This document shows, one piece after another, positions 1-48,934 of a stretch of DNA of 48,934 nucleotides. Numbering within the stretch: the first letter of the stretch is position 1; the number at the start of each line of letters is the position of its first letter. The position numbers and the translations under genes are program-made. The DNA comes from a virus. The notes beneath the pieces were generated by a model. It did not search any database. It saw nothing but the letters and a program-made list of their open reading frames with translations, and had not been told where the DNA came from. The stretch lies in the IMG/VR virus record IMGVR_UViG_3300042691_026652, positions 1 to 48,934 of that record; one strand, given 5' to 3'.

Positions 1-249
1 AGTTCTTGATCCAACGCTCAGTTTTGCAATCGTATTGTCAGCAGCAGCAGTGAGTTTGCCGGTCATCGTGCCGCCAGAAGTTTGCACCGCTCCCGTGATG
101 CGCGAATCGTCACCTGCTGCTACCGTGTTTGCAGTCGTCCCAATGCTCTTGGTTGCGGCATCACCAAGACCCAAATTGGTTCGCATGCCGGCCTGATCCA
201 CAGACCGCATGAACGTGTCAACGCTATTAGTTACTGGTACGTCAGGCAT
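1..249 (-). CDS. tail fibre, N-terminal fragment (runs off left edge)
   Basis: This is the N-terminal 83 codons of a minus-strand gene whose remainder lies beyond base 1. It starts at the ATG at 249-247 (MPDVPVTNSVDTFMRS). It closely matches residues 1-83 of the 908-residue fibre at 43866-46592; both contain AAGDDSRITGA or AAGNDSRITGA, then TSGGTMTGKLTAAADNTIAK. The first 60 bases of the window are identical to 46344-46403. It follows a 47-residue gene by 3 bp and is the last gene seen of the portal-containing operon. By homology it is a virion adhesion or fibre subunit. The C-terminal receptor-binding part is not visible, so its specificity is unknown. Confidence 0.8.
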   Translation of the reverse strand, partial: MPDVPVTNSVDTFMRSVDQAGMRTNLGLGDAATKSIGTTANTVAAGDDSRITGAVQTSGGTMTGKLTAAADNTIAKLSVGSRT

Positions 250-252
250 ATA

Positions 253-396
253 CTAGGGTACAATGTATCGGAAACCGTCTGGTGTGCGGAAGAAAAACCC
301 GTCAAAAGTCTTGTAGTAATGAATCACCGCCGGTGTTGATGAACCGCCCTTTAAAACAACCTGCGAGGTTGCTGCTATGGATATTTCGATTTCCAT
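253..396 (-). CDS. 47-residue protein upstream of fibre
   Basis: A short open frame, MEIEISIAATSQVVLKGGSS... ending TPDGFRYIVP, starts at the ATG at 396-394. It shares one base with the stop of the preceding gene (TAATG), which implies translational coupling, and it stops 3 bp before the fibre start at 249. The 72-residue protein at 46595-46813 sits in the same position before the other copy of this fibre N-terminus, also starts at a TAATG, and also ends with aromatic-PDG-aromatic motifs. I do not recognise a named family. A small virion or fibre-attachment part is an inference from position only. Confidence 0.6.
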   Translation of the reverse strand: MEIEISIAATSQVVLKGGSSTPAVIHYYKTFDGFFFRTPDGFRYIVP

Positions 397-680
397 TAGT
401 CGTTGAACAAGCGGACAATCTGCGTTGCCGATGTGTTGGTATTCAAAACTCTAATTACTTTCACCGGGAAAAACCCGGCCGGTGCTCCGTGAAAAGTAAC
501 GACATCTCCCCCTGCAGTCATAACTCTGATGTTCCCTGATCCGCCAATGTACAGCGTCGATGGAGCAAACTGAGTTGTGTCGTTTGGCACTACATCCACA
601 GCACGGGTAGGCTGAGTAACCGTGTCGCGGATTACGGAGTTTACTCCGTCATTGATTGCTGCGGGATTCGTGTTTGCCAT
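396..680 (-). CDS. spike-base-like protein
   Basis: A 94-residue protein. The sequence PSTLYIGGSGNIRVMTAGGD then VVTFHGAPAGFFPVKVIRV and TNTSATQIVRLF resembles the small 'spike base protein' family known from gene transfer agents and podoviruses. That family has the pattern L-Y-V-G-G-x-G-[ND]-[LI]-x-V, V-T-F-x-x-V-P-A-G and A-T-x-I. It probably forms a beta-rich base for a head or tail spike. It follows the portal gene by 7 bp and is coupled through TAATG to the next small gene, then a fibre, which fits an attachment role. The family call is from memory of the pattern, not a search. Confidence 0.6.
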   Translation of the reverse strand: MANTNPAAINDGVNSVIRDTVTQPTRAVDVVPNDTTQFAPSTLYIGGSGNIRVMTAGGDVVTFHGAPAGFFPVKVIRVLNTNTSATQIVRLFND

Positions 681-687
681 ATGTCTA

Positions 688-2334
688 CTAGGATATCGCT
701 CTGCTGAGCATGCTTTCTCGAGTTGTGTCAGCTTCTGAGAGCAACTTCGCTCCTTGCGCTGCCTGAGTCAAATTATCAACCATCTGTTGTCTCTGCGCGG
801 CTATTGCACGCTGCTTCCGAATCTCAGCCACAACCTCGTCGGGACGCACAACCTTCTGTGGCACTCCGAGCATGTCTCCATATTCGTCTACCACTTGGTC
901 CATGTCGATTTTGTCGAGAATCTCAGGGTACGCCTGCGCTAAATTTCCTGCGAATCCGACAAACCGCTCAATGCCTGCTGTGGCAACTAGCTTCTGCGCC
1001 TGAGCCATGATGCTCACGTACTCAACTTTCAGTTCCTGTCCTGCAATGTCCGGTGGCGCAGGCGGAATCAATCCTCTGCGCAGCATCATTGCGAACGTCC
1101 GGTCAATCAGCGGATCCAGCAAATCCTCATTCTGGCGCTCAAGCACCGGACCAAGCATCAGCAACTTCTCTTCATGCCTCTCCTCAATCTCGCGTGCTGT
1201 AATCTGCCTCCGGTCACTGTTTGCCAGCATCAAAAACAAGTCTTCGTAGAAGCATTTCTTCACTCTCTGCGAAGTTTCCTGAATCAAAACCTGCAACTCC
1301 CCAAGCGGCATCTTTACTTCGTGAGCCGGCTTAAACCCGGCCTGCCCTTGATTGCCGTCAACGTAGGTGATGTCCCCGGGGAGAAGCGAAGCCTTTTGGT
1401 TTCTCAACGACATAGGAGCCGTCATTGGAGGATTCACCATCTTGTCGATCGACTGGATCATCCTCCGTTGCATCGCTTGGAGTTGCTTGATATCCCCAAG
1501 CGCATCCATCCCCGGGGACATCCCGTAGACGTCTTCCCCGGTGACCGACCACCGAGGAGCCATGATTGGAAACTCATCAAATCCACTCTCGCTCAACATC
1601 CCCTCATCTTCTTCTGCACCAACCTCCCAATAAACAGATGCGTACTTCTTGAATTTTGCCAGCAACTTGCCCTCGTTGTAATCCTCGTTTGGCATCACAA
1701 GTTGCGCCACATCAATCCATTCCTCGTAATTGCCGTTGTCCCACAAGTCTCGAGTCCGCTTGGTGACGTTGTCCTTCCCAAACTGCTGAACCAGTTGCCG
1801 AACTGTCATACTGTACTCGCGCATGAACGTGTCAATTGACAGTCTGGCGTTTTGTGACAGGCAGTATTGCCCGATTGGGAATGTGTGGCATCTGATTACA
1901 TCAGCATCGTCTTCAAGCACTGCCATTGCCGCAGTGCCAAACACGCCCTCATCGCCGTAAAGCAGCGGTAAAGCGTTGTACAAGTTAGATTTAAGGAAGA
2001 TTGTCCGCATCCGTCGCGTGACATCGTCCAACCACATCTTTACCGGACCGAACTCAGAAAGTTCAGGGTCTGGCGTTGAAAGCATGAACCATGGTCGGGC
2101 CGGCGAAGTAAGCCCCGACATCATCCCTGCCTGCAAGTTGCGTGATGCCAGCGTTGCCGTCGAATCGATGATCTTCTGGTTTTTTCGGTCGCCCCTGTTT
2201 CTTTCTGACAGAGTAAATCGAGACCGGCGAGGTAACACGTAATCCGACAAATCTCGCCAATGCGGCATAAATGACTCTCGCTCACGCCTTAATGCGTTGC
2301 GCATCCGCTCGAGTTTTTGTCGTTTTGTCTCCAT
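688..2334 (-). CDS. portal (head-to-tail connecting) protein
   Basis: A 548-residue protein of the podovirus head-to-tail connecting family. It forms the dodecameric vertex through which DNA is packaged and ejected. The N-terminus (KLERMRNALRRERESFMPHW, then RDLSDYVLPRRSRF) and the motif ATLASRNLQAGMMSGLTSPA followed by RPWF are hallmarks of the family, and the length fits. The start is supported by a clear Shine-Dalgarno sequence, AGGGGA, about 6 bases before the ATG. It lies downstream of terminase and two small putative internal proteins in the same operon. The C-terminal 100 residues are Gln/Ala-rich and helical, as in other portals. No disruption is seen. Confidence 0.93.
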   Translation of the reverse strand: METKRQKLERMRNALRRERESFMPHWRDLSDYVLPRRSRFTLSERNRGDRKNQKIIDSTATLASRNLQAGMMSGLTSPARPWFMLSTPDPELSEFGPVKMWLDDVTRRMRTIFLKSNLYNALPLLYGDEGVFGTAAMAVLEDDADVIRCHTFPIGQYCLSQNARLSIDTFMREYSMTVRQLVQQFGKDNVTKRTRDLWDNGNYEEWIDVAQLVMPNEDYNEGKLLAKFKKYASVYWEVGAEEDEGMLSESGFDEFPIMAPRWSVTGEDVYGMSPGMDALGDIKQLQAMQRRMIQSIDKMVNPPMTAPMSLRNQKASLLPGDITYVDGNQGQAGFKPAHEVKMPLGELQVLIQETSQRVKKCFYEDLFLMLANSDRRQITAREIEERHEEKLLMLGPVLERQNEDLLDPLIDRTFAMMLRRGLIPPAPPDIAGQELKVEYVSIMAQAQKLVATAGIERFVGFAGNLAQAYPEILDKIDMDQVVDEYGDMLGVPQKVVRPDEVVAEIRKQRAIAAQRQQMVDNLTQAAQGAKLLSEADTTRESMLSRAIS

Positions 2335-2335
2335 G

Positions 2336-2731
2336 CTATTCCCCTAACAGAGTTCCTCTACGGCGCTGCTCTTCCATAAGCCCCAGCATTTCTTCCTCCT
2401 GCGAATTGCTGCCAATCATAGTGCGAGATTCAGTTGGATTTGATGAGTATTGGCCTCGCTCAAATGCTTGCCCTTGTCTTAAGCTGTACTTGTCTGGAAC
2501 TCTGCTCTGCTCAAATTGATCAGACGTTAGCATCGATTCGTCTCTTCGTCCTTCGTTTTGCTTTCTGGCTACTTGGCCTGACGACGGACCCATCATAAGC
2601 ATTCCAACTCCTCGGATTGCAACGGACAAAGGGTTGTATAGGACAAGAGTCTTGGCTACTTGCTCGAAAACTTCAGTAACCGGCCGAACGACCTTTTTGA
2701 CCGCTTTGAACCCTTTACTAAGCCAACTCAT
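2336..2731 (-). CDS. 131-residue structural-operon protein with LLG tail
   Basis: The protein begins MSWLSKGFKAVKKVVRPVTE, an amphipathic basic helix, followed by a hydrophobic stretch (LSVAIRGVGMLMMG) and a polar Gln/Glu/Arg-rich remainder. The last residues, QRRRGTLLGE, nearly match the C-terminus of the next protein upstream (QRNRGSLLGS, 2733-3074), although the rest of the two proteins differs. The ends of neighbouring genes are 1-2 bp apart, so it is co-transcribed with portal. Small amphipathic proteins here are often internal or ejected virion components; that is inference. No named family is recognised. Confidence 0.7.
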   Translation of the reverse strand: MSWLSKGFKAVKKVVRPVTEVFEQVAKTLVLYNPLSVAIRGVGMLMMGPSSGQVARKQNEGRRDESMLTSDQFEQSRVPDKYSLRQGQAFERGQYSSNPTESRTMIGSNSQEEEMLGLMEEQRRRGTLLGE

Positions 2732-2732
2732 T

Positions 2733-3074
2733 TTACGAACCTAAAAGAGACCCTCGGTTCCGCTGCTGCTGACCTTCGTCAAGCGTCATGCCCCCACCAC
2801 CAAGCAAACCGGAAATCAAATCTGTGCCTCCTGCCCCAACTCCAATCTGATCGGATCTCCCGTATGATGCCATGGCTGCCCTTTCCTGACGATTAGAAGA
2901 GCGAATAGCTTCGCCTTGAATTTTCTCTTCACTCATTCGCATCTCCTCGTTTGCCAGTTTCTTCTGCTGGTCCATTTGACGCTGAGCCTGCTTTTGCTGC
3001 TGCTTCTGTCCGTAAAGGGACGTTCCAGCAGTAATGAGAGATCCGACGATGATTGCAGTTGCTACCCAAGCCAT
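2733..3074 (-). CDS. 113-residue membrane-anchored coiled-coil protein
   Basis: The N-terminus (MAWVATAIIVGSLITAGTSL) is a single hydrophobic segment. It is followed by a Gln/Lys-rich probable coiled coil (residues about 22-60) and a glycine-rich region (GVGAGGTDLISGLLGGGG). The C-terminus ends QRNRGSLLGS, shared with the 2336-2731 product. The organisation (hydrophobic N-terminus then Q/K coiled coil) resembles small internal virion proteins of podoviruses such as the T7 gp14 class, which enter the host envelope on DNA ejection. That assignment is by architecture and position, 4 bp from the cupin gene. Confidence 0.65.
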   Translation of the reverse strand: MAWVATAIIVGSLITAGTSLYGQKQQQKQAQRQMDQQKKLANEEMRMSEEKIQGEAIRSSNRQERAAMASYGRSDQIGVGAGGTDLISGLLGGGGMTLDEGQQQRNRGSLLGS

Positions 3075-3077
3075 AAA

Positions 3078-3593
3078 TTAAGTCAGTTGGTGTGACGCTT
3101 CCCACTCCAAGTAGGTTGGTGATTTAATGATGAAGCGCTTTTCAATATCTTCGACTTCCGTGCTTTCGCTTGCAATCACATTTATCCACGTCAGGTCTTC
3201 AAGAACGTACCCCAACTTGCGTGACCCCGCTTCACTTTTGAACACGCACGGCCCCTGAACATCAACCATCCTGCCATCCATCAGCACCCGCATCCTCCCT
3301 TTCAGGATGATGTTGAAGCAAGACTCCCCGTGCTTATGCCCGAGCACCAGTGAACCCGCCGGCGCTTGCATCTCTCGCAGGTAAACGCCACTGCAGAACT
3401 GGTGCGAGATCTGGATGCTCGGAACTAACTCCTGTTCCGTGTTTGCCAAAAGCGCTTTCTCAATCGCTTCGTAATCCACAACACCAGATTCAGGGTCAAC
3501 CGAACGTCCAATCTGGTCCAAGACCGATAGCACGAAGTCAGCAAACTCGGGGCGTTCCTTTATATCTATCTCAGTGTCAGGCGAATGGGTCAT
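3078..3593 (-). CDS. cupin-fold protein
   Basis: A 171-residue protein whose central part carries a cupin signature. GSLVLGHKHGESCFNIILKG gives the H-x-H...E ligand pattern (about residues 86-92) and is followed by VMLDGRMVDVQGP-like strands. Cupins are small beta-barrels that usually hold a divalent metal. The N-terminal 60 residues are helical and not part of the barrel. The gene overlaps the end of the terminase gene by 17 bp, so it belongs to the packaging operon. Such cupins recur in short-tailed phage late operons, but their role is not established; an enzymatic or a structural-scaffold role are both possible. Confidence 0.75.
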   Translation of the reverse strand: MTHSPDTEIDIKERPEFADFVLSVLDQIGRSVDPESGVVDYEAIEKALLANTEQELVPSIQISHQFCSGVYLREMQAPAGSLVLGHKHGESCFNIILKGRMRVLMDGRMVDVQGPCVFKSEAGSRKLGYVLEDLTWINVIASESTEVEDIEKRFIIKSPTYLEWEASHQLT

Positions 3594-4887
3594 ATTCGGT
3601 GTGGGCTTTATCGGTGTGCATGGAAATCAGGGCGGCCGGTCCTCTTGTCGCTGGAACAGGATGGGCAAACGTGAGCGCCAGTGCGTCGGCTAGGTCAGGG
3701 CTGGACATTCCGCGCTTTCTCATGTCGTCCTTGCTCTCCAACTCAAGTTTGCCTGCAGCATTGGCGTAGCTGTACGTCGGTCCGCACAAATCAATCTTCA
3801 ACTCGGTGATATCTGGAATGGAAGCGCCTGCCTTCAGCCATTCAGCCATGTCCCACCACATTTCCGCCCTCTTGTTCTGGAACGTCGGCTTGTTCGGCTT
3901 GCCTCCAAAATCCACGGGGATTGGAGAGAACCCAAGTTGACGCAACCGATCGATGACGCCCTCGCCTCGGCCGGCATCAATGAACACTGCGTCCGGTTTC
4001 CACTCGACCCAATGCTCTGCCACTTTCCCCGCAAGCGTCATGTTATCAATCATCGTGTACGTTTGCGGTGAATGCGCCACAAGTCCCTGCCTGCCAAAGA
4101 TAACCGACCTGTCTCCGCCGTATCGAGCGACGTCAACGCCGAGGATGCGTGGGGCGTGCTCGTAATCCTGCTCGGAGATGTGTTTTCCAGAGCATTCATG
4201 CGCTATGTCGATGGTAATCAATTGATTATCGCTACTGGCATCAAAGTCGCATAGCATTTCCTGACGGAATTGGTTCTCCGTCATGGTTTTCCGCATTAGC
4301 TCAATCTCCTCGGGCTTGATGCATCCAGTGTCGCGGTAGGTGTAGAGTCTTGTGTACCAGTCGGGGTCTTTCCGCGCCTTGTGGTACACCTCGGAGAACA
4401 GGTTCGGACCCTTGGGTGTACCGATGAACAATGCCCATCCGTTCCGGTCCGCCAGTGCAGGCCGAATGATCTGGCCCCACACCTCCGGTTTCATATCGGC
4501 GACTTCATCAATCACGATGCCATCGATGTAGAGGCCGCGCAGAGCGTCGGGGTTGTCCGCCCCGTACACCGAGATGCGTGCCCCGTTGGGTAGCTCACCC
4601 CACAACTCACCTTCGTTGATCTTCACCTCGGGGATCTTCTGCAGTTGCGGCTTGAGGTACGGACCCCAAGCCACTGCCTTGGCCTGCTTTAGGAACGGTG
4701 CGAGGTACACGTACCGTGCCATGGGCTTAGTGGTGATGCCTGCAGCATCCAACAGGGTCACGCCTGCCATCACGGTCTTGCCGGCACGCCGATGGCACAC
4801 CAACACGCTGAACCGCTTGAGACCCATATGGCACTCGACCTGCCATGCCCTCGGGTGATACCCGATATCCGCCTCGATTTCAGGCAT
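3577..4887 (-). CDS. terL: terminase large subunit
   Basis: A 436-residue DNA-packaging motor. The Walker A motif is CHRRAGKT (residues 31-38), Walker B is IVIDE (D127, E128), and the adenine or coupling region lies between. The nuclease domain shows ILGVDVARYGGDRS (around residues 248-262) and the acidic motif AVFIDAGRGEG. I chose the ATG at 4887 (MPEIEADIGYHPRAWQ) because the upstream open frame to 5112 is an arginine/cysteine-rich shadow of the 86-residue gene at 4880-5140, while residue 1 here sits just before the family's conserved helix. The start overlaps that gene by 8 bp. Terminase packages DNA into the procapsid through the portal. Confidence 0.95.
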   Translation of the reverse strand: MPEIEADIGYHPRAWQVECHMGLKRFSVLVCHRRAGKTVMAGVTLLDAAGITTKPMARYVYLAPFLKQAKAVAWGPYLKPQLQKIPEVKINEGELWGELPNGARISVYGADNPDALRGLYIDGIVIDEVADMKPEVWGQIIRPALADRNGWALFIGTPKGPNLFSEVYHKARKDPDWYTRLYTYRDTGCIKPEEIELMRKTMTENQFRQEMLCDFDASSDNQLITIDIAHECSGKHISEQDYEHAPRILGVDVARYGGDRSVIFGRQGLVAHSPQTYTMIDNMTLAGKVAEHWVEWKPDAVFIDAGRGEGVIDRLRQLGFSPIPVDFGGKPNKPTFQNKRAEMWWDMAEWLKAGASIPDITELKIDLCGPTYSYANAAGKLELESKDDMRKRGMSSPDLADALALTFAHPVPATRGPAALISMHTDKAHTEYDPFA

Positions 4888-5140
4888 TTGACTCCTCAAT
4901 GTAGAGCGGCGTTTGCAGGCCAACGTGGGATCCTGCGATGTTGTACTCGTAGTATTCCAGCGCCTCATCCGCCCCCATCCCGTTGTCCTGCAGCATCTTG
5001 AGGATACGTTGGACCGAGTACACCGCGACCGGCACTGCACCAACCATGGTCCAACCCATGTAGGCATCATCCAGACCGTCTGCCAGCACCAACTCAATGC
5101 CTTGTCGCTCAAGCGATTCTGCCAATTCTGCTCTGTTCAT
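4880..5140 (-). CDS. conserved 86-residue phage protein before terL
   Basis: MNRAELAESLERQGIELVLA... is a mixed alpha/beta protein with the pattern VPVAVYSVQRILKMLQDNGM, then DEALEYYEYNIAGSHVG, then TPLY. This pattern (A-x-Y-D/S...L...G-M...E-A...Y-x-x-x-N-x-x-G-x-x-x-G...T-P) is widespread in small phage and prophage proteins of unknown function, often near terminase genes. It overlaps the terL start by 8 bp and is probably co-translated with it. I infer no function. Confidence 0.75.
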   Translation of the reverse strand: MNRAELAESLERQGIELVLADGLDDAYMGWTMVGAVPVAVYSVQRILKMLQDNGMGADEALEYYEYNIAGSHVGLQTPLYIEESNA

Positions 5141-5182
5141 AATGTGTTGAGATTATGTCGCAAAAACCTGGTTCGCAACCCG

Positions 5183-5515
5183 CTACAGTTCCCCGTTTAC
5201 CACTCGCAGCACCCCGAGTTGTTCAGGGCTTGCCGGCACTCGGGTGATCAGGCGGATGACGGTGGGGCCGCCTGCGCCGGCTGCCTCGCCGGCCGGCTCC
5301 TTCTCTTGTGGCACAATCTTACCGAGCAGCGCGCAGAAGGTGCGTGGGTCCGAGGTAGCCAGCGCCTCGAGGTACTTGACCCCACCAACCTTCCGGAACG
5401 CCCGAGCCAACGCCTTCTTAATCTCGCCGGTGATGCGGTTGGGAACGCCTTTCGGCCTGCCCCGCCTCTTAGCCGGCTCTTCCTGCCCCGCCTTTTTGGT
5501 CACCTTCTTTTTCAT
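5183..5515 (-). CDS. candidate small terminase / DNA-binding protein
   Basis: A 110-residue protein. The first 30 residues are strongly basic (MKKKVTKKAGQEEPAKRRGR then PKGVPNRIT) with a GRP core like an AT-hook. A helical stretch follows (IKKALARAFRKVGGVKYLEA), then DPRTFCALLGKIVPQE, a pattern frequent in small phage proteins next to terL. The position (second gene upstream of terL) and size fit a small terminase subunit that recognises the packaging site, but I cannot show an HTH fold. A GGAG sequence 9 bases before the ATG supports the start. Confidence 0.6.
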   Translation of the reverse strand: MKKKVTKKAGQEEPAKRRGRPKGVPNRITGEIKKALARAFRKVGGVKYLEALATSDPRTFCALLGKIVPQEKEPAGEAAGAGGPTVIRLITRVPASPEQLGVLRVVNGEL

Positions 5516-5518
5516 GTT

Positions 5519-5803
5519 TCACCACTCCCCGTAAAGCACCACTCCATTTCCGTGGAAATCAACCACTTCCACGGCCGTGATATCCTCCCGCATCCTGAGT
5601 ACTGCCAATGCCAACTCATCTGCAGTCCACTGACCATGCCTGACCAAATGTGCCTCGATTTTGGTCCTCAAATCAGCCACAAACTCCTCTCTCGAGCACA
5701 CTTGAGCATCCAGCCTCGACCACACTCGCATGGCAGATCCATTGCTGGATGTGAACTTGGTCATGGCCTCTACAAAAACCGGCGCTCTTTCAGGATTTTC
5801 CAT
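5519..5803 (-). CDS. 94-residue protein, first gene of packaging operon
   Basis: I start this gene at the ATG at 5803 (MENPERAPVFVEAMTKFT) because the longer frame to 5872 runs into the repeat array and has no ribosome-binding site. The product is acidic to neutral and helical (REEFVADLRTKIEAHLV, DELALAVLRMREDI) and ends in a short beta hairpin (VVDFHGNGVVLYGEW). It ends 3 bp before the next gene. I do not recognise a family. The first position after the control region suggests an early-late or packaging accessory role, which is inference. Confidence 0.6.
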   Translation of the reverse strand: MENPERAPVFVEAMTKFTSSNGSAMRVWSRLDAQVCSREEFVADLRTKIEAHLVRHGQWTADELALAVLRMREDITAVEVVDFHGNGVVLYGEW

Positions 5804-5840
5804 ATGACACACTCTGCCAGACGTTGCAAAACGGTCAACT

Positions 5841-6110
5841 TGTGATGCTTCTTTTGGACAAGCATCACACATCCATCACAACGTAACATCCTCAGCCTCA
5901 GCATTGTGATGCTTGTGATGCTTCTTTTTCGTTTTTTAAACACTTTCCGCAAACTCCCCGCACAACCCCCTCTCTCCCTGCCATCTACCACTATTCCCAC
6001 TACTTTTTACCAAAAGAAGCATCACAAGCATCACAAGCATCACAAGCCTCATCCTCAACGACTTGGGTGTGATGGTAGTCCCCAAAAAGAAGCATCACAC
6101 ATCCATCACA
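5841..6110. repeat. iteron-like array of AGCATCACA and its complement
   Basis: The 9-mer AGCATCACA occurs at 5861-5869, 6018-6026, 6027-6035, 6036-6044 and 6091-6099. Its complement TGTGATGCT occurs at 5841-5849, 5905-5913 and 5914-5922. Near-copies TCCATCACA are at 5872-5880 and 6102-6110, and TGTGATGGT at 6068-6076. Segments 5904-5928 and 6012-6036 form a perfect 25-base inverted repeat around an 83-base spacer. A 21-base block is repeated identically at 5860-5880 and 6090-6110. Direct 9-bp phasing plus inversion fits protein-binding iterons of a replication origin or an operator hub. Which one cannot be decided from sequence. Confidence 0.75.
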
Positions 6111-6275
6111 CTCAAAATCCAGCACTCAGACTCCCCGCATCTCTGTCTCCCCCTGCTACTTATGCGCAAACATCACTCCCGCACTCACTTCCACGCTTTT
6201 TCCAAACCACAAAAATCACCCATTCTCAGCTAAGTAGCACTGCCCCTGCAATTTGCGTTATGACAAAGATTTCCA

Positions 6276-6304
6276 TTGCAACCCATTCTAACCCATGCGA
6301 GGAT
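6276..6304 (+). promoter_or_regulatory. early promoter, copy A
   Basis: A -35-like TTGCAA (6276-6281), a 17-base spacer beginning CCCA, and a weak -10 GAGGAT (6299-6304). It aligns base for base with the better promoter copy B at 8526-8554. The 21 bases 6304-6324 are identical to 8554-8574, covering the expected start of transcription. The first early gene starts at 6349. The call rests mainly on conservation with copies B and C. Confidence 0.6.
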
Positions 6305-6348
6305 GCAGGCTCAGTGTTAGTTAAATCAAAAATCAAAAATCAAAAATC

Positions 6349-6927
6349 ATGAGCACCACATCCATCAAACTCACCACTGCCTCGGCTGCCCGTAGCCAGT
6401 ACCTCGAAACACTCAAGAGCGGCACTCCCGCCGACCAACACTATGCCGAGAGGGCGCTGACTTGGGCATTCAGAGACGTTCCGTTCCTCAAACGCGACCA
6501 TCAGTTTGCGTTGACGTTCAAAGACCAAGACCACCGTCAGGGAGTGCACACAATCGGCATTGGGCGATTTTCGTCACTGGAAACGGCCGTTTATGTTGCC
6601 GGACTCGATCTCAGCTACAACCGTCCGTTGGCGCAGGAGGAGATCCGCCGAATCGAACGGGATCCTCGGGTTGGTTTTGCTGGCGCACTCGTCGACGACG
6701 ACAACACGGTGTACACCCTGCACAATTTCGGTCGGCATGGCCGCACCCTAAACGTGTTTGACCCGTTCTGCTCCGTTCTTGATGACCGTCCGCTCAAACT
6801 GATCGCACTCAATCACACCAACCTCCAACTCATCTACGTTGGCACATTCCCCCGCAAATTCCGCGACTCGTTAAACCAGATCACAAACAAGCACTTAGGT
6901 GCTGAAGTAGAACTGTTTATCGCATAG
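6349..6927 (+). CDS. 192-residue early protein, unknown
   Basis: First gene of the rightward early block, following promoter copy A and a G-poor leader with three AAAAATC repeats. The product MSTTSIKLTTASAARSQYLE... is soluble, with no membrane segment or Cys cluster. Its middle has alternating strands (TVYTLHNFGRHGRTLNVFDP, LKLIALNHTNLQLIYVGTF). No motif allows a named family. Its position suggests it is among the earliest proteins made after infection, so host takeover or anti-defence is possible but unproven. A GGGGCCCC hairpin follows its stop. Confidence 0.75.
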   Translation: MSTTSIKLTTASAARSQYLETLKSGTPADQHYAERALTWAFRDVPFLKRDHQFALTFKDQDHRQGVHTIGIGRFSSLETAVYVAGLDLSYNRPLAQEEIRRIERDPRVGFAGALVDDDNTVYTLHNFGRHGRTLNVFDPFCSVLDDRPLKLIALNHTNLQLIYVGTFPRKFRDSLNQITNKHLGAEVELFIA

Positions 6928-6935
6928 CACCTCAC

Positions 6936-6953
6936 GGGGCCCCTCGGGGCCCC
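6936..6953 (+). other. GC hairpin after first early gene
   Basis: GGGGCCCC, TC, GGGGCCCC forms a hairpin with up to 8 G-C pairs, 8 bases after the stop at 6927. There is no U-tract, so it is not a standard terminator. It could protect or separate cistrons in the early transcript. It is unlike the three-copy element found after 8443, 9943 and 11493. Confidence 0.6.
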
Positions 6954-6980
6954 ACACCACAAACCAAACAAACCAACACC

Positions 6981-7514
6981 ATGAACACGCAAAACATAAC
7001 GGACTTTCGGCACACCCCCACTGGCCCCGTCGCCCGAGTCGATGGGATCTGGCACTCGGTCAACGGACTCTACTGCGTTCAAGAGATCCGCTACCCTCTG
7101 TCACAACGGGAAATTGACAACCTCCACGCAGAGGAAAGTCGCACTCCCGACCCCGTCGAATTGAATCAGGTCGTTTTCTGGCATGAACAAACGGCCCGAG
7201 TGCTGGCGCTGACCGAGGATTTTGCGACTCTCCGGTTGGATGACGGCACTACCAAGAGCGTAAGCCGTAAACACGTGTTTGCGAGCGCTGAGCGAGCACA
7301 ACGGTACTCACTCCGGTCGAGGGAGAGCGTCACCCCCCTCCGACTCGATCAGGTTGTGTTCTGGCGCAATGCGTTCGGGCTTACGAATTCCGGTAGGGTT
7401 GAGGAGTTCGATGACACATTCGTGACGGTGCGGCTCCCTGAAGACGAGGAGAACCGTCACGCCGAACCCACAATCACCCTCAGTCGGGCAGTAGTCTCAA
7501 CGACCCGCCACTAA
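6981..7514 (+). CDS. 177-residue early protein with two internal repeats
   Basis: The G-free leader (accaaacaaaccaacacc) directly precedes the ATG. Two related segments are seen: LNQVVFWHEQTARVLALTED with FATLRLDDGT (about residues 54-85), and LDQVVFWRNAFGLTNSGRVE with FVTVRLPEDE (about residues 115-155). Each looks like a small beta-barrel of SH3/KOW-like length; that fold is inference. The first 50 residues also begin a beta-rich unit (GPVARVDGIWHSVNGLYCVQ). No family is recognised. It is co-transcribed with the flanking genes, and the next start is 4 bp after its stop. Confidence 0.75.
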   Translation: MNTQNITDFRHTPTGPVARVDGIWHSVNGLYCVQEIRYPLSQREIDNLHAEESRTPDPVELNQVVFWHEQTARVLALTEDFATLRLDDGTTKSVSRKHVFASAERAQRYSLRSRESVTPLRLDQVVFWRNAFGLTNSGRVEEFDDTFVTVRLPEDEENRHAEPTITLSRAVVSTTRH

Positions 7515-7518
7515 TCCC

Positions 7519-7770
7519 ATGAAATACCGATTGAACATTGCACGGGACGTTGACCGTGACGGGTGGGACGAGGATGGCGGATACATCCTCAACACCCCCC
7601 ACGGGTACTGCATCGATGCAGGTGACAGAGAACACGTGCGGGGGTTTGACACTCTCGCTGAGCTGAAAGCGTTTGTGCGTGCAGGGGGTGTTATCCCCTG
7701 CACCTGCGCGGACTGCAACACCAACAACACCAACAACACCAACAACACCAACAACACCAACAACATATGA
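7519..7770 (+). CDS. 83-residue early protein with Asn-Thr repeat tail
   Basis: The N-terminal part (MKYRLNIARDVDRDGWDEDG, GYILNTPHGYCIDAGD) has an Asp-rich DVDRDGWDED stretch. A CTCADC pair of cysteines precedes the tail. The C-terminal 15 residues are an Asn-Thr-Asn tandem produced by five perfect 9-bp repeats (7717-7761). The tail varies easily by slippage and is unlikely to be a folded domain. The stop overlaps the next ATG (ATGA). A similar DxDxDGW segment occurs in the 12180-12419 product. Function unknown. Confidence 0.7.
   Translation: MKYRLNIARDVDRDGWDEDGGYILNTPHGYCIDAGDREHVRGFDTLAELKAFVRAGGVIPCTCADCNTNNTNNTNNTNNTNNI
7717..7764 (+). repeat. tandem 9-bp repeat AACACCAAC x5
   Basis: Five exact copies of AACACCAAC (7717-7761) followed by AAC. 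It encodes the Asn/Thr tail of the 7519-7770 protein. It also sits just before the ATG at 7767 and has the same G-free A/C composition as the translation leaders of other early genes. It may therefore serve as coding repeat and leader at once. Confidence 0.9.
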
Positions 7771-8051
7771 AAACCCGACAAATAACCATGACAGTCATCA
7801 ACCTCAGCGACCTCGTAGCACTCGTACCTGACGTGCAGGAGATCGCAGACCTGTACGCACCCCCTGACGACCTCGACTTTTTCGCTGACAACGGACGTTT
7901 GGGGCAATACCCCCACCAGTACTGGTCGCAGAGTCTGCACCTAGCACCACTGGAGGACGTTGCAAGTTACTTGACCCCTGAGCAGGCCGCCTCCCTCTGG
8001 AGCAAGGTACAGGGCACCCCCGAGGATCTGTACGTCCTCTTGACAGCATAA
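7767..8051 (+). CDS. 94-residue acidic early protein
   Basis: The start is either the ATG at 7767, overlapping the previous stop (ATGA), or the ATG at 7788 (MTVINLSDLVALVPDVQE), which is preceded by G-poor bases. The product is acidic and helical: DLVALVPDVQEIADLYAPPD, DLDFFADNGRLGQYP and LTPEQAASLWSKVQG. No domain is recognised. Small acidic early phage proteins can be DNA mimics or inhibitors, but nothing here proves that. A 32-base leader with no G or T separates it from the next gene. Confidence 0.7.
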   Translation: MKTRQITMTVINLSDLVALVPDVQEIADLYAPPDDLDFFADNGRLGQYPHQYWSQSLHLAPLEDVASYLTPEQAASLWSKVQGTPEDLYVLLTA

Positions 8052-8083
8052 ACACCCAACCCAAACCCAAACACAAACACACC
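8052..8083 (+). promoter_or_regulatory. G-free A/C-only translation leader
   Basis: All 32 bases between the stop at 8051 and the ATG at 8084 are A or C. No Shine-Dalgarno sequence is possible. Similar leaders precede the ATGs at 6981, 9205, 9522, 10025, 10359, 10574 and 11593. An unstructured A/C leader probably recruits the ribosome without anti-SD pairing (inference). Confidence 0.6.
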
Positions 8084-8443
8084 ATGAACGCACCGTCCAT
8101 ACAACGACTACAGGCCGACCTCGGCCTGACCACTCAGCAGGCAAAGCTAGTCCGCGCCTTGATTCGCAAAGAGGTAAAAACGTGGGACGAAACCCTGTTT
8201 CCAGCCACAAGCGCTTGGCTCAAAACGTGTTATCACCGACCCTCCTACCCTGACAGACTGCTGTCAGCGCTCAACGAGGTGATCGGCGGTGACGGGGTCG
8301 AAGCCATTGAGGGGCGGGAGTTTAACCAACCCTCGGCGCTATACGTCAACACGGGAGACGCATACTCGCCGACACTGCTCTACTGCTACCGCTCAAACAC
8401 GGTCAGGCTCACAACGTTGGGGGACTACGCTGAAAGACTCTAG
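8084..8443 (+). CDS. 119-residue early protein, unknown
   Basis: MNAPSIQRLQADLGLTTQQA begins a helical N-terminal half (KLVRALIRKEVKTWDE) that could be a small helix-turn-helix-like bundle, followed by a beta-rich C-terminal half (ALYVNTGDAYSPTLLYCYRS). No conserved catalytic residues are recognised. It is preceded by an all-A/C leader. One base separates its stop from copy 1 of the structured RNA element (8445-8504), which links it to the genes ending at 9943 and 11493. Confidence 0.7.
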   Translation: MNAPSIQRLQADLGLTTQQAKLVRALIRKEVKTWDETLFPATSAWLKTCYHRPSYPDRLLSALNEVIGGDGVEAIEGREFNQPSALYVNTGDAYSPTLLYCYRSNTVRLTTLGDYAERL

Positions 8444-8444
8444 C

Positions 8445-8504
8445 GGGTTCCCGTCTGCGCCTCTCCACAAAGGGAGGGGTGCAGCAGGGAACCCACGGGG
8501 TTCC
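8445..8504 (+). ncRNA. structured RNA element, copy 1
   Basis: The outer stem GGGTTCCC (8445-8452) pairs perfectly with GGGAACCC (8487-8494). The internal loop is GT/CA (8453-8454, 8485-8486). The inner stem is CTGCGCCTCTCC (8455-8466) with 8473-8484, including G-T wobbles. The 3' arm of the outer stem can instead pair downstream: GGAACCC (8488-8494), loop ACG, GGGTTCC (8498-8504). The two structures exclude each other. Two more copies with compensatory changes are at 9944 and 11495. Confidence 0.7.
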
Positions 8505-8525
8505 GAGTTATGACACATAAACCCA

Positions 8526-8554
8526 TTGCACCCCACGACGGTACATGGTATTGT
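8526..8554 (+). promoter_or_regulatory. early promoter, copy B
   Basis: TTGCAC (8526-8531), a 17-base spacer, and TATTGT (8549-8554) fit a sigma-70-type promoter. The flanks match copy A upstream (TTATGACA and CCATTGCA) and downstream (21 identical bases from 8554). It drives the gene at 8598, following RNA element copy 1, and so restarts transcription within the early block. Confidence 0.7.
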
Positions 8555-8597
8555 GCAGGCTCAGTGTTAGTTAATTCAAAATCCAAAATCCAACGCC

Positions 8598-9170
8598 ATG
8601 AAAACCACACCCATCAAACCCGTAGACGCAACCGCACTCGACCTGCAACGGTTCGCACTGGCAGTGCTCGAAACGATCTGCGACTCACAAAACGTAGGTC
8701 ACAACCATGCTCAACACCCGTTTGTCGAGCGGGAGAGGTCGTTTGACGAGATTGTGCGACTCGCAAACAACCTGCTCAAACTCAACCCCGAAAACGGACT
8801 CCTGTCCCGCACTGCATCAGTCGAGGACGTTGCTCTGGTGCATGATTGCGCCGAGGCGCGTGAGTCGGCCGAGTCCGAGACCCGTCGACGTGAGGTCAAC
8901 GAGTGGGGCAACCCTCGCAACCCGTCGCGCATCGTGTTTCGCAACGGATTCTACTGGGTGTTGGGACTGGCGTTCGACAACGACGAATACAACTCGGGCG
9001 CATGGCTAGCCACTCATGACCGAGGCTACGCATCCCTCCAAGATGCGCTCGACCATGCCGCATGCCGTCGCGTTGCACGTGACCTTGCCGCCGTATCAGG
9101 TGCCCTTAATGAGGTGCTGTCAGGGGCAAACGCAGTCCCCCAAGCGTCCCGCAAACACCGCGCAGTCTAA
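8598..9170 (+). CDS. 190-residue early protein, unknown
   Basis: First gene after promoter copy B; its leader has few G (tcaaaatccaaaatccaacgcc). The N-terminal half is helical (LDLQRFALAVLETICDSQNV). A middle stretch rich in Arg/Glu follows (EARESAESETRRREVNEWGN). The C-terminal half has NGFYWVLGLAFDNDEYNSGA and ASLQDALDHAACRRVARDLA. The pairing of a beta hairpin with an 'ALQDAL-A' helix is common in small phage proteins of unknown function. No family is named. The last 20 residues look disordered. Confidence 0.75.
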   Translation: MKTTPIKPVDATALDLQRFALAVLETICDSQNVGHNHAQHPFVERERSFDEIVRLANNLLKLNPENGLLSRTASVEDVALVHDCAEARESAESETRRREVNEWGNPRNPSRIVFRNGFYWVLGLAFDNDEYNSGAWLATHDRGYASLQDALDHAACRRVARDLAAVSGALNEVLSGANAVPQASRKHRAV

Positions 9171-9204
9171 CCCCCACAAACCAAACCACAAACTAACCAA
9201 ACCC
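9171..9204 (+). promoter_or_regulatory. G-free A/C-rich translation leader
   Basis: The 34 bases between the stop at 9170 and the ATG at 9205 contain no G and a single T. This composition, not a Shine-Dalgarno sequence, marks the true start of the following gene within a longer open frame. Confidence 0.55.
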
Positions 9205-9501
9205 ATGAACCTAAAAGAGATCATCACTAAAGTGCTGGAGAACCCTCAAAGCGAACTCATCCTCACCGAGGATGGGTTCGATTGGGCCCCGAAAAGCAAC
9301 AATTGGGCAACCGAATACCTGTCCCTCCTAGACCGTGAAGGGATGTTGCAGGCGACCCCCACGGGTGAACCTGACGCAGAAGGACTGGCAGAGTGGGTAC
9401 GCGACAATGTCGGGGACTGGTTGCGTGCCGAAGTCAACGCAACCGAGGATTACGACCGAGACCGCATAGCGTTCCTAGCACGTCTTTTCGCCGCAATCTA
9501 A
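9205..9501 (+). CDS. 98-residue acidic early protein
   Basis: The open frame reaches back to 9016, but that part is a shadow of the previous gene. The ATG at 9205 (MNLKEIITKVLENPQSELIL) follows the G-free leader. The product is acidic and helical: DGFDWAPKSNNWATEYLSLL, DREGMLQATPTGEPDAEGLA and VRDNVGDWLRAEVNATEDYD. It contains several Trp residues and no Cys. No domain is recognised. The size and acidity are typical of phage accessory proteins. Confidence 0.7.
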   Translation: MNLKEIITKVLENPQSELILTEDGFDWAPKSNNWATEYLSLLDREGMLQATPTGEPDAEGLAEWVRDNVGDWLRAEVNATEDYDRDRIAFLARLFAAI

Positions 9502-9521
9502 ACCCCAAACCATCCAACCCC
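9502..9521 (+). promoter_or_regulatory. G-free A/C-rich translation leader
   Basis: Twenty bases between the stop at 9501 and the ATG at 9522, with no G and a single T. It belongs to the same class as the leader at 8052-8083 and fixes the start of the small membrane protein. Confidence 0.5.
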
Positions 9522-9698
9522 ATGAAACCCACACCTCAAACAATCGCGGCCGCCAGCATCCTCCTCGCCTGCGTCGATGCTCTGGCACTGGCAACCCTCG
9601 ACCTCGAATTATGGGAGGCGCTCTCGATCGGAGCGCTCTTGATCACCAGTTACGCACTCGGGTTGCGAGTGGGGCTGAGCAACGATACCGAACTATGA
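9522..9698 (+). CDS. 58-residue two-helix membrane protein
   Basis: MKPTPQTIAAASILLACVDA opens a first hydrophobic helix (residues about 7-26). ALSIGALLITSYALGLRVGL forms a second (residues about 34-53). A short acidic loop (DLELWE) lies between them. The topology resembles small holins, but the gene is in the early block, far from the endolysin, so a membrane-acting superinfection-exclusion or host-modifying role is equally possible. The start is chosen by the A/C leader; the longer frame to 9393 overlaps the previous gene. Confidence 0.65.
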   Translation: MKPTPQTIAAASILLACVDALALATLDLELWEALSIGALLITSYALGLRVGLSNDTEL

Positions 9699-9710
9699 CA
9701 CTCATGCCCA

Positions 9711-9739
9711 TTGCGCCCCACGGCCGCTCACGGTACATT
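9711..9739 (+). promoter_or_regulatory. early promoter, copy C
   Basis: TTGCGC (9711-9716), a 17-base spacer starting CCCACG as in copy B, and TACATT (9734-9739). Upstream it shares CTATGACA and CCCATTGC with copies A and B, but it lacks their shared downstream 21 bases. The expected start of transcription (about 9746) is only about 3 bases before the ATG at 9749, so the mRNA would be nearly leaderless. Confidence 0.6.
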
Positions 9740-9748
9740 GCTCACCCC

Positions 9749-9943
9749 ATGACATACAGCATCACAATCAATGGTCGGCCGACGGACATAGTGTTCCGGT
9801 CTAAACGTCGAGCGGTGCAGGCCGCACTTGCCCTCGCCAAAAGCGAGGGTGGGGTCACCGAGTTCGCCGAATACAGTGCTGGTCTCGGTGCGTGGGTTTG
9901 CTCGCCCGAGAACCAGTACAACGTCCGTCGCCGCACCACCTGA
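9749..9943 (+). CDS. 64-residue early protein, unknown
   Basis: MTYSITINGRPTDIVFRSKR begins a compact alpha/beta protein with a basic helix (RRAVQAALALAKSEG) and an Arg-rich end (NVRRRTT). It starts about 3 bases after the expected transcription start of promoter C. The frame is open upstream to 9611, but that part overlaps the membrane-protein gene and has no good start. RNA element copy 2 begins on the base after its stop. Function unknown; nucleic-acid binding is conceivable from the basic character. Confidence 0.65.
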   Translation: MTYSITINGRPTDIVFRSKRRAVQAALALAKSEGGVTEFAEYSAGLGAWVCSPENQYNVRRRTT

Positions 9944-9998
9944 GTTCCCGTCTGCGCCTCTCCACGGGGAGGGGCGCAGCAGGGAGGGCAGATCCTCC
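9944..9998 (+). ncRNA. structured RNA element, copy 2
   Basis: The outer stem TTCCC (9945-9949) pairs with GGGAG (9982-9986). The same GT/CA internal loop is present (9950-9951, 9980-9981). The inner stem CTGCGCCTCTCC (9952-9963) pairs with 9968-9979; the G-T wobble of copy 1 becomes a G-C pair here (9956-9975). The alternative pairing is GGAGG (9983-9987) with CCTCC (9994-9998). It starts at the stop codon of the preceding gene. Confidence 0.7.
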
Positions 9999-10024
9999 AT
10001 CAAACACAAACAAACCAAAAACAT

Positions 10025-10336
10025 ATGAGCAACAACGCAAACGAAATAAAACACGCAGTCGCAGTGTTCTGCAAATACCTCGGGCCGACAAATACACGGG
10101 GGGCACGGGTCAAACTGACACTCCCCGCATACGGAGTTTCCAAGGTGATCCCCTACTCCTACGAGCACTCGGGGTACACGCAAACCGCGATTGCATTCCT
10201 GCGGGGGTGGGCGATCCAGCCCGAGTATGACGTCGAGGGGGAGACGGGGTCAGTGCTGATCATCAACCCGCTCGACTACGCACTGCTGAGGACGGCATTC
10301 GCAATCCCCGAGGTGCTGCGCACTCCCGTTAAATAA
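10025..10336 (+). CDS. 103-residue early protein, unknown
   Basis: Starts after RNA element copy 2 and an A/C-rich leader (acaaacaaaccaaaaacat). The product MSNNANEIKHAVAVFCKYLG... is alpha/beta: GARVKLTLPAYGVSKVIPYS, YTQTAIAFLRGWAIQPEYDV and SVLIINPLDYALLRTAFAIP. No catalytic motif is evident and no family is recognised. A 22-base leader without G leads to the next gene, so it lies in the same transcript. Confidence 0.7.
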   Translation: MSNNANEIKHAVAVFCKYLGPTNTRGARVKLTLPAYGVSKVIPYSYEHSGYTQTAIAFLRGWAIQPEYDVEGETGSVLIINPLDYALLRTAFAIPEVLRTPVK

Positions 10337-10358
10337 CCACACACCACACCCACACACT
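10337..10358 (+). promoter_or_regulatory. G-free A/C translation leader
   Basis: The 22 bases between the stop at 10336 and the ATG at 10359 are all A or C except the final T. It belongs to the same class as 8052-8083 and has no Shine-Dalgarno sequence. Confidence 0.55.
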
Positions 10359-10568
10359 ATGGATAACCTTGAATACAGACGCGACGTCATAGCATACCAA
10401 GTCTTTTTGCGGGGTTCTTTCTCCGACTGGACTTCGGATCACCCTACCGAGGCGCAGGCCATTGCGGCCGCGCATAAGTTGCGCGAAACCCTCAAACCCC
10501 GAGGCGACGACTACCGACTCATTGAGATTCGACGAGTCGTTGAAGAGTACTCCGTTTTACCCGAATAA
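10359..10568 (+). CDS. 69-residue early protein, unknown
   Basis: A short alpha/beta product: VIAYQVFLRGSFSDWTSDHP then TEAQAIAAAHKLRETLKP and DYRLIEIRRVVEEYSVLP. The strand-helix-strand order (a strand ending in W/S-D, a helix rich in Ala, then a strand reading 'YRLIEIRRVVEEY') is common in small phage proteins of unknown role. It starts after an A/C leader and ends 5 bp before the next ATG. Confidence 0.7.
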   Translation: MDNLEYRRDVIAYQVFLRGSFSDWTSDHPTEAQAIAAAHKLRETLKPRGDDYRLIEIRRVVEEYSVLPE

Positions 10569-10573
10569 ACACC

Positions 10574-10819
10574 ATGAATACTACCCAAGCAACGTGGGAT
10601 TACGAATTTACCGACACTTTCGGCGACCAACCCAACTTCAGTTGGGTTGCCCGAGGATCCGTTGTGGGCACCCGAGAGGAGGCATTGCGCGAGGTATTCT
10701 CGCGCATAAAGATGCACCGTTGGGAGGCAGCAATCGTGGATCGGTCTGACGTCACCGAGTACTGGTTCCCCCAATTCAACTGCGTCTTATTCTTTTACGA
10801 ACAGGAGGTGTTGCAATGA
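10574..10819 (+). CDS. 81-residue early protein, unknown
   Basis: MNTTQATWDYEFTDTFGDQP... has a strand-helix-strand layout (FSWVARGSVVGTREEALREV, then AAIVDRSDVTEYWFP), similar in outline to the preceding 69-residue protein. Its last codons contain a perfect Shine-Dalgarno sequence, AGGAGGTG (10803-10810), for the next gene, and its stop overlaps that start (ATGA). No family is recognised. Confidence 0.7.
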   Translation: MNTTQATWDYEFTDTFGDQPNFSWVARGSVVGTREEALREVFSRIKMHRWEAAIVDRSDVTEYWFPQFNCVLFFYEQEVLQ

Positions 10820-11493
10820 CTCGTCAACGCACCATTCGACTGACCGTCGTAGAGGACGTCGATGCAGGCTACGTCTGCTGGCATGCGCCGAAACAGAAAC
10901 TCGACGAGTACCATCTGTTAATGGCGGATGCCCTCCGACTCAAGTTCGACGTCAACGGCCCACAACCACTACGACTAAAGGCAACGGATACGCTCGACGA
11001 ACTGAACCGGAGGATCGAAACCGTCGCCGCACAAAACCGGACGAAGGTCACTCGCACCTCAAAGACCGAGTGGTTCTTGACGTCAAGAATCGTCACCAGA
11101 AAGCGTCACCGATTCCCAACGCCTGCAGGTGACGGGGTCAAGTGGGGCCCGTCGAACTTCTACCCCCAAGTCTGGCGCGACCTCGTCACGGCGATTAGGT
11201 CGGGGCTGGACTTTTCCACGGGTTGGATGGGCGCGAAAAAGGAGGCACTGTCAGTGCGCATTAGCCGAGAGAACGGCCGGTTCCTGTTTGAAGTGTCGAC
11301 CTGCCTAGGGGCCGACGAGGATGGCGAGGGGGGTGGTCTTGGCAAAGCGGCGTTTTCCCTACACCGCAAACTGCCAATCGACGAGATTGAGCGTCGACTG
11401 GATCGGGCAGGGTTTAAAGCGTGGGCGGCCGCAAAGGAGGACTTGCGGCGCAACCTGCCAGAGGACTCGACCATCGACCCTCGGGACGCATGA
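10816..11493 (+). CDS. 225-residue early protein, unknown
   Basis: The start is fixed by AGGAGGTG (10803-10810), ideally spaced before the ATG, the only perfect Shine-Dalgarno sequence I found in the early block. The N-terminal part is beta-rich (RTIRLTVVEDVDAGYVCWHA). Basic stretches follow (NRTKVTRTSKTEWFLTSRIV, TRKRHRF). The C-terminal third has VRISRENGRFLFEVSTCLGA, the acidic-glycine segment DEDGEGGG, and a helix (LPIDEIERRLDRAGFKAWAA). No known domain is recognised. RNA element copy 3 begins 2 bases after its stop. Confidence 0.75.
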   Translation: MTRQRTIRLTVVEDVDAGYVCWHAPKQKLDEYHLLMADALRLKFDVNGPQPLRLKATDTLDELNRRIETVAAQNRTKVTRTSKTEWFLTSRIVTRKRHRFPTPAGDGVKWGPSNFYPQVWRDLVTAIRSGLDFSTGWMGAKKEALSVRISRENGRFLFEVSTCLGADEDGEGGGLGKAAFSLHRKLPIDEIERRLDRAGFKAWAAAKEDLRRNLPEDSTIDPRDA

Positions 11494-11494
11494 G

Positions 11495-11555
11495 TGCTCC
11501 TGTCTGCGCCTCCGGAGCATCCGCCAGAGGCGCAGCAGGGAGCAGTTACGCTCCT
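11495..11555 (+). ncRNA. structured RNA element, copy 3
   Basis: The outer stem TGCTCCT (11495-11501) pairs with GGGAGCA (11538-11544); its bases differ from copy 1 but pairing is kept. The GT/CA internal loop is retained (11502-11503, 11536-11537). The inner stem CTGCGCCTC (11504-11512) pairs with GAGGCGCAG (11527-11535). The apical part folds as CGGA-GCA-TCCG. The alternative pairing is GGAGC (11539-11543) with GCTCC (11550-11554). It starts right after the stop of the 225-residue gene. Confidence 0.7.
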
Positions 11556-11592
11556 GACAAACACACCCAAACAGCAAAACCATACACTCAAT

Positions 11593-12183
11593 ATGACGGA
11601 AGACAAACTCCAAAACATCGTAAACCGATTGCGTCGGGCGCGGATAAGCGGCGCCGAGATGGCGTTCGGCGACTACAAAACCTTGCTGCTCAAAACAGGG
11701 CACACCTGCGCAGAGACGGGGGATGACGAGCCGTTCGGTCCGCTCGTGAACCTGCTCACGGCACAACTGCTGTACGCACTGCTCGCAGCATACGACCCAA
11801 AAACCACTCCCCCACTGCCCCCTGCGCTCGAGTACTTCACGCAGTCAATCCTGCGCACATACGACTACTCGTCCGGAGGAGCAGAGCGTTGGTCAGCGTG
11901 GGGCGACGACGATAATCTGGATCTGACTGCCATTCACAAGGTCCATTGCGCAGTGTGCGGTCGTCAGCACCACAAACACGATTTGTCCGAGCACATTCTC
12001 TGCACCGAGATCGGGGGGCTATTTGTGCAGACCATCGTGGTCCCAATCCTCGGGACTCCGCCAGAGCACACCCCGCCCGATTTGTTCGACGAGGTGAGGG
12101 AGGTTTGGACCATGTTTCTGGAAGCGAACAAGGCCTACCCGAGGCGTCAGCTAACGAGTCGCGAAAAGCACCAGTGGTCGTGA
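11593..12183 (+). CDS. 196-residue early protein with Cys/His cluster
   Basis: I start at the ATG at 11593 (MTEDKLQNIVNRLRRARISG) after an A/C-rich stretch; the frame upstream covers RNA element copy 3. The N-terminal half is helical (FGPLVNLLTAQLLYALLAAY). The centre has CAVCGRQHHKHDLSEHILC, a C-x2-C-x-x-x-H-H...H...C cluster that could bind zinc. A possible membrane or hydrophobic stretch (GGLFVQTIVVPILG) and an acidic helix follow. It overlaps the next gene by 4 bp (GTGA). It could be a small DNA-binding or adaptor protein. Confidence 0.7.
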   Translation: MTEDKLQNIVNRLRRARISGAEMAFGDYKTLLLKTGHTCAETGDDEPFGPLVNLLTAQLLYALLAAYDPKTTPPLPPALEYFTQSILRTYDYSSGGAERWSAWGDDDNLDLTAIHKVHCAVCGRQHHKHDLSEHILCTEIGGLFVQTIVVPILGTPPEHTPPDLFDEVREVWTMFLEANKAYPRRQLTSREKHQWS

Positions 12184-12419
12184 AACGTAAAACGAACAAA
12201 CGTCCGCCGAGACCGAGGCGGGACCGAGCGGACAGGGAGGAGATGATTGACCGTCTTGCATGGGCCATGCTCGATAGAGCGTGCGACCCTGCGAGTCGGG
12301 ATGTGGCACTGGTCACGGTCACTTGTCACCCCGATATCGACGAAGACGGGTGGGAGGAGGATCTGGCGCTCAACCCGAGGAAACTAGCAGCACTCGCCGG
12401 CACGTATGGACGTCCCTGA
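12180..12419 (+). CDS. 79-residue basic early protein, GTG start
   Basis: The frame is open upstream to 11946, but the overlap GTGA with the previous stop points to a GTG start at 12180 (VKRKTNKRPPRPRRDRADRE). The ATG at 12243 is an alternative. The N-terminus is strongly basic, and a helix (IDRLAWAMLDRACD) follows. The C-terminal half contains DIDEDGWEEDLALNPRKLAA, similar to the DVDRDGWDED of the 7519-7770 product. Function unknown; the basic head suggests nucleic-acid contact. Confidence 0.55.
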   Translation: MKRKTNKRPPRPRRDRADREEMIDRLAWAMLDRACDPASRDVALVTVTCHPDIDEDGWEEDLALNPRKLAALAGTYGRP

Positions 12420-12621
12420 GTCGCCAGCATACCGGATCCAGCACCGAGAGACAGGTATGTACCTGTTGCGGGAGTGGGGTGATGAGTGGGCGCTGGACCG
12501 GTCGAGAGATTGGTGGGTGCGCAATCTCAGCGACTCGTCCCGCCTCAGTCTCGACGAGGCGAGGAGGCTTGCCGTTGAGTTGAGGCTGAACCCGAACCAA
12601 TACAAAATCTGCAGGCGCTAG
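12406..12621 (+). CDS. 71-residue early protein, last of block
   Basis: MDVPESPAYRIQHRETGMYL then LREWGDEWALDRSRDWWVRN is a beta-rich start with several Trp residues. A helix (SLDEARRLAVELRLNP) and a basic end (QYKICRR) follow. The pattern 'Y-R-I-x-H-R-E-T-G-x-Y-L' resembles small phage proteins with one beta sheet and one helix. It overlaps the previous gene by 14 bp, and the bidirectional terminator lies 18 bp downstream. Confidence 0.65.
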   Translation: MDVPESPAYRIQHRETGMYLLREWGDEWALDRSRDWWVRNLSDSSRLSLDEARRLAVELRLNPNQYKICRR

Positions 12622-12639
12622 TCTGCTGCAGAAACAATA

Positions 12640-12677
12640 AGCCCCGATCAGGATTAACCCGATCGGGGCTTTTCTTT
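12640..12677. terminator. bidirectional rho-independent terminator
   Basis: AGCCCCGATC (12640-12649), an 11-base loop, and GATCGGGGCT (12661-12670) form a perfect 10-bp stem followed by TTTCTTT on the plus strand. Read on the minus strand, the same stem is followed by a weaker TTATTGTTTC. It separates the end of the rightward early genes from the end of the leftward recombination genes. Confidence 0.9.
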
Positions 12678-12684
12678 GTTGGGG

Positions 12685-12873
12685 CTACCCTTTTGGCGGG
12701 GGCTGCCCTTTGGCAACCGTCTTGAGCCACTGGACGATGTCCTCCTCGTCGTACTTTACGAGGTTCCCGTACTTCATGTAGGGAGGACCGTATTTGTTGG
12801 TCCTCCAGTTCTCGAGCGTCCCCGACGAGATGCCCAAGAACTCGGCCGCCTGCTTGGATGAGAGAAGCTTCAT
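12685..12873 (-). CDS. HTH (excisionase/AlpA-like) DNA-binding protein
   Basis: A 62-residue protein: MKLLSSKQAAEFLGISSGTL, ENWRTNKYGPPYMKYGNLVK, YDEEDIVQWL. This is the compact winged helix-turn-helix of the MerR/excisionase superfamily (S-x-x-Q-A-A-x-x-L-G-I-S...L...R...P-P-x-x-x-x-G...V-x-Y). Such proteins act as transcription regulators or as recombination directionality factors. No integrase is present in the window, so a regulatory role is more likely. It overlaps the ERF gene by 4 bp and is the last gene of that operon. Confidence 0.85.
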   Translation of the reverse strand: MKLLSSKQAAEFLGISSGTLENWRTNKYGPPYMKYGNLVKYDEEDIVQWLKTVAKGQPPPKG

Positions 12874-13580
12874 GCGAAGGGTACGTCGTCCTCGTTAATC
12901 TCAGCAGGCGCGGCCGGCGCGGCCGCCTTAACGGCCTTGGCAACCTTCGCCGGCACTGCAGTGGACAGTCGAGCCTTAGCATCCTCCTTGGCTTTAAGCA
13001 CCGACCCAAACTCAGCGTGAGTTGAGTGGGCCATGGCACTGGTCCAGATCCCCTTCAGCGAATCCAGATCCTTTGCCTCGGAGATGGATTGGATTAGGGC
13101 AGGGATATCAACCTGCGCGGCCGGTTTCGTGGATGGTTTTGCTGCCATGGGTCCACGACCAACAGCAGACTCCCCATCGTCGTCATCCTGCGTGATGCCA
13201 ACGAGTGCGGTCAGTCCGTACCTCCGCCCGTAGGTGATCGCCGACCCGACTCCCTGAGCGTTCTGCGTGCCAACCGGAATCCAAACGCTGGACTGAATCC
13301 ACTCACCCGATTCATGCATGAGGGTCGTCACGACCCCGACCGCTTTCGGGCCGCTCCATTGCGGTCCGAGGTGCTCATGGGCATTAGGCTCAAGCACCCC
13401 CTGCACAACTGAGAGTCCGTTAGCGGACAATGGATCACGGATGGCATCCCAAATCGACGCCAAATCTGCGTACTTGTTGCGGAAATGCGGGTTCACCGAG
13501 TCCTTCGACGCGGCTTTAAACTTCCCCTGCGCCTTGGATAGAGCGCCGGCCAATTTTGCTATGGTGTCACTTGTTCTCAT
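12870..13580 (-). CDS. erf: ERF-family single-strand annealing protein
   Basis: A 236-residue recombinase. The ERF core is seen at residues 1-140: KLAGALSKAQGKFKAASKDS, NPHFRNKYADLASIWDAIRD, GLSVVQGV and AITYGRRYGLTALVGITQDD. Such proteins anneal complementary single strands during phage recombination and may help concatemer formation. The middle is Ala/Pro-rich and the protein ends INEDDVPFA. That end resembles the acidic tip of bacterial SSB (DDDIPF), which recruits repair proteins. It overlaps the exonuclease gene by 4 bp, forming the usual annealase-exonuclease pair. Confidence 0.9.
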   Translation of the reverse strand: MRTSDTIAKLAGALSKAQGKFKAASKDSVNPHFRNKYADLASIWDAIRDPLSANGLSVVQGVLEPNAHEHLGPQWSGPKAVGVVTTLMHESGEWIQSSVWIPVGTQNAQGVGSAITYGRRYGLTALVGITQDDDDGESAVGRGPMAAKPSTKPAAQVDIPALIQSISEAKDLDSLKGIWTSAMAHSTHAEFGSVLKAKEDAKARLSTAVPAKVAKAVKAAAPAAPAEINEDDVPFA

Positions 13581-14503
13581 ATGGTTTTTGCTTTCTTTGT
13601 GTTTACGCGGAACCCCCTATATGCAGCACGTACGTGCTCGGGGACTACTTTTTCCTCAATGGTTCCAGCGGATATGCTCCAGCCGGCCCCAATGACTTTT
13701 TCGGCGCTTCCGATATGCGCCAAAATCTGATTGCGAGTGCCTTCCTTAAGCGCCTCAAGGCTCTTAATCTCATTGCTCAAATGCCGGTACTGAGTGACGA
13801 GGTCGTCGAGTTCGGCCGAGTTGTCGGTCACTACGGAACCGGTCACGACGGTCGAGTGCAGTTTGCGCAGTGCCTTGGAGTCGGCAATCCAGTCGGGCGC
13901 AGGCGCATTGCCGGCGGCCTGACTCGTCCAGAACGCAGTCACCGCTTCGGCAATCGACGCATGGATGGTCGCGTCCGCTTTGCGAGTGATGATTTTTGGG
14001 TCGTTGCCTCCGACCAGCGCAACGATTGCACCCCAACTCCTGCCAGAAGTCATCAACTGCGCCTGCAACTGCAGTTCAATGTGCGCAGGGGCGGACAGCA
14101 CTCCGTCGTCGCTCGTCCAGTTGTCGCGGAACTGCAGTCCGTCCACGTTTTTAACCTCGAGCACGGCTGGACCGTCGGGGTGCGATAGGATCTCGAAATC
14201 GAAACTCGCACCAAGCCTGAGTGCAGGCAGGCGTGAGTAAACATTGCGCCGGCGGACAGTCCAGCCCTCATCCTCGGCAACTCCCACTGCAATCGCGTCT
14301 TGCAGGCGAGTGCCCCACTTGATTCTGGTCGTCTCCTCGAAGTCCTCAACATACTCAGGGCGCTTGCTCTGCCAAAGGCCAAAGGCCGTTTTGTAAGGGC
14401 TAAGCCCAAACAGTGCAGCAACATCCGTCGATGTGATGTCACGTTTCCTCAGTTCCAGCCACTCTTCAGTGCTTGTGGGGGTGATGTGTTCATGTTTATG
14501 CAT
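13577..14503 (-). CDS. YqaJ-family viral recombinase exonuclease
   Basis: A 308-residue protein starting at the ATG at 14503 (MHKHEHITPTSTEEWLELRK). The upstream frame to 14686 overlaps the repressor gene on the other strand and its promoter, so I excluded it. YqaJ features are EEWLELRKRDITSTDVAALF then GLSPYKTAFGLWQSK, and the PD-(D/E)XK centre ASFDFEI...AVLEVKNVD, then HIELQLQAQLMTSGRSWGAI. Such 5'-3' exonucleases make single strands for the annealing partner. The C-terminal 90 residues contain a coiled coil (LDDLVTQYRHLSNEIKSLEA). Confidence 0.9.
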   Translation of the reverse strand: MHKHEHITPTSTEEWLELRKRDITSTDVAALFGLSPYKTAFGLWQSKRPEYVEDFEETTRIKWGTRLQDAIAVGVAEDEGWTVRRRNVYSRLPALRLGASFDFEILSHPDGPAVLEVKNVDGLQFRDNWTSDDGVLSAPAHIELQLQAQLMTSGRSWGAIVALVGGNDPKIITRKADATIHASIAEAVTAFWTSQAAGNAPAPDWIADSKALRKLHSTVVTGSVVTDNSAELDDLVTQYRHLSNEIKSLEALKEGTRNQILAHIGSAEKVIGAGWSISAGTIEEKVVPEHVRAAYRGFRVNTKKAKTI

Positions 14504-14565
14504 ACCCCACCATGTAACCGTGGGTCTGCGTGGGGCGCAAGGCTTTTCTGTGGGCCAATAAGGCG

Positions 14566-14599
14566 TTGACCTTGTTTGGTTTGTTGACGTATGGTCAAC
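14566..14599 (+). promoter_or_regulatory. repressor promoter with overlapping operator
   Basis: TTGACC (14566-14571), an 18-base spacer, and TATGGT (14590-14595) make a plausible plus-strand promoter. The perfect inverted repeat GTTGAC-GTATG-GTCAAC (14583-14599) covers the -10 and is a candidate operator for the repressor encoded just downstream, implying autoregulation. The predicted transcription start falls at or near the ATG at 14602, so the mRNA may be leaderless. The region 14504-14601 also separates the divergent exonuclease operon. Confidence 0.5.
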
Positions 14600-14601
14600 G
14601 A

Positions 14602-14895
14602 ATGTCCAGCGAATCTCAAAATCTTCCCTCTCGTTCACCCGCTGAATGGGTGACCCACCGTTTTGGGGGAGTTCGTAAGTTGGCAAAAGCCATTAACATC
14701 TCGCCGGCGGCCGTTTCCAGATGGAAAAGACGGCAAGGGTACATCCCCAAGAAAAGAGAACAGGCAATCCTCGTCGCGGCCGAACTGCGCGGGTTAAACC
14801 TGAAGTACGAAGAAGTCCTGTTCGGCGAATACACTAGCAAACTCAAATGCCCTCGGAAAAACTGCAACTGCGTGAGTATCAGCAAGATCTCCTAG
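14602..14895 (+). CDS. Cro/CI-like HTH repressor
   Basis: A 97-residue DNA-binding protein starting at ATG 14602 (MSSESQNLPSRSPAEWVTHR); the longer frame to 14530 lies in the promoter. The helix-turn-helix is FGGVRKLAKAINISPAAVSR followed by WKRRQGYIPKKREQAIL (residues about 21-60), typical of YdaS/Cro-type regulators. The C-terminal part carries CPRKNCNC, an unusual Cys cluster produced where the gene overlaps the helicase start by 49 bp. It probably controls the divergent recombination and replication operons through the palindrome upstream. Confidence 0.8.
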   Translation: MSSESQNLPSRSPAEWVTHRFGGVRKLAKAINISPAAVSRWKRRQGYIPKKREQAILVAAELRGLNLKYEEVLFGEYTSKLKCPRKNCNCVSISKIS

Positions 14896-16247
14896 CACGT
14901 ACAAAGAAGCAACTGGCAAAAGACCGTTGTACCCTGATGGTGCTGCCAACCGGCGGGGGCAAAACCGTCATCTTCTGTTACATGATTGCACGTGCGGCTG
15001 AGCGCCAGAAGAGAACACTGGTCCTCGTCCATCGTCAGGAGTTACTCCAACAAGTCAGCGACACTCTGACTCGGTTCGGGGTCGAGCACCAGAAGTGCGC
15101 ACCAAACGAGAAGGTCGCTGCCAATGCACTGGTCACAGTCGCATCCGTCTTTTCAGCCGTGAGGAGGCTGGATTCATTGCCGGCTCCTGATCTTGTGGTC
15201 ATTGACGAGGCGCATCACTGCGTCAAATCCTCAACGTGGGGTGCTGTTTTGGAGTGGGCTAAAGGCGCGTACTGCGTCGGTGTTACCGCAACCCCACAGC
15301 GACTATCTGGCGAGGGGATGCGCGAGTGCTTCAGCGCCATGGTTCAGGGGCCGACAACAGCAGAACTGATGGAGCAGGGTCACCTGTGCGACTACAAATA
15401 CTTTCGCCCACCCGGTTTCACGGTTGATGGCATCCGCACAACTGCTGGCGACTTCAACTCGGAGGATGCCGTGCGTAAGGTCAACACTGCAGCAATCAGT
15501 GGTTGCGCAGTCAGTCATTACGAGCAGCACGCCAATGGCAAAAGGGCAGTCGTCTTCTGCATCACCGTTGGTCACGCTAACGACATGGCAAACAGGTTTT
15601 TAGAGCGTGGTCATCGAGCGAAAGTTTTAAATGCCAACACTCCAAAAGCCGAACGAGTCGATATCGTAAGACAGTTCAATGACAACGAGATACAAATCCT
15701 CTGTTCCTGCAATGTGATCTCCGAGGGGTTTGACCTGCCAGCAATCGAATGCGCCATTCTGCTGCGCCCAACGAAATCGGTTTCAATGTATCTGCAGCAG
15801 GTTGGCCGCGCCCTTCGGACCGCACCAAATAAGCAGCACGCTGTGATTTTGGATCACGTTGGCAACGTGGATAGGCATGGGTTGCCGTGTGACGACCGTG
15901 ACTGGTCGCTCGACGGACGAAAGAAGAAGAAATCACAGACCGGCGAGGCAGCCATTGCTACTCGAGTCTGCTCAAGTTGCTTTGCCGTGAATCGGGCCAC
16001 TGCAGATACGTGCGTGGTGTGCGGATTCACGTTGGTGAAGTCGCGCAGTCTGAAGATTGATGAGTCGTCCAAATTGGTCGAGATGCGCCGAGGGAACTTC
16101 AGGCCGGCGAGAATTGACCGGCTCAGAGAACAGAGAGAAGCAACAACTTTACCTGCCCTGATTGCCTTAGCAAAAAGGCGCGGGTACAAGTGGCCGGTAG
16201 CGTGGGCCACTCACATAATGAAAGCACGCTACACAAGCAGCAAGTAA
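14847..16247 (+). CDS. superfamily 2 DEAD/DEAH-box helicase
   Basis: A 466-residue helicase: LREYQQDLLARTKKQL (Q-motif region), Walker A LPTGGGKT (33-40), DEAH (120-123), GVTATPQR (motif III region), SEGFDLPAIECAILLRPT and QQVGRALRT (motif VI). A C-terminal zinc ribbon, CSSCFAVNRATADTCVVCGF (about 375-394), is followed by a basic tail. It resembles phage helicases of the UvsW/RadD-like group that remodel forks and branched DNA. The start at 14847 is inside the repressor gene. It belongs to the replication block with the VRR-NUC nuclease and primase. Confidence 0.93.
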   Translation: MPSEKLQLREYQQDLLARTKKQLAKDRCTLMVLPTGGGKTVIFCYMIARAAERQKRTLVLVHRQELLQQVSDTLTRFGVEHQKCAPNEKVAANALVTVASVFSAVRRLDSLPAPDLVVIDEAHHCVKSSTWGAVLEWAKGAYCVGVTATPQRLSGEGMRECFSAMVQGPTTAELMEQGHLCDYKYFRPPGFTVDGIRTTAGDFNSEDAVRKVNTAAISGCAVSHYEQHANGKRAVVFCITVGHANDMANRFLERGHRAKVLNANTPKAERVDIVRQFNDNEIQILCSCNVISEGFDLPAIECAILLRPTKSVSMYLQQVGRALRTAPNKQHAVILDHVGNVDRHGLPCDDRDWSLDGRKKKKSQTGEAAIATRVCSSCFAVNRATADTCVVCGFTLVKSRSLKIDESSKLVEMRRGNFRPARIDRLREQREATTLPALIALAKRRGYKWPVAWATHIMKARYTSSK

Positions 16248-16262
16248 CTGAACAGCAAAAAC

Positions 16263-16520
16263 ATGAACAAGGAATACAAGGTATCAATAAGAGTCGGGGA
16301 ATACACTAACAAGCAGGGAGAAACGAAGGGTAAGTACCTCGAGATTGGCGAAATACGAGTCGGAGAGAAGGGTCCGTATTTTGTTTGGAAATCGCACACC
16401 ATCCCCATGGAAATCCAGTATCTGGCGAATAAGGAGCGCAAGGCCGATATCCTCTGCTCCATGTGGGAGATTGAAGGCAAAGAATCCAAGTCGCAAAGCA
16501 CTGAATTCACTCCATTCTAG
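16263..16520 (+). CDS. 85-residue small beta protein of replication block
   Basis: MNKEYKVSIRVGEYTNKQGE, TKGKYLEIGEIRVGEKGPYF, VWKSHTIPM. This matches a recurrent phage/plasmid pattern (V-x-x-G-x-Y-x-x-x-x-G-x-x-K...I-G...G-x-F-x-L/V) of unknown function, often beside single-strand-binding proteins. An OB-like or single-strand-binding role is possible but unproven. It lies 15 bp after the helicase, and its stop overlaps the GTG of the next gene (TAGTG). Confidence 0.7.
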   Translation: MNKEYKVSIRVGEYTNKQGETKGKYLEIGEIRVGEKGPYFVWKSHTIPMEIQYLANKERKADILCSMWEIEGKESKSQSTEFTPF

Positions 16521-16831
16521 TGTCAGAACGACGGATTCAGTCTGAGATTTTGTTAGCCGCACCTCGACTCGGGGTGCGGCTATGGCGTTTTCAAACCGGC
16601 AAATATCAACTGCCAGACGGACGTTGGGTCGCGTCTGGATTTGCCGGCGCTGCAGATTTGTGGGGGTACGTCGTCGGATCTGGCCGGTATGTGGCAGTTG
16701 AATGCAAGACCCCAACAGGCAGGGCAACCGCACAGCAGTTGCGCTTTCTTGACGTGGTGAAAAAGGACGGAGGCATTGCCGGCATTTGCCGCTCGGTTGC
16801 TGACTTTGAAAATCTGATCCGAGGCGCTTGA
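16520..16831 (+). CDS. VRR-NUC domain nuclease
   Basis: A 103-residue nuclease with a GTG start sharing one base with the previous stop. The PD-(D/E)XK core of the VRR-NUC family is visible: N-terminal E in IQSEILLA, GAADLWGYVVG, AVECKTPTGRATAQQLRFLD, and the closing helix DVVKKDGGIAGICRSVADFE. Stand-alone VRR-NUC proteins in phages are structure-specific or Holliday-junction-type nucleases acting in replication or recombination. It lies between the helicase and the primase-helicase in one operon. Confidence 0.9.
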   Translation: MSERRIQSEILLAAPRLGVRLWRFQTGKYQLPDGRWVASGFAGAADLWGYVVGSGRYVAVECKTPTGRATAQQLRFLDVVKKDGGIAGICRSVADFENLIRGA

Positions 16832-16844
16832 CCTGTTAACCTAA

Positions 16845-19019
16845 ATGCAACACCATGCCCCCATGCCGCTGGATTTTAAAGGGTTGAGCGCCTCTCTGCT
16901 CGCAAACGCAAAAGACGTTTTGGTGCAGTGGTTTCCGCACGGTAAGTTTGTCGGGCCAGAGTTTGTTGTGGCGGGGCTTGCCGGCGGACAGGGGGAGAGT
17001 CTCTCAATCAACTGGCAGAGAGGCGTGTGGAAGGATTTTTCAACAAATGAAGCCGGTGCTGACTTGATTTCGTTGTATGCTGCGCAGAACGGATTGACGC
17101 AGGGGCAGGCATTTAAAGCACTGTCTCCTGATACACGTCCAGTGCCGGTAAAACGATTGGCTGCCACACCCCCTCCTAAACCAAGCGCTGTGCAAGTACT
17201 GCCTCCAGAGTCGGCGAGTCGCCCGACGTTCGTTCATTTTCGGCATGGGCCGGCCGTTGCCTCGTTTGAGTACAGAACCAAAACTGGAGCGCTGATTGGG
17301 TACATAACACGGCATGAGCCGGCCGGCTCAAGAAAGCAGTTCATCCCATGGACGTGGGACGCAGAAAAGAACGACTGGCAGTGCGTTGGGTTTGTGGATC
17401 CTCGCCCCTTGTATGGTCTCGACGTTCTTGCCGCTAACCCGACCAAGCCGGTCTTGCTGGTTGAAGGGGAGAAGGCAGCCGAGGCAGCCAAGCGCATTGC
17501 AGGTCACGTATACCTGCCAGTCACATGGCCGGGGGGTGCGTCTGCTGTGGCAAAGGTTGATTGGAGTGCGCTTTCCGGTCGCAAGGTTATCGTCTGGCCT
17601 GATGCTGATGAGGCAGGGGTCAAAGCGGCAAACGCTATCGCAGAAATCCTTTCTGACAAAGCGGCAAGCGTCAAAGTTATCGACGTCAAAGGCATGCCCG
17701 AGAAGTGGGATGCTGCAGATGCTGCTGCAGATGGCATGGCCTATGATGGGTTTGTCGAGTGGGCGCGGCCGAGGCTTGCTCAGTACGAACCAAAGACGAC
17801 GGACGAAAAAGAGGCCATTGCGCACGCCGAGAAAAGCGCCGGCCTGCAGGACCGAGTTCAGTTGTGGAACTTCCTCGGGCTGGAAGTAGCAGGTGAAGGC
17901 AAAGGCCCGATTGCAAACCTCGACAATGCGTGCCGCATCCTCGAGAGGTGGGATGGGTTTTCCGGTTCGGTATGGTACGACACATTCAAAGAACGCATCT
18001 TCACGGCATGGGAGGGAGAGAAGCGTGAGTGGAACGATAACGATGATCTGAACCTGACAAGGCAGATTCAGGCCGAGATTTACTGTCCTCGGATGTCGGT
18101 CGAGACGGTCCATCAGGCGCTTCGCCTGACCGCGCACAAGCAGAAGAAAAACGAACTGCGCGAGTGGCTTAATTCCCTGCAATGGGACGGAACATCTCGG
18201 CTCGAATGCCTGCTTACCAGAGGGTTTGGCGCATTCGACAAGCCTTACCACTCGGAAGTGGGCAAGTGCTTCCTCTTGGGCATGGTTGCTCGGGCGTATA
18301 GGCCGGGTTGCAAGGTAGACACAATGCCTATTCTGGAAGGGTTGCAGGGCACGGGCAAAAGCAGCGCACTCAGGATTCTTGGAGGCGAATGGTTTGCCGA
18401 GTGCCATGAGTCGGTGACGACAAAAGACTTCTATCAGGTCCTCAAAGGTGCGTGGCTTGTGGAGATTTCCGAGATGCATTCGTTCGACCGATCTGAAGTC
18501 GAGCGCATTAAGGGCATCATCTCCTGCGCGGTTGACCGTTACCGTTCACCATATGGACGGAACGCCGAGGACCATCCTCGCCAAAGCGTGTTTGCCGGCA
18601 CAACAAACCGTGACGACTGGCAGAGGGACGACACTGGTGCTCGCCGGTTTTGGGGAGTCCGGTGCGGGGAGATTGACTCAGCATGGCTTGCCTTCAACCG
18701 AGACCAGTTGTTTGCAGAAGCTGTTCACCGTTTTAATGCCGGCGAGAACTGGTGGTCAGTGCCAACTGTAGAGGCAGCAGCAGAGGCGGATGAGCGCCGG
18801 CCGAGAGATGCGTGGGAGGACGTACTGCGCACCAACATGGATGACTCTCGCCAGTACACCATGACCCAAGTCCTTAATACCTGCCTTGATATCCCGCCGG
18901 CCAAACAGGACCGAGTGTCTCAGTTGAGGGTTGGATCCGCACTCAGGGCTTTAGGATGGGAACCAAGAACGTACCGGTCAACACGTGGGCTAACCATTCG
19001 AGTATGGGTGAAGAAATAG
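16845..19019 (+). CDS. primase-helicase (TOPRIM plus VirE/D5-type ATPase)
   Basis: A 724-residue replication enzyme. The N-terminal 100 residues resemble a CHC2-type region without zinc cysteines (LSINWQRGVWKDFSTNEAGA). TOPRIM residues are LLVEGEKAAEAA (about 205-217) and VWPDADEAG (about 250-258), so priming activity is plausible. The ATPase domain has ILEGLQGTGKSSALRILGGE (about 495-515) followed by WLVEISEM and VFAGTTNRDDW, typical of the virulence-associated-E family. It would prime and unwind at forks using the host polymerase. MPLDFKGL at 16863 is an alternative start. Confidence 0.93.
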   Translation: MQHHAPMPLDFKGLSASLLANAKDVLVQWFPHGKFVGPEFVVAGLAGGQGESLSINWQRGVWKDFSTNEAGADLISLYAAQNGLTQGQAFKALSPDTRPVPVKRLAATPPPKPSAVQVLPPESASRPTFVHFRHGPAVASFEYRTKTGALIGYITRHEPAGSRKQFIPWTWDAEKNDWQCVGFVDPRPLYGLDVLAANPTKPVLLVEGEKAAEAAKRIAGHVYLPVTWPGGASAVAKVDWSALSGRKVIVWPDADEAGVKAANAIAEILSDKAASVKVIDVKGMPEKWDAADAAADGMAYDGFVEWARPRLAQYEPKTTDEKEAIAHAEKSAGLQDRVQLWNFLGLEVAGEGKGPIANLDNACRILERWDGFSGSVWYDTFKERIFTAWEGEKREWNDNDDLNLTRQIQAEIYCPRMSVETVHQALRLTAHKQKKNELREWLNSLQWDGTSRLECLLTRGFGAFDKPYHSEVGKCFLLGMVARAYRPGCKVDTMPILEGLQGTGKSSALRILGGEWFAECHESVTTKDFYQVLKGAWLVEISEMHSFDRSEVERIKGIISCAVDRYRSPYGRNAEDHPRQSVFAGTTNRDDWQRDDTGARRFWGVRCGEIDSAWLAFNRDQLFAEAVHRFNAGENWWSVPTVEAAAEADERRPRDAWEDVLRTNMDDSRQYTMTQVLNTCLDIPPAKQDRVSQLRVGSALRALGWEPRTYRSTRGLTIRVWVKK

Positions 19020-19231
19020 ATGACTCCGAAGACGGGTTCAACTCCTACAAAGACGTCGCTCGAGCGTGTACCCGTTGGTTGATTAAGCGTGGCATCTACA
19101 GCAGAGAGATGTCGTTTCGCGAAACGCTCGACTGCGAGGCGAAAATAGCCATGAAACGCGGGGAGATGAAACGGCAAAGAGAGGAAGAAAAACTTGATCG
19201 TATTGTGGACGAGATGTCCGAGGAAGATTAA
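19004..19231 (+). CDS. 75-residue charged protein after primase
   Basis: I start at ATG 19004 (MGEEIDDSEDGFNSYKDVAR), overlapping the end of the primase gene by 16 bp; the ATG at 18956 is less likely. The product is highly charged and helical (SFRETLDCEAKIAMKRGEMK, RQREEEKLDRIVDEMSEED). No domain is recognised. It may be a replication accessory or nucleic-acid-associated small protein. Confidence 0.6.
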   Translation: MGEEIDDSEDGFNSYKDVARACTRWLIKRGIYSREMSFRETLDCEAKIAMKRGEMKRQREEEKLDRIVDEMSEED

Positions 19232-19241
19232 TCTCCCCGCC

Positions 19242-19406
19242 ATGAGTTACCTGTTTGATCGATTGAAAGAAGGTTCAACGTGGCGTGGAATCATGGCCTT
19301 GCTAATCGCGTGCGGCGTTAAGGTTCGGCCAGACCTTCAGGACGCTGTGATCAGTTCTGGCATGGCAGTAATCGGGCTAATGAACGTGCTGAGAAAGGAA
19401 AAATAA
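19242..19406 (+). CDS. holin-like 54-residue protein (candidate 1)
   Basis: MSYLFDRLKEGSTWRGIMAL, LIACGVKVRPDLQDAVISSG, MAVIGLMNVLRKEK. There are two short hydrophobic segments (about 15-25 and 37-48), with the pattern S-T-W-R-G...L...G-V...P...I...G...I-G...V-L-R, which is typical of small phage holin-like proteins. It starts at ATG 19242, after an untranslated gap that begins the lysis cassette. It is predicted to permeabilise the inner membrane and release the endolysin. Confidence 0.65.
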   Translation: MSYLFDRLKEGSTWRGIMALLIACGVKVRPDLQDAVISSGMAVIGLMNVLRKEK

Positions 19407-19438
19407 CTCGCCGGCAATGCGCTATGGAGAGGGACCAA

Positions 19439-19621
19439 ATGATTAACGAGCTTCGGGATGCCGCATCCTTTGCGGGAATCAACATTTTGGGGATAGCGGT
19501 TTCTCTTTCCAGCGTCGAACAGGGAGTCCGCATCCTGACAGGCATTGCCGTGTTGGTGTACTCCATTTTCAAAGCAGCAGGAATGGTTCGAGCATACCGC
19601 AATGGACAAAAGGAGCCTTGA
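19439..19621 (+). CDS. holin-like 60-residue protein (candidate 2)
   Basis: The start at 19439 (MINELRDAASFAGINILGIA) is preceded by GGAGAGG, a good Shine-Dalgarno sequence; the in-frame ATG at 19424 is a weaker choice. The product has two hydrophobic stretches, ASFAGINILGIAVSLSS and GVRILTGIAVLVYSIFKAAG, separated by a short polar loop, and a basic tail. Two transmembrane helices before an endolysin suggest a second holin or holin/antiholin partner. It overlaps the endolysin start by 20 bp. Confidence 0.6.
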   Translation: MINELRDAASFAGINILGIAVSLSSVEQGVRILTGIAVLVYSIFKAAGMVRAYRNGQKEP

Positions 19622-20093
19622 TGTTATCGCGACGCTCCACCCAAGCGCTCGGCCAAAAATAACGGCATTTCTTGAGGAGGCTCAGGGCGCCGCTGAAAAG
19701 CAGGGGTTGCTGTACATTGCCATCAGTGGGTTGCGCTCATGGGAAGAGCAGGAAGCACTGTACGCTAAGGGCAGAACTGCGCCGGGAAGAATTGTAACCA
19801 ACGCTCGGCCCGGATCCTCAATGCACAACTTCGGGTTGGCCGCCGACTTTGGCGTGTTTCAAAGCAACGGGAAAACCAACACGTACCTTGATGGCGGCAC
19901 TCCAGCGCAGCAGCGAGTCGCAGACAAGATGCACCGTGAAGCAGCAGTAATTGGCAAGCGCCACGGACTTCGGTGGGGAGGGGACTTCCGCTCGATTTAC
20001 GATGCACCCCACTTTGAGTTAGATGTCCCGCACACCGTGGCTGAGCTTGCCCAAATGCGCAAACCCAACCAGTGGGTTGTGCTGCAGGGGTAA
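19602..20093 (+). CDS. endolysin, M15-family L,D- or D,D-peptidase
   Basis: A 163-residue peptidoglycan peptidase. The zinc-site motif SSMHNFGLAADFGVF gives H75 and D82, and PHFEL gives the third ligand H137, as in VanY/M15 L-alanoyl-D-glutamate or D-Ala-D-Ala peptidases. The start at ATG 19602 (MDKRSLDVIATLHPSARPKI) is chosen because the upstream frame is a shadow of the holin gene. No signal peptide is seen, so release depends on a holin. No Rz/Rz1-type spanin is recognised. Its stop abuts the stop of the convergent fibre gene. Confidence 0.9.
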   Translation: MDKRSLDVIATLHPSARPKITAFLEEAQGAAEKQGLLYIAISGLRSWEEQEALYAKGRTAPGRIVTNARPGSSMHNFGLAADFGVFQSNGKTNTYLDGGTPAQQRVADKMHREAAVIGKRHGLRWGGDFRSIYDAPHFELDVPHTVAELAQMRKPNQWVVLQG

Positions 20094-22325
20094 TTACGAC
20101 CTCAAGTTTAGGGGGACAACGTATTCAATCCCGCCCACGTTGACTGGCATATAGGCTGCGTTTGCCGTTCCAGAGGTTGCCTGCACATTCAAGTCGCACA
20201 ACCCGAGTTCTCCGGTTGCGGCACTAGCGTAAGCGCCAATTGCCACTGCTGAAGAGTTAGAGCTTTTTTCAATCTCAACTAACTTGCCGCTTAAAGCCGA
20301 CTGAAGGTTCCAGAACGTGCCATAAAACGAGGTCGCACTTAATATCCGAGCAACTCTGCCATACCCATGTGATATTGTTCCGTCTGCGCTCCAAACGGTG
20401 TAAATGTCTCCAACTGAAACGCCTGCTGTGCTTGAAACCGTGCAGGTGTGTGAATTTGCTGCAATCGAAGCGCCAGTCAAAATTTTTCTGAATCGCCCCT
20501 CTGCTTTAAAAGACAACGTAGCAGTTGTGCTGGTTGCCGTTGCAGCGCGGCTCAACATAAGAATTTGAAAGTAGTCTGTCCCGTCAAATGCTGAATCGGT
20601 ATAAACAACACGCGTGCCAGCGGGGAACTGCGAAGCTATGACATATTGTCCCACTTCGGCGACTAAAGCATCGTTGAGTTTTACTACATTTGAACCGCTA
20701 ACAACTGACGCTGTGGCGCTGGCTAAAGTAGGGTACGCCAATGAAACTGTAGACGCAGTAAGAGTTGATGTTACATTTGCGCTAATAGTAAAAGTAACGC
20801 TGTTACTTGAGTCAATATTTGTAACCGTCGCGTTTGCTGGAATGCCAGTGCCAGTCACCAGCATTCCCACCGACATACCCTGCGTTCTTCCGCATACAAC
20901 AAGAAGGACATTTGATCCGATTCCAGCAGAACAAATCAAAGTGTCATACGGAAGATAATCTCGAAAATCGTTCCCTGCATTGGCGTTATAGCCAATCGCA
21001 ACTGCGTTTGTTGTATGTGCTGATGATGACGAACCGATTGCAACTCCGCGAGTAGCAGACTTTGACTCGTTTCCAACAGCAACAAGCTGTTTTCTCTTAT
21101 AATTATTAGCCACGTTTAATGGCTCAACAGAACTTGAAGCAATCCCTACCTGAATGGCATCTTCAGCGGAGAGCACGCCAGCACCAAACCCAATGGCAAT
21201 CGAGCGAACCGAGCACGATTGCACATTCACTTGACCAGTCGTGCCTACCGTGGCGTTGCTTCGACAAACCACATCAACGCTGCCAATATTTACACCAGAG
21301 CTATAGGTTGCGGAAATCGTAAAAACACCGTTAATAAATCCCGTCAGTGCAAGTGGAAATCCAACGTTTACTGAAGACGTTGCGCCAATGTTTGTTCCCG
21401 CTTTGATTGTTGCCGTGAAGTGAGTCGTTTGCGTCGATGTTGCTGGCAAAGACATAACAATCTGACTGCTGGACACTGAAACAATTATGGTTCCATCAGG
21501 AATGCCAGTTCCGGTAATCAGATGGCCGGGACGTGCCTGTTGAGCAAGAGACCCAATACCAAGCGTGCTTGTCAGAATGTTTGACCCGGCAGTCCGTTTT
21601 ACTGACACAGTTGTGTATGGCACAAAACCAGAGACGCGGATAATGCTGTCAGAAACCACGGTTACAGGACATCCTGTGACGGTCGCGTCTGTGTTTGTGA
21701 GACTGTAATAGTTTGTGTTGCCGATTGCTAAAACGCCGGTGTCGCTTCCACGGAATGCACGGTCAACTTCCTCTGCAGTGGTATCGCCGAGGGCGCTGCT
21801 GACAACTGGAGCCTGAAAGGCCAGAACAAACCCTGTAGCCCCGTTTGCGGGGGCAGATGAAAGCTGAATGCCACTGGCGCTAATGGAATAGGTGCTGCTG
21901 TCAGGCTTCTGGAGAACATTGTTGATCGAGACCAAATAGTTCGTCCTCTCGTTGTTGGTGTACCCGTTGATGGGAAAGAGAGTCTGCGTTCCATTTCCCA
22001 CAAGCGTGGTCAGTACCGGCGCAGAAGCCGAACCTGACACGGACGCAGGCGCATAGATAAATTGCCCCGTTGTTGCATCCCACTTCAAATACTGACCGTC
22101 TGACGGGGACGCAGATGTGACCGCACGACCAACAATCTGCTTCGCGTTTGCACCAACAAGAGCAACGGATCCGTCTTCCTTCTTCGAGAAGAGATCGCCG
22201 AGAAAACTGTTGGTCGCAAGTTCACCGGTGACAAGCGCTAATGCAGGTGGGGTTAGGCTTGATCCCACCGTTCCGTTCGTTTTAGGGACGAACCTTCCGA
22301 GTATATCGTAGACTGGTGCGCTCAT
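20094..22325 (-). CDS. tail fibre/appendage with head-repeat motifs
   Basis: A 743-residue protein. The N-terminus, VYDILGRFVPKTNGTVGSSL, is followed by serine/threonine-rich beta segments. Around residues 425-460 and 690 it shows RGVAIGSSSSAHTTN and AVAIGYNA or AVAIGAYASA units, resembling the trimeric Hep/Hag head repeats of YadA-like adhesins (S/A-V-A-I-G-x-x-A). That implies a trimeric beta-roll. The C-terminus ends in a possible receptor-binding part. It lies 3 bp after the neighbouring fibre gene and ends at the endolysin stop. Confidence 0.8.
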   Translation of the reverse strand: MSAPVYDILGRFVPKTNGTVGSSLTPPALALVTGELATNSFLGDLFSKKEDGSVALVGANAKQIVGRAVTSASPSDGQYLKWDATTGQFIYAPASVSGSASAPVLTTLVGNGTQTLFPINGYTNNERTNYLVSINNVLQKPDSSTYSISASGIQLSSAPANGATGFVLAFQAPVVSSALGDTTAEEVDRAFRGSDTGVLAIGNTNYYSLTNTDATVTGCPVTVVSDSIIRVSGFVPYTTVSVKRTAGSNILTSTLGIGSLAQQARPGHLITGTGIPDGTIIVSVSSSQIVMSLPATSTQTTHFTATIKAGTNIGATSSVNVGFPLALTGFINGVFTISATYSSGVNIGSVDVVCRSNATVGTTGQVNVQSCSVRSIAIGFGAGVLSAEDAIQVGIASSSVEPLNVANNYKRKQLVAVGNESKSATRGVAIGSSSSAHTTNAVAIGYNANAGNDFRDYLPYDTLICSAGIGSNVLLVVCGRTQGMSVGMLVTGTGIPANATVTNIDSSNSVTFTISANVTSTLTASTVSLAYPTLASATASVVSGSNVVKLNDALVAEVGQYVIASQFPAGTRVVYTDSAFDGTDYFQILMLSRAATATSTTATLSFKAEGRFRKILTGASIAANSHTCTVSSTAGVSVGDIYTVWSADGTISHGYGRVARILSATSFYGTFWNLQSALSGKLVEIEKSSNSSAVAIGAYASAATGELGLCDLNVQATSGTANAAYMPVNVGGIEYVVPLNLRS

Positions 22326-22328
22326 GGT

Positions 22329-24044
22329 TTAATAGGAACCTCCATAGATGACTTGGTTTGCTTGAAATGTTGCCACAGGCGCATACTGACTTGTGGAAGA
22401 GTTGTAGACGAGTGCCTGCCCGTTTGTTGGTGCAGTCGTCGATACGGTAACGCCGCGAATCTTCGCGACCGTTGGGCCGGGGTAGCTTCCAGAAAGGTCT
22501 CCACTTGCCGTGCCAGTTGGAGCAGGCATGTAGGTGGTGGAAACTTTCCCCGTGCCGTCTAACGGACACACTCCATTGGCCGTGCCAACTGACGACGACA
22601 CAACGACTGCTGTGGGTTCGTATTGGGTTGCCGTTTGGTTCCACACTAACGCTTGCCCCGTGGTCGTAGGCGCGGTCGCTGTAACCGCTCGGCCTTGAAT
22701 CTTTGCGACCGTTGGGCCGGGATAGCTTCCAGAAAGGTCTCCACTTGCCGTGCCTGACGGGGTTCCGCCCGAAGTGATTGCCACCCACACCGAACCGGTC
22801 CAGCGGTGCGTGGTGTTGTCTGTGGTTCTGACGTAAATCTTTCCGGTCTCTCCAGTCCCCGGGAGCGTCGATACTTCAACGACATCATCGACGTAGGATG
22901 GCAGGTAGGTTGAATCAATTTGGGAACTGGCGTTCAGCGGACACACCCCGTTGGCTGCCCCCCTCTGGCTTACTGCAAGCCGAGACGTGTCGGTCGGGTG
23001 GACGTGGTCTTGCCGTGCATAAAGCGCCGATGTTCCGACTGCAGCGGTCCCGTTCATCAATGGCGCTGAGATGCCGGCGCTTACAGCAACGGTCTGAACC
23101 GAGTTGTCTGAAAACTTGATTCCAGAAGCGTCAACGGTCAGGCCGCCAGAAGAGATTATCAACGCGCCCGTCATCGTATCCCCTGCCTTAGCCAATCTGG
23201 AGGTATCGGTTGGATGCTGGTGATCCTGTCTCGACCATTTGTCAGACGTTCCAGCAGACGCTGAAGTAGCGTTTATCACCGGCAAACTAGTCCCTGCCTG
23301 TGGCATCCCAATACCTGTCCATGCTGCAGCTTGAGTTGCCCCTCCCGTACCTCCCTTTGAGATGGCTAGTGTTCCAGTCAAATCAGCAGCAAGCAGCGCA
23401 TTTAGGGATGTGTTCGTGCCATCTGATCGCAGGTAAAGCCCCGAACTTTGCGTGCCGGCCAAAGCATTGATGGCAGCCTGACGATTGGACTGTCCGGTCC
23501 CGCCCTTTTCAATCGTAATCACCCCAAAGATGTCGTTAGACGTAATCGGGCCTGAGTCGATGTAATACTCGGTTACAGCGGGTGTTCCGATTTGCCTTGT
23601 AGCCCAACGGAAAAACCCCGTTTCGCTTGGATAGGGGAACGTAAGGTCGAGGTTTACATCAGCATCTGGATAGGATGGCAGCAGGTCGATTTTCAGCTTC
23701 ATCTCCTGCGACATCATCGTCAGCTTATCAAGCGCATCTTCAACGCTTTCTGCGTAAAATGCTCCTTGATTTCTGAAGACAGTCTCTTGGGTGTATGCCG
23801 CTACTTTACGGGAGATAACAACCGCATCCCCGGCTACCATGGAGTACCCCGACGCAATCGTGATTGTACCTCCCTCATAGTAATTAACCCCGGTCACGCT
23901 GTAGTTGGTTCCCTTCGTGAGCGGAGTCCCATTGACTCTTACGATAAGGTCGTCTTCCGAGACGATACGAAAGCCAAAATCGAAAGTGCGGGTAGTGCCG
24001 TTGTAAACGTAACTCGCCTTGGAGATAATGCTGGGGACACTCAT
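22329..24044 (-). CDS. tail fibre with T7 gp17-like N-terminus
   Basis: A 571-residue fibre starting at ATG 24044 (MSVPSIISKASYVYNGTTRT), one base after the stop of the giant gene; the longer frame to 24131 overlaps that gene. Residues 1-130 match the T7 tail-fibre N-terminal pattern (FDFGFRIVSEDDLIVRVNG, TNYSVTGVNYYEGGTITI, AGDAVVISRKVAAYTQ), which attaches the fibre to the tail. Then come repeat blocks such as KGGTGQ and two copies of ASGDLSGSYPGPTVAKI, and the motif VDASGIKFSDNSVQTV shared with the 908-residue fibre. It recognises the host surface by homology. Confidence 0.85.
   Translation of the reverse strand: MSVPSIISKASYVYNGTTRTFDFGFRIVSEDDLIVRVNGTPLTKGTNYSVTGVNYYEGGTITIASGYSMVAGDAVVISRKVAAYTQETVFRNQGAFYAESVEDALDKLTMMSQEMKLKIDLLPSYPDADVNLDLTFPYPSETGFFRWATRQIGTPAVTEYYIDSGPITSNDIFGVITIEKGGTGQSNRQAAINALAGTQSSGLYLRSDGTNTSLNALLAADLTGTLAISKGGTGGATQAAAWTGIGMPQAGTSLPVINATSASAGTSDKWSRQDHQHPTDTSRLAKAGDTMTGALIISSGGLTVDASGIKFSDNSVQTVAVSAGISAPLMNGTAAVGTSALYARQDHVHPTDTSRLAVSQRGAANGVCPLNASSQIDSTYLPSYVDDVVEVSTLPGTGETGKIYVRTTDNTTHRWTGSVWVAITSGGTPSGTASGDLSGSYPGPTVAKIQGRAVTATAPTTTGQALVWNQTATQYEPTAVVVSSSVGTANGVCPLDGTGKVSTTYMPAPTGTASGDLSGSYPGPTVAKIRGVTVSTTAPTNGQALVYNSSTSQYAPVATFQANQVIYGGSY
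22464..22754. repeat. direct repeat in fibre gene
   Basis: Segments 22464-22514 and 22704-22754 are almost identical (the visible difference is ggta versus gata). They encode the two copies of the fibre peptide GDLSGSYPGPTVAKI, 80 residues apart. Such repeats allow recombination within and between fibre genes. Confidence 0.8.
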
Positions 24045-24045
24045 A

Positions 24046-27000
24046 TTATTCGCGTTCTTCTTTTGTCGGACCTCGGAGCAGTACCAATGGGTTTCTGGTG
24101 TTACCTTCCCACAGGGCTTTTGCGCCTTCAACAGTTCGTTGCAACTGAATCGCTGGATAGTGGAATAAAACCCCGGCGACCCTGTTTAACTCAACCCACG
24201 CAGTTCTGCTCATCTCTTCATTTTTGACCGAGGACGTTATGGCGTTGGCTAAGCGATACACGTCGCCAATCGGCCTGATGCCGGCCGGTCCCTCGTACCC
24301 TCTCTGCTCGAGAATCCCAATAAACTCGCGGGTGAACAAACTCTGATTGAGCAGAAACGCAAACTGATCTTTCGCCAGTTTCTTGAGAAGGTCTTCATCT
24401 TCCCCATACCTGCCAAGCAAGGAGTTCACCAGCAGGGTCAGCGCAACTGGCAGGGAGTTCAGGATTAACAGGTCTACCATTGCCCTGCCAATCTGCCCCT
24501 TCCCCTTGACTTCAATCCCTTTGATTGTCTCGACGTTCAGGTTGTATGTCGTTATCGCGTAGGAGTAAAACAACGTAAACAGACGCTGGAATGCACTGCC
24601 TTGTTGAGCCAAGGCCAAGTCCTTAATCATCCCCGACCCTTGCGTATCAATGATTGCTTGGTCTGCAAGCGTCACTGCGTTGTCATCCGACATGCCTTCG
24701 TTGATTGCATTGTCGTATGCAGCAAGCCACGTTGGCATATCTGCGAGTTGCTGCCCTTTGATAATCAGGTAGTAGAAGGTCGATTGAATCTCCTTCCGAG
24801 CGTCGGGAGTGATTGTGTTGTATATCTCGTTGAGTTCTCGGTCTTGAGTTTTCGCCCTCAACCGCATGAGCGTCGATTTTGAATGCACCCACGCAACGGT
24901 GTTCTCTGCCTTGCTCGCTGACGTCAACCAACGCATGGCGGCCTTGAGTAGCGGAATAGCCCCAACTCGAGTGACACTTTGAGTTAGCCCGAAAACCTGC
25001 TGCATGGATGTCATCAGGTTGTAGCCCATAATCGATATCTGCGTCCCGTTGCGCAGGAACTTGTACAGCATCGACCCGTGCTCCGTCCCGTGCGTGTCAC
25101 CAATCGCAATCTGCTTCAGCAAACTGTTGATTGTGTACAGCGTGTCCTGCCCGTAATAGGTCTCAATCGCGGCCGCGACATTCCGGTCACGCAGGATCCT
25201 GCCAGTCTGAATGAGCATCTCATGGTGCGTGATATCGTGAATGACAGCGTTCAAGTGCCTGTGAATCACATCAAACCCTAGCCGCACTTCTCGCTCAACC
25301 CGGTCCAGTCGCTCAATCAAGAACCCCCTCTTGGTTGTGGCAGCGGATACCGATCCAGCCTTCATTGACTCAGCAGCGTCGTCGTCAGTTGCGAACTGAC
25401 TGGAAAGCCCACGGTACTCTATGGGGTAATACCCACCTCGATACACGCCGAATGCAGTTGTGACCATTGCCGGCTCAACAGGTTCGGGGGCAATCCCGTA
25501 TACGCGCCTCTGCTTCGCACTGATATCGGCCCAATACGAGTGAATCAAATCCCAAACCGACTGGACGAAATCCCAATCACGCTTTGAGAGGGTCGCCAAA
25601 ATGGCCTCTACATCTGCCTGCACCCATGCGTTGTTGCCGTCAACAAGGCGCTGACGAGAGGACTCGTTGCCCCAATTTAGCGCCATGCACAGGACGTCCT
25701 CCCTCGAGAGGGAGAATGACTTGCCGTTGACCACAATGTCCCTGCGAGTTGCCATCTCTGACATCTCCTGTTTGGTGAACACGGCAAACACCTTCTTGAG
25801 TCGAAGCAGGGCATCCTCCCTTAGCGCAGCCTCATTGTTGCCGGCTTGGTTGATTGGATCCATGAACGCCCAATACATCGGGCCTGCCTCGTTGAACCCG
25901 TCCAACTCGCGAATCAGGGATGCCAGTTTCCGCATGGACCCAAACTGACCTGCAATCCGAGCAGCGAGTTTCTCTGATTTATTCAGCGCTCCAATTGGGC
26001 GGGGTTTCGGCTTGCGATTCCCGCTGATTGTTGCGGTCAGGATCTGAATCATCTCCTTAAACTCCCGCTTCTCCTCACCAACCTTGATTTCGAGAGCTTC
26101 CTTTGCCAGATGGTAAATCTGCTTTGCAAGGTCGAAGACGTCTTTCAACTCGCCCGGGGTCATGTCCCTAAAGTCTTTCCGATAAGCCTCGTCGAGAATG
26201 TTTTGTGACACGTCAACCGTGTACCCCTGCGATTTCTGCGATTCAATCCACTCACGCAATTTGACCCTCCGGTCCACTTCAACTAGCGGAATTGGGCGGA
26301 AGTTGAATCGCTCCAAAAGCGCATTCATCTGGTCTTGGAACGACCCTCCAGCAAGTCCAAGTTTGGCCTGCGCTGACTCTTTGTTGCGCGATTCCAACCA
26401 GTCCGCCTGCTTGTCGGCATTCTTGCGCACCTCCACTGCCATGCGGTGCAGCGCTGTGTTTGCCAGTTCCGCCTCCTTTGCTGACAGTGCCTGAATGTAT
26501 TCCCCCCTTGCCGCAAAGCGAGTGGCTGCCTGAGCGTTTCTTTTCGCGGCCGCCGCATAGGTTCCGGGACGGATATCGCGCAATCTCATCCTGCCAAGCA
26601 TTCTGGCAGCCTGCTGCTCAGCCAACTGCTTGAGCAACTTGTAGCTACCAAGCAGAGAGATAGCCGCATTGGCTTGGTTCTCAGTGCCGGCAATGATTCT
26701 GGCAGCAATCACCCCAAGCGGACGTGGCGCAGAGTTTAGAATCCGCCGCATTGCCTTTTTGTCCGCCCGGATAAGTCGCTGTAACTCAGCCATCTCAATG
26801 GCAATCACGTCTTCCCTGAACTCGTTCCTGACTGCCTCGGAGGCGGCCTCTGCAAGCGCCTCGGGGTTGTCGAGCATCGAGCCAAACATGGCATCCACAT
26901 CTGCTTTGACTCTCTCTTTAACAACGTCAGCAAGAGGACGGATATTCAGAAGCGTGTTCAGGAGTTCTTCTCCAGATGCGAACCCAAATATTTCAGCGGC

Positions 27001-30000
27001 CTGATCTGGAGTCACCCCGTTTTCGGTGCTGTAAACCCCAAGTTCTCTCAGGCGCTTCATCTTGTCCTTGTCGGCGCTTCTCCAGTAAATGCCCTGAAGA
27101 CTAGCCTTGTCTAACTTGAATGCCTGCAGCGGGGGTTGCAGTTCCTTGCCGTCAGGAGTGCGTCCAGTGCGCAGAACGTAGAGTGCAATGTAATCCTGCC
27201 TGCCTTCCAGTTCAGCCCTGACTTCTTTCTCCCTCTGCTCGCGATACGCCGCACGCTGCTTCCTGAGCAGCGCCCTTTCGGAACGCATGATTTCTTCCCC
27301 TAGCAACTCTCTAGCTTTCTCTGAAGCCTTGCCAATGAACTTGCTGTACTCATTCCAGACCGCTTCAGGCATCTTGTCTGGTTTCGAGGCAAACATCGGC
27401 TCAACCTGCTCCCTCTCTTCTGCTGCCTTAATCTCCGTCTCGGTCGCAACGACCTTGTCGAAAAACCCAACGATATCATCGGAGAGACTGACGTCGCTAT
27501 CGTCGAACTTGCCAATGCTCGCAATCGTCTTGTAGATGTCCCCAATCCACTTCTTGAACCGCTGAAACATGGACTGCAACTCTTGGATTGGAGCCTTCCC
27601 TTCACGCAGGTACGCCTCCCAGTTTTCCGCGAGCAACTCATGGCCGGCAAACCCAATGTACATGTGAAATGCCGTTTTCTTTCTCCAATGGGCAAGGGCA
27701 TTAACGATCTCATCGTCGCTCATCGATCTGATGAGCTTTGCGGCATAAAGTTCAGATGGGATACTGCCACTATCTGCCAACTGCGCTGCCATCTTCCGAA
27801 TAAGCGCAGGCCGGCGCTGCCACCATTTTACAACCGTCTCCATCTCCGCCTTCACTTCATCGGTGGCGCTATCAGAGGCAGCAAGGTCACCGAGCGCCTC
27901 GAGATAGTAATGCATCATTTCGTGCATGATCGTCGCCACGTCAGCACTCTTGAATAACTCGATGGTAAACTTGCGAGATGGATTGCCTCTTTCCTTGGGG
28001 TAGAACGTCAACTGCCCTTTGACGAAATTCCCCTGATCTTCAATGCGGTTTGCCACAGCAACCGCAACGTCGTCCCAAATCAAAAACTCCTGAGAGGTTT
28101 TCAGGTTCCGCTTAACAGTAGCGACCCTGCCCGGGATCCCCATTGCCTTGAGAGTCATTGACGCTTGCCTCGCCGCTGCCTCAACCGAAATGCCTGCCAT
28201 GTTGAGATACATGACATCATCTTTCCCCGCCAATTTATCAATCAGCGTCCTGCCAGTAATCGTTCCAGAGATAAACTGCCTGATGATAATCTCCGTCGCT
28301 TGGTCAATCCCTCTGGAACTTGCGTTGAGTTTTGCGTTCAAAAACGCATTCTTCACATGCTCTGACTGGTCATCAAACTTGCCGTCAATGTTGAGCAGTT
28401 GGTCTGTCTCGGGGATGTTAACGCTGTACTCAATGTACCGACGATCCTTAGCGCTTTTGTCCGCTGCCTTCAGTTGCCCGTACAACTCTGCCATCTGTTT
28501 GCTGTCAGAGAACAACAACCCCCACCCAAGTCCTCCCGTGTCAGAGGAGTGGTGTGCGGTAAACTTGTCGAAAAGTTCGGTCGAGTAATGCCAAACCAAC
28601 TGATACAACCTCACAACACTATCGTCCGCCACAGGGTTTTTGGCTAAAACCATGCCACCAACCTGCAAGACTTCAGCGGCATCAGTCACCGGAGCGCCAG
28701 TATCCTTACGGTAAAACATCGACGACCGAATAGGGTTAAACCCTACCTCAACCCACTCGGGGTCATTCATGGCCTGCTGCGCCATTTGATACGTCACATC
28801 GACCGACTGAGTGACGTTCTCTCCTCGCATCGTGGCGATTGTGCTTTTTGGAGCGCCAGCAGCAATCTTGAGTGAAGCCTTTTGGCTCGAGCGAAACTGG
28901 ACTCCGCGCAGATGCACTGCTGCAGCGTACCCAAGAATCGGGCCTGCCTTCCTGAAGTCTTCACGTAGCGGTCCTGTATCGTCGTGCAGCGACACGATCC
29001 AAATGCCACGCTCATCGTAGGCCGGGATATCCAGCCGAGACTCAACAATCCTCCGACCAATGCTCTCAGGAGCGATTATCAAGTCCCGCTTCAGAGTCGG
29101 CTCCCCTGCTCTCAACGGACGCTCACCTAACCCATAAGCCATCTCCTCATTGGTTGCTGGCACGGGAACTTCAGTGAACTCTCCCATAGGGGCGCGGGTG
29201 CGCACTATTTCCTGATACTCAGCGGGAGTGAGTCTGCCTTCCTGCATGTCTATTGCAGCCTGCTGCAGTATCGGATCTCGAGTGCGTTTGGTTCGCTGCT
29301 GCAGGGCAACCGTTTCAATAGAGTCGTCAGATTCTATTTCTGCAGAAGCATCCGCTTTTTGCGAGAATCGAGCGATGTCTCCCGGGATGCTGGTGTGCCC
29401 GACCATTTGCTGGTGAGGGCGCTGATTGTTCATCAGTTTCTCGGCGTACAGGTGTGCAGCAGAATATGCGTAGTCCTGTCCCTCTGCAGCGTCCGCCACA
29501 CCAAACATCCAATACAGGTCTTTCTCCCCGTACCACAGCACTGCCTGCAAGTCTGCGTTCTCTAGGTCAATCCCATCAGCTTTCAGGCGGGTTCTGAGGA
29601 TGTCGATGATTTCACGGACGGCGTTTCTGTACTCCCCTGACGTTGGAGCTTCCTGCCCCTTTGTAAGGTCTTCATCAATTGTCTTTGCCGCTCTGTTGAA
29701 CTCGGTCTTTAGGACGTATCCATCCGCCCCAAAACGACGATGCACCTCACCAGAGTAGGCAAGCGTCCTTGCCAGCATTGGCGCAATCTGAGTTTGCCGG
29801 TCTCCGATGTTTGCGCTCGGCGTTTTCAGGAAGTTCTCAAGTTCCTTCACTACCGCCTTGTCTTCGTTCGTCCACTCGATTTCGGCCAGAGCGTATTCAG
29901 CATAGTACTCAGCACGCTTCAGCTTTTTCTTCTCCTCGTCAGTCAGTTTTTTCTTTACCTCTGATGCGTCTTTTGACGCCTTTCTGGCATCGGCTAACGC

Positions 30001-33000
30001 TTGCGACAATGCCTTGCGCTGCTCGGCGGTCGCGGCCTTTGCCGCTTTTTCTTTTTGCCGCATTGCCCCAAGCAAGCGGTCTAACGAACCCTTCAGGCCG
30101 GTGTACGTGCCGTTGTCTTTCTGGTCACCAACGGTAATGCCAAATGGCCGCCCAAGGATGCGCTGAATCGTCCGAGTAAACCAAAGGTCCATCGTGACGC
30201 TATCAAACAGGAACTGAAGATTCCCAAAGAACGACCCAATTTTCGGGCCAAGCATCATTGCGCCTCTAACTATCGTCTGCCCCAACTCCCCTGCCACTAG
30301 GTTCTTTTTCTTCCCGGCCGCTGCAACCTCTGGCAGAACTTCGGAAAGCAAAGCATCCACTTCCTTTGTTTGCATCCTCTCTCCAAGCAAATCCATGGCT
30401 GCAGCCAATCCTCTCGAGTTAATGAGGTTCTGCAGTTTGACCAAGTTGTTCTGGATTTGACCTCGGCTTTTCCCGCCAAATGTAACCAAGTCAGGGAGTC
30501 TCCCGTTCTGCTGGTAGAACCGGTAGACAACGTCAGCGAAAACAAAGTTCTGCTCAACCCTTTGCCCTTGGGACGTAACAGCAATCAGAGCTTTGTATAG
30601 GCGCTCCAAGTCGCGGTTGTTTCTCAACTCAGGATGAATGTTGTGAACAATCGCCATGGATGCCTGAACGGCCGCCAGATACCAGTCCACGCCAGATGCC
30701 TGCTTTGCAGCAAGCCTTGCCAGCGTGAAGTAGTACAGAGCGTCTGCAACCTTTTCCTTCTCCTGCCCTGTCAGCGTTGACGGATCTGACTTGCCAATAG
30801 CGTCTCCGATTTGGTTTTCAGCCCAAATCAAGAACTGCATGACCCCTTCCATCTTTTGCTGCTCGCCGGCCTTGCCAATGGAGATGTCTGCCATTGAAAG
30901 CCGAATAGCTTCTGGCAAAAAGTCCATGCCCTGAATCTTGCTTAGGGCTACCTGAGCCAATAACTCGACCCGCTTCTTGCGTTCGTCCGCACGGACCCTG
31001 CCCTCGGCTTGCTCTTGGTTTTCAACTGCCTGATAAGCGTCCAGTCGAATCAGCTTTGCCTGAGCGTCAGCAATCTCTTCAGGTTTTGCATTTGGGTTCT
31101 GCTGCATGAACCCGGCCATGAGCGTCGAGATGTCCTGCGCTGACGAAATCGTCAGCACGGGAGTCCCTGCCAGTGGACTTCTGGAGATGTTTACTGTTCC
31201 GCCGGTTTGCTGGAGGGCGGATTGCCACGCTGTGTCGGTTGAGATTCCTCCGCTGGATTGAGCGATGTCTGCTCTCGCCTTCCAGAGAGTTGTGAGGCTA
31301 CGGAGGCGAGGCTCGATCCTATCACGAACTGCGACGAATTCAGACCAAAAACCGGATTGTCGAAGTTTTTCCTCGAAGTTTGAAGTGCCTGCTGCAGTTC
31401 GGGTATTAGTCTCATAGATTCCAAGATCCCAGTTCAGATTGAAAAAACAAATCTGTGAAGGCAAAATCAGGTTGAGCGAGTGAAGCCGATTAATCCAGTC
31501 CAAATACAAGGATTGGCTCACTCCAAAATTGACGAGTTTGTATCCGGTCGGGGTTGGGAAATACCCAATGTTTGATGCCTGATTTGCTCCGAGAATGCGC
31601 TTTGCTTCAGTGAACAGAATCTGGATTTCCATCTCGTTCAAAGGTCTCCCGTAAGAGACGGAAATCCCGGGTGCAGCCTGCTTCTCGGCATCAGTCGCGT
31701 TATCGCTAAGCGGAATGGCAACGTGTCCAGAAACGGCCTCTTGCTGTTGGATAATCCCGTGAGCCAACGCATACGCACGCAGTCGGGCGCTTGAGCGTGT
31801 AAGGAAGATGATGGTCCCTTTGGGCTTAAAGGAACTCTCCAGTTCAAGCAGGGACTGCTCAAGAGATGCAATCTGAGCCTTGATTGCTTTTTTAGCCTCC
31901 TTGTCTTCTGGCCGCTTCTGCTCAAGTTCAGCGCTTGCCTTTGCAATCGCATTGCGCACCTCGCGCATCTTGGGAGAGTCGATTTCGTTTCGCTTCACCA
32001 ACGTCTTGATGCCCTTTTTGATTGCCGGGTTCAGGCTTTCCTCTAGCTGAGCGAGGCTTGCTTCAAGAGTCGCCAGAGCTTCTTTTGCCTCTTTCTTCCT
32101 GTCCTTTGGCTGAGCCTTTACATCTGCTTTTGCTTTTTCGACGGCCTCTCTTGCTGCTCGGATTTGAGGGTATAGCCCATCCTCGACAATGGATCTGATG
32201 GTCTCGTTTGGCAAAACCTCCCGAGTCCCTTCAATCTGCGCATTCCAATTGTCGTCTTCAAACTCAGCAGATGCCCTAGGCTTTAAAACCAATTGTCCGC
32301 TCGGATTGATTTCCAGCGATCCAGACTGATTGACATAGGCTGAAGGGGCGACGGTGCTCTCTGCCTGAGTTAGGCCGAATGCGTCTGCCAAAAGGTCGCT
32401 TCCCGTTCCGGGTTCCTGATAGGCAGTCCGAACCTCACTATCGAACTGCATCTTAACCCAAAGCGGAGCATTAATCATCGGGGCAAGCACACTTCCCGTG
32501 TTGTTGCCGACCATCATTTCCTGAGAGTATGTAAACCCTTGATAGGTAGCCTTGACCTCCATTGAGGTGTATTTCCTCACTGCCTGCACGCCAAACCGCT
32601 CTGCCAGTGTTTGTATCTGGCCGTTTTCATTAAACGCAATTGGATTTAACGGGCCGGCAATTCCAGCAACGGCAGCAACGCCGTCAACAATCCGTTGCGC
32701 TGCTGGCATGTCATTTGCGTCAATTGCCCTACGGTAATCCACCTCGTACCGAGAAACACGCGATTGCGTCAGTTGGCTCCTTCCAACAGGGACGACGACT
32801 CCAGATCCTGTGAACCTCAAAGCGAAACGCTCGGTGAACTCTGGCACGCTTATCCCCGCTCTGTCCGCCAGTGTGGCAACCATCCTAGCCGACATTGCCG
32901 CATTTAGCCTGAGCGTGGACTCCTTGATTTGCTTGGTCTTTGTAAGCGTACTGTTGATTGGCGCAAACGCTGCCTGAAGTTCTTCAAATATCTTATCCGC

Positions 33001-35388
33001 GAGCGCTTTAGTCTCGGGAGCCTCGCTGATGTTAGCTTGAGAGAATGCCAACTCCTGCTTGCGCAACTCACTCAACTGAGCGTTCAGTTCCTTAATCTTC
33101 TCGGTGTTTTCAAGAAGTTTGTCCCGAACCTCCTGCGCCTGCGCCGGCAACGCCGCAACGGCCGCTAATGACTCCTGCGCTTTCGCTTTCTCCTCGTCTG
33201 TTGCAGCAGCATCAACCCCGGCCTGCAGGGCAGCAACAGCTTCGGGCGTGGCGACCGTGGCAATGTTTTGCACCAATTCAGCAAGCTGAGCCTTTAGCTT
33301 CTCGGTTTCTTCCTTCAGCTTTTCCTGATCTTGCTCCAGCCTTGCCCTGCTCTGCATGAGTCCAGTCAGTGTCCCATGCGTCTGCATCTGCTCCTGAACA
33401 ACCTGCCTGAGTTCGCTTACGTTTGGAGAGTTCTCCCCAAATCTAACGACCTCAGACAATGGCTGCCCATGCTCGGTTGGAATCAGAAACTCGATGTACT
33501 TGCCAATCTCAATAGGCAGATCTTGCCCCTTGCCGTCCAAGACGAGTTGGTCGTAAGCACGCTCATCAACTCCTAGGTTGATTGCCTGCTGCCTTGGACT
33601 TTGCCCTACTGATTCCCAATACTGAGTCCACGCATCAATAGGAAAGTACACTGTGCTTACCGGGCCGCCCTCTGCTGCCATCTGCGCCTGCAGTGCTTGA
33701 AGGTTTGGAACCAACTGAGGAGTTTCAGTGTTTGCCACTCCATTCGCCAGTGCCTGAACGTGTTCGACTTGAGCTTGAGCGTAGGCCGCCGCATCAACCG
33801 CATTTCGATATGAGCTAACTATGGCAGGCGCATACGAGATTCCTCCAGTGATGGCAAAAGCAATCGCTTCGTCAATCCACTGCTCGGTATCAATGCCGGC
33901 TTTTTCCCATCCAAGAATAACTCGAGTCAACCCGCCAATCCGTTCTTCTGTCCACTCAGTCAGTGGCCCATCCCACCCAACATTCTGAAGACCCAACTCT
34001 TTCCGAAACTGCGAAAGCGTTTTCGTTGGGTTGAACTTCAGGTATCGGGCTGCAATCGCTGACATGAAGCCGGTGACTCCAACTGCTTCAAAGAGTTTCT
34101 CGTATCCCTTGCTAATCCTAAACCCAAGCATCTCCGTCCCGATTTCGATGTACTGCTCCCCATAAGACCGGGCGAGTGATTGAAGGAATGACTGCTCGGT
34201 CTCTTTGAATACAGCGTTCAGCTTTACCGCTTCCGCGTCAGCTTGCTCGTCCGTCAGTCCTTTGAACTGAGGAAGTTGCTTCCTGAATGTTTCAACAGCA
34301 ACGCGAGCAGCACCCCCGGTTGCTGTCATTGCAGCTACTCTCGTCGCTCCAGAAATTAAAGAAGACCCTGCTCGATAAGTTCCAGAGCGCATCATCTTCT
34401 TTGCAGCAGTTGCGCTAAACGACTTGGACAGGCTTTTGCGCAAACCAAGCATTGTGCCTTTGAACCCCGCTTTTGCTGCTGCGCTTGCAGCAGTTCCAAC
34501 CCCCATGGACGTCCCTATTTCTCCAGCAAACGCAGGCAACTGCATCAAGATGTCCGTGACCCTTGCGCCTCGACTAGACCCTCTTCTTACTTCGTTGTCC
34601 TGCTTCAGCAGGAAAGCCCAATCGTCAGTCGTCATTTTGCCGGCTTCAGCCCTATTGGCAATTTGCTTGAACCGAACAAGGCCTTCCGCATCCCCGGCCG
34701 AAGCCACATACGGAATCATTTTAGCTTTTTCAAAACTCTGCGAAATCGAATCAGTCCATCCTCGAGGGTCTGTTGGCAGTTCAACCCTTTGCTCTGTTGG
34801 AGCATTCATGGCTTTTGCCAACTCTCTCATTGATTCAGATTGAGACTTCTCATCTGCGTATAGCGTTTGACCGGAAAACGCCGCGCCAAACTGCTCAAAC
34901 CAACTCATGTTTTGGGCAGTAAATGCCCTCGAGCGCCTTCGCTGTATTTCGTCGCTAGGAGCGATATCGACCTCGTAGCCCTCTTGCCTGAGATAATCAA
35001 CAATCTGAGACCTCGTCTTTTTGTCAAAAAGCCCCTGCTCTTGTGGATCAAACTCCTTCAGAGTTCGCTCTACAGTCATCATCGACTCAATGTCGTTCTG
35101 CGAGATTTTGGCGTGATTAGGGTTTAAGAGGTATTCTGATGTCTTTGGGTAATTTTCAGCCAACGCACGGTAGTCTATTGCTGGCGCAAACTTTTTATCT
35201 TCAGGCGGAAGATTGCTGACTATCTCGGGAGGAACTGCCAGTCGTCTGGCAATGTTCATGTCCGTCGCATGCTGCTTTGGGTCCGTTGACGTGGCACTCG
35301 CCATCATCAACCGAAGTGCCGCTGCTTTTTTATCGCTAAATGCTTTCAGCGACGAATCATTTTCGCCAGCAGTATCAAATGGATCCAT
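24046..35388 (-). CDS. giant polyvalent ejection protein (3780 aa)
   Basis: A 3780-residue virion-type protein in one frame. It has coiled coils near residues 675-800, 1075-1200 and 1766-1860. From residue 2260 an ADP-ribosyltransferase-like segment appears (WHYSTELFDKF...GGLGWGLLFSDSKQMAELYG), as found in large polyvalent proteins. A zinc-metallopeptidase motif HEMMH is at 2489-2493. The C-terminal 900 residues follow the pattern typical of these proteins, with a hydrophobic segment near 3635-3655 (LLILNSLPVALTLLVNSLLG). It lies between a 671-residue internal protein and a fibre. I infer that it is packed in the virion and enters the host with the DNA. I see no Walker A or T7-type polymerase motifs. 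Confidence 0.85.
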   Translation of the reverse strand: MDPFDTAGENDSSLKAFSDKKAAALRLMMASATSTDPKQHATDMNIARRLAVPPEIVSNLPPEDKKFAPAIDYRALAENYPKTSEYLLNPNHAKISQNDIESMMTVERTLKEFDPQEQGLFDKKTRSQIVDYLRQEGYEVDIAPSDEIQRRRSRAFTAQNMSWFEQFGAAFSGQTLYADEKSQSESMRELAKAMNAPTEQRVELPTDPRGWTDSISQSFEKAKMIPYVASAGDAEGLVRFKQIANRAEAGKMTTDDWAFLLKQDNEVRRGSSRGARVTDILMQLPAFAGEIGTSMGVGTAASAAAKAGFKGTMLGLRKSLSKSFSATAAKKMMRSGTYRAGSSLISGATRVAAMTATGGAARVAVETFRKQLPQFKGLTDEQADAEAVKLNAVFKETEQSFLQSLARSYGEQYIEIGTEMLGFRISKGYEKLFEAVGVTGFMSAIAARYLKFNPTKTLSQFRKELGLQNVGWDGPLTEWTEERIGGLTRVILGWEKAGIDTEQWIDEAIAFAITGGISYAPAIVSSYRNAVDAAAYAQAQVEHVQALANGVANTETPQLVPNLQALQAQMAAEGGPVSTVYFPIDAWTQYWESVGQSPRQQAINLGVDERAYDQLVLDGKGQDLPIEIGKYIEFLIPTEHGQPLSEVVRFGENSPNVSELRQVVQEQMQTHGTLTGLMQSRARLEQDQEKLKEETEKLKAQLAELVQNIATVATPEAVAALQAGVDAAATDEEKAKAQESLAAVAALPAQAQEVRDKLLENTEKIKELNAQLSELRKQELAFSQANISEAPETKALADKIFEELQAAFAPINSTLTKTKQIKESTLRLNAAMSARMVATLADRAGISVPEFTERFALRFTGSGVVVPVGRSQLTQSRVSRYEVDYRRAIDANDMPAAQRIVDGVAAVAGIAGPLNPIAFNENGQIQTLAERFGVQAVRKYTSMEVKATYQGFTYSQEMMVGNNTGSVLAPMINAPLWVKMQFDSEVRTAYQEPGTGSDLLADAFGLTQAESTVAPSAYVNQSGSLEINPSGQLVLKPRASAEFEDDNWNAQIEGTREVLPNETIRSIVEDGLYPQIRAAREAVEKAKADVKAQPKDRKKEAKEALATLEASLAQLEESLNPAIKKGIKTLVKRNEIDSPKMREVRNAIAKASAELEQKRPEDKEAKKAIKAQIASLEQSLLELESSFKPKGTIIFLTRSSARLRAYALAHGIIQQQEAVSGHVAIPLSDNATDAEKQAAPGISVSYGRPLNEMEIQILFTEAKRILGANQASNIGYFPTPTGYKLVNFGVSQSLYLDWINRLHSLNLILPSQICFFNLNWDLGIYETNTRTAAGTSNFEEKLRQSGFWSEFVAVRDRIEPRLRSLTTLWKARADIAQSSGGISTDTAWQSALQQTGGTVNISRSPLAGTPVLTISSAQDISTLMAGFMQQNPNAKPEEIADAQAKLIRLDAYQAVENQEQAEGRVRADERKKRVELLAQVALSKIQGMDFLPEAIRLSMADISIGKAGEQQKMEGVMQFLIWAENQIGDAIGKSDPSTLTGQEKEKVADALYYFTLARLAAKQASGVDWYLAAVQASMAIVHNIHPELRNNRDLERLYKALIAVTSQGQRVEQNFVFADVVYRFYQQNGRLPDLVTFGGKSRGQIQNNLVKLQNLINSRGLAAAMDLLGERMQTKEVDALLSEVLPEVAAAGKKKNLVAGELGQTIVRGAMMLGPKIGSFFGNLQFLFDSVTMDLWFTRTIQRILGRPFGITVGDQKDNGTYTGLKGSLDRLLGAMRQKEKAAKAATAEQRKALSQALADARKASKDASEVKKKLTDEEKKKLKRAEYYAEYALAEIEWTNEDKAVVKELENFLKTPSANIGDRQTQIAPMLARTLAYSGEVHRRFGADGYVLKTEFNRAAKTIDEDLTKGQEAPTSGEYRNAVREIIDILRTRLKADGIDLENADLQAVLWYGEKDLYWMFGVADAAEGQDYAYSAAHLYAEKLMNNQRPHQQMVGHTSIPGDIARFSQKADASAEIESDDSIETVALQQRTKRTRDPILQQAAIDMQEGRLTPAEYQEIVRTRAPMGEFTEVPVPATNEEMAYGLGERPLRAGEPTLKRDLIIAPESIGRRIVESRLDIPAYDERGIWIVSLHDDTGPLREDFRKAGPILGYAAAVHLRGVQFRSSQKASLKIAAGAPKSTIATMRGENVTQSVDVTYQMAQQAMNDPEWVEVGFNPIRSSMFYRKDTGAPVTDAAEVLQVGGMVLAKNPVADDSVVRLYQLVWHYSTELFDKFTAHHSSDTGGLGWGLLFSDSKQMAELYGQLKAADKSAKDRRYIEYSVNIPETDQLLNIDGKFDDQSEHVKNAFLNAKLNASSRGIDQATEIIIRQFISGTITGRTLIDKLAGKDDVMYLNMAGISVEAAARQASMTLKAMGIPGRVATVKRNLKTSQEFLIWDDVAVAVANRIEDQGNFVKGQLTFYPKERGNPSRKFTIELFKSADVATIMHEMMHYYLEALGDLAASDSATDEVKAEMETVVKWWQRRPALIRKMAAQLADSGSIPSELYAAKLIRSMSDDEIVNALAHWRKKTAFHMYIGFAGHELLAENWEAYLREGKAPIQELQSMFQRFKKWIGDIYKTIASIGKFDDSDVSLSDDIVGFFDKVVATETEIKAAEEREQVEPMFASKPDKMPEAVWNEYSKFIGKASEKARELLGEEIMRSERALLRKQRAAYREQREKEVRAELEGRQDYIALYVLRTGRTPDGKELQPPLQAFKLDKASLQGIYWRSADKDKMKRLRELGVYSTENGVTPDQAAEIFGFASGEELLNTLLNIRPLADVVKERVKADVDAMFGSMLDNPEALAEAASEAVRNEFREDVIAIEMAELQRLIRADKKAMRRILNSAPRPLGVIAARIIAGTENQANAAISLLGSYKLLKQLAEQQAARMLGRMRLRDIRPGTYAAAAKRNAQAATRFAARGEYIQALSAKEAELANTALHRMAVEVRKNADKQADWLESRNKESAQAKLGLAGGSFQDQMNALLERFNFRPIPLVEVDRRVKLREWIESQKSQGYTVDVSQNILDEAYRKDFRDMTPGELKDVFDLAKQIYHLAKEALEIKVGEEKREFKEMIQILTATISGNRKPKPRPIGALNKSEKLAARIAGQFGSMRKLASLIRELDGFNEAGPMYWAFMDPINQAGNNEAALREDALLRLKKVFAVFTKQEMSEMATRRDIVVNGKSFSLSREDVLCMALNWGNESSRQRLVDGNNAWVQADVEAILATLSKRDWDFVQSVWDLIHSYWADISAKQRRVYGIAPEPVEPAMVTTAFGVYRGGYYPIEYRGLSSQFATDDDAAESMKAGSVSAATTKRGFLIERLDRVEREVRLGFDVIHRHLNAVIHDITHHEMLIQTGRILRDRNVAAAIETYYGQDTLYTINSLLKQIAIGDTHGTEHGSMLYKFLRNGTQISIMGYNLMTSMQQVFGLTQSVTRVGAIPLLKAAMRWLTSASKAENTVAWVHSKSTLMRLRAKTQDRELNEIYNTITPDARKEIQSTFYYLIIKGQQLADMPTWLAAYDNAINEGMSDDNAVTLADQAIIDTQGSGMIKDLALAQQGSAFQRLFTLFYSYAITTYNLNVETIKGIEVKGKGQIGRAMVDLLILNSLPVALTLLVNSLLGRYGEDEDLLKKLAKDQFAFLLNQSLFTREFIGILEQRGYEGPAGIRPIGDVYRLANAITSSVKNEEMSRTAWVELNRVAGVLFHYPAIQLQRTVEGAKALWEGNTRNPLVLLRGPTKEERE

Positions 35389-35390
35389 TG

Positions 35391-37406
35391 CTATTCAAAT
35401 CTGATGTTTGGCCTTGCCTTTTCCTGTGATCGCTTCCACAATCTGTAAGCTATTTCTTCAACCTTTTTTTCCGTTGGTTTTGGCTCATTGATAGAATCAG
35501 CATAGTCATAGATTTCAGCCAGAAAATCTGCGCCTATTTTTTCATACGGAATTCTAGCCTTTTTCTCAAACTCAGCAAGTTCTTGAGGCTTTAACTTTGC
35601 CAAGTCTCGAAATGAATGTCTTTCGTTTCTGAAAATTAAGTTTTCTTTCACTGCCTCGTCGATTGTCATTTTTGAACCAAATCGACGCATTTGCTGATAG
35701 TCAACAAGTTGCTGCTTTTTCTTTTGTTCCCCAAAATATGCTGGAGCGGTATTTAGCAGTTCTCTGAATAGCTTTGTTTCAAACTCTTTCCTTTTTTCAG
35801 CGTCGCCGGGATGCGACTGCTCTGCTAAATCCTTCGCTACTGTCCTTGTCGTATCCTCAAGCGACTTCAGCCATGGATCTGGCTTTTTTCGCTCAGCCTC
35901 AAACGATTGTTTTGCCCCGGTAACAACTGCCATTTCCTCGGCAGTTTTAGGCCAAAAATTGGAAACCTCTGCTTGCCTGTCTTTAAAGTCTTGCGCCGTG
36001 CTGTTGCTGTTCAAGTCCTTAATCTTTGGAGAAAGCCACTCAGCAATAATCCATTCGGCTGATGTTTTTTTGTCCGCATCAAACAACTCTTTAATGTTTG
36101 GAGTTGTAGACATTGCAATGTGGGGCCAATCTGCAATCACGTCTTTTACATGAGGAGGGATGCTATTGCTCTCCCATTGCGACTTTATAATTCCAAGCCT
36201 TTGTTTTGCTGCTTCAGTTGAAGGCGAATGTAACGATTGATCAATAGCTGCCAATCTCTGCTGTTGCTCAAAAGATAATTGGTCGTGCCTAAAATCACCT
36301 CTTACCTCTGCATAGCGTTTGCCATTAATTAGTTCTTTATATAAAGCATCTGCAATTGCGGATTGTTCTGTTCTCTGTTGTTGGAGATGGTTGTCTGCCA
36401 GAGATTCAATATGGCGAATTGCTTTTGCTCTGGCTTCAGCATTCTCATCTCCCGGCAACACCTTCCTTATTTCTTCTAACGCCGCCCTTTTCGCGGCTGC
36501 AGATACCTGTTCTGGAACAAGCGCCTGCTTACTGGAGTTAACTATATCTAACGTATTTTCCCATACTCTCTGCCCTACTCCTATGGAACCGTCTTTTTCT
36601 TTGTGCTCTTTGATTTGTCCCTGTGCCCACGCTTTTACAGGCGCAGAAAAAGCATTCGCCAATTTTGAGTCATCCATTAATGCCATGGCCTTTTCATAGC
36701 GCTTTAAACGAATCAGGCTTTTCAACGCTTCATCCGTTATTTTGCTCACCTCCTTATTTATTTCGAGTTCAATGGCCTCTGGTGCAGGCTTGGATGGCGC
36801 AGCATCGTATTTCTGCTTGATTGCGCCTGTTATCGCCTCAACAGTTTCCCTTATGCTTATTGGATCCACTGAGTCAGGCTCATTGGTAGCTTTCATGCCA
36901 ATGGCCCTATCGATTGTGAACAGGGCATTGTCTGAAACTGCTTCAGCTTTCTTTTGGCGTTCCTGAGCAATCCGAATTGCCATGGACGATTCAAAAGATG
37001 CTCGCATGGATTGAGTGGCCTGCATAAACCGAATTCGTTGATTCGGGTTTAAGCCCTCCGAAATGCCATTCAAATCGTTCTGAAACGACTGCGCCACTTT
37101 CGATGCGTTGGCAAACAACTGGTCCCCTTGCATCACGGAGATGCCTACCATCCCTCCGTCTTGCCCGTCAGAGTAGCGGTGCTTTGTGTCGGATTGGTAC
37201 GCTTTCGATACGGCATCCGTTAAAGCCAAGTTGTCGGCTTTCTCCTGTTCCTCGCGATAAATCTGCTGCAGTGTGCCTCCGACGTTTTGAAGCGCCCTTC
37301 CAATCCCTGCGCCAAACGCTTCCGGTGTTGCTGCGCTTGGATTAAGCATCGGTCCGGGCATTGCCCCCGGTTGTACCTGTGGTCCTGCTACTGGTGCTGT
37401 AGGCAT
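35391..37406 (-). CDS. internal virion protein, 671 aa
   Basis: I use the ATG at 37406 (MPTAPVAGPQVQPGAMPGPM); the open frame continues to 37568 but overlaps the previous gene. The N-terminus is Pro/Ala-rich. The remainder is almost entirely helical and charged (GTLQQIYREEQEKADNLALT, SKAYQSDTKHRY, QNDLNGISEGLNPNQRIRFM). This resembles the long helical internal proteins (T7 gp15 class) of podovirus cores that form an ejection conduit. It ends 2 bp before the giant protein, and the two probably work together. The DNA looks more A/T-rich than the flanks. Confidence 0.75.
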   Translation of the reverse strand: MPTAPVAGPQVQPGAMPGPMLNPSAATPEAFGAGIGRALQNVGGTLQQIYREEQEKADNLALTDAVSKAYQSDTKHRYSDGQDGGMVGISVMQGDQLFANASKVAQSFQNDLNGISEGLNPNQRIRFMQATQSMRASFESSMAIRIAQERQKKAEAVSDNALFTIDRAIGMKATNEPDSVDPISIRETVEAITGAIKQKYDAAPSKPAPEAIELEINKEVSKITDEALKSLIRLKRYEKAMALMDDSKLANAFSAPVKAWAQGQIKEHKEKDGSIGVGQRVWENTLDIVNSSKQALVPEQVSAAAKRAALEEIRKVLPGDENAEARAKAIRHIESLADNHLQQQRTEQSAIADALYKELINGKRYAEVRGDFRHDQLSFEQQQRLAAIDQSLHSPSTEAAKQRLGIIKSQWESNSIPPHVKDVIADWPHIAMSTTPNIKELFDADKKTSAEWIIAEWLSPKIKDLNSNSTAQDFKDRQAEVSNFWPKTAEEMAVVTGAKQSFEAERKKPDPWLKSLEDTTRTVAKDLAEQSHPGDAEKRKEFETKLFRELLNTAPAYFGEQKKKQQLVDYQQMRRFGSKMTIDEAVKENLIFRNERHSFRDLAKLKPQELAEFEKKARIPYEKIGADFLAEIYDYADSINEPKPTEKKVEEIAYRLWKRSQEKARPNIRFE

Positions 37407-37426
37407 TTGAATGTGATACTGGTGGC

Positions 37427-37915
37427 TTAACTCTTTTTCATCAGCGCCAATGTCTGGCCTGACTGCGCAATCCCGCTGATCCCGGCCGCTCCTGCCTGAG
37501 CGTAAGACGACATCATTCCAAGGCTGCCCTGAATAGATTGCGAGTTTGCCGACAAGCGGTATCCCCAAGCCTCCATTGCTGCGTTGTTGCGAACTCGGAG
37601 TGCGTCAACTTCCCCCCACTTTGCTGCGTCTTTCTGCATTTCCAGTGCAGTGCCGTCATCAAGCGCCACGTTCTGCGCTGCATAGGATACACGCTGCTTC
37701 CCGATTGTTTGCTGAGTGTTGTATCGAACAACCTGCTCTTGAATCTGGCCTTTCTCAAGCGAGTACTCTCCCTGCTTGCGCCCGATAAGCGCATTCAGTT
37801 CGTACATCTGCTGCTGCATTTTCCCCGCCTGAATGCTCGCGTAGGCAGAGAACCCGGCTCCAATCAGGCTTGCTCCAATTGACCCATACCCCGCTGCTGT
37901 TGATACATCTGGCAT
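37427..37915 (-). CDS. internal virion protein, T7 gp14-like
   Basis: A 162-residue protein. A glycine/alanine-rich hydrophobic start (YGSIGASLIGAGFSAYASIQ) is followed by a coiled coil (AGKMQQQMYELNALIGRKQG). RQRVSYAAQNVALDDGTALE-like text in the middle has the recurrent 'G...R...A..G...G.S' pattern of small podovirus internal core proteins. It sits between the tail tubular B gene and the 671-residue internal protein, the same order as gp12-gp14-gp15 in T7-like phages. Confidence 0.8.
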   Translation of the reverse strand: MPDVSTAAGYGSIGASLIGAGFSAYASIQAGKMQQQMYELNALIGRKQGEYSLEKGQIQEQVVRYNTQQTIGKQRVSYAAQNVALDDGTALEMQKDAAKWGEVDALRVRNNAAMEAWGYRLSANSQSIQGSLGMMSSYAQAGAAGISGIAQSGQTLALMKKS

Positions 37916-37918
37916 AGC

Positions 37919-40369
37919 TTATTGAGTGGACGTTGATAACCGTGGCACGATTGACAGAATTGAAAGTGGCAGTGGATCCCGTTGCTCGATTGCAATCTGT
38001 CCCTGCTTTTCCCATGTCGATGCCGTTGGGATCTCAATCATGCCTGTTTTTAGGTAAACCTCATCTCCCCATTTCTCTGTGGCACGCTGCTTGAACTCGG
38101 TGTAGTTCTTGCCGTCTCCAGATGCCCATATCCCACGCGACGACTCAACAAACACGCTGACCCTGTTGATGAGCTTCTTCTTGTCTGACAGGGTTTCCTG
38201 TTGAGTCAAATCCAGCGACAACGTCTTAATCCGAGAGACATACGGGATGCCAATGTGGATGAAAACTGCTGTGCGCTGCAGCGTCACAACACCAGTGGAA
38301 GACACTTCAAGGCCGGCCTGAACATTCCCGTCAGCTAGTGCCGAGACAGTTTTCCCGGCCAAGTGAGACAGTGTCGCTATAGTGTCCACCGCCCTGTACC
38401 AGTCGGTTGTTGTAAAAGGGTTAGGTTCTGGCTTGCCCGGAACAGGTCCACCCGGAACGGCAGGAGGCAATTCTCTTGCAAACGACGGAATGCAATTAAC
38501 GCTTGTGGCACTGTTCCATTGAATTACACGGTACGAAATCGTTCGCTCAAAAAACTCATCGTACACCTCAAACGCATTCCCTACGTCACTTGTTTGAAAT
38601 AAAGGGGCGCTTGAAGTTATCTCCACATTTGTCTGCAAGTCGTACAAATCCGACCTATCATAAGTTATGGAAATGGTTGACGTATTTGTCGCGCCATAAG
38701 GAGCGCCAATTCTGTTTGATCCGTTGTACGTGCCGGCGCAGTCCAGATAAATGGAGTTCAGTTTGATGTTCGCAAAATCGGCCGGCGGCCGGCGATACAT
38801 GCGTTCAAGAAAACGCTTTTGGACTCCGTTCACGTCGCGCCGAACAAGGACGTAAACAGCATCAACGTCATCCTCGGGAAGGCTTACAACGTCTTCAAAA
38901 AAACCGTCAGTGGTATGCCTGTGCCACGCCACAATTTCGTGCTCCTTGACGTAGGTCAACCCTAGCATAACCCCGTCATTCCGAATAACCCACGCCACTG
39001 AATGCGGGATTTGCTGGAAACTCCAGTTGTTAATCTGGTAGCCATCAAACAGGTGCGCTGCAAAAACAGTCAGGTCTCGACCTGTGTACCCGTCAACCTG
39101 AAGGTCGTACCGAAAGTCTCGTACAGAGTTCTTTCTGGCCTGCACGTACAGGATGTTGTTTGCGATGATAATCGGCTGAATCTCTGCTGCCCCTACATAT
39201 CCCTGCTGCCTCAGATTAATTGCCTGTGGACGTATCGCGCCGTCTTGGTCTCCAGCGGCAATCCATTCCCCGGAACTTGTAAGGATAACCAAACTGCCAA
39301 CCTCAACGACATGCCGAACCTCCGAAACCTCTCTGCCTTGAATCGTAAAGGTAATGCCATCGTCATCTTTGAATGGGCTGGAGCGAGTGAAGTTTTTGAT
39401 GGATCCAGAGCGAGACATCCACACCTTCTCAATGGCAGCGTCGGTCGAAGCGTAGATTTGACGCTGCTGATAAAACCCCACGCATCCCGGATAGTTTCCA
39501 GCGCTAAACATGGGGATGTTGATTGCCGGCGTGTCCGAATAGTCAGGAGATATATTTGAGTCCTCAAACTCAGTTCCCTTGCTGACTCCAATGTACCCAA
39601 ATGAGTTTTGTTTGGCGGTTGATTTGTAAATGTAATACTCGGCTGCCCCTGTGACTGAAGTCCAAGTAATCTTATTGTAACTCGTTCCGGTAGTGAGTTT
39701 TCCGTTCGCATTGCTTGACCCGTCGCTTGCGGCAATGCTTTCTTCATACGTTTCTGATGCAGCAGCGGTTACCAAGTAGCGAACATACTTTCCCTTACTG
39801 ATTTCGTCGGATGATGCGGCGCCTCCCGCACCAACGCTTCCCGATGAAACTGCAACTCCGGTGACAGGACTAACAGCAGGATTTGTCTGCTGATCATCCA
39901 ATGTGAAGGTGGTGAATCCGCCGACAAGACCTCTCTTAAGCACTTTTGGCGGATGACTCTTGTGGACAATGGTCAACTCGTTCCCTGACTGAACAAACTG
40001 CAGGCTAGAAAGTTGGCTCGAGGTGTATGTGGTATTCACAACCAAATTACCTCCGCCAGATTGGGCAAGCTGAAGTCCTTTGCGGAACACCTCGATTTTT
40101 AAATGACTGAACAGCAGGAGATACGTGTGCTCTGCATTATACACAAACTTCCACAGGCGCTGGTTGCTGTTGGTTGCTGTTACGAGGTTGTCGTTGGTTG
40201 TCTTCAGGTACTCAAACCCCGGCCGGTTGTAAACGCCGCCGTGCCGCATCACGATGAAGTTTTCGCACTCGGCAAGCCCAGATTGATACTTTGCCTGATC
40301 CGCTCGAGCGTACAGCGCTGGAGCTATCTCCCCGCCGGCAAATGATCGTTGGACAAATGACGTCGCCAT
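37919..40369 (-). CDS. tail tubular protein B-like (tail nozzle/stabilisation)
   Basis: An 816-residue protein. The opening, SFVQRSFAGGEIAPALYARA then DQAKYQSGLAECENFIVMRH followed by GGVYNRPGFEYL, is the signature of podovirus tail tubular B/stabilisation proteins (F-x-x-G-E-x-S/A-P...R-x-D...Y...G...N-F...G-G...R-P-G). This protein forms the distal tail nozzle that binds fibres. The centre is beta-rich (IYASTDAAIEKVWMSRSGSI, SSGEWIAAGD), as expected of its beta-propeller. It begins 2 bp after the tail tubular A gene ends. Confidence 0.92.
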   Translation of the reverse strand: MATSFVQRSFAGGEIAPALYARADQAKYQSGLAECENFIVMRHGGVYNRPGFEYLKTTNDNLVTATNSNQRLWKFVYNAEHTYLLLFSHLKIEVFRKGLQLAQSGGGNLVVNTTYTSSQLSSLQFVQSGNELTIVHKSHPPKVLKRGLVGGFTTFTLDDQQTNPAVSPVTGVAVSSGSVGAGGAASSDEISKGKYVRYLVTAAASETYEESIAASDGSSNANGKLTTGTSYNKITWTSVTGAAEYYIYKSTAKQNSFGYIGVSKGTEFEDSNISPDYSDTPAINIPMFSAGNYPGCVGFYQQRQIYASTDAAIEKVWMSRSGSIKNFTRSSPFKDDDGITFTIQGREVSEVRHVVEVGSLVILTSSGEWIAAGDQDGAIRPQAINLRQQGYVGAAEIQPIIIANNILYVQARKNSVRDFRYDLQVDGYTGRDLTVFAAHLFDGYQINNWSFQQIPHSVAWVIRNDGVMLGLTYVKEHEIVAWHRHTTDGFFEDVVSLPEDDVDAVYVLVRRDVNGVQKRFLERMYRRPPADFANIKLNSIYLDCAGTYNGSNRIGAPYGATNTSTISITYDRSDLYDLQTNVEITSSAPLFQTSDVGNAFEVYDEFFERTISYRVIQWNSATSVNCIPSFARELPPAVPGGPVPGKPEPNPFTTTDWYRAVDTIATLSHLAGKTVSALADGNVQAGLEVSSTGVVTLQRTAVFIHIGIPYVSRIKTLSLDLTQQETLSDKKKLINRVSVFVESSRGIWASGDGKNYTEFKQRATEKWGDEVYLKTGMIEIPTASTWEKQGQIAIEQRDPLPLSILSIVPRLSTSTQ

Positions 40370-40371
40370 GA

Positions 40372-41040
40372 CTAACCAACGCTAAATCCGCTTGGGAAAA
40401 TTGCCAAATCATTCGCTCCCCCAATCGTCGGAGTGAACCGAGAGTTTACAAACTCCGTATCGATATCGCGAATTGACTGTTCTTCGTTTGTGGCAATGCG
40501 CTTGGCCGCCTCCAAATCCATCACAAACCCCTGCATTGCCTGCTTCCTGAAGTTGTCTGCAGCGGACAGTGGCATGCATATCTCGGCGGCAATGTGCCAC
40601 GAAAGCGCACTCGCAAACATGGGGTCGAAAAGCGACGGGTCTGTTTCCCTGTACGTGATTTCGGCAACTGCGTTTTCCACGTCGGTAAAAATCAACTTAC
40701 CGTCAGAATCCCGGCCTATGGCATAGGGCGCGGCAACGGGTTCTCGACGTCCCATGGTCGTGACGATTCGACGGACAGCAAGCGCCGAGGTCGGATACCT
40801 GTACCTGTATGCCCAGTCGGTCTTCCAAGGGGTGGAGTCTTCGTCTGAGACCAACGCTAACTCAGAGTAGGCTTTTGCAAAAGGCCAATGGAAATCACGC
40901 AAAAACCGCTCGACGCTTTGGTCGTAAACGACTCGGCATGCGGCTGCCTCAACCGAGTTCTCTTCAATGCTGGTGATGAAGCTGCTGATCCCAATGCGGG
41001 ATAACGCAGTGTTGCAGATGTTGACTTTGTTGATTGGCAT
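40372..41040 (-). CDS. tail tubular protein A-like (gatekeeper)
   Basis: A 222-residue protein, MPINKVNICNTALSRIGISS, with CRVVYDQSVERFLRDFHWPF then AKAYSELALV, the pattern of podovirus tail tubular A (N-x-A-L-x-R-I/L-G...V-Y-x-x-x-x-x-x-x-L-x-x-x-x-W-x-F). It forms the ring between portal and nozzle. I use ATG 41040. The frame also offers ATG 41064 (adding MAREPSFF), but those codons are the right half and T-tract of a terminator hairpin. The GGGAG in the stem, 12 bases before the ATG, could be a Shine-Dalgarno sequence. Confidence 0.9.
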   Translation of the reverse strand: MPINKVNICNTALSRIGISSFITSIEENSVEAAACRVVYDQSVERFLRDFHWPFAKAYSELALVSDEDSTPWKTDWAYRYRYPTSALAVRRIVTTMGRREPVAAPYAIGRDSDGKLIFTDVENAVAEITYRETDPSLFDPMFASALSWHIAAEICMPLSAADNFRKQAMQGFVMDLEAAKRIATNEEQSIRDIDTEFVNSRFTPTIGGANDLAIFPSGFSVG

Positions 41041-41083
41041 AAAAAAAGACGGCTCCCTCGCCATTATGCGTGAAGGAGCCGTC
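41041..41083 (-). terminator. rho-independent terminator inside late operon
   Basis: Read on the minus strand, GACGGCTCC (41083-41075), an 18-base loop, and GGAGCCGTC (41056-41048) form a perfect 9-bp stem followed by seven T (41047-41041). It lies after the capsid genes and directly before the tail tubular A start, so it can reduce tail-gene transcription relative to capsid genes. Confidence 0.9.
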
Positions 41084-41129
41084 AGTTGAAGGATCCCGAA
41101 GAATCTAATCCACGGGTATCCTTACATTT

Positions 41130-41354
41130 TTACTGCGTGACTCGCCGGCGACGTCGCGTAGGAGCAGTTTCAAGGCCGCCTTCATCGGGTTCATCCGATT
41201 CAGCTTCCTCTAACGGTTCTGGATCCAGCTTCTGCATCCACGTCTTAGAAAACCATTCCAGACTCGGAAGCGTAAACTCAGACCCCACCGGCTTCAGTTC
41301 GGAGTGAATGAAGCCGGGACGAATCGCCCTAACGCGAAATCCATTTTCAGCCAT
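41130..41354 (-). CDS. 74-residue protein of capsid operon
   Basis: MAENGFRVRAIRPGFIHSEL, KPVGSEFTLPSLEWFSKTWM, QKLDPEPL, an acidic stretch, and a basic end (TRRRRRVTQ). The first half, 'G-F-R-V-R-A-I-R-P-G-F', looks like a small beta structure seen in other small phage capsid-operon proteins. It lies between the cement protein and the mid-operon terminator and is probably a minor head component. No named family. Confidence 0.7.
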   Translation of the reverse strand: MAENGFRVRAIRPGFIHSELKPVGSEFTLPSLEWFSKTWMQKLDPEPLEEAESDEPDEGGLETAPTRRRRRVTQ

Positions 41355-41356
41355 AA

Positions 41357-41815
41357 TTAGCGAATCGCGACTGCGTCAGTGTAAATCTTCTGAGCCGTCA
41401 CGCCACGCACCAGCGCTGCCTTAACGGTTGCAGCAGGACTTCCCGTGCCGCCGACCGTGTAGTTTAAGCGCAGGAACTTCTCGTAGTCGCCATAAGGCAG
41501 GCAAGCAATCAGCACTTGCCCACCGGCGGCTGGAAGCGGGATGGCAGCAGACGTGTACAGCGTAACCGGAGTGCTAAACCCCGAGGTATCGTCCGTCTGA
41601 AGCGCCACCGTCAACGTAGGGGATGTCCCTGCTACTCCGGTCACATTGACCTGCAGGTAAATGTCCTCGCCGACACCCAAGTCCCTTGCGGTATTGGAGC
41701 CAAAGGCAGTGTTACTGAACAACGGTTGAAGATCCAGAATGTCAGTGCTCGCGGTCGTTCCCGAAGCAAGCACCTGATTATCCGAAAACAGATTTTGACG
41801 ATCAATAATAGCCAT
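41357..41815 (-). CDS. capsid cement protein, Bbp16-like
   Basis: A 152-residue protein. MAIIDRQNLFSDNQVLASGT then TASTDILDL is the start typical of the Bbp16 capsid cement family of BPP-1-type phages. It is followed by beta-rich text (VGEDIYLQVNVTGVAGTSPT, LTVALQTDD, LRLNYTVGGTGS). Cement proteins sit on the outer capsid and stabilise it after expansion. A clear Shine-Dalgarno sequence (AGAGGA, 10 bases before the ATG) supports the start. It is next to the major capsid gene, as in BPP-1. Confidence 0.85.
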   Translation of the reverse strand: MAIIDRQNLFSDNQVLASGTTASTDILDLQPLFSNTAFGSNTARDLGVGEDIYLQVNVTGVAGTSPTLTVALQTDDTSGFSTPVTLYTSAAIPLPAAGGQVLIACLPYGDYEKFLRLNYTVGGTGSPAATVKAALVRGVTAQKIYTDAVAIR

Positions 41816-41849
41816 AGTGAGTATCCTCTCTTTCTAATTTTTGTTGACC

Positions 41850-42851
41850 TTACACAACTGCAGCTTCTGTCTCAAGGATTTGATCAACCGTTTCGATTGG
41901 AATCCCACGGAATTTGGTGATTGGCTTGCCATCGAAGTTGTCGATAGAAAGCTGATTCCCGGCTTTTGTGAGCGCCTGAATATCAAGCATTTCACGAACC
42001 GTGCGATTGCAGTAAAACACTGCCCGACCTGAGCCGAGAGCAGGAATGCGGTGAATCGCCTTGATCATCAACTTGGTCAAGTCAGCAGCGCTGGACTCTG
42101 CAACGAGGTTGCCCACGTTGATGTTTGCGATACGCACGGCATAGCGCCAATCACGCACTGCCAATCCGCACTTCCATTGCCAACGGTCAACGAACGCCTT
42201 CATGCGTCCCGTACCGATGCCAGTGCCAGTCTGGATGAGTTGCTCTCCGAGATCCTCATGCGTGAGTCCAGCCTTGGAACCTTTGGGATAAATCCCGTGG
42301 ATGGTGTTCTCGCCCCACACAATCAACCAGACACTGGTGTTGTCGGACGAGCCACTTGGGTTAGGACCAGAAAGCACGTTTTGAGCAATGGTCCCGCTGA
42401 GCGAGTTGTAGCGAGGAGCAAACCCGGTGAATGCCTCTGGAGTCGTGTTCCCGTTGCCGTAGAACAGATACTGAGCCATCGACTGGTTCATTGCCTCGAC
42501 GAACGCTCCTGCTTCCGACAAGCGGAATCCAGAGTCGTTTCCGTTGAGACGCACAAGATCGACGTCGCACTCCGAGATTGCCTCGAGCATTGCGCACTGT
42601 TCGTCAATTTGCGCCGTGGTTGATTTGCTCGGGGTTACGCCCTCGTTCAACCGGCGAGCAGTAATCGTCGGCAATCCGGTGCGGACAGTCGTGCGATGTC
42701 CGGTCGGAAGGTTGCCCTCTTTCCAGAGCATTCCATCAAGGATGGAGTTGTTCTGCTTGAGGAGTTCGACGATTGCTTGGATTTTCCCATCGGGGTCAAT
42801 GCGCTTGGCAATGTCCGAAAGGGTTGCGACATTAGATGATAGAATAGCCAT
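41850..42851 (-). CDS. major capsid protein, Bbp17-like
   Basis: A 333-residue protein, MAILSSNVATLSDIAKRIDP then DGKIQAIVELLKQNNSILDG and MLWKEGNLPTGHRTTVRTGL. This N-terminal pattern (L-x-D-x-A-K-R-x-D-P-x-G-x-x-x-x-I-x-E-x-L-x-Q-x-N...D...W-x-E-G-N-x-P-T-G-x-x-x-x-x-R) is typical of the HK97-fold capsids of BPP-1-like podoviruses. The length fits. The gene lies between scaffold and cement genes, with a Shine-Dalgarno-like AGAAAG upstream. Confidence 0.93.
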   Translation of the reverse strand: MAILSSNVATLSDIAKRIDPDGKIQAIVELLKQNNSILDGMLWKEGNLPTGHRTTVRTGLPTITARRLNEGVTPSKSTTAQIDEQCAMLEAISECDVDLVRLNGNDSGFRLSEAGAFVEAMNQSMAQYLFYGNGNTTPEAFTGFAPRYNSLSGTIAQNVLSGPNPSGSSDNTSVWLIVWGENTIHGIYPKGSKAGLTHEDLGEQLIQTGTGIGTGRMKAFVDRWQWKCGLAVRDWRYAVRIANINVGNLVAESSAADLTKLMIKAIHRIPALGSGRAVFYCNRTVREMLDIQALTKAGNQLSIDNFDGKPITKFRGIPIETVDQILETEAAVV

Positions 42852-42854
42852 AGA

Positions 42855-43499
42855 TTAACTTTCTTGCTGAGCCGACATGCTCGGATACATCAAGTCGGCG
42901 ATTCTGCGAGAGTCTCGGGGTTGAGCCTGAGCTTGGACGAACCCGTCCTCCTTCATTGCCTTCCCAATGCGCGACAACAGGCGGATTAACTCCACGTTGT
43001 TGCCGTATCCTGACTCGCTAATTTCTTTTTTGAATTCAGGAGTCCCGAACCGATCGAGAACCGATCTAGCGCTTCCCAATGCTGATTCAAGATTCTGTCC
43101 ACCAACTTCCTTGTCCGCTCGAGTTTGCTCTGCCCACTTGGTTTTTTGCTCCTCAACAATAGCCGCGATTCGTTTTTCTCCCTCGGCCCTCATTTGGACG
43201 TCGCGGTCTACGATCTTCTGCGCAGCCTCTTTTGATAAGCCAAGTTCCTTGGCAAGGGCTTTCGTAGAGCTTTCGTAGTAAGAAACGTCAACGCCCTCTT
43301 CCCGTGGGAAGTTGAAAACGTAATCTACTTCTTGTTGTTGGGCATTCGCGTTCCCAGCATTTGCATTCTGGCCGGCCTGAGCAGCAGACTGTTGAGTCTG
43401 TTGCGGTGCTGGCGCTGACTGCCCTTGCTGAGCCTGCGAATTCTGCTGCGTGGGATCTGCTGGTGTAGCCTCGAGACCCCCGGGTAATTCGGTTGGCAT
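42855..43499 (-). CDS. scaffold protein
   Basis: A 214-residue protein. The N-terminal 55 residues are Gln/Ala/Asn-rich low complexity (QQNSQAQQGQSAPAPQQTQQ). The rest is helical and charged (KALAKELGLSKEAAQKIVDR, MRAEGEKRIAAIVEEQKTKW) and ends in a basic-acidic mix. This composition, and the position directly upstream of the major capsid gene, identify the internal capsid scaffold. No protease motif is visible, so it probably leaves the capsid intact or is cleaved by an unknown protease. Confidence 0.85.
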   Translation of the reverse strand: MPTELPGGLEATPADPTQQNSQAQQGQSAPAPQQTQQSAAQAGQNANAGNANAQQQEVDYVFNFPREEGVDVSYYESSTKALAKELGLSKEAAQKIVDRDVQMRAEGEKRIAAIVEEQKTKWAEQTRADKEVGGQNLESALGSARSVLDRFGTPEFKKEISESGYGNNVELIRLLSRIGKAMKEDGFVQAQAQPRDSRRIADLMYPSMSAQQES

Positions 43500-43535
43500 A
43501 AGTTAAAAGTAACGATTTCCCGCAAAAGTAAACAA

Positions 43536-43823
43536 CTATTTCAACTGGCACTCCTGAGTCATCCTAACGTACTCTTCAGGAGCCACTTTCAGGAGGTCAG
43601 ACAATAGCTTCAAGCCAATGTTTCGCTGCCCTTCGTTGAAGAAAGTTTCGCTATTCCCCGTGTATGAGAGTTTGTAAAGACCTGCACTCTCGAGTATTCT
43701 CCACACAAATCTTCTCCCTGAATGAGTCTCCATGACAGAAATCAAGTCCGCATTGTCTTGGTCACGTTTGCGTCGTGCCTTGCCTTCTACCTCTGCAATC
43801 TGCTGGGGGTCCGATGCGTTCAT
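43536..43823 (-). CDS. Bbp19-like small structural-operon protein
   Basis: A 95-residue protein. ARRKRDQDNADLISVMETHS then GRRFVWRILESAGLYKLSYT and NSETFFNEGQRNIGLKLLSD has the 'D-L...V-M...G-R-R-F-x-W-x-L-L-E...G-x-x...F...N-T-A-F-x-E-G-x-R-N-x-G' pattern of the Bbp19 family, found next to capsid or scaffold genes in BPP-1-like phages. The function is not established; it is likely a minor head or assembly protein. Confidence 0.8.
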   Translation of the reverse strand: MNASDPQQIAEVEGKARRKRDQDNADLISVMETHSGRRFVWRILESAGLYKLSYTGNSETFFNEGQRNIGLKLLSDLLKVAPEEYVRMTQECQLK

Positions 43824-43865
43824 GCGTTGTTCAAAAAGAAAGATCGTTAGAGCAATGCCGGGGGT

Positions 43866-46592
43866 CTATTTGTAGAGGTACATCAGGATAAATCCATCCC
43901 CGCCCTTTCCTCCGCTGCCTCCTGCATACGAGGAATTTTGTGATGGGTCGTACATTGACCCACCTCCTCCACCACCGCACCCCAACCCTCCATTTGCTCC
44001 ATTTCCAGCCCTATATGCGCCTCCAGCAAAAACAGCAGTCATAGAGTCTGCAGACGCTCCACCTGCGCCTCCCCAGAAGATATTGAACGTCGGATTTCCA
44101 GATACAACTGTTGCGTCAATAGTGCTGGATGACCCTGCTACGCCGGCGTAATTTACCGCACCGCCGTTGTAGTATAGCATGTAATTGCTATCCAATACAT
44201 TTCCTCCATTAAACGTATTTGGAGACGTCGCGGCATCCACGCCTCCTCCTGACGCCCCTGCAGAAACGTATGTCGTTTGCGTGCTGTAAGTCACATGTGT
44301 CGGTGGAACGCCTGCCGCACCGTACATTCCTGCCCCTCCATATTGCACATTTTGCAACCATGGAGAAGCAAGTGTAAGTGTCCCTCCACTGGAGCTACTT
44401 GAAGAAGCGCCTTGCCCAAAATTTCCGCTCAAACCACCAGAATTGATGTAGTACCCACAATCTGCAATTACCGTGGTCGGGGTTCCTCCGTTTGGAACCG
44501 ATGAAAATTGAAGCAGCGTTCCGGTTCCTGCCGATCCATGATTTGACTGTCCGGTCACTAAATCCGGGACACCACCAGCACCACCGGTTCCGATAATGTA
44601 TGAAAGCGTTGCGTTATCAACGCACACTTTTTCTCTGTGACAGAAAATGCCGTGACCTCCACCTGCTCCGCCAGATATTGCTGAATATGAAATACTTGCC
44701 CCAGAACCACCGCCGCCACCGCCACTGCACGCATAAATGTCAGCGTAAACATATCCCGGAGGGATTGAATACGAACCGCTTCCGGGCGTTGACAGTAATA
44801 CCTGAAGAATAGCGTAGGATCCTCCTGCGTTTGCTGGCTCCCATCGATTATCCGTGGCGTTCCATCCTAAAACTTGACCTCCTGACGGAGCAGCGGAGGA
44901 AACAGTCCTGCCTTGAATTTTTTGCACGGTAGCGCTTACAGAACCGCTACCGGACGCAGCCACGTCTCCAGTTAATTCCGTTATGCCGCTGCCACCACCA
45001 CCCGCAGCTCCCCATGACACAACACTCCCGTTCGTTGTGAGCACCTTCCCGCTATTTCCAGTTTGACTCGGAACAAGAGCGTTGATGGCGTTTGCTGCAT
45101 TGGTCTGCCCTGTGCCTCCGTTCGCAATGGCAACCGTCCCAGTGACGTTGGATGCCGTGCCTGTAAACGCAGTGGTTTGGGTTGTGTTGTCTCCGAACTT
45201 GATGCCGCTCGTGTCCACGGACAAGGCAACCGCTGCGTCTGGCGTAACACCAACGCCAACACGTCCGTTGTTTGCTACAACAAATGCGGTTGCGTCTGGG
45301 TTCGCCTCATCTTCCACTCGCAGGGCTTCGCCTGTGCCAAGCTGAGTGACACGCAAGGCTGGGAGAGTGTCGGTAGCATTGATAGCTTGCCTAGCACTAA
45401 ACGTGTTTGGTTCTGCTGTAGCGGCAACAGAGTTTACGGTGATGCTGCTCCCCCTATACTGAAGCAGGTTGTTGCGAATCCAAACATCTCCAACTGCTGG
45501 AGAAGTTGGCTGAACGCCGCTAGAGCCCACATTCAATGGGGCGGACGTGGTTGTAGCCGCAGGGAGTGTGAGCTTCCCCGTCATCGTGTCCCCCGCCTTC
45601 AGCACCGTCGTGCCGCCCTCAGTCACCTTGCCTGTGGTCGCTCCAAAATCCGCTGCGATTGTTCCAGTGCTTGTGATTGTGCCGCCTGTTAGCCCTGTGC
45701 CTGCTGTGACGCTGGTGACTGTTCCACCTCCACCACCACCGCCTGTTGCATTGATTGTGATGGCTCCATCCCCGTTCGTAATGGTTACGTTCGTTCCTGC
45801 GGTCAATGTGGCTTTCGTGAGCCCACCAGCAGCGTTCCCGATAAGAAGCTGGCCGTTCGTGTAGGTGGTTTCCCCTGTGCCGCCGTTTGCCTCCTGCACG
45901 GTTCCAGTAAGTCCTGCGGTCGTTTGAATCGTGCCGTCTCCAAATTTAATCCCCGTAGTATCCACCGACAACGCAACTGATGCGTCTGGAGTCACCCCGA
46001 TGCCAACGCGCCCATTGTTCGCCACAGCAAACCGAGTGCTATCCGGTGTTGTCTCGTCGTTGACAACCAAGCTGTTTCCAGAGCCGAGGTTTGTGATGAC
46101 AACGGCATCGCTTGTCGCCGTAGCGGTGTTCGCGATTGATGCTGCCGTGCCTGTTCCACTGTTGTTTACCGTCAATGCAGTCCCCGCTCCAACGCCGATT
46201 GTCTGCGGTTGGTTAAAGGTGTTTGATAGGGATGTAGCTGCAACTGCACGGGAAGTTGGCCCTGTTGAGTCTCGATAGCTGAGAGCACCTTGGTTTGAAA
46301 TCCATATATCGCCATCTGAAAGTGTAGTTGGCGAACTGCCCACAGTTCTTGATCCAACGCTCAGTTTTGCAATCGTATTGTCAGCAGCAGCAGTGAGTTT
46401 GCCAGTCATCGTGCCGCCAGAAGTCTGCAATGCTCCCGTGATGCGCGAGTCGTTCCCTGCGGCAACGGTTCCTGCGGTCGTTCCCGTGTTCTTGGTTGCG
46501 GCGTCACCTAGCTCCAGGCTCGTTCTGGCAGCAGCGTTGCTCGTTGAGCGGAGCAGCGTGTCGATGTTGTTTGTAACGTTGTAGTTGGGCAT
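43866..46592 (-). CDS. tail fibre with glycine-rich tip (908 aa)
   Basis: A 908-residue fibre. Residues 1-83 match the left-edge fibre fragment. Two related blocks follow (about 80-230 and 330-485), each with VGDVWIRN or DGDIWISN, NNGRVGIGVTPDASVALSVD or NNGRVGVGVTPDAAVALSVD, and SGIKFGD. The middle has QKIQGRTVSSAAPSGGQVLG, related to the 571-residue fibre. From about residue 617 the protein is glycine-rich (SGGGGGGSGAS, SGGAGGGHG, GTGGAGG, SYAGGSGGKGGDG), like Gly-rich tip domains that pack as polyglycine-II sandwiches. By analogy the tip binds the receptor. Confidence 0.88.
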   Translation of the reverse strand: MPNYNVTNNIDTLLRSTSNAAARTSLELGDAATKNTGTTAGTVAAGNDSRITGALQTSGGTMTGKLTAAADNTIAKLSVGSRTVGSSPTTLSDGDIWISNQGALSYRDSTGPTSRAVAATSLSNTFNQPQTIGVGAGTALTVNNSGTGTAASIANTATATSDAVVITNLGSGNSLVVNDETTPDSTRFAVANNGRVGIGVTPDASVALSVDTTGIKFGDGTIQTTAGLTGTVQEANGGTGETTYTNGQLLIGNAAGGLTKATLTAGTNVTITNGDGAITINATGGGGGGGTVTSVTAGTGLTGGTITSTGTIAADFGATTGKVTEGGTTVLKAGDTMTGKLTLPAATTTSAPLNVGSSGVQPTSPAVGDVWIRNNLLQYRGSSITVNSVAATAEPNTFSARQAINATDTLPALRVTQLGTGEALRVEDEANPDATAFVVANNGRVGVGVTPDAAVALSVDTSGIKFGDNTTQTTAFTGTASNVTGTVAIANGGTGQTNAANAINALVPSQTGNSGKVLTTNGSVVSWGAAGGGGSGITELTGDVAASGSGSVSATVQKIQGRTVSSAAPSGGQVLGWNATDNRWEPANAGGSYAILQVLLSTPGSGSYSIPPGYVYADIYACSGGGGGGSGASISYSAISGGAGGGHGIFCHREKVCVDNATLSYIIGTGGAGGVPDLVTGQSNHGSAGTGTLLQFSSVPNGGTPTTVIADCGYYINSGGLSGNFGQGASSSSSSGGTLTLASPWLQNVQYGGAGMYGAAGVPPTHVTYSTQTTYVSAGASGGGVDAATSPNTFNGGNVLDSNYMLYYNGGAVNYAGVAGSSSTIDATVVSGNPTFNIFWGGAGGASADSMTAVFAGGAYRAGNGANGGLGCGGGGGGSMYDPSQNSSYAGGSGGKGGDGFILMYLYK
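46344..46425. repeat. fibre N-terminus repeat shared with window left end
   Basis: 46344-46403 is identical to 1-60, and most of 46405-46425 matches 62-82. Beyond this the two stay clearly homologous as coding sequence up to the start codons. The repeat lies in the N-terminal module of two fibre genes and marks duplication or gene conversion; it also explains a contig end here. Confidence 0.9.
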
Positions 46593-46594
46593 GG

Positions 46595-46813
46595 TTACGG
46601 CTGGATGTAAAGGGATTCCCCGTCTGGTTGAAAGTAGTTAAAACCGTCTGGCTGTAGGTATGTAAATCCGCTAGGAGGAGGGGCTGCGGAAGCGACTTTC
46701 TTGAAGCGGAAAGTCAGACTGTCTCCAGCGACCTGCACTCTTGCAAAGGTCTTGTTCTGCGTCAATGCGGGATTTACGTTCCGCTTGCGGATGAACTTTG
46801 TAATCTTAGCCAT
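46595..46813 (-). CDS. 72-residue protein between two fibres
   Basis: MAKITKFIRKRNVNPALTQN then KTFARVQVAGDSLTFRFKKV is basic and beta-rich. The C-terminus repeats an aromatic-Q-P-D-G motif: FTYLQPDG, FNYFQPDG, SLYIQP. It starts at a TAATG shared with the stop of the upstream fibre gene and ends 2 bp before the next fibre, the same arrangement as the 47-residue gene at 253-396. It could join fibre subunits or act as a spike tip (inference). Confidence 0.65.
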   Translation of the reverse strand: MAKITKFIRKRNVNPALTQNKTFARVQVAGDSLTFRFKKVASAAPPPSGFTYLQPDGFNYFQPDGESLYIQP

Positions 46814-47829
46814 TAGTAGAACACAGTTGCGAATGTCGTGCCAGAAAATGTCTGATTAACCCCGCCTCCGTTATATATGGAAGCGCGAACTGTGTTTGCT
46901 GCGCTAACATGCGCGGAGAACACAAGCCCTCCAGGCAACACGGAGCTAAATGACAATAAAGCAGGCATGCCTACAGTTGCTCCTGCAACTGTAATGTTAA
47001 ACGCTGTTGGCCCTGTTCCTGCATTTGCAGTCCATGGAGTATTCGTAAATCCCTGATATGCTCTAACTGCGCCAATTGCAGATGCAGATATTGCCGTTTG
47101 CGAGGCTGCGGTAATCCTCCCCTTTGTGTCTACCGTGAATTGCCCCACTTGGCTGGATGAGCCGTATGTCCCTGCTGTAACCGCCGTGTTTGCCAGCGTT
47201 GTTGCCGTTGATCCGGCTGTGGTTGTCACATCCCCTGTGAGAGCTGGGATATTCGATGCTGCTAGAACCCCTGTTACATCTGCTGCCGGAACCGTTGCGG
47301 ATGTCGTGACTGCCGATGCGCCATTCCCCTTGAGATAGCCGGATGCCAGTGTGGTTGCTCCTGTGCCGCCATTGGCTACAGCCACTACACCCGTGACGTT
47401 GCTTGCCGTGCCAGTCGTGTTCTGATTGAGCGTCGGGACATCCGATGCTTGGATTGCAGACATCGTGACATTCGTGCCGTTGCCTCGCAGGTATTGACCA
47501 GAAGCTGTTGATGCAGCTATGGCGTTTAGCGCACCTTGTTGCGTGCTAGCTCCTGTTCCTCCGCGACTTACAGGCAGTGTTCCAGTAGAGATGTCTGATG
47601 CGTTGATTGGGATTGCTTGCGCGGATGTCACGCGGCCCTTTATGTCAACGGTAACTTGCGGCACAGATGAGCTTGAGCCGAATGTTCCTGTATTTGTTCC
47701 TATTGAAGGAACCAGTACGCCGTATGTTGTCTTTTTTGTTACAGCCGGACTGCCTTGGTTTACTATGAATACATCCGAATCTGAAACTGATTCTGTAGAT
47801 GGCAGATTGGAAATTTTTACGTCCGGCAT
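46813..47829 (-). CDS. short tail fibre (338 aa) with GGTGAT repeats
   Basis: MPDVKISNLPSTESVSDSDV then FIVNQGSPAVTKKTTYG is a frequent N-terminal anchor of fibre proteins. Repeat units follow: VTVDIKGRVTSAQAI and FTVDTKGRITAASQT, ISTGTLPVSRGGTGAST, and VVAVANGGTGATTLASGYLK. The C-terminal 80 residues (AYQGFTNTPWTANAGTGPTA to ATVFY) form a distinct beta-rich end. These repeats are typical of phage fibre shafts with triple beta-helix folding. It is coupled to the 72-residue gene and follows the right-edge protein by 2 bp. Confidence 0.82.
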   Translation of the reverse strand: MPDVKISNLPSTESVSDSDVFIVNQGSPAVTKKTTYGVLVPSIGTNTGTFGSSSSVPQVTVDIKGRVTSAQAIPINASDISTGTLPVSRGGTGASTQQGALNAIAASTASGQYLRGNGTNVTMSAIQASDVPTLNQNTTGTASNVTGVVAVANGGTGATTLASGYLKGNGASAVTTSATVPAADVTGVLAASNIPALTGDVTTTAGSTATTLANTAVTAGTYGSSSQVGQFTVDTKGRITAASQTAISASAIGAVRAYQGFTNTPWTANAGTGPTAFNITVAGATVGMPALLSFSSVLPGGLVFSAHVSAANTVRASIYNGGGVNQTFSGTTFATVFY

Positions 47830-47831
47830 AA

Positions 47832-48934
47832 CTAGTAGGTGTATTGCATGTTCATCCGCTGCACTTGTCCCTCTTGGCGCAGCACCTTGTCAATAGCGTC
47901 CTGCATCCCCTTCTCTGCCATTTGCTCCGCAGCCATAGCTGCTTCAAACTGTCCTTCTGATTTCAGCCAGTCGGAGTGCATGGCGTTAATAAGGAAGTCT
48001 TTGAACAAGTCAGGGATAGGGATGAGCTTGTAGTTTTGCGGAGCTGTGTATGGAGACTGTCCGCTAGCTGCCGTTGTGATTGGGGAATAGAAGTCCCCTT
48101 TCATCTGACGGTCGTTCGGTGGAACTAAATGGTTAGCGGATGGTTCGTGAAAGCGGAAGTAGAAGAACTGTGCTCCGGCGAGATAGTTCGTTGAGGAGTT
48201 ATACACGTCTCCCCATACAACTGGATTCTCGATGGAGTACTCGATGCACACGCTATCCGTGTTCTGCGTGATGAGGAACTTCTGTTCGGAAGCTGCGACA
48301 TAGCCGGATGCCACGCCGCTATCTTCTAGGATAAATGCCACCTCTTGCGTGCGGGTCGTTGTGCGTGGATCGCGTGAGTATACGCCTTGAACCGTGTCCG
48401 CGTCCTCTGGCAGCTTGATACGGTTAATTGGCAGGATTTGCGCTCCGTCAGTTCCGTTCTTGGTGTGTAAGCAAGAGCCGATGTAGTTGTTGTACGGATA
48501 CCGCTGAAACTGGCTTGCCGTGATAACGACCGTCTCCGTTGCCGTGGATGCCGAGTTGATAAGCTCGTCAGCTTGCGCCACAATCTGGATGCACGTCATC
48601 CCGTTGGATGTCACCGTTGTTGGCCCTGCTGAGATGGTGCAGGCTTGGCTTACATCCGCATCATTTGGCGTGAGCGTGAGCACTCCCTTTGGAATCTGCA
48701 CAGAAACAGACCCGCCAACGCTGTAGCTTGTGAACGTGGTGTCCTCGTAGTACGGACTGCTCTCGTCGCTAGAGAAGCGCAGGGTCAGTGTGCCTGTAGC
48801 TGGAGCATAGTCCAGCGAGTACATCTGGAGTCCTGGGTATCTTGTGATATACTGGACGAAGTCTGGCCAGCGTTCTCTGTTCCACGCTTCTGCAATCCGC
48901 TTGCTAAAAAAGTCCCGAAAGGTTGCGAACGTCT
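47832..48934 (-). CDS. structural protein, N-terminus beyond right edge
   Basis: The frame is open to base 48934; the visible upstream part reads RDFFSKRIAEAWNRERWPDF before the first internal Met at 48824, so the true start lies outside the window. At least 366 codons are visible. The N-terminal pattern (F-x-x-R-I-x-x-A-W...W-P-D) is common in phage tail or adaptor proteins. The middle is beta-rich (RFSSDESSPYYEDTTFTSYS), and the C-terminus is a helix (EAAMAAEQMAEKGMQDAIDK). It probably precedes the fibre genes as a tail or adaptor component; I cannot name it further. Confidence 0.7.
   Translation of the reverse strand, partial: TFATFRDFFSKRIAEAWNRERWPDFVQYITRYPGLQMYSLDYAPATGTLTLRFSSDESSPYYEDTTFTSYSVGGSVSVQIPKGVLTLTPNDADVSQACTISAGPTTVTSNGMTCIQIVAQADELINSASTATETVVITASQFQRYPYNNYIGSCLHTKNGTDGAQILPINRIKLPEDADTVQGVYSRDPRTTTRTQEVAFILEDSGVASGYVAASEQKFLITQNTDSVCIEYSIENPVVWGDVYNSSTNYLAGAQFFYFRFHEPSANHLVPPNDRQMKGDFYSPITTAASGQSPYTAPQNYKLIPIPDLFKDFLINAMHSDWLKSEGQFEAAMAAEQMAEKGMQDAIDKVLRQEGQVQRMNMQYTY

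Follow-up and report, generated by a model that had tools for sequence, protein, structure and literature searches.

The window analysed here, the whole stretch of 48,934 bases of the IMG/VR virus record IMGVR_UViG_3300042691_026652, contains three copies of an RNA element that directly follows stop codons and belongs to a family of 15 distinct copies in eight phage lineages (window included). Its structure is firmly supported by comparison of the copies' sequences. We interpret it as an intercistronic mRNA-processing element of polycistronic phage transcripts, probably a substrate of a host double-strand RNase, and assign this reading a probability of about one half. The kind is already known, that of an intercistronic processing hairpin or an alternative-hairpin element. 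The family itself, as far as the catalogues compared can tell, is uncatalogued and absent from Rfam, with published RAGATH-type candidates outside Rfam lying beyond the comparison.

Structure of the element and its copies in the window

The window encodes a portal protein of the podovirus type, near the portals of phiV10-like phages, an Erf-like annealing protein, a RecE-like exonuclease, helicases, and a protein of 3,780 residues. The small genes on the + strand of the 6.3-12.6 kb region are, by position and content, probably early genes; most of those inspected lack a Shine-Dalgarno (SD) motif, and their leaders are A/C-rich. The three copies begin 0-1 nt past stop codons of this region (Table 1), within the 2 bases given by the sequence-only reading, and the shared inner stem and GT/CA loop that it had described are likewise at their places. 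The core GTCTGCGCCTC occurs at 8453, 9950, and 11502, and GYGCAGCAGGGA at 8479, 9974, and 11530; the 48,934 bases hold no further copies. All three fold far more stably than their dinucleotide shuffles (z of -6.1, -4.3, and -5.3 for copies 1, 2, and 3; 0/200 shuffles as stable). Downstream of copy 1 there is a promoter-like site in place of an immediately adjoining leader, and a similar form of this site is found at 6.3 kb and in the lineage L003.

Table 1. Parts of the three copies in the window, with the adjoining stop codons and leaders.
Feature	Position	Strand	Basis or remark
Copy 1, upstream stop codon TAG (gene 8084-8443)	8441..8443	+	abuts copy 1
Copy 1, P1 5' arm GGGTTCCC (strand 1)	8445..8452	+	fold, covariation
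Copy 1, internal loop GT (partner CA 8485-8486)	8453..8454	+	fold
Copy 1, P2 inner hairpin, 12 bp	8455..8484	+	fold, covariation
Copy 1, P1 3' arm GGGAACCC (strand 2), also P3 5' arm	8487..8494	+	fold
Copy 1, strand 3 GGGTTCC, P3 3' arm, 7 bp	8498..8504	+	fold
Copy 2, upstream stop codon TGA	9941..9943	+	abuts copy 2
Copy 2, P1 5' arm TTCCC	9945..9949	+	fold
Copy 2, internal loop GT (partner CA 9980-9981)	9950..9951	+	fold
Copy 2, P2 inner hairpin, 12 bp	9952..9979	+	fold, covariation
Copy 2, P1 3' arm / P3 5' arm GGGAGG	9982..9987	+	fold
Copy 2, strand 3 CCTCC, P3 3' arm	9994..9998	+	fold
SD-less A/C-rich leader, copy 2 to next start codon (ATG 10025)	9999..10024	+	
Copy 3, upstream stop codon TGA	11491..11493	+	abuts copy 3
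Copy 3, P1 5' arm TGCTCCT	11495..11501	+	fold
Copy 3, internal loop GT (partner CA 11536-11537)	11502..11503	+	fold
Copy 3, P2 inner hairpin	11504..11535	+	fold, covariation
Copy 3, P1 3' arm / P3 5' arm GGGAGCA	11538..11544	+	fold
Copy 3, strand 3 GCTCC, P3 3' arm	11550..11554	+	fold
SD-less A/C-rich leader, copy 3 to next start codon (ATG 11593)	11555..11592	+	

The frame of the family consists of an outer helix P1 (UUCCC/GGGAG), a GU/CA internal loop, and an inner stem P2 of 11-14 bp, whose length stays near one helical turn though its sequence is free. Together with a P1 extension of about 3 bp and a mismatch, the 5-8 bp of P1, the 2x2 loop, and P2 form a long irregular hairpin; extension, P1, loop, and P2 add up to about two helical turns. 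The boxes flanking the internal loop (CCC/GGG and CUG/CAG) are the best-conserved part, and there are almost no conserved unpaired bases.

Three copies alone are thin evidence for covariation, which is supplied by the relatives described below. In alignment A6 (14 rows, fitted to a model, the P1/P2 columns having few gaps outside the inner loop) 93.6% of the P1+P2 cells are paired, and double compensatory changes affect 15/22 pairs, so that the variation of the outer stem with pairing kept, proposed from the window copies, is real. The doubly changed P1+P2 cells number 48, compared with 13.3 in shuffles and 6-14 when partners were slid. The 3-bp P1 extension, in which the stop-codon region pairs with the loop of the hairpin P3 (see below), also covaries strongly (14 doubly changed cells vs 4.3). 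In the core P1+P2 helices, G.U cells outnumber A.C cells by 24 to 1; therefore, it is the sense RNA that is under selection and not a DNA palindrome.

Relatives, gene context, and refolding

Homologues of the three copies do exist, and their stems vary with compensation. Model R1, built from the three window copies only, as the sequence-only reading had proposed, scored 31-56 bits on the other copies and 20.7 bits on the second L233 copy. Five copies, each lying two bases past a TAA, occur in L003, the nearest relative (56% Erf identity), which alone among 80 Erf-relative loci contains the element. The L003 copies are near-identical within the genome, while copies are diverged between genomes. 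A wider search, using a pattern with the outer arm and loop flanks fixed together with the neighbours of a gene common to L003 and L086, added L086/L240, L232, L233 (two copies), L238, L241, and L242; the copy in L243 is that of L242, found on a second contig. The inner stems of these added relatives are mostly unrelated in sequence, with pairing kept.

Elsewhere the searches yielded little. A strict exact-core pattern had no match in IMG/VR, where a looser one retrieved L086 and L089/L003 amid chance matches; in genome contigs, all of the looser-pattern matches listed were without the flanking frame. No copy was found in 388 sampled bacterial genomes from the phylum to which an Opitutae assembly belongs, and six matches in these genomes were without the inner stem. 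The model search of seven genomes gave zero matches but is uninformative; named phages produced short chance matches only. No Rfam 15 family reached its gathering threshold on the element, the lowest E-value in a permissive scan belonging to whalefall-1 (20 bits; gathering score 37), and no description of the element was found in the open-licence literature.

In 14 of the 15 copies the element starts 0-7 nt past an in-frame stop codon, a placement expected for about 5% of random + strand positions in the early region of the window, so chance placement is excluded. The L238 copy, beginning 62 nt past its stop, shows that the link to the stop codon is not absolute. A start codon follows P3 by 18-49 nt in 14/15 copies, and the leaders are SD-less. 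The element is linked to no gene family: it lies upstream in L241 and downstream in L242 of seemingly homologous genes (compared by eye), and in L086 it precedes a gene whose L003 homologue is without it. The flanking proteins mostly have no Pfam family.

In every copy (15/15) a downstream third strand, usually GCUCC, can rival the P1 5' arm for the P1 3' arm, forming the hairpin P3 (usually GGAGC/GCTCC, 5 bp, mostly with a 6-nt loop). The mutually exclusive downstream hairpin reported for the three window copies is thus present in all of them. P3 and the 5' arm are altered together in copies c1 and c2 and in L242, and the covariation of P3 is modest. The predicted minimum-energy fold is P1+P2; when nucleotides through 12 nt past the stop were blocked, all 15 copies were predicted to retain P2 and to form a hairpin between the P1 3' arm and the downstream strand, its register being shifted in both L233 copies. 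This blocked state is about 8-14 kcal/mol less favourable than the P1 state. A generic three-strand scan past stops gave 27 matches in 11,997, and controls gave 19; the present family makes up about half of the 27, the others do not exceed the control rate, and by that measure no second family of such design stands out. We know of no element combining an embedded stop codon with a conserved third strand.

Refolding of this sort could serve as a translational switch without any cleavage: P1, stop codon included, would fold when the upstream gene is untranslated, and a terminating ribosome would melt it, shift the RNA to P3, and alter initiation or re-initiation at the leader that follows. The covarying pairing of the stop-codon region with the P3 loop, the abutment of 14/15 copies to stops, the SD-less leaders, and the move of all copies to a P3-type hairpin under a predicted ribosome-footprint block are consistent with this. 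Such a switch is nevertheless unlikely, as the P1 state is better by the 8-14 kcal/mol given above, leader and start codon are hidden in neither state, which leaves the translational output unclear, no particular gene pairs are involved, and the L238 copy lies away from its stop.

Trp-type attenuators also consist of mutually exclusive hairpins, the choice between which is set by ribosome position, and the choice in the present element could follow ribosome position as well. Unlike them, the element has no terminator hairpin, U-tract, or leader peptide and sits at the stop codons of ordinary genes; P3 is without a U-tract, and, as a terminator partner is absent, a classical attenuator is unlikely. 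An intrinsic terminator was rejected as well, in keeping with the sequence-only reading: no U-tract follows any copy, while true U-tract terminators occur elsewhere in the kin phages. Nor is a ligand-binding riboswitch likely, given the lack of linkage to a gene family or class and the near absence of conserved unpaired bases, the only loop being a 2x2 loop that is itself variable.

Hammerhead ribozymes in the same slot and the proposed processing model

Several records with the element also contain type II hammerhead ribozymes. Three other stop-abutting structures of the L086 record (G001) are type II hammerheads with an intact core, and one each is present in the L241 record (G006) and the L242/L243 records (G007/G008). 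Their scores of 20-31 bits are under the Rfam gathering score of 37, but hammerhead II is the best Rfam family for the kin structures scanned, and GAAA, NUH, and CUGACGA are all present. All five begin at or close to the stop codon that ends an open reading frame. Just downstream of each lies a strand, GTCAG in four cases and TCGTTAG in the fifth, that can pair with the catalytic CTGACGA, and the resulting hairpin is close to P3 in geometry. Perreault et al. interpreted clustered prophage hammerheads as dividing long phage transcripts into mRNAs of gene size (PMC3088659).

The element thus resembles type II hammerheads (RF02276; PMC3088659) in its stop-abutting intercistronic slot, in the downstream strand that can pair with its 3' strand, and in the irrelevance of gene identity. 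Unlike them, it has no GAAA/NUH/CUGANGA type II core, and the window is without any hammerhead. From the shared slot and the shared design of a competing strand, we argue that the element does a similar job. Of the roles first suggested from the window, namely switch, attenuator, or processing site, the last is the one favoured by this context, hammerheads occupying the slot in three element-bearing lineages.

Early mRNAs of T7-type phages carry several RNase III R sites, which are long irregular internal-loop hairpins of about two turns between early cistrons. The present element is likewise an irregular intercistronic hairpin of about two turns, in several copies between the probably early cistrons of a podovirus-like phage, and could also be cut by RNase III. 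It differs from R sites in the conserved third strand (P3), the stop-codon region within the stem, and the conserved loop-side sequence. None of the element-bearing records encodes an RNase III gene, and the enzyme would have to come from the host.

The sequences establish the structure, strand, position, and refolding potential of the element and its co-occurrence with hammerheads. For the mechanism we infer cutting of the P1/P2 duplex by RNase III and possible gating by the ribosome, in the following way. First, the host double-strand RNase, most likely RNase III, would cut the long duplex near the internal loop. Second, the upstream message would end in the stable P2 hairpin, and the downstream message would start at or near GGGAGC and, freed from the 5' arm, would fold into P3, a 5' protective hairpin before its unstructured leader. 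Finally, a ribosome at the stop codon would cover the P1 5' arm, opening P1 and letting P3 form, so that cleavage may wait until termination is over. It is possible, if rather doubtful, that phages gate intercistronic cleavage by translation termination in this element and in the kin hammerheads alike, the strand of the cleavable fold lying at the stop and the competing strand just downstream, with the terminating ribosome holding the uncut P3 state and its departure permitting cutting. Against processing we counted the L238 copy off its stop, the promoter-like site at copy 1, and the modest covariation of P3.

The conserved primary sequence near the loop (UUCCCGUCUG / CAGCAGGGAG) also exceeds the needs of RNase III and could be a protein-binding site. 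A phage or host repressor, antiterminator, or stability factor reading the GU/CA loop and its CCC/GGG and CUG/CAG flanks would account for the conservation of these boxes next to a free P2, as well as for copies that are near-identical within a genome (L003) and diverged between genomes. We regard such a candidate site as quite unlikely, since the loop varies (AU/CA in L003e, GU/GA in L241, GUU/CG in L233b) and no candidate protein emerged short of a comparison of the genes shared over whole records.

The very stable stem directly past the stop in 14/15 copies could also stabilise the 3' end of an mRNA, in the manner of REP-type hairpins, which block 3' exonucleases or post-termination ribosomes. 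This is improbable: the copies sit inside operons, and the conserved third strand and P3 as well as the internal loop would be left unexplained. A REP-like mobile repeat was rejected because it leaves lineage-specific inner stems with kept pairing unexplained, and programmed stop-codon readthrough because frames differ between copies and one L003 copy has an in-element stop in the readthrough frame. That the element is a new self-cleaving ribozyme, sharing slot and three-strand logic with the type II hammerheads of the same records, is very improbable, as it has hardly any invariant unpaired nucleotides and its loop tolerates the variants listed above.

Meaning for phage gene expression

Multi-copy intergenic inverted repeats are known from the non-structural region of other phage genomes, namely the ESAS of cluster K mycobacteriophages (PMC3203893). 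Unlike ESAS, which adjoin a start-associated motif and in which arm departures do not generally support RNA pairing (PMC3203893), the present element has strongly supported pairing and is anchored at the stop codon.

The element represents a strongly covarying RNA family of uncultured phages, with a positional rule at the stop codon and a three-strand refolding, and ties the processing of phage polycistronic mRNA to the hammerheads of the same slot. It offers a testable answer to the question of why self-cleaving or cleavable RNAs lie between the genes of some phages. Should the cut be gated by the ribosome, translation termination and RNA processing would be linked in a new way, and, if the gated reading is true for the hammerheads as well, one regulatory logic would have been built twice, on a duplex and on a ribozyme.

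Type II hammerhead-like ribozymes near stop codons

Type II hammerhead-like ribozymes, all scoring below the Rfam gathering score, were found in three element-bearing phage records (L086, L242 and G006). Stop codons lie directly 5' of them, and a strand complementary to the catalytic CTGACGA (GTCAG or TCGTTAG) occurs downstream. Two further ribozymes of this kind in a different phage, L252, follow stop codons by a short distance; both are without such a competing strand.

Other hairpins and a large protein

A small hairpin distinct from the family, GTCTAGTCCCCCTAGAC, recurs 3' of several genes at several intergenic sites on the minus strand of the element-bearing locus L238; its 5' arm can include the stop codon TAG. 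The GGGGCC-type hairpin of the window was rejected as a family copy (8.3 bits). The 3,780-residue protein of the window begins with an LPD22 polyvalent-protein domain and also contains an L5 gp82-like stretch.

Features identified in the window and in other phage loci
Feature	Location	Strand
Hammerhead-like, GAAA cores	L086, near 1820, 8001, 7616	minus
Hammerhead-like	L242 4061-4118	+
Hammerhead-like	G006:172-241	-
Hammerhead-like (two)	L252 9.9-11.0 kb (G409:21825-21901, 22872-22955)	+
GGGGCC-type hairpin, ~9 nt past stop at 6927	window 6937-6956	+
3,780-residue protein	window 24046-35388	-
Early promoter-like, CCATTG...CCCATG...	window 6260-6330, 8510-8580	
Early promoter-like, CCATTG...CCCATG...	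L003 near 12768, 11231	minus
9-base repeats AGCATCACA	window 6018-6100	
9-base repeats AGCATTACA/TGTAATGCT	L003 13.3-13.55 kb	minus

Early-region features of the window and L003

The window and its nearest relative, L003, share the promoter-like sequence. It ends in GGCTCAGTGTTAGTT, where transcription probably starts, and a leader that lacks an SD motif comes next. The short repeats of both phages are iteron-like, occupy an equivalent position 5' of the first early gene, and could represent a replication origin or regulator sites.
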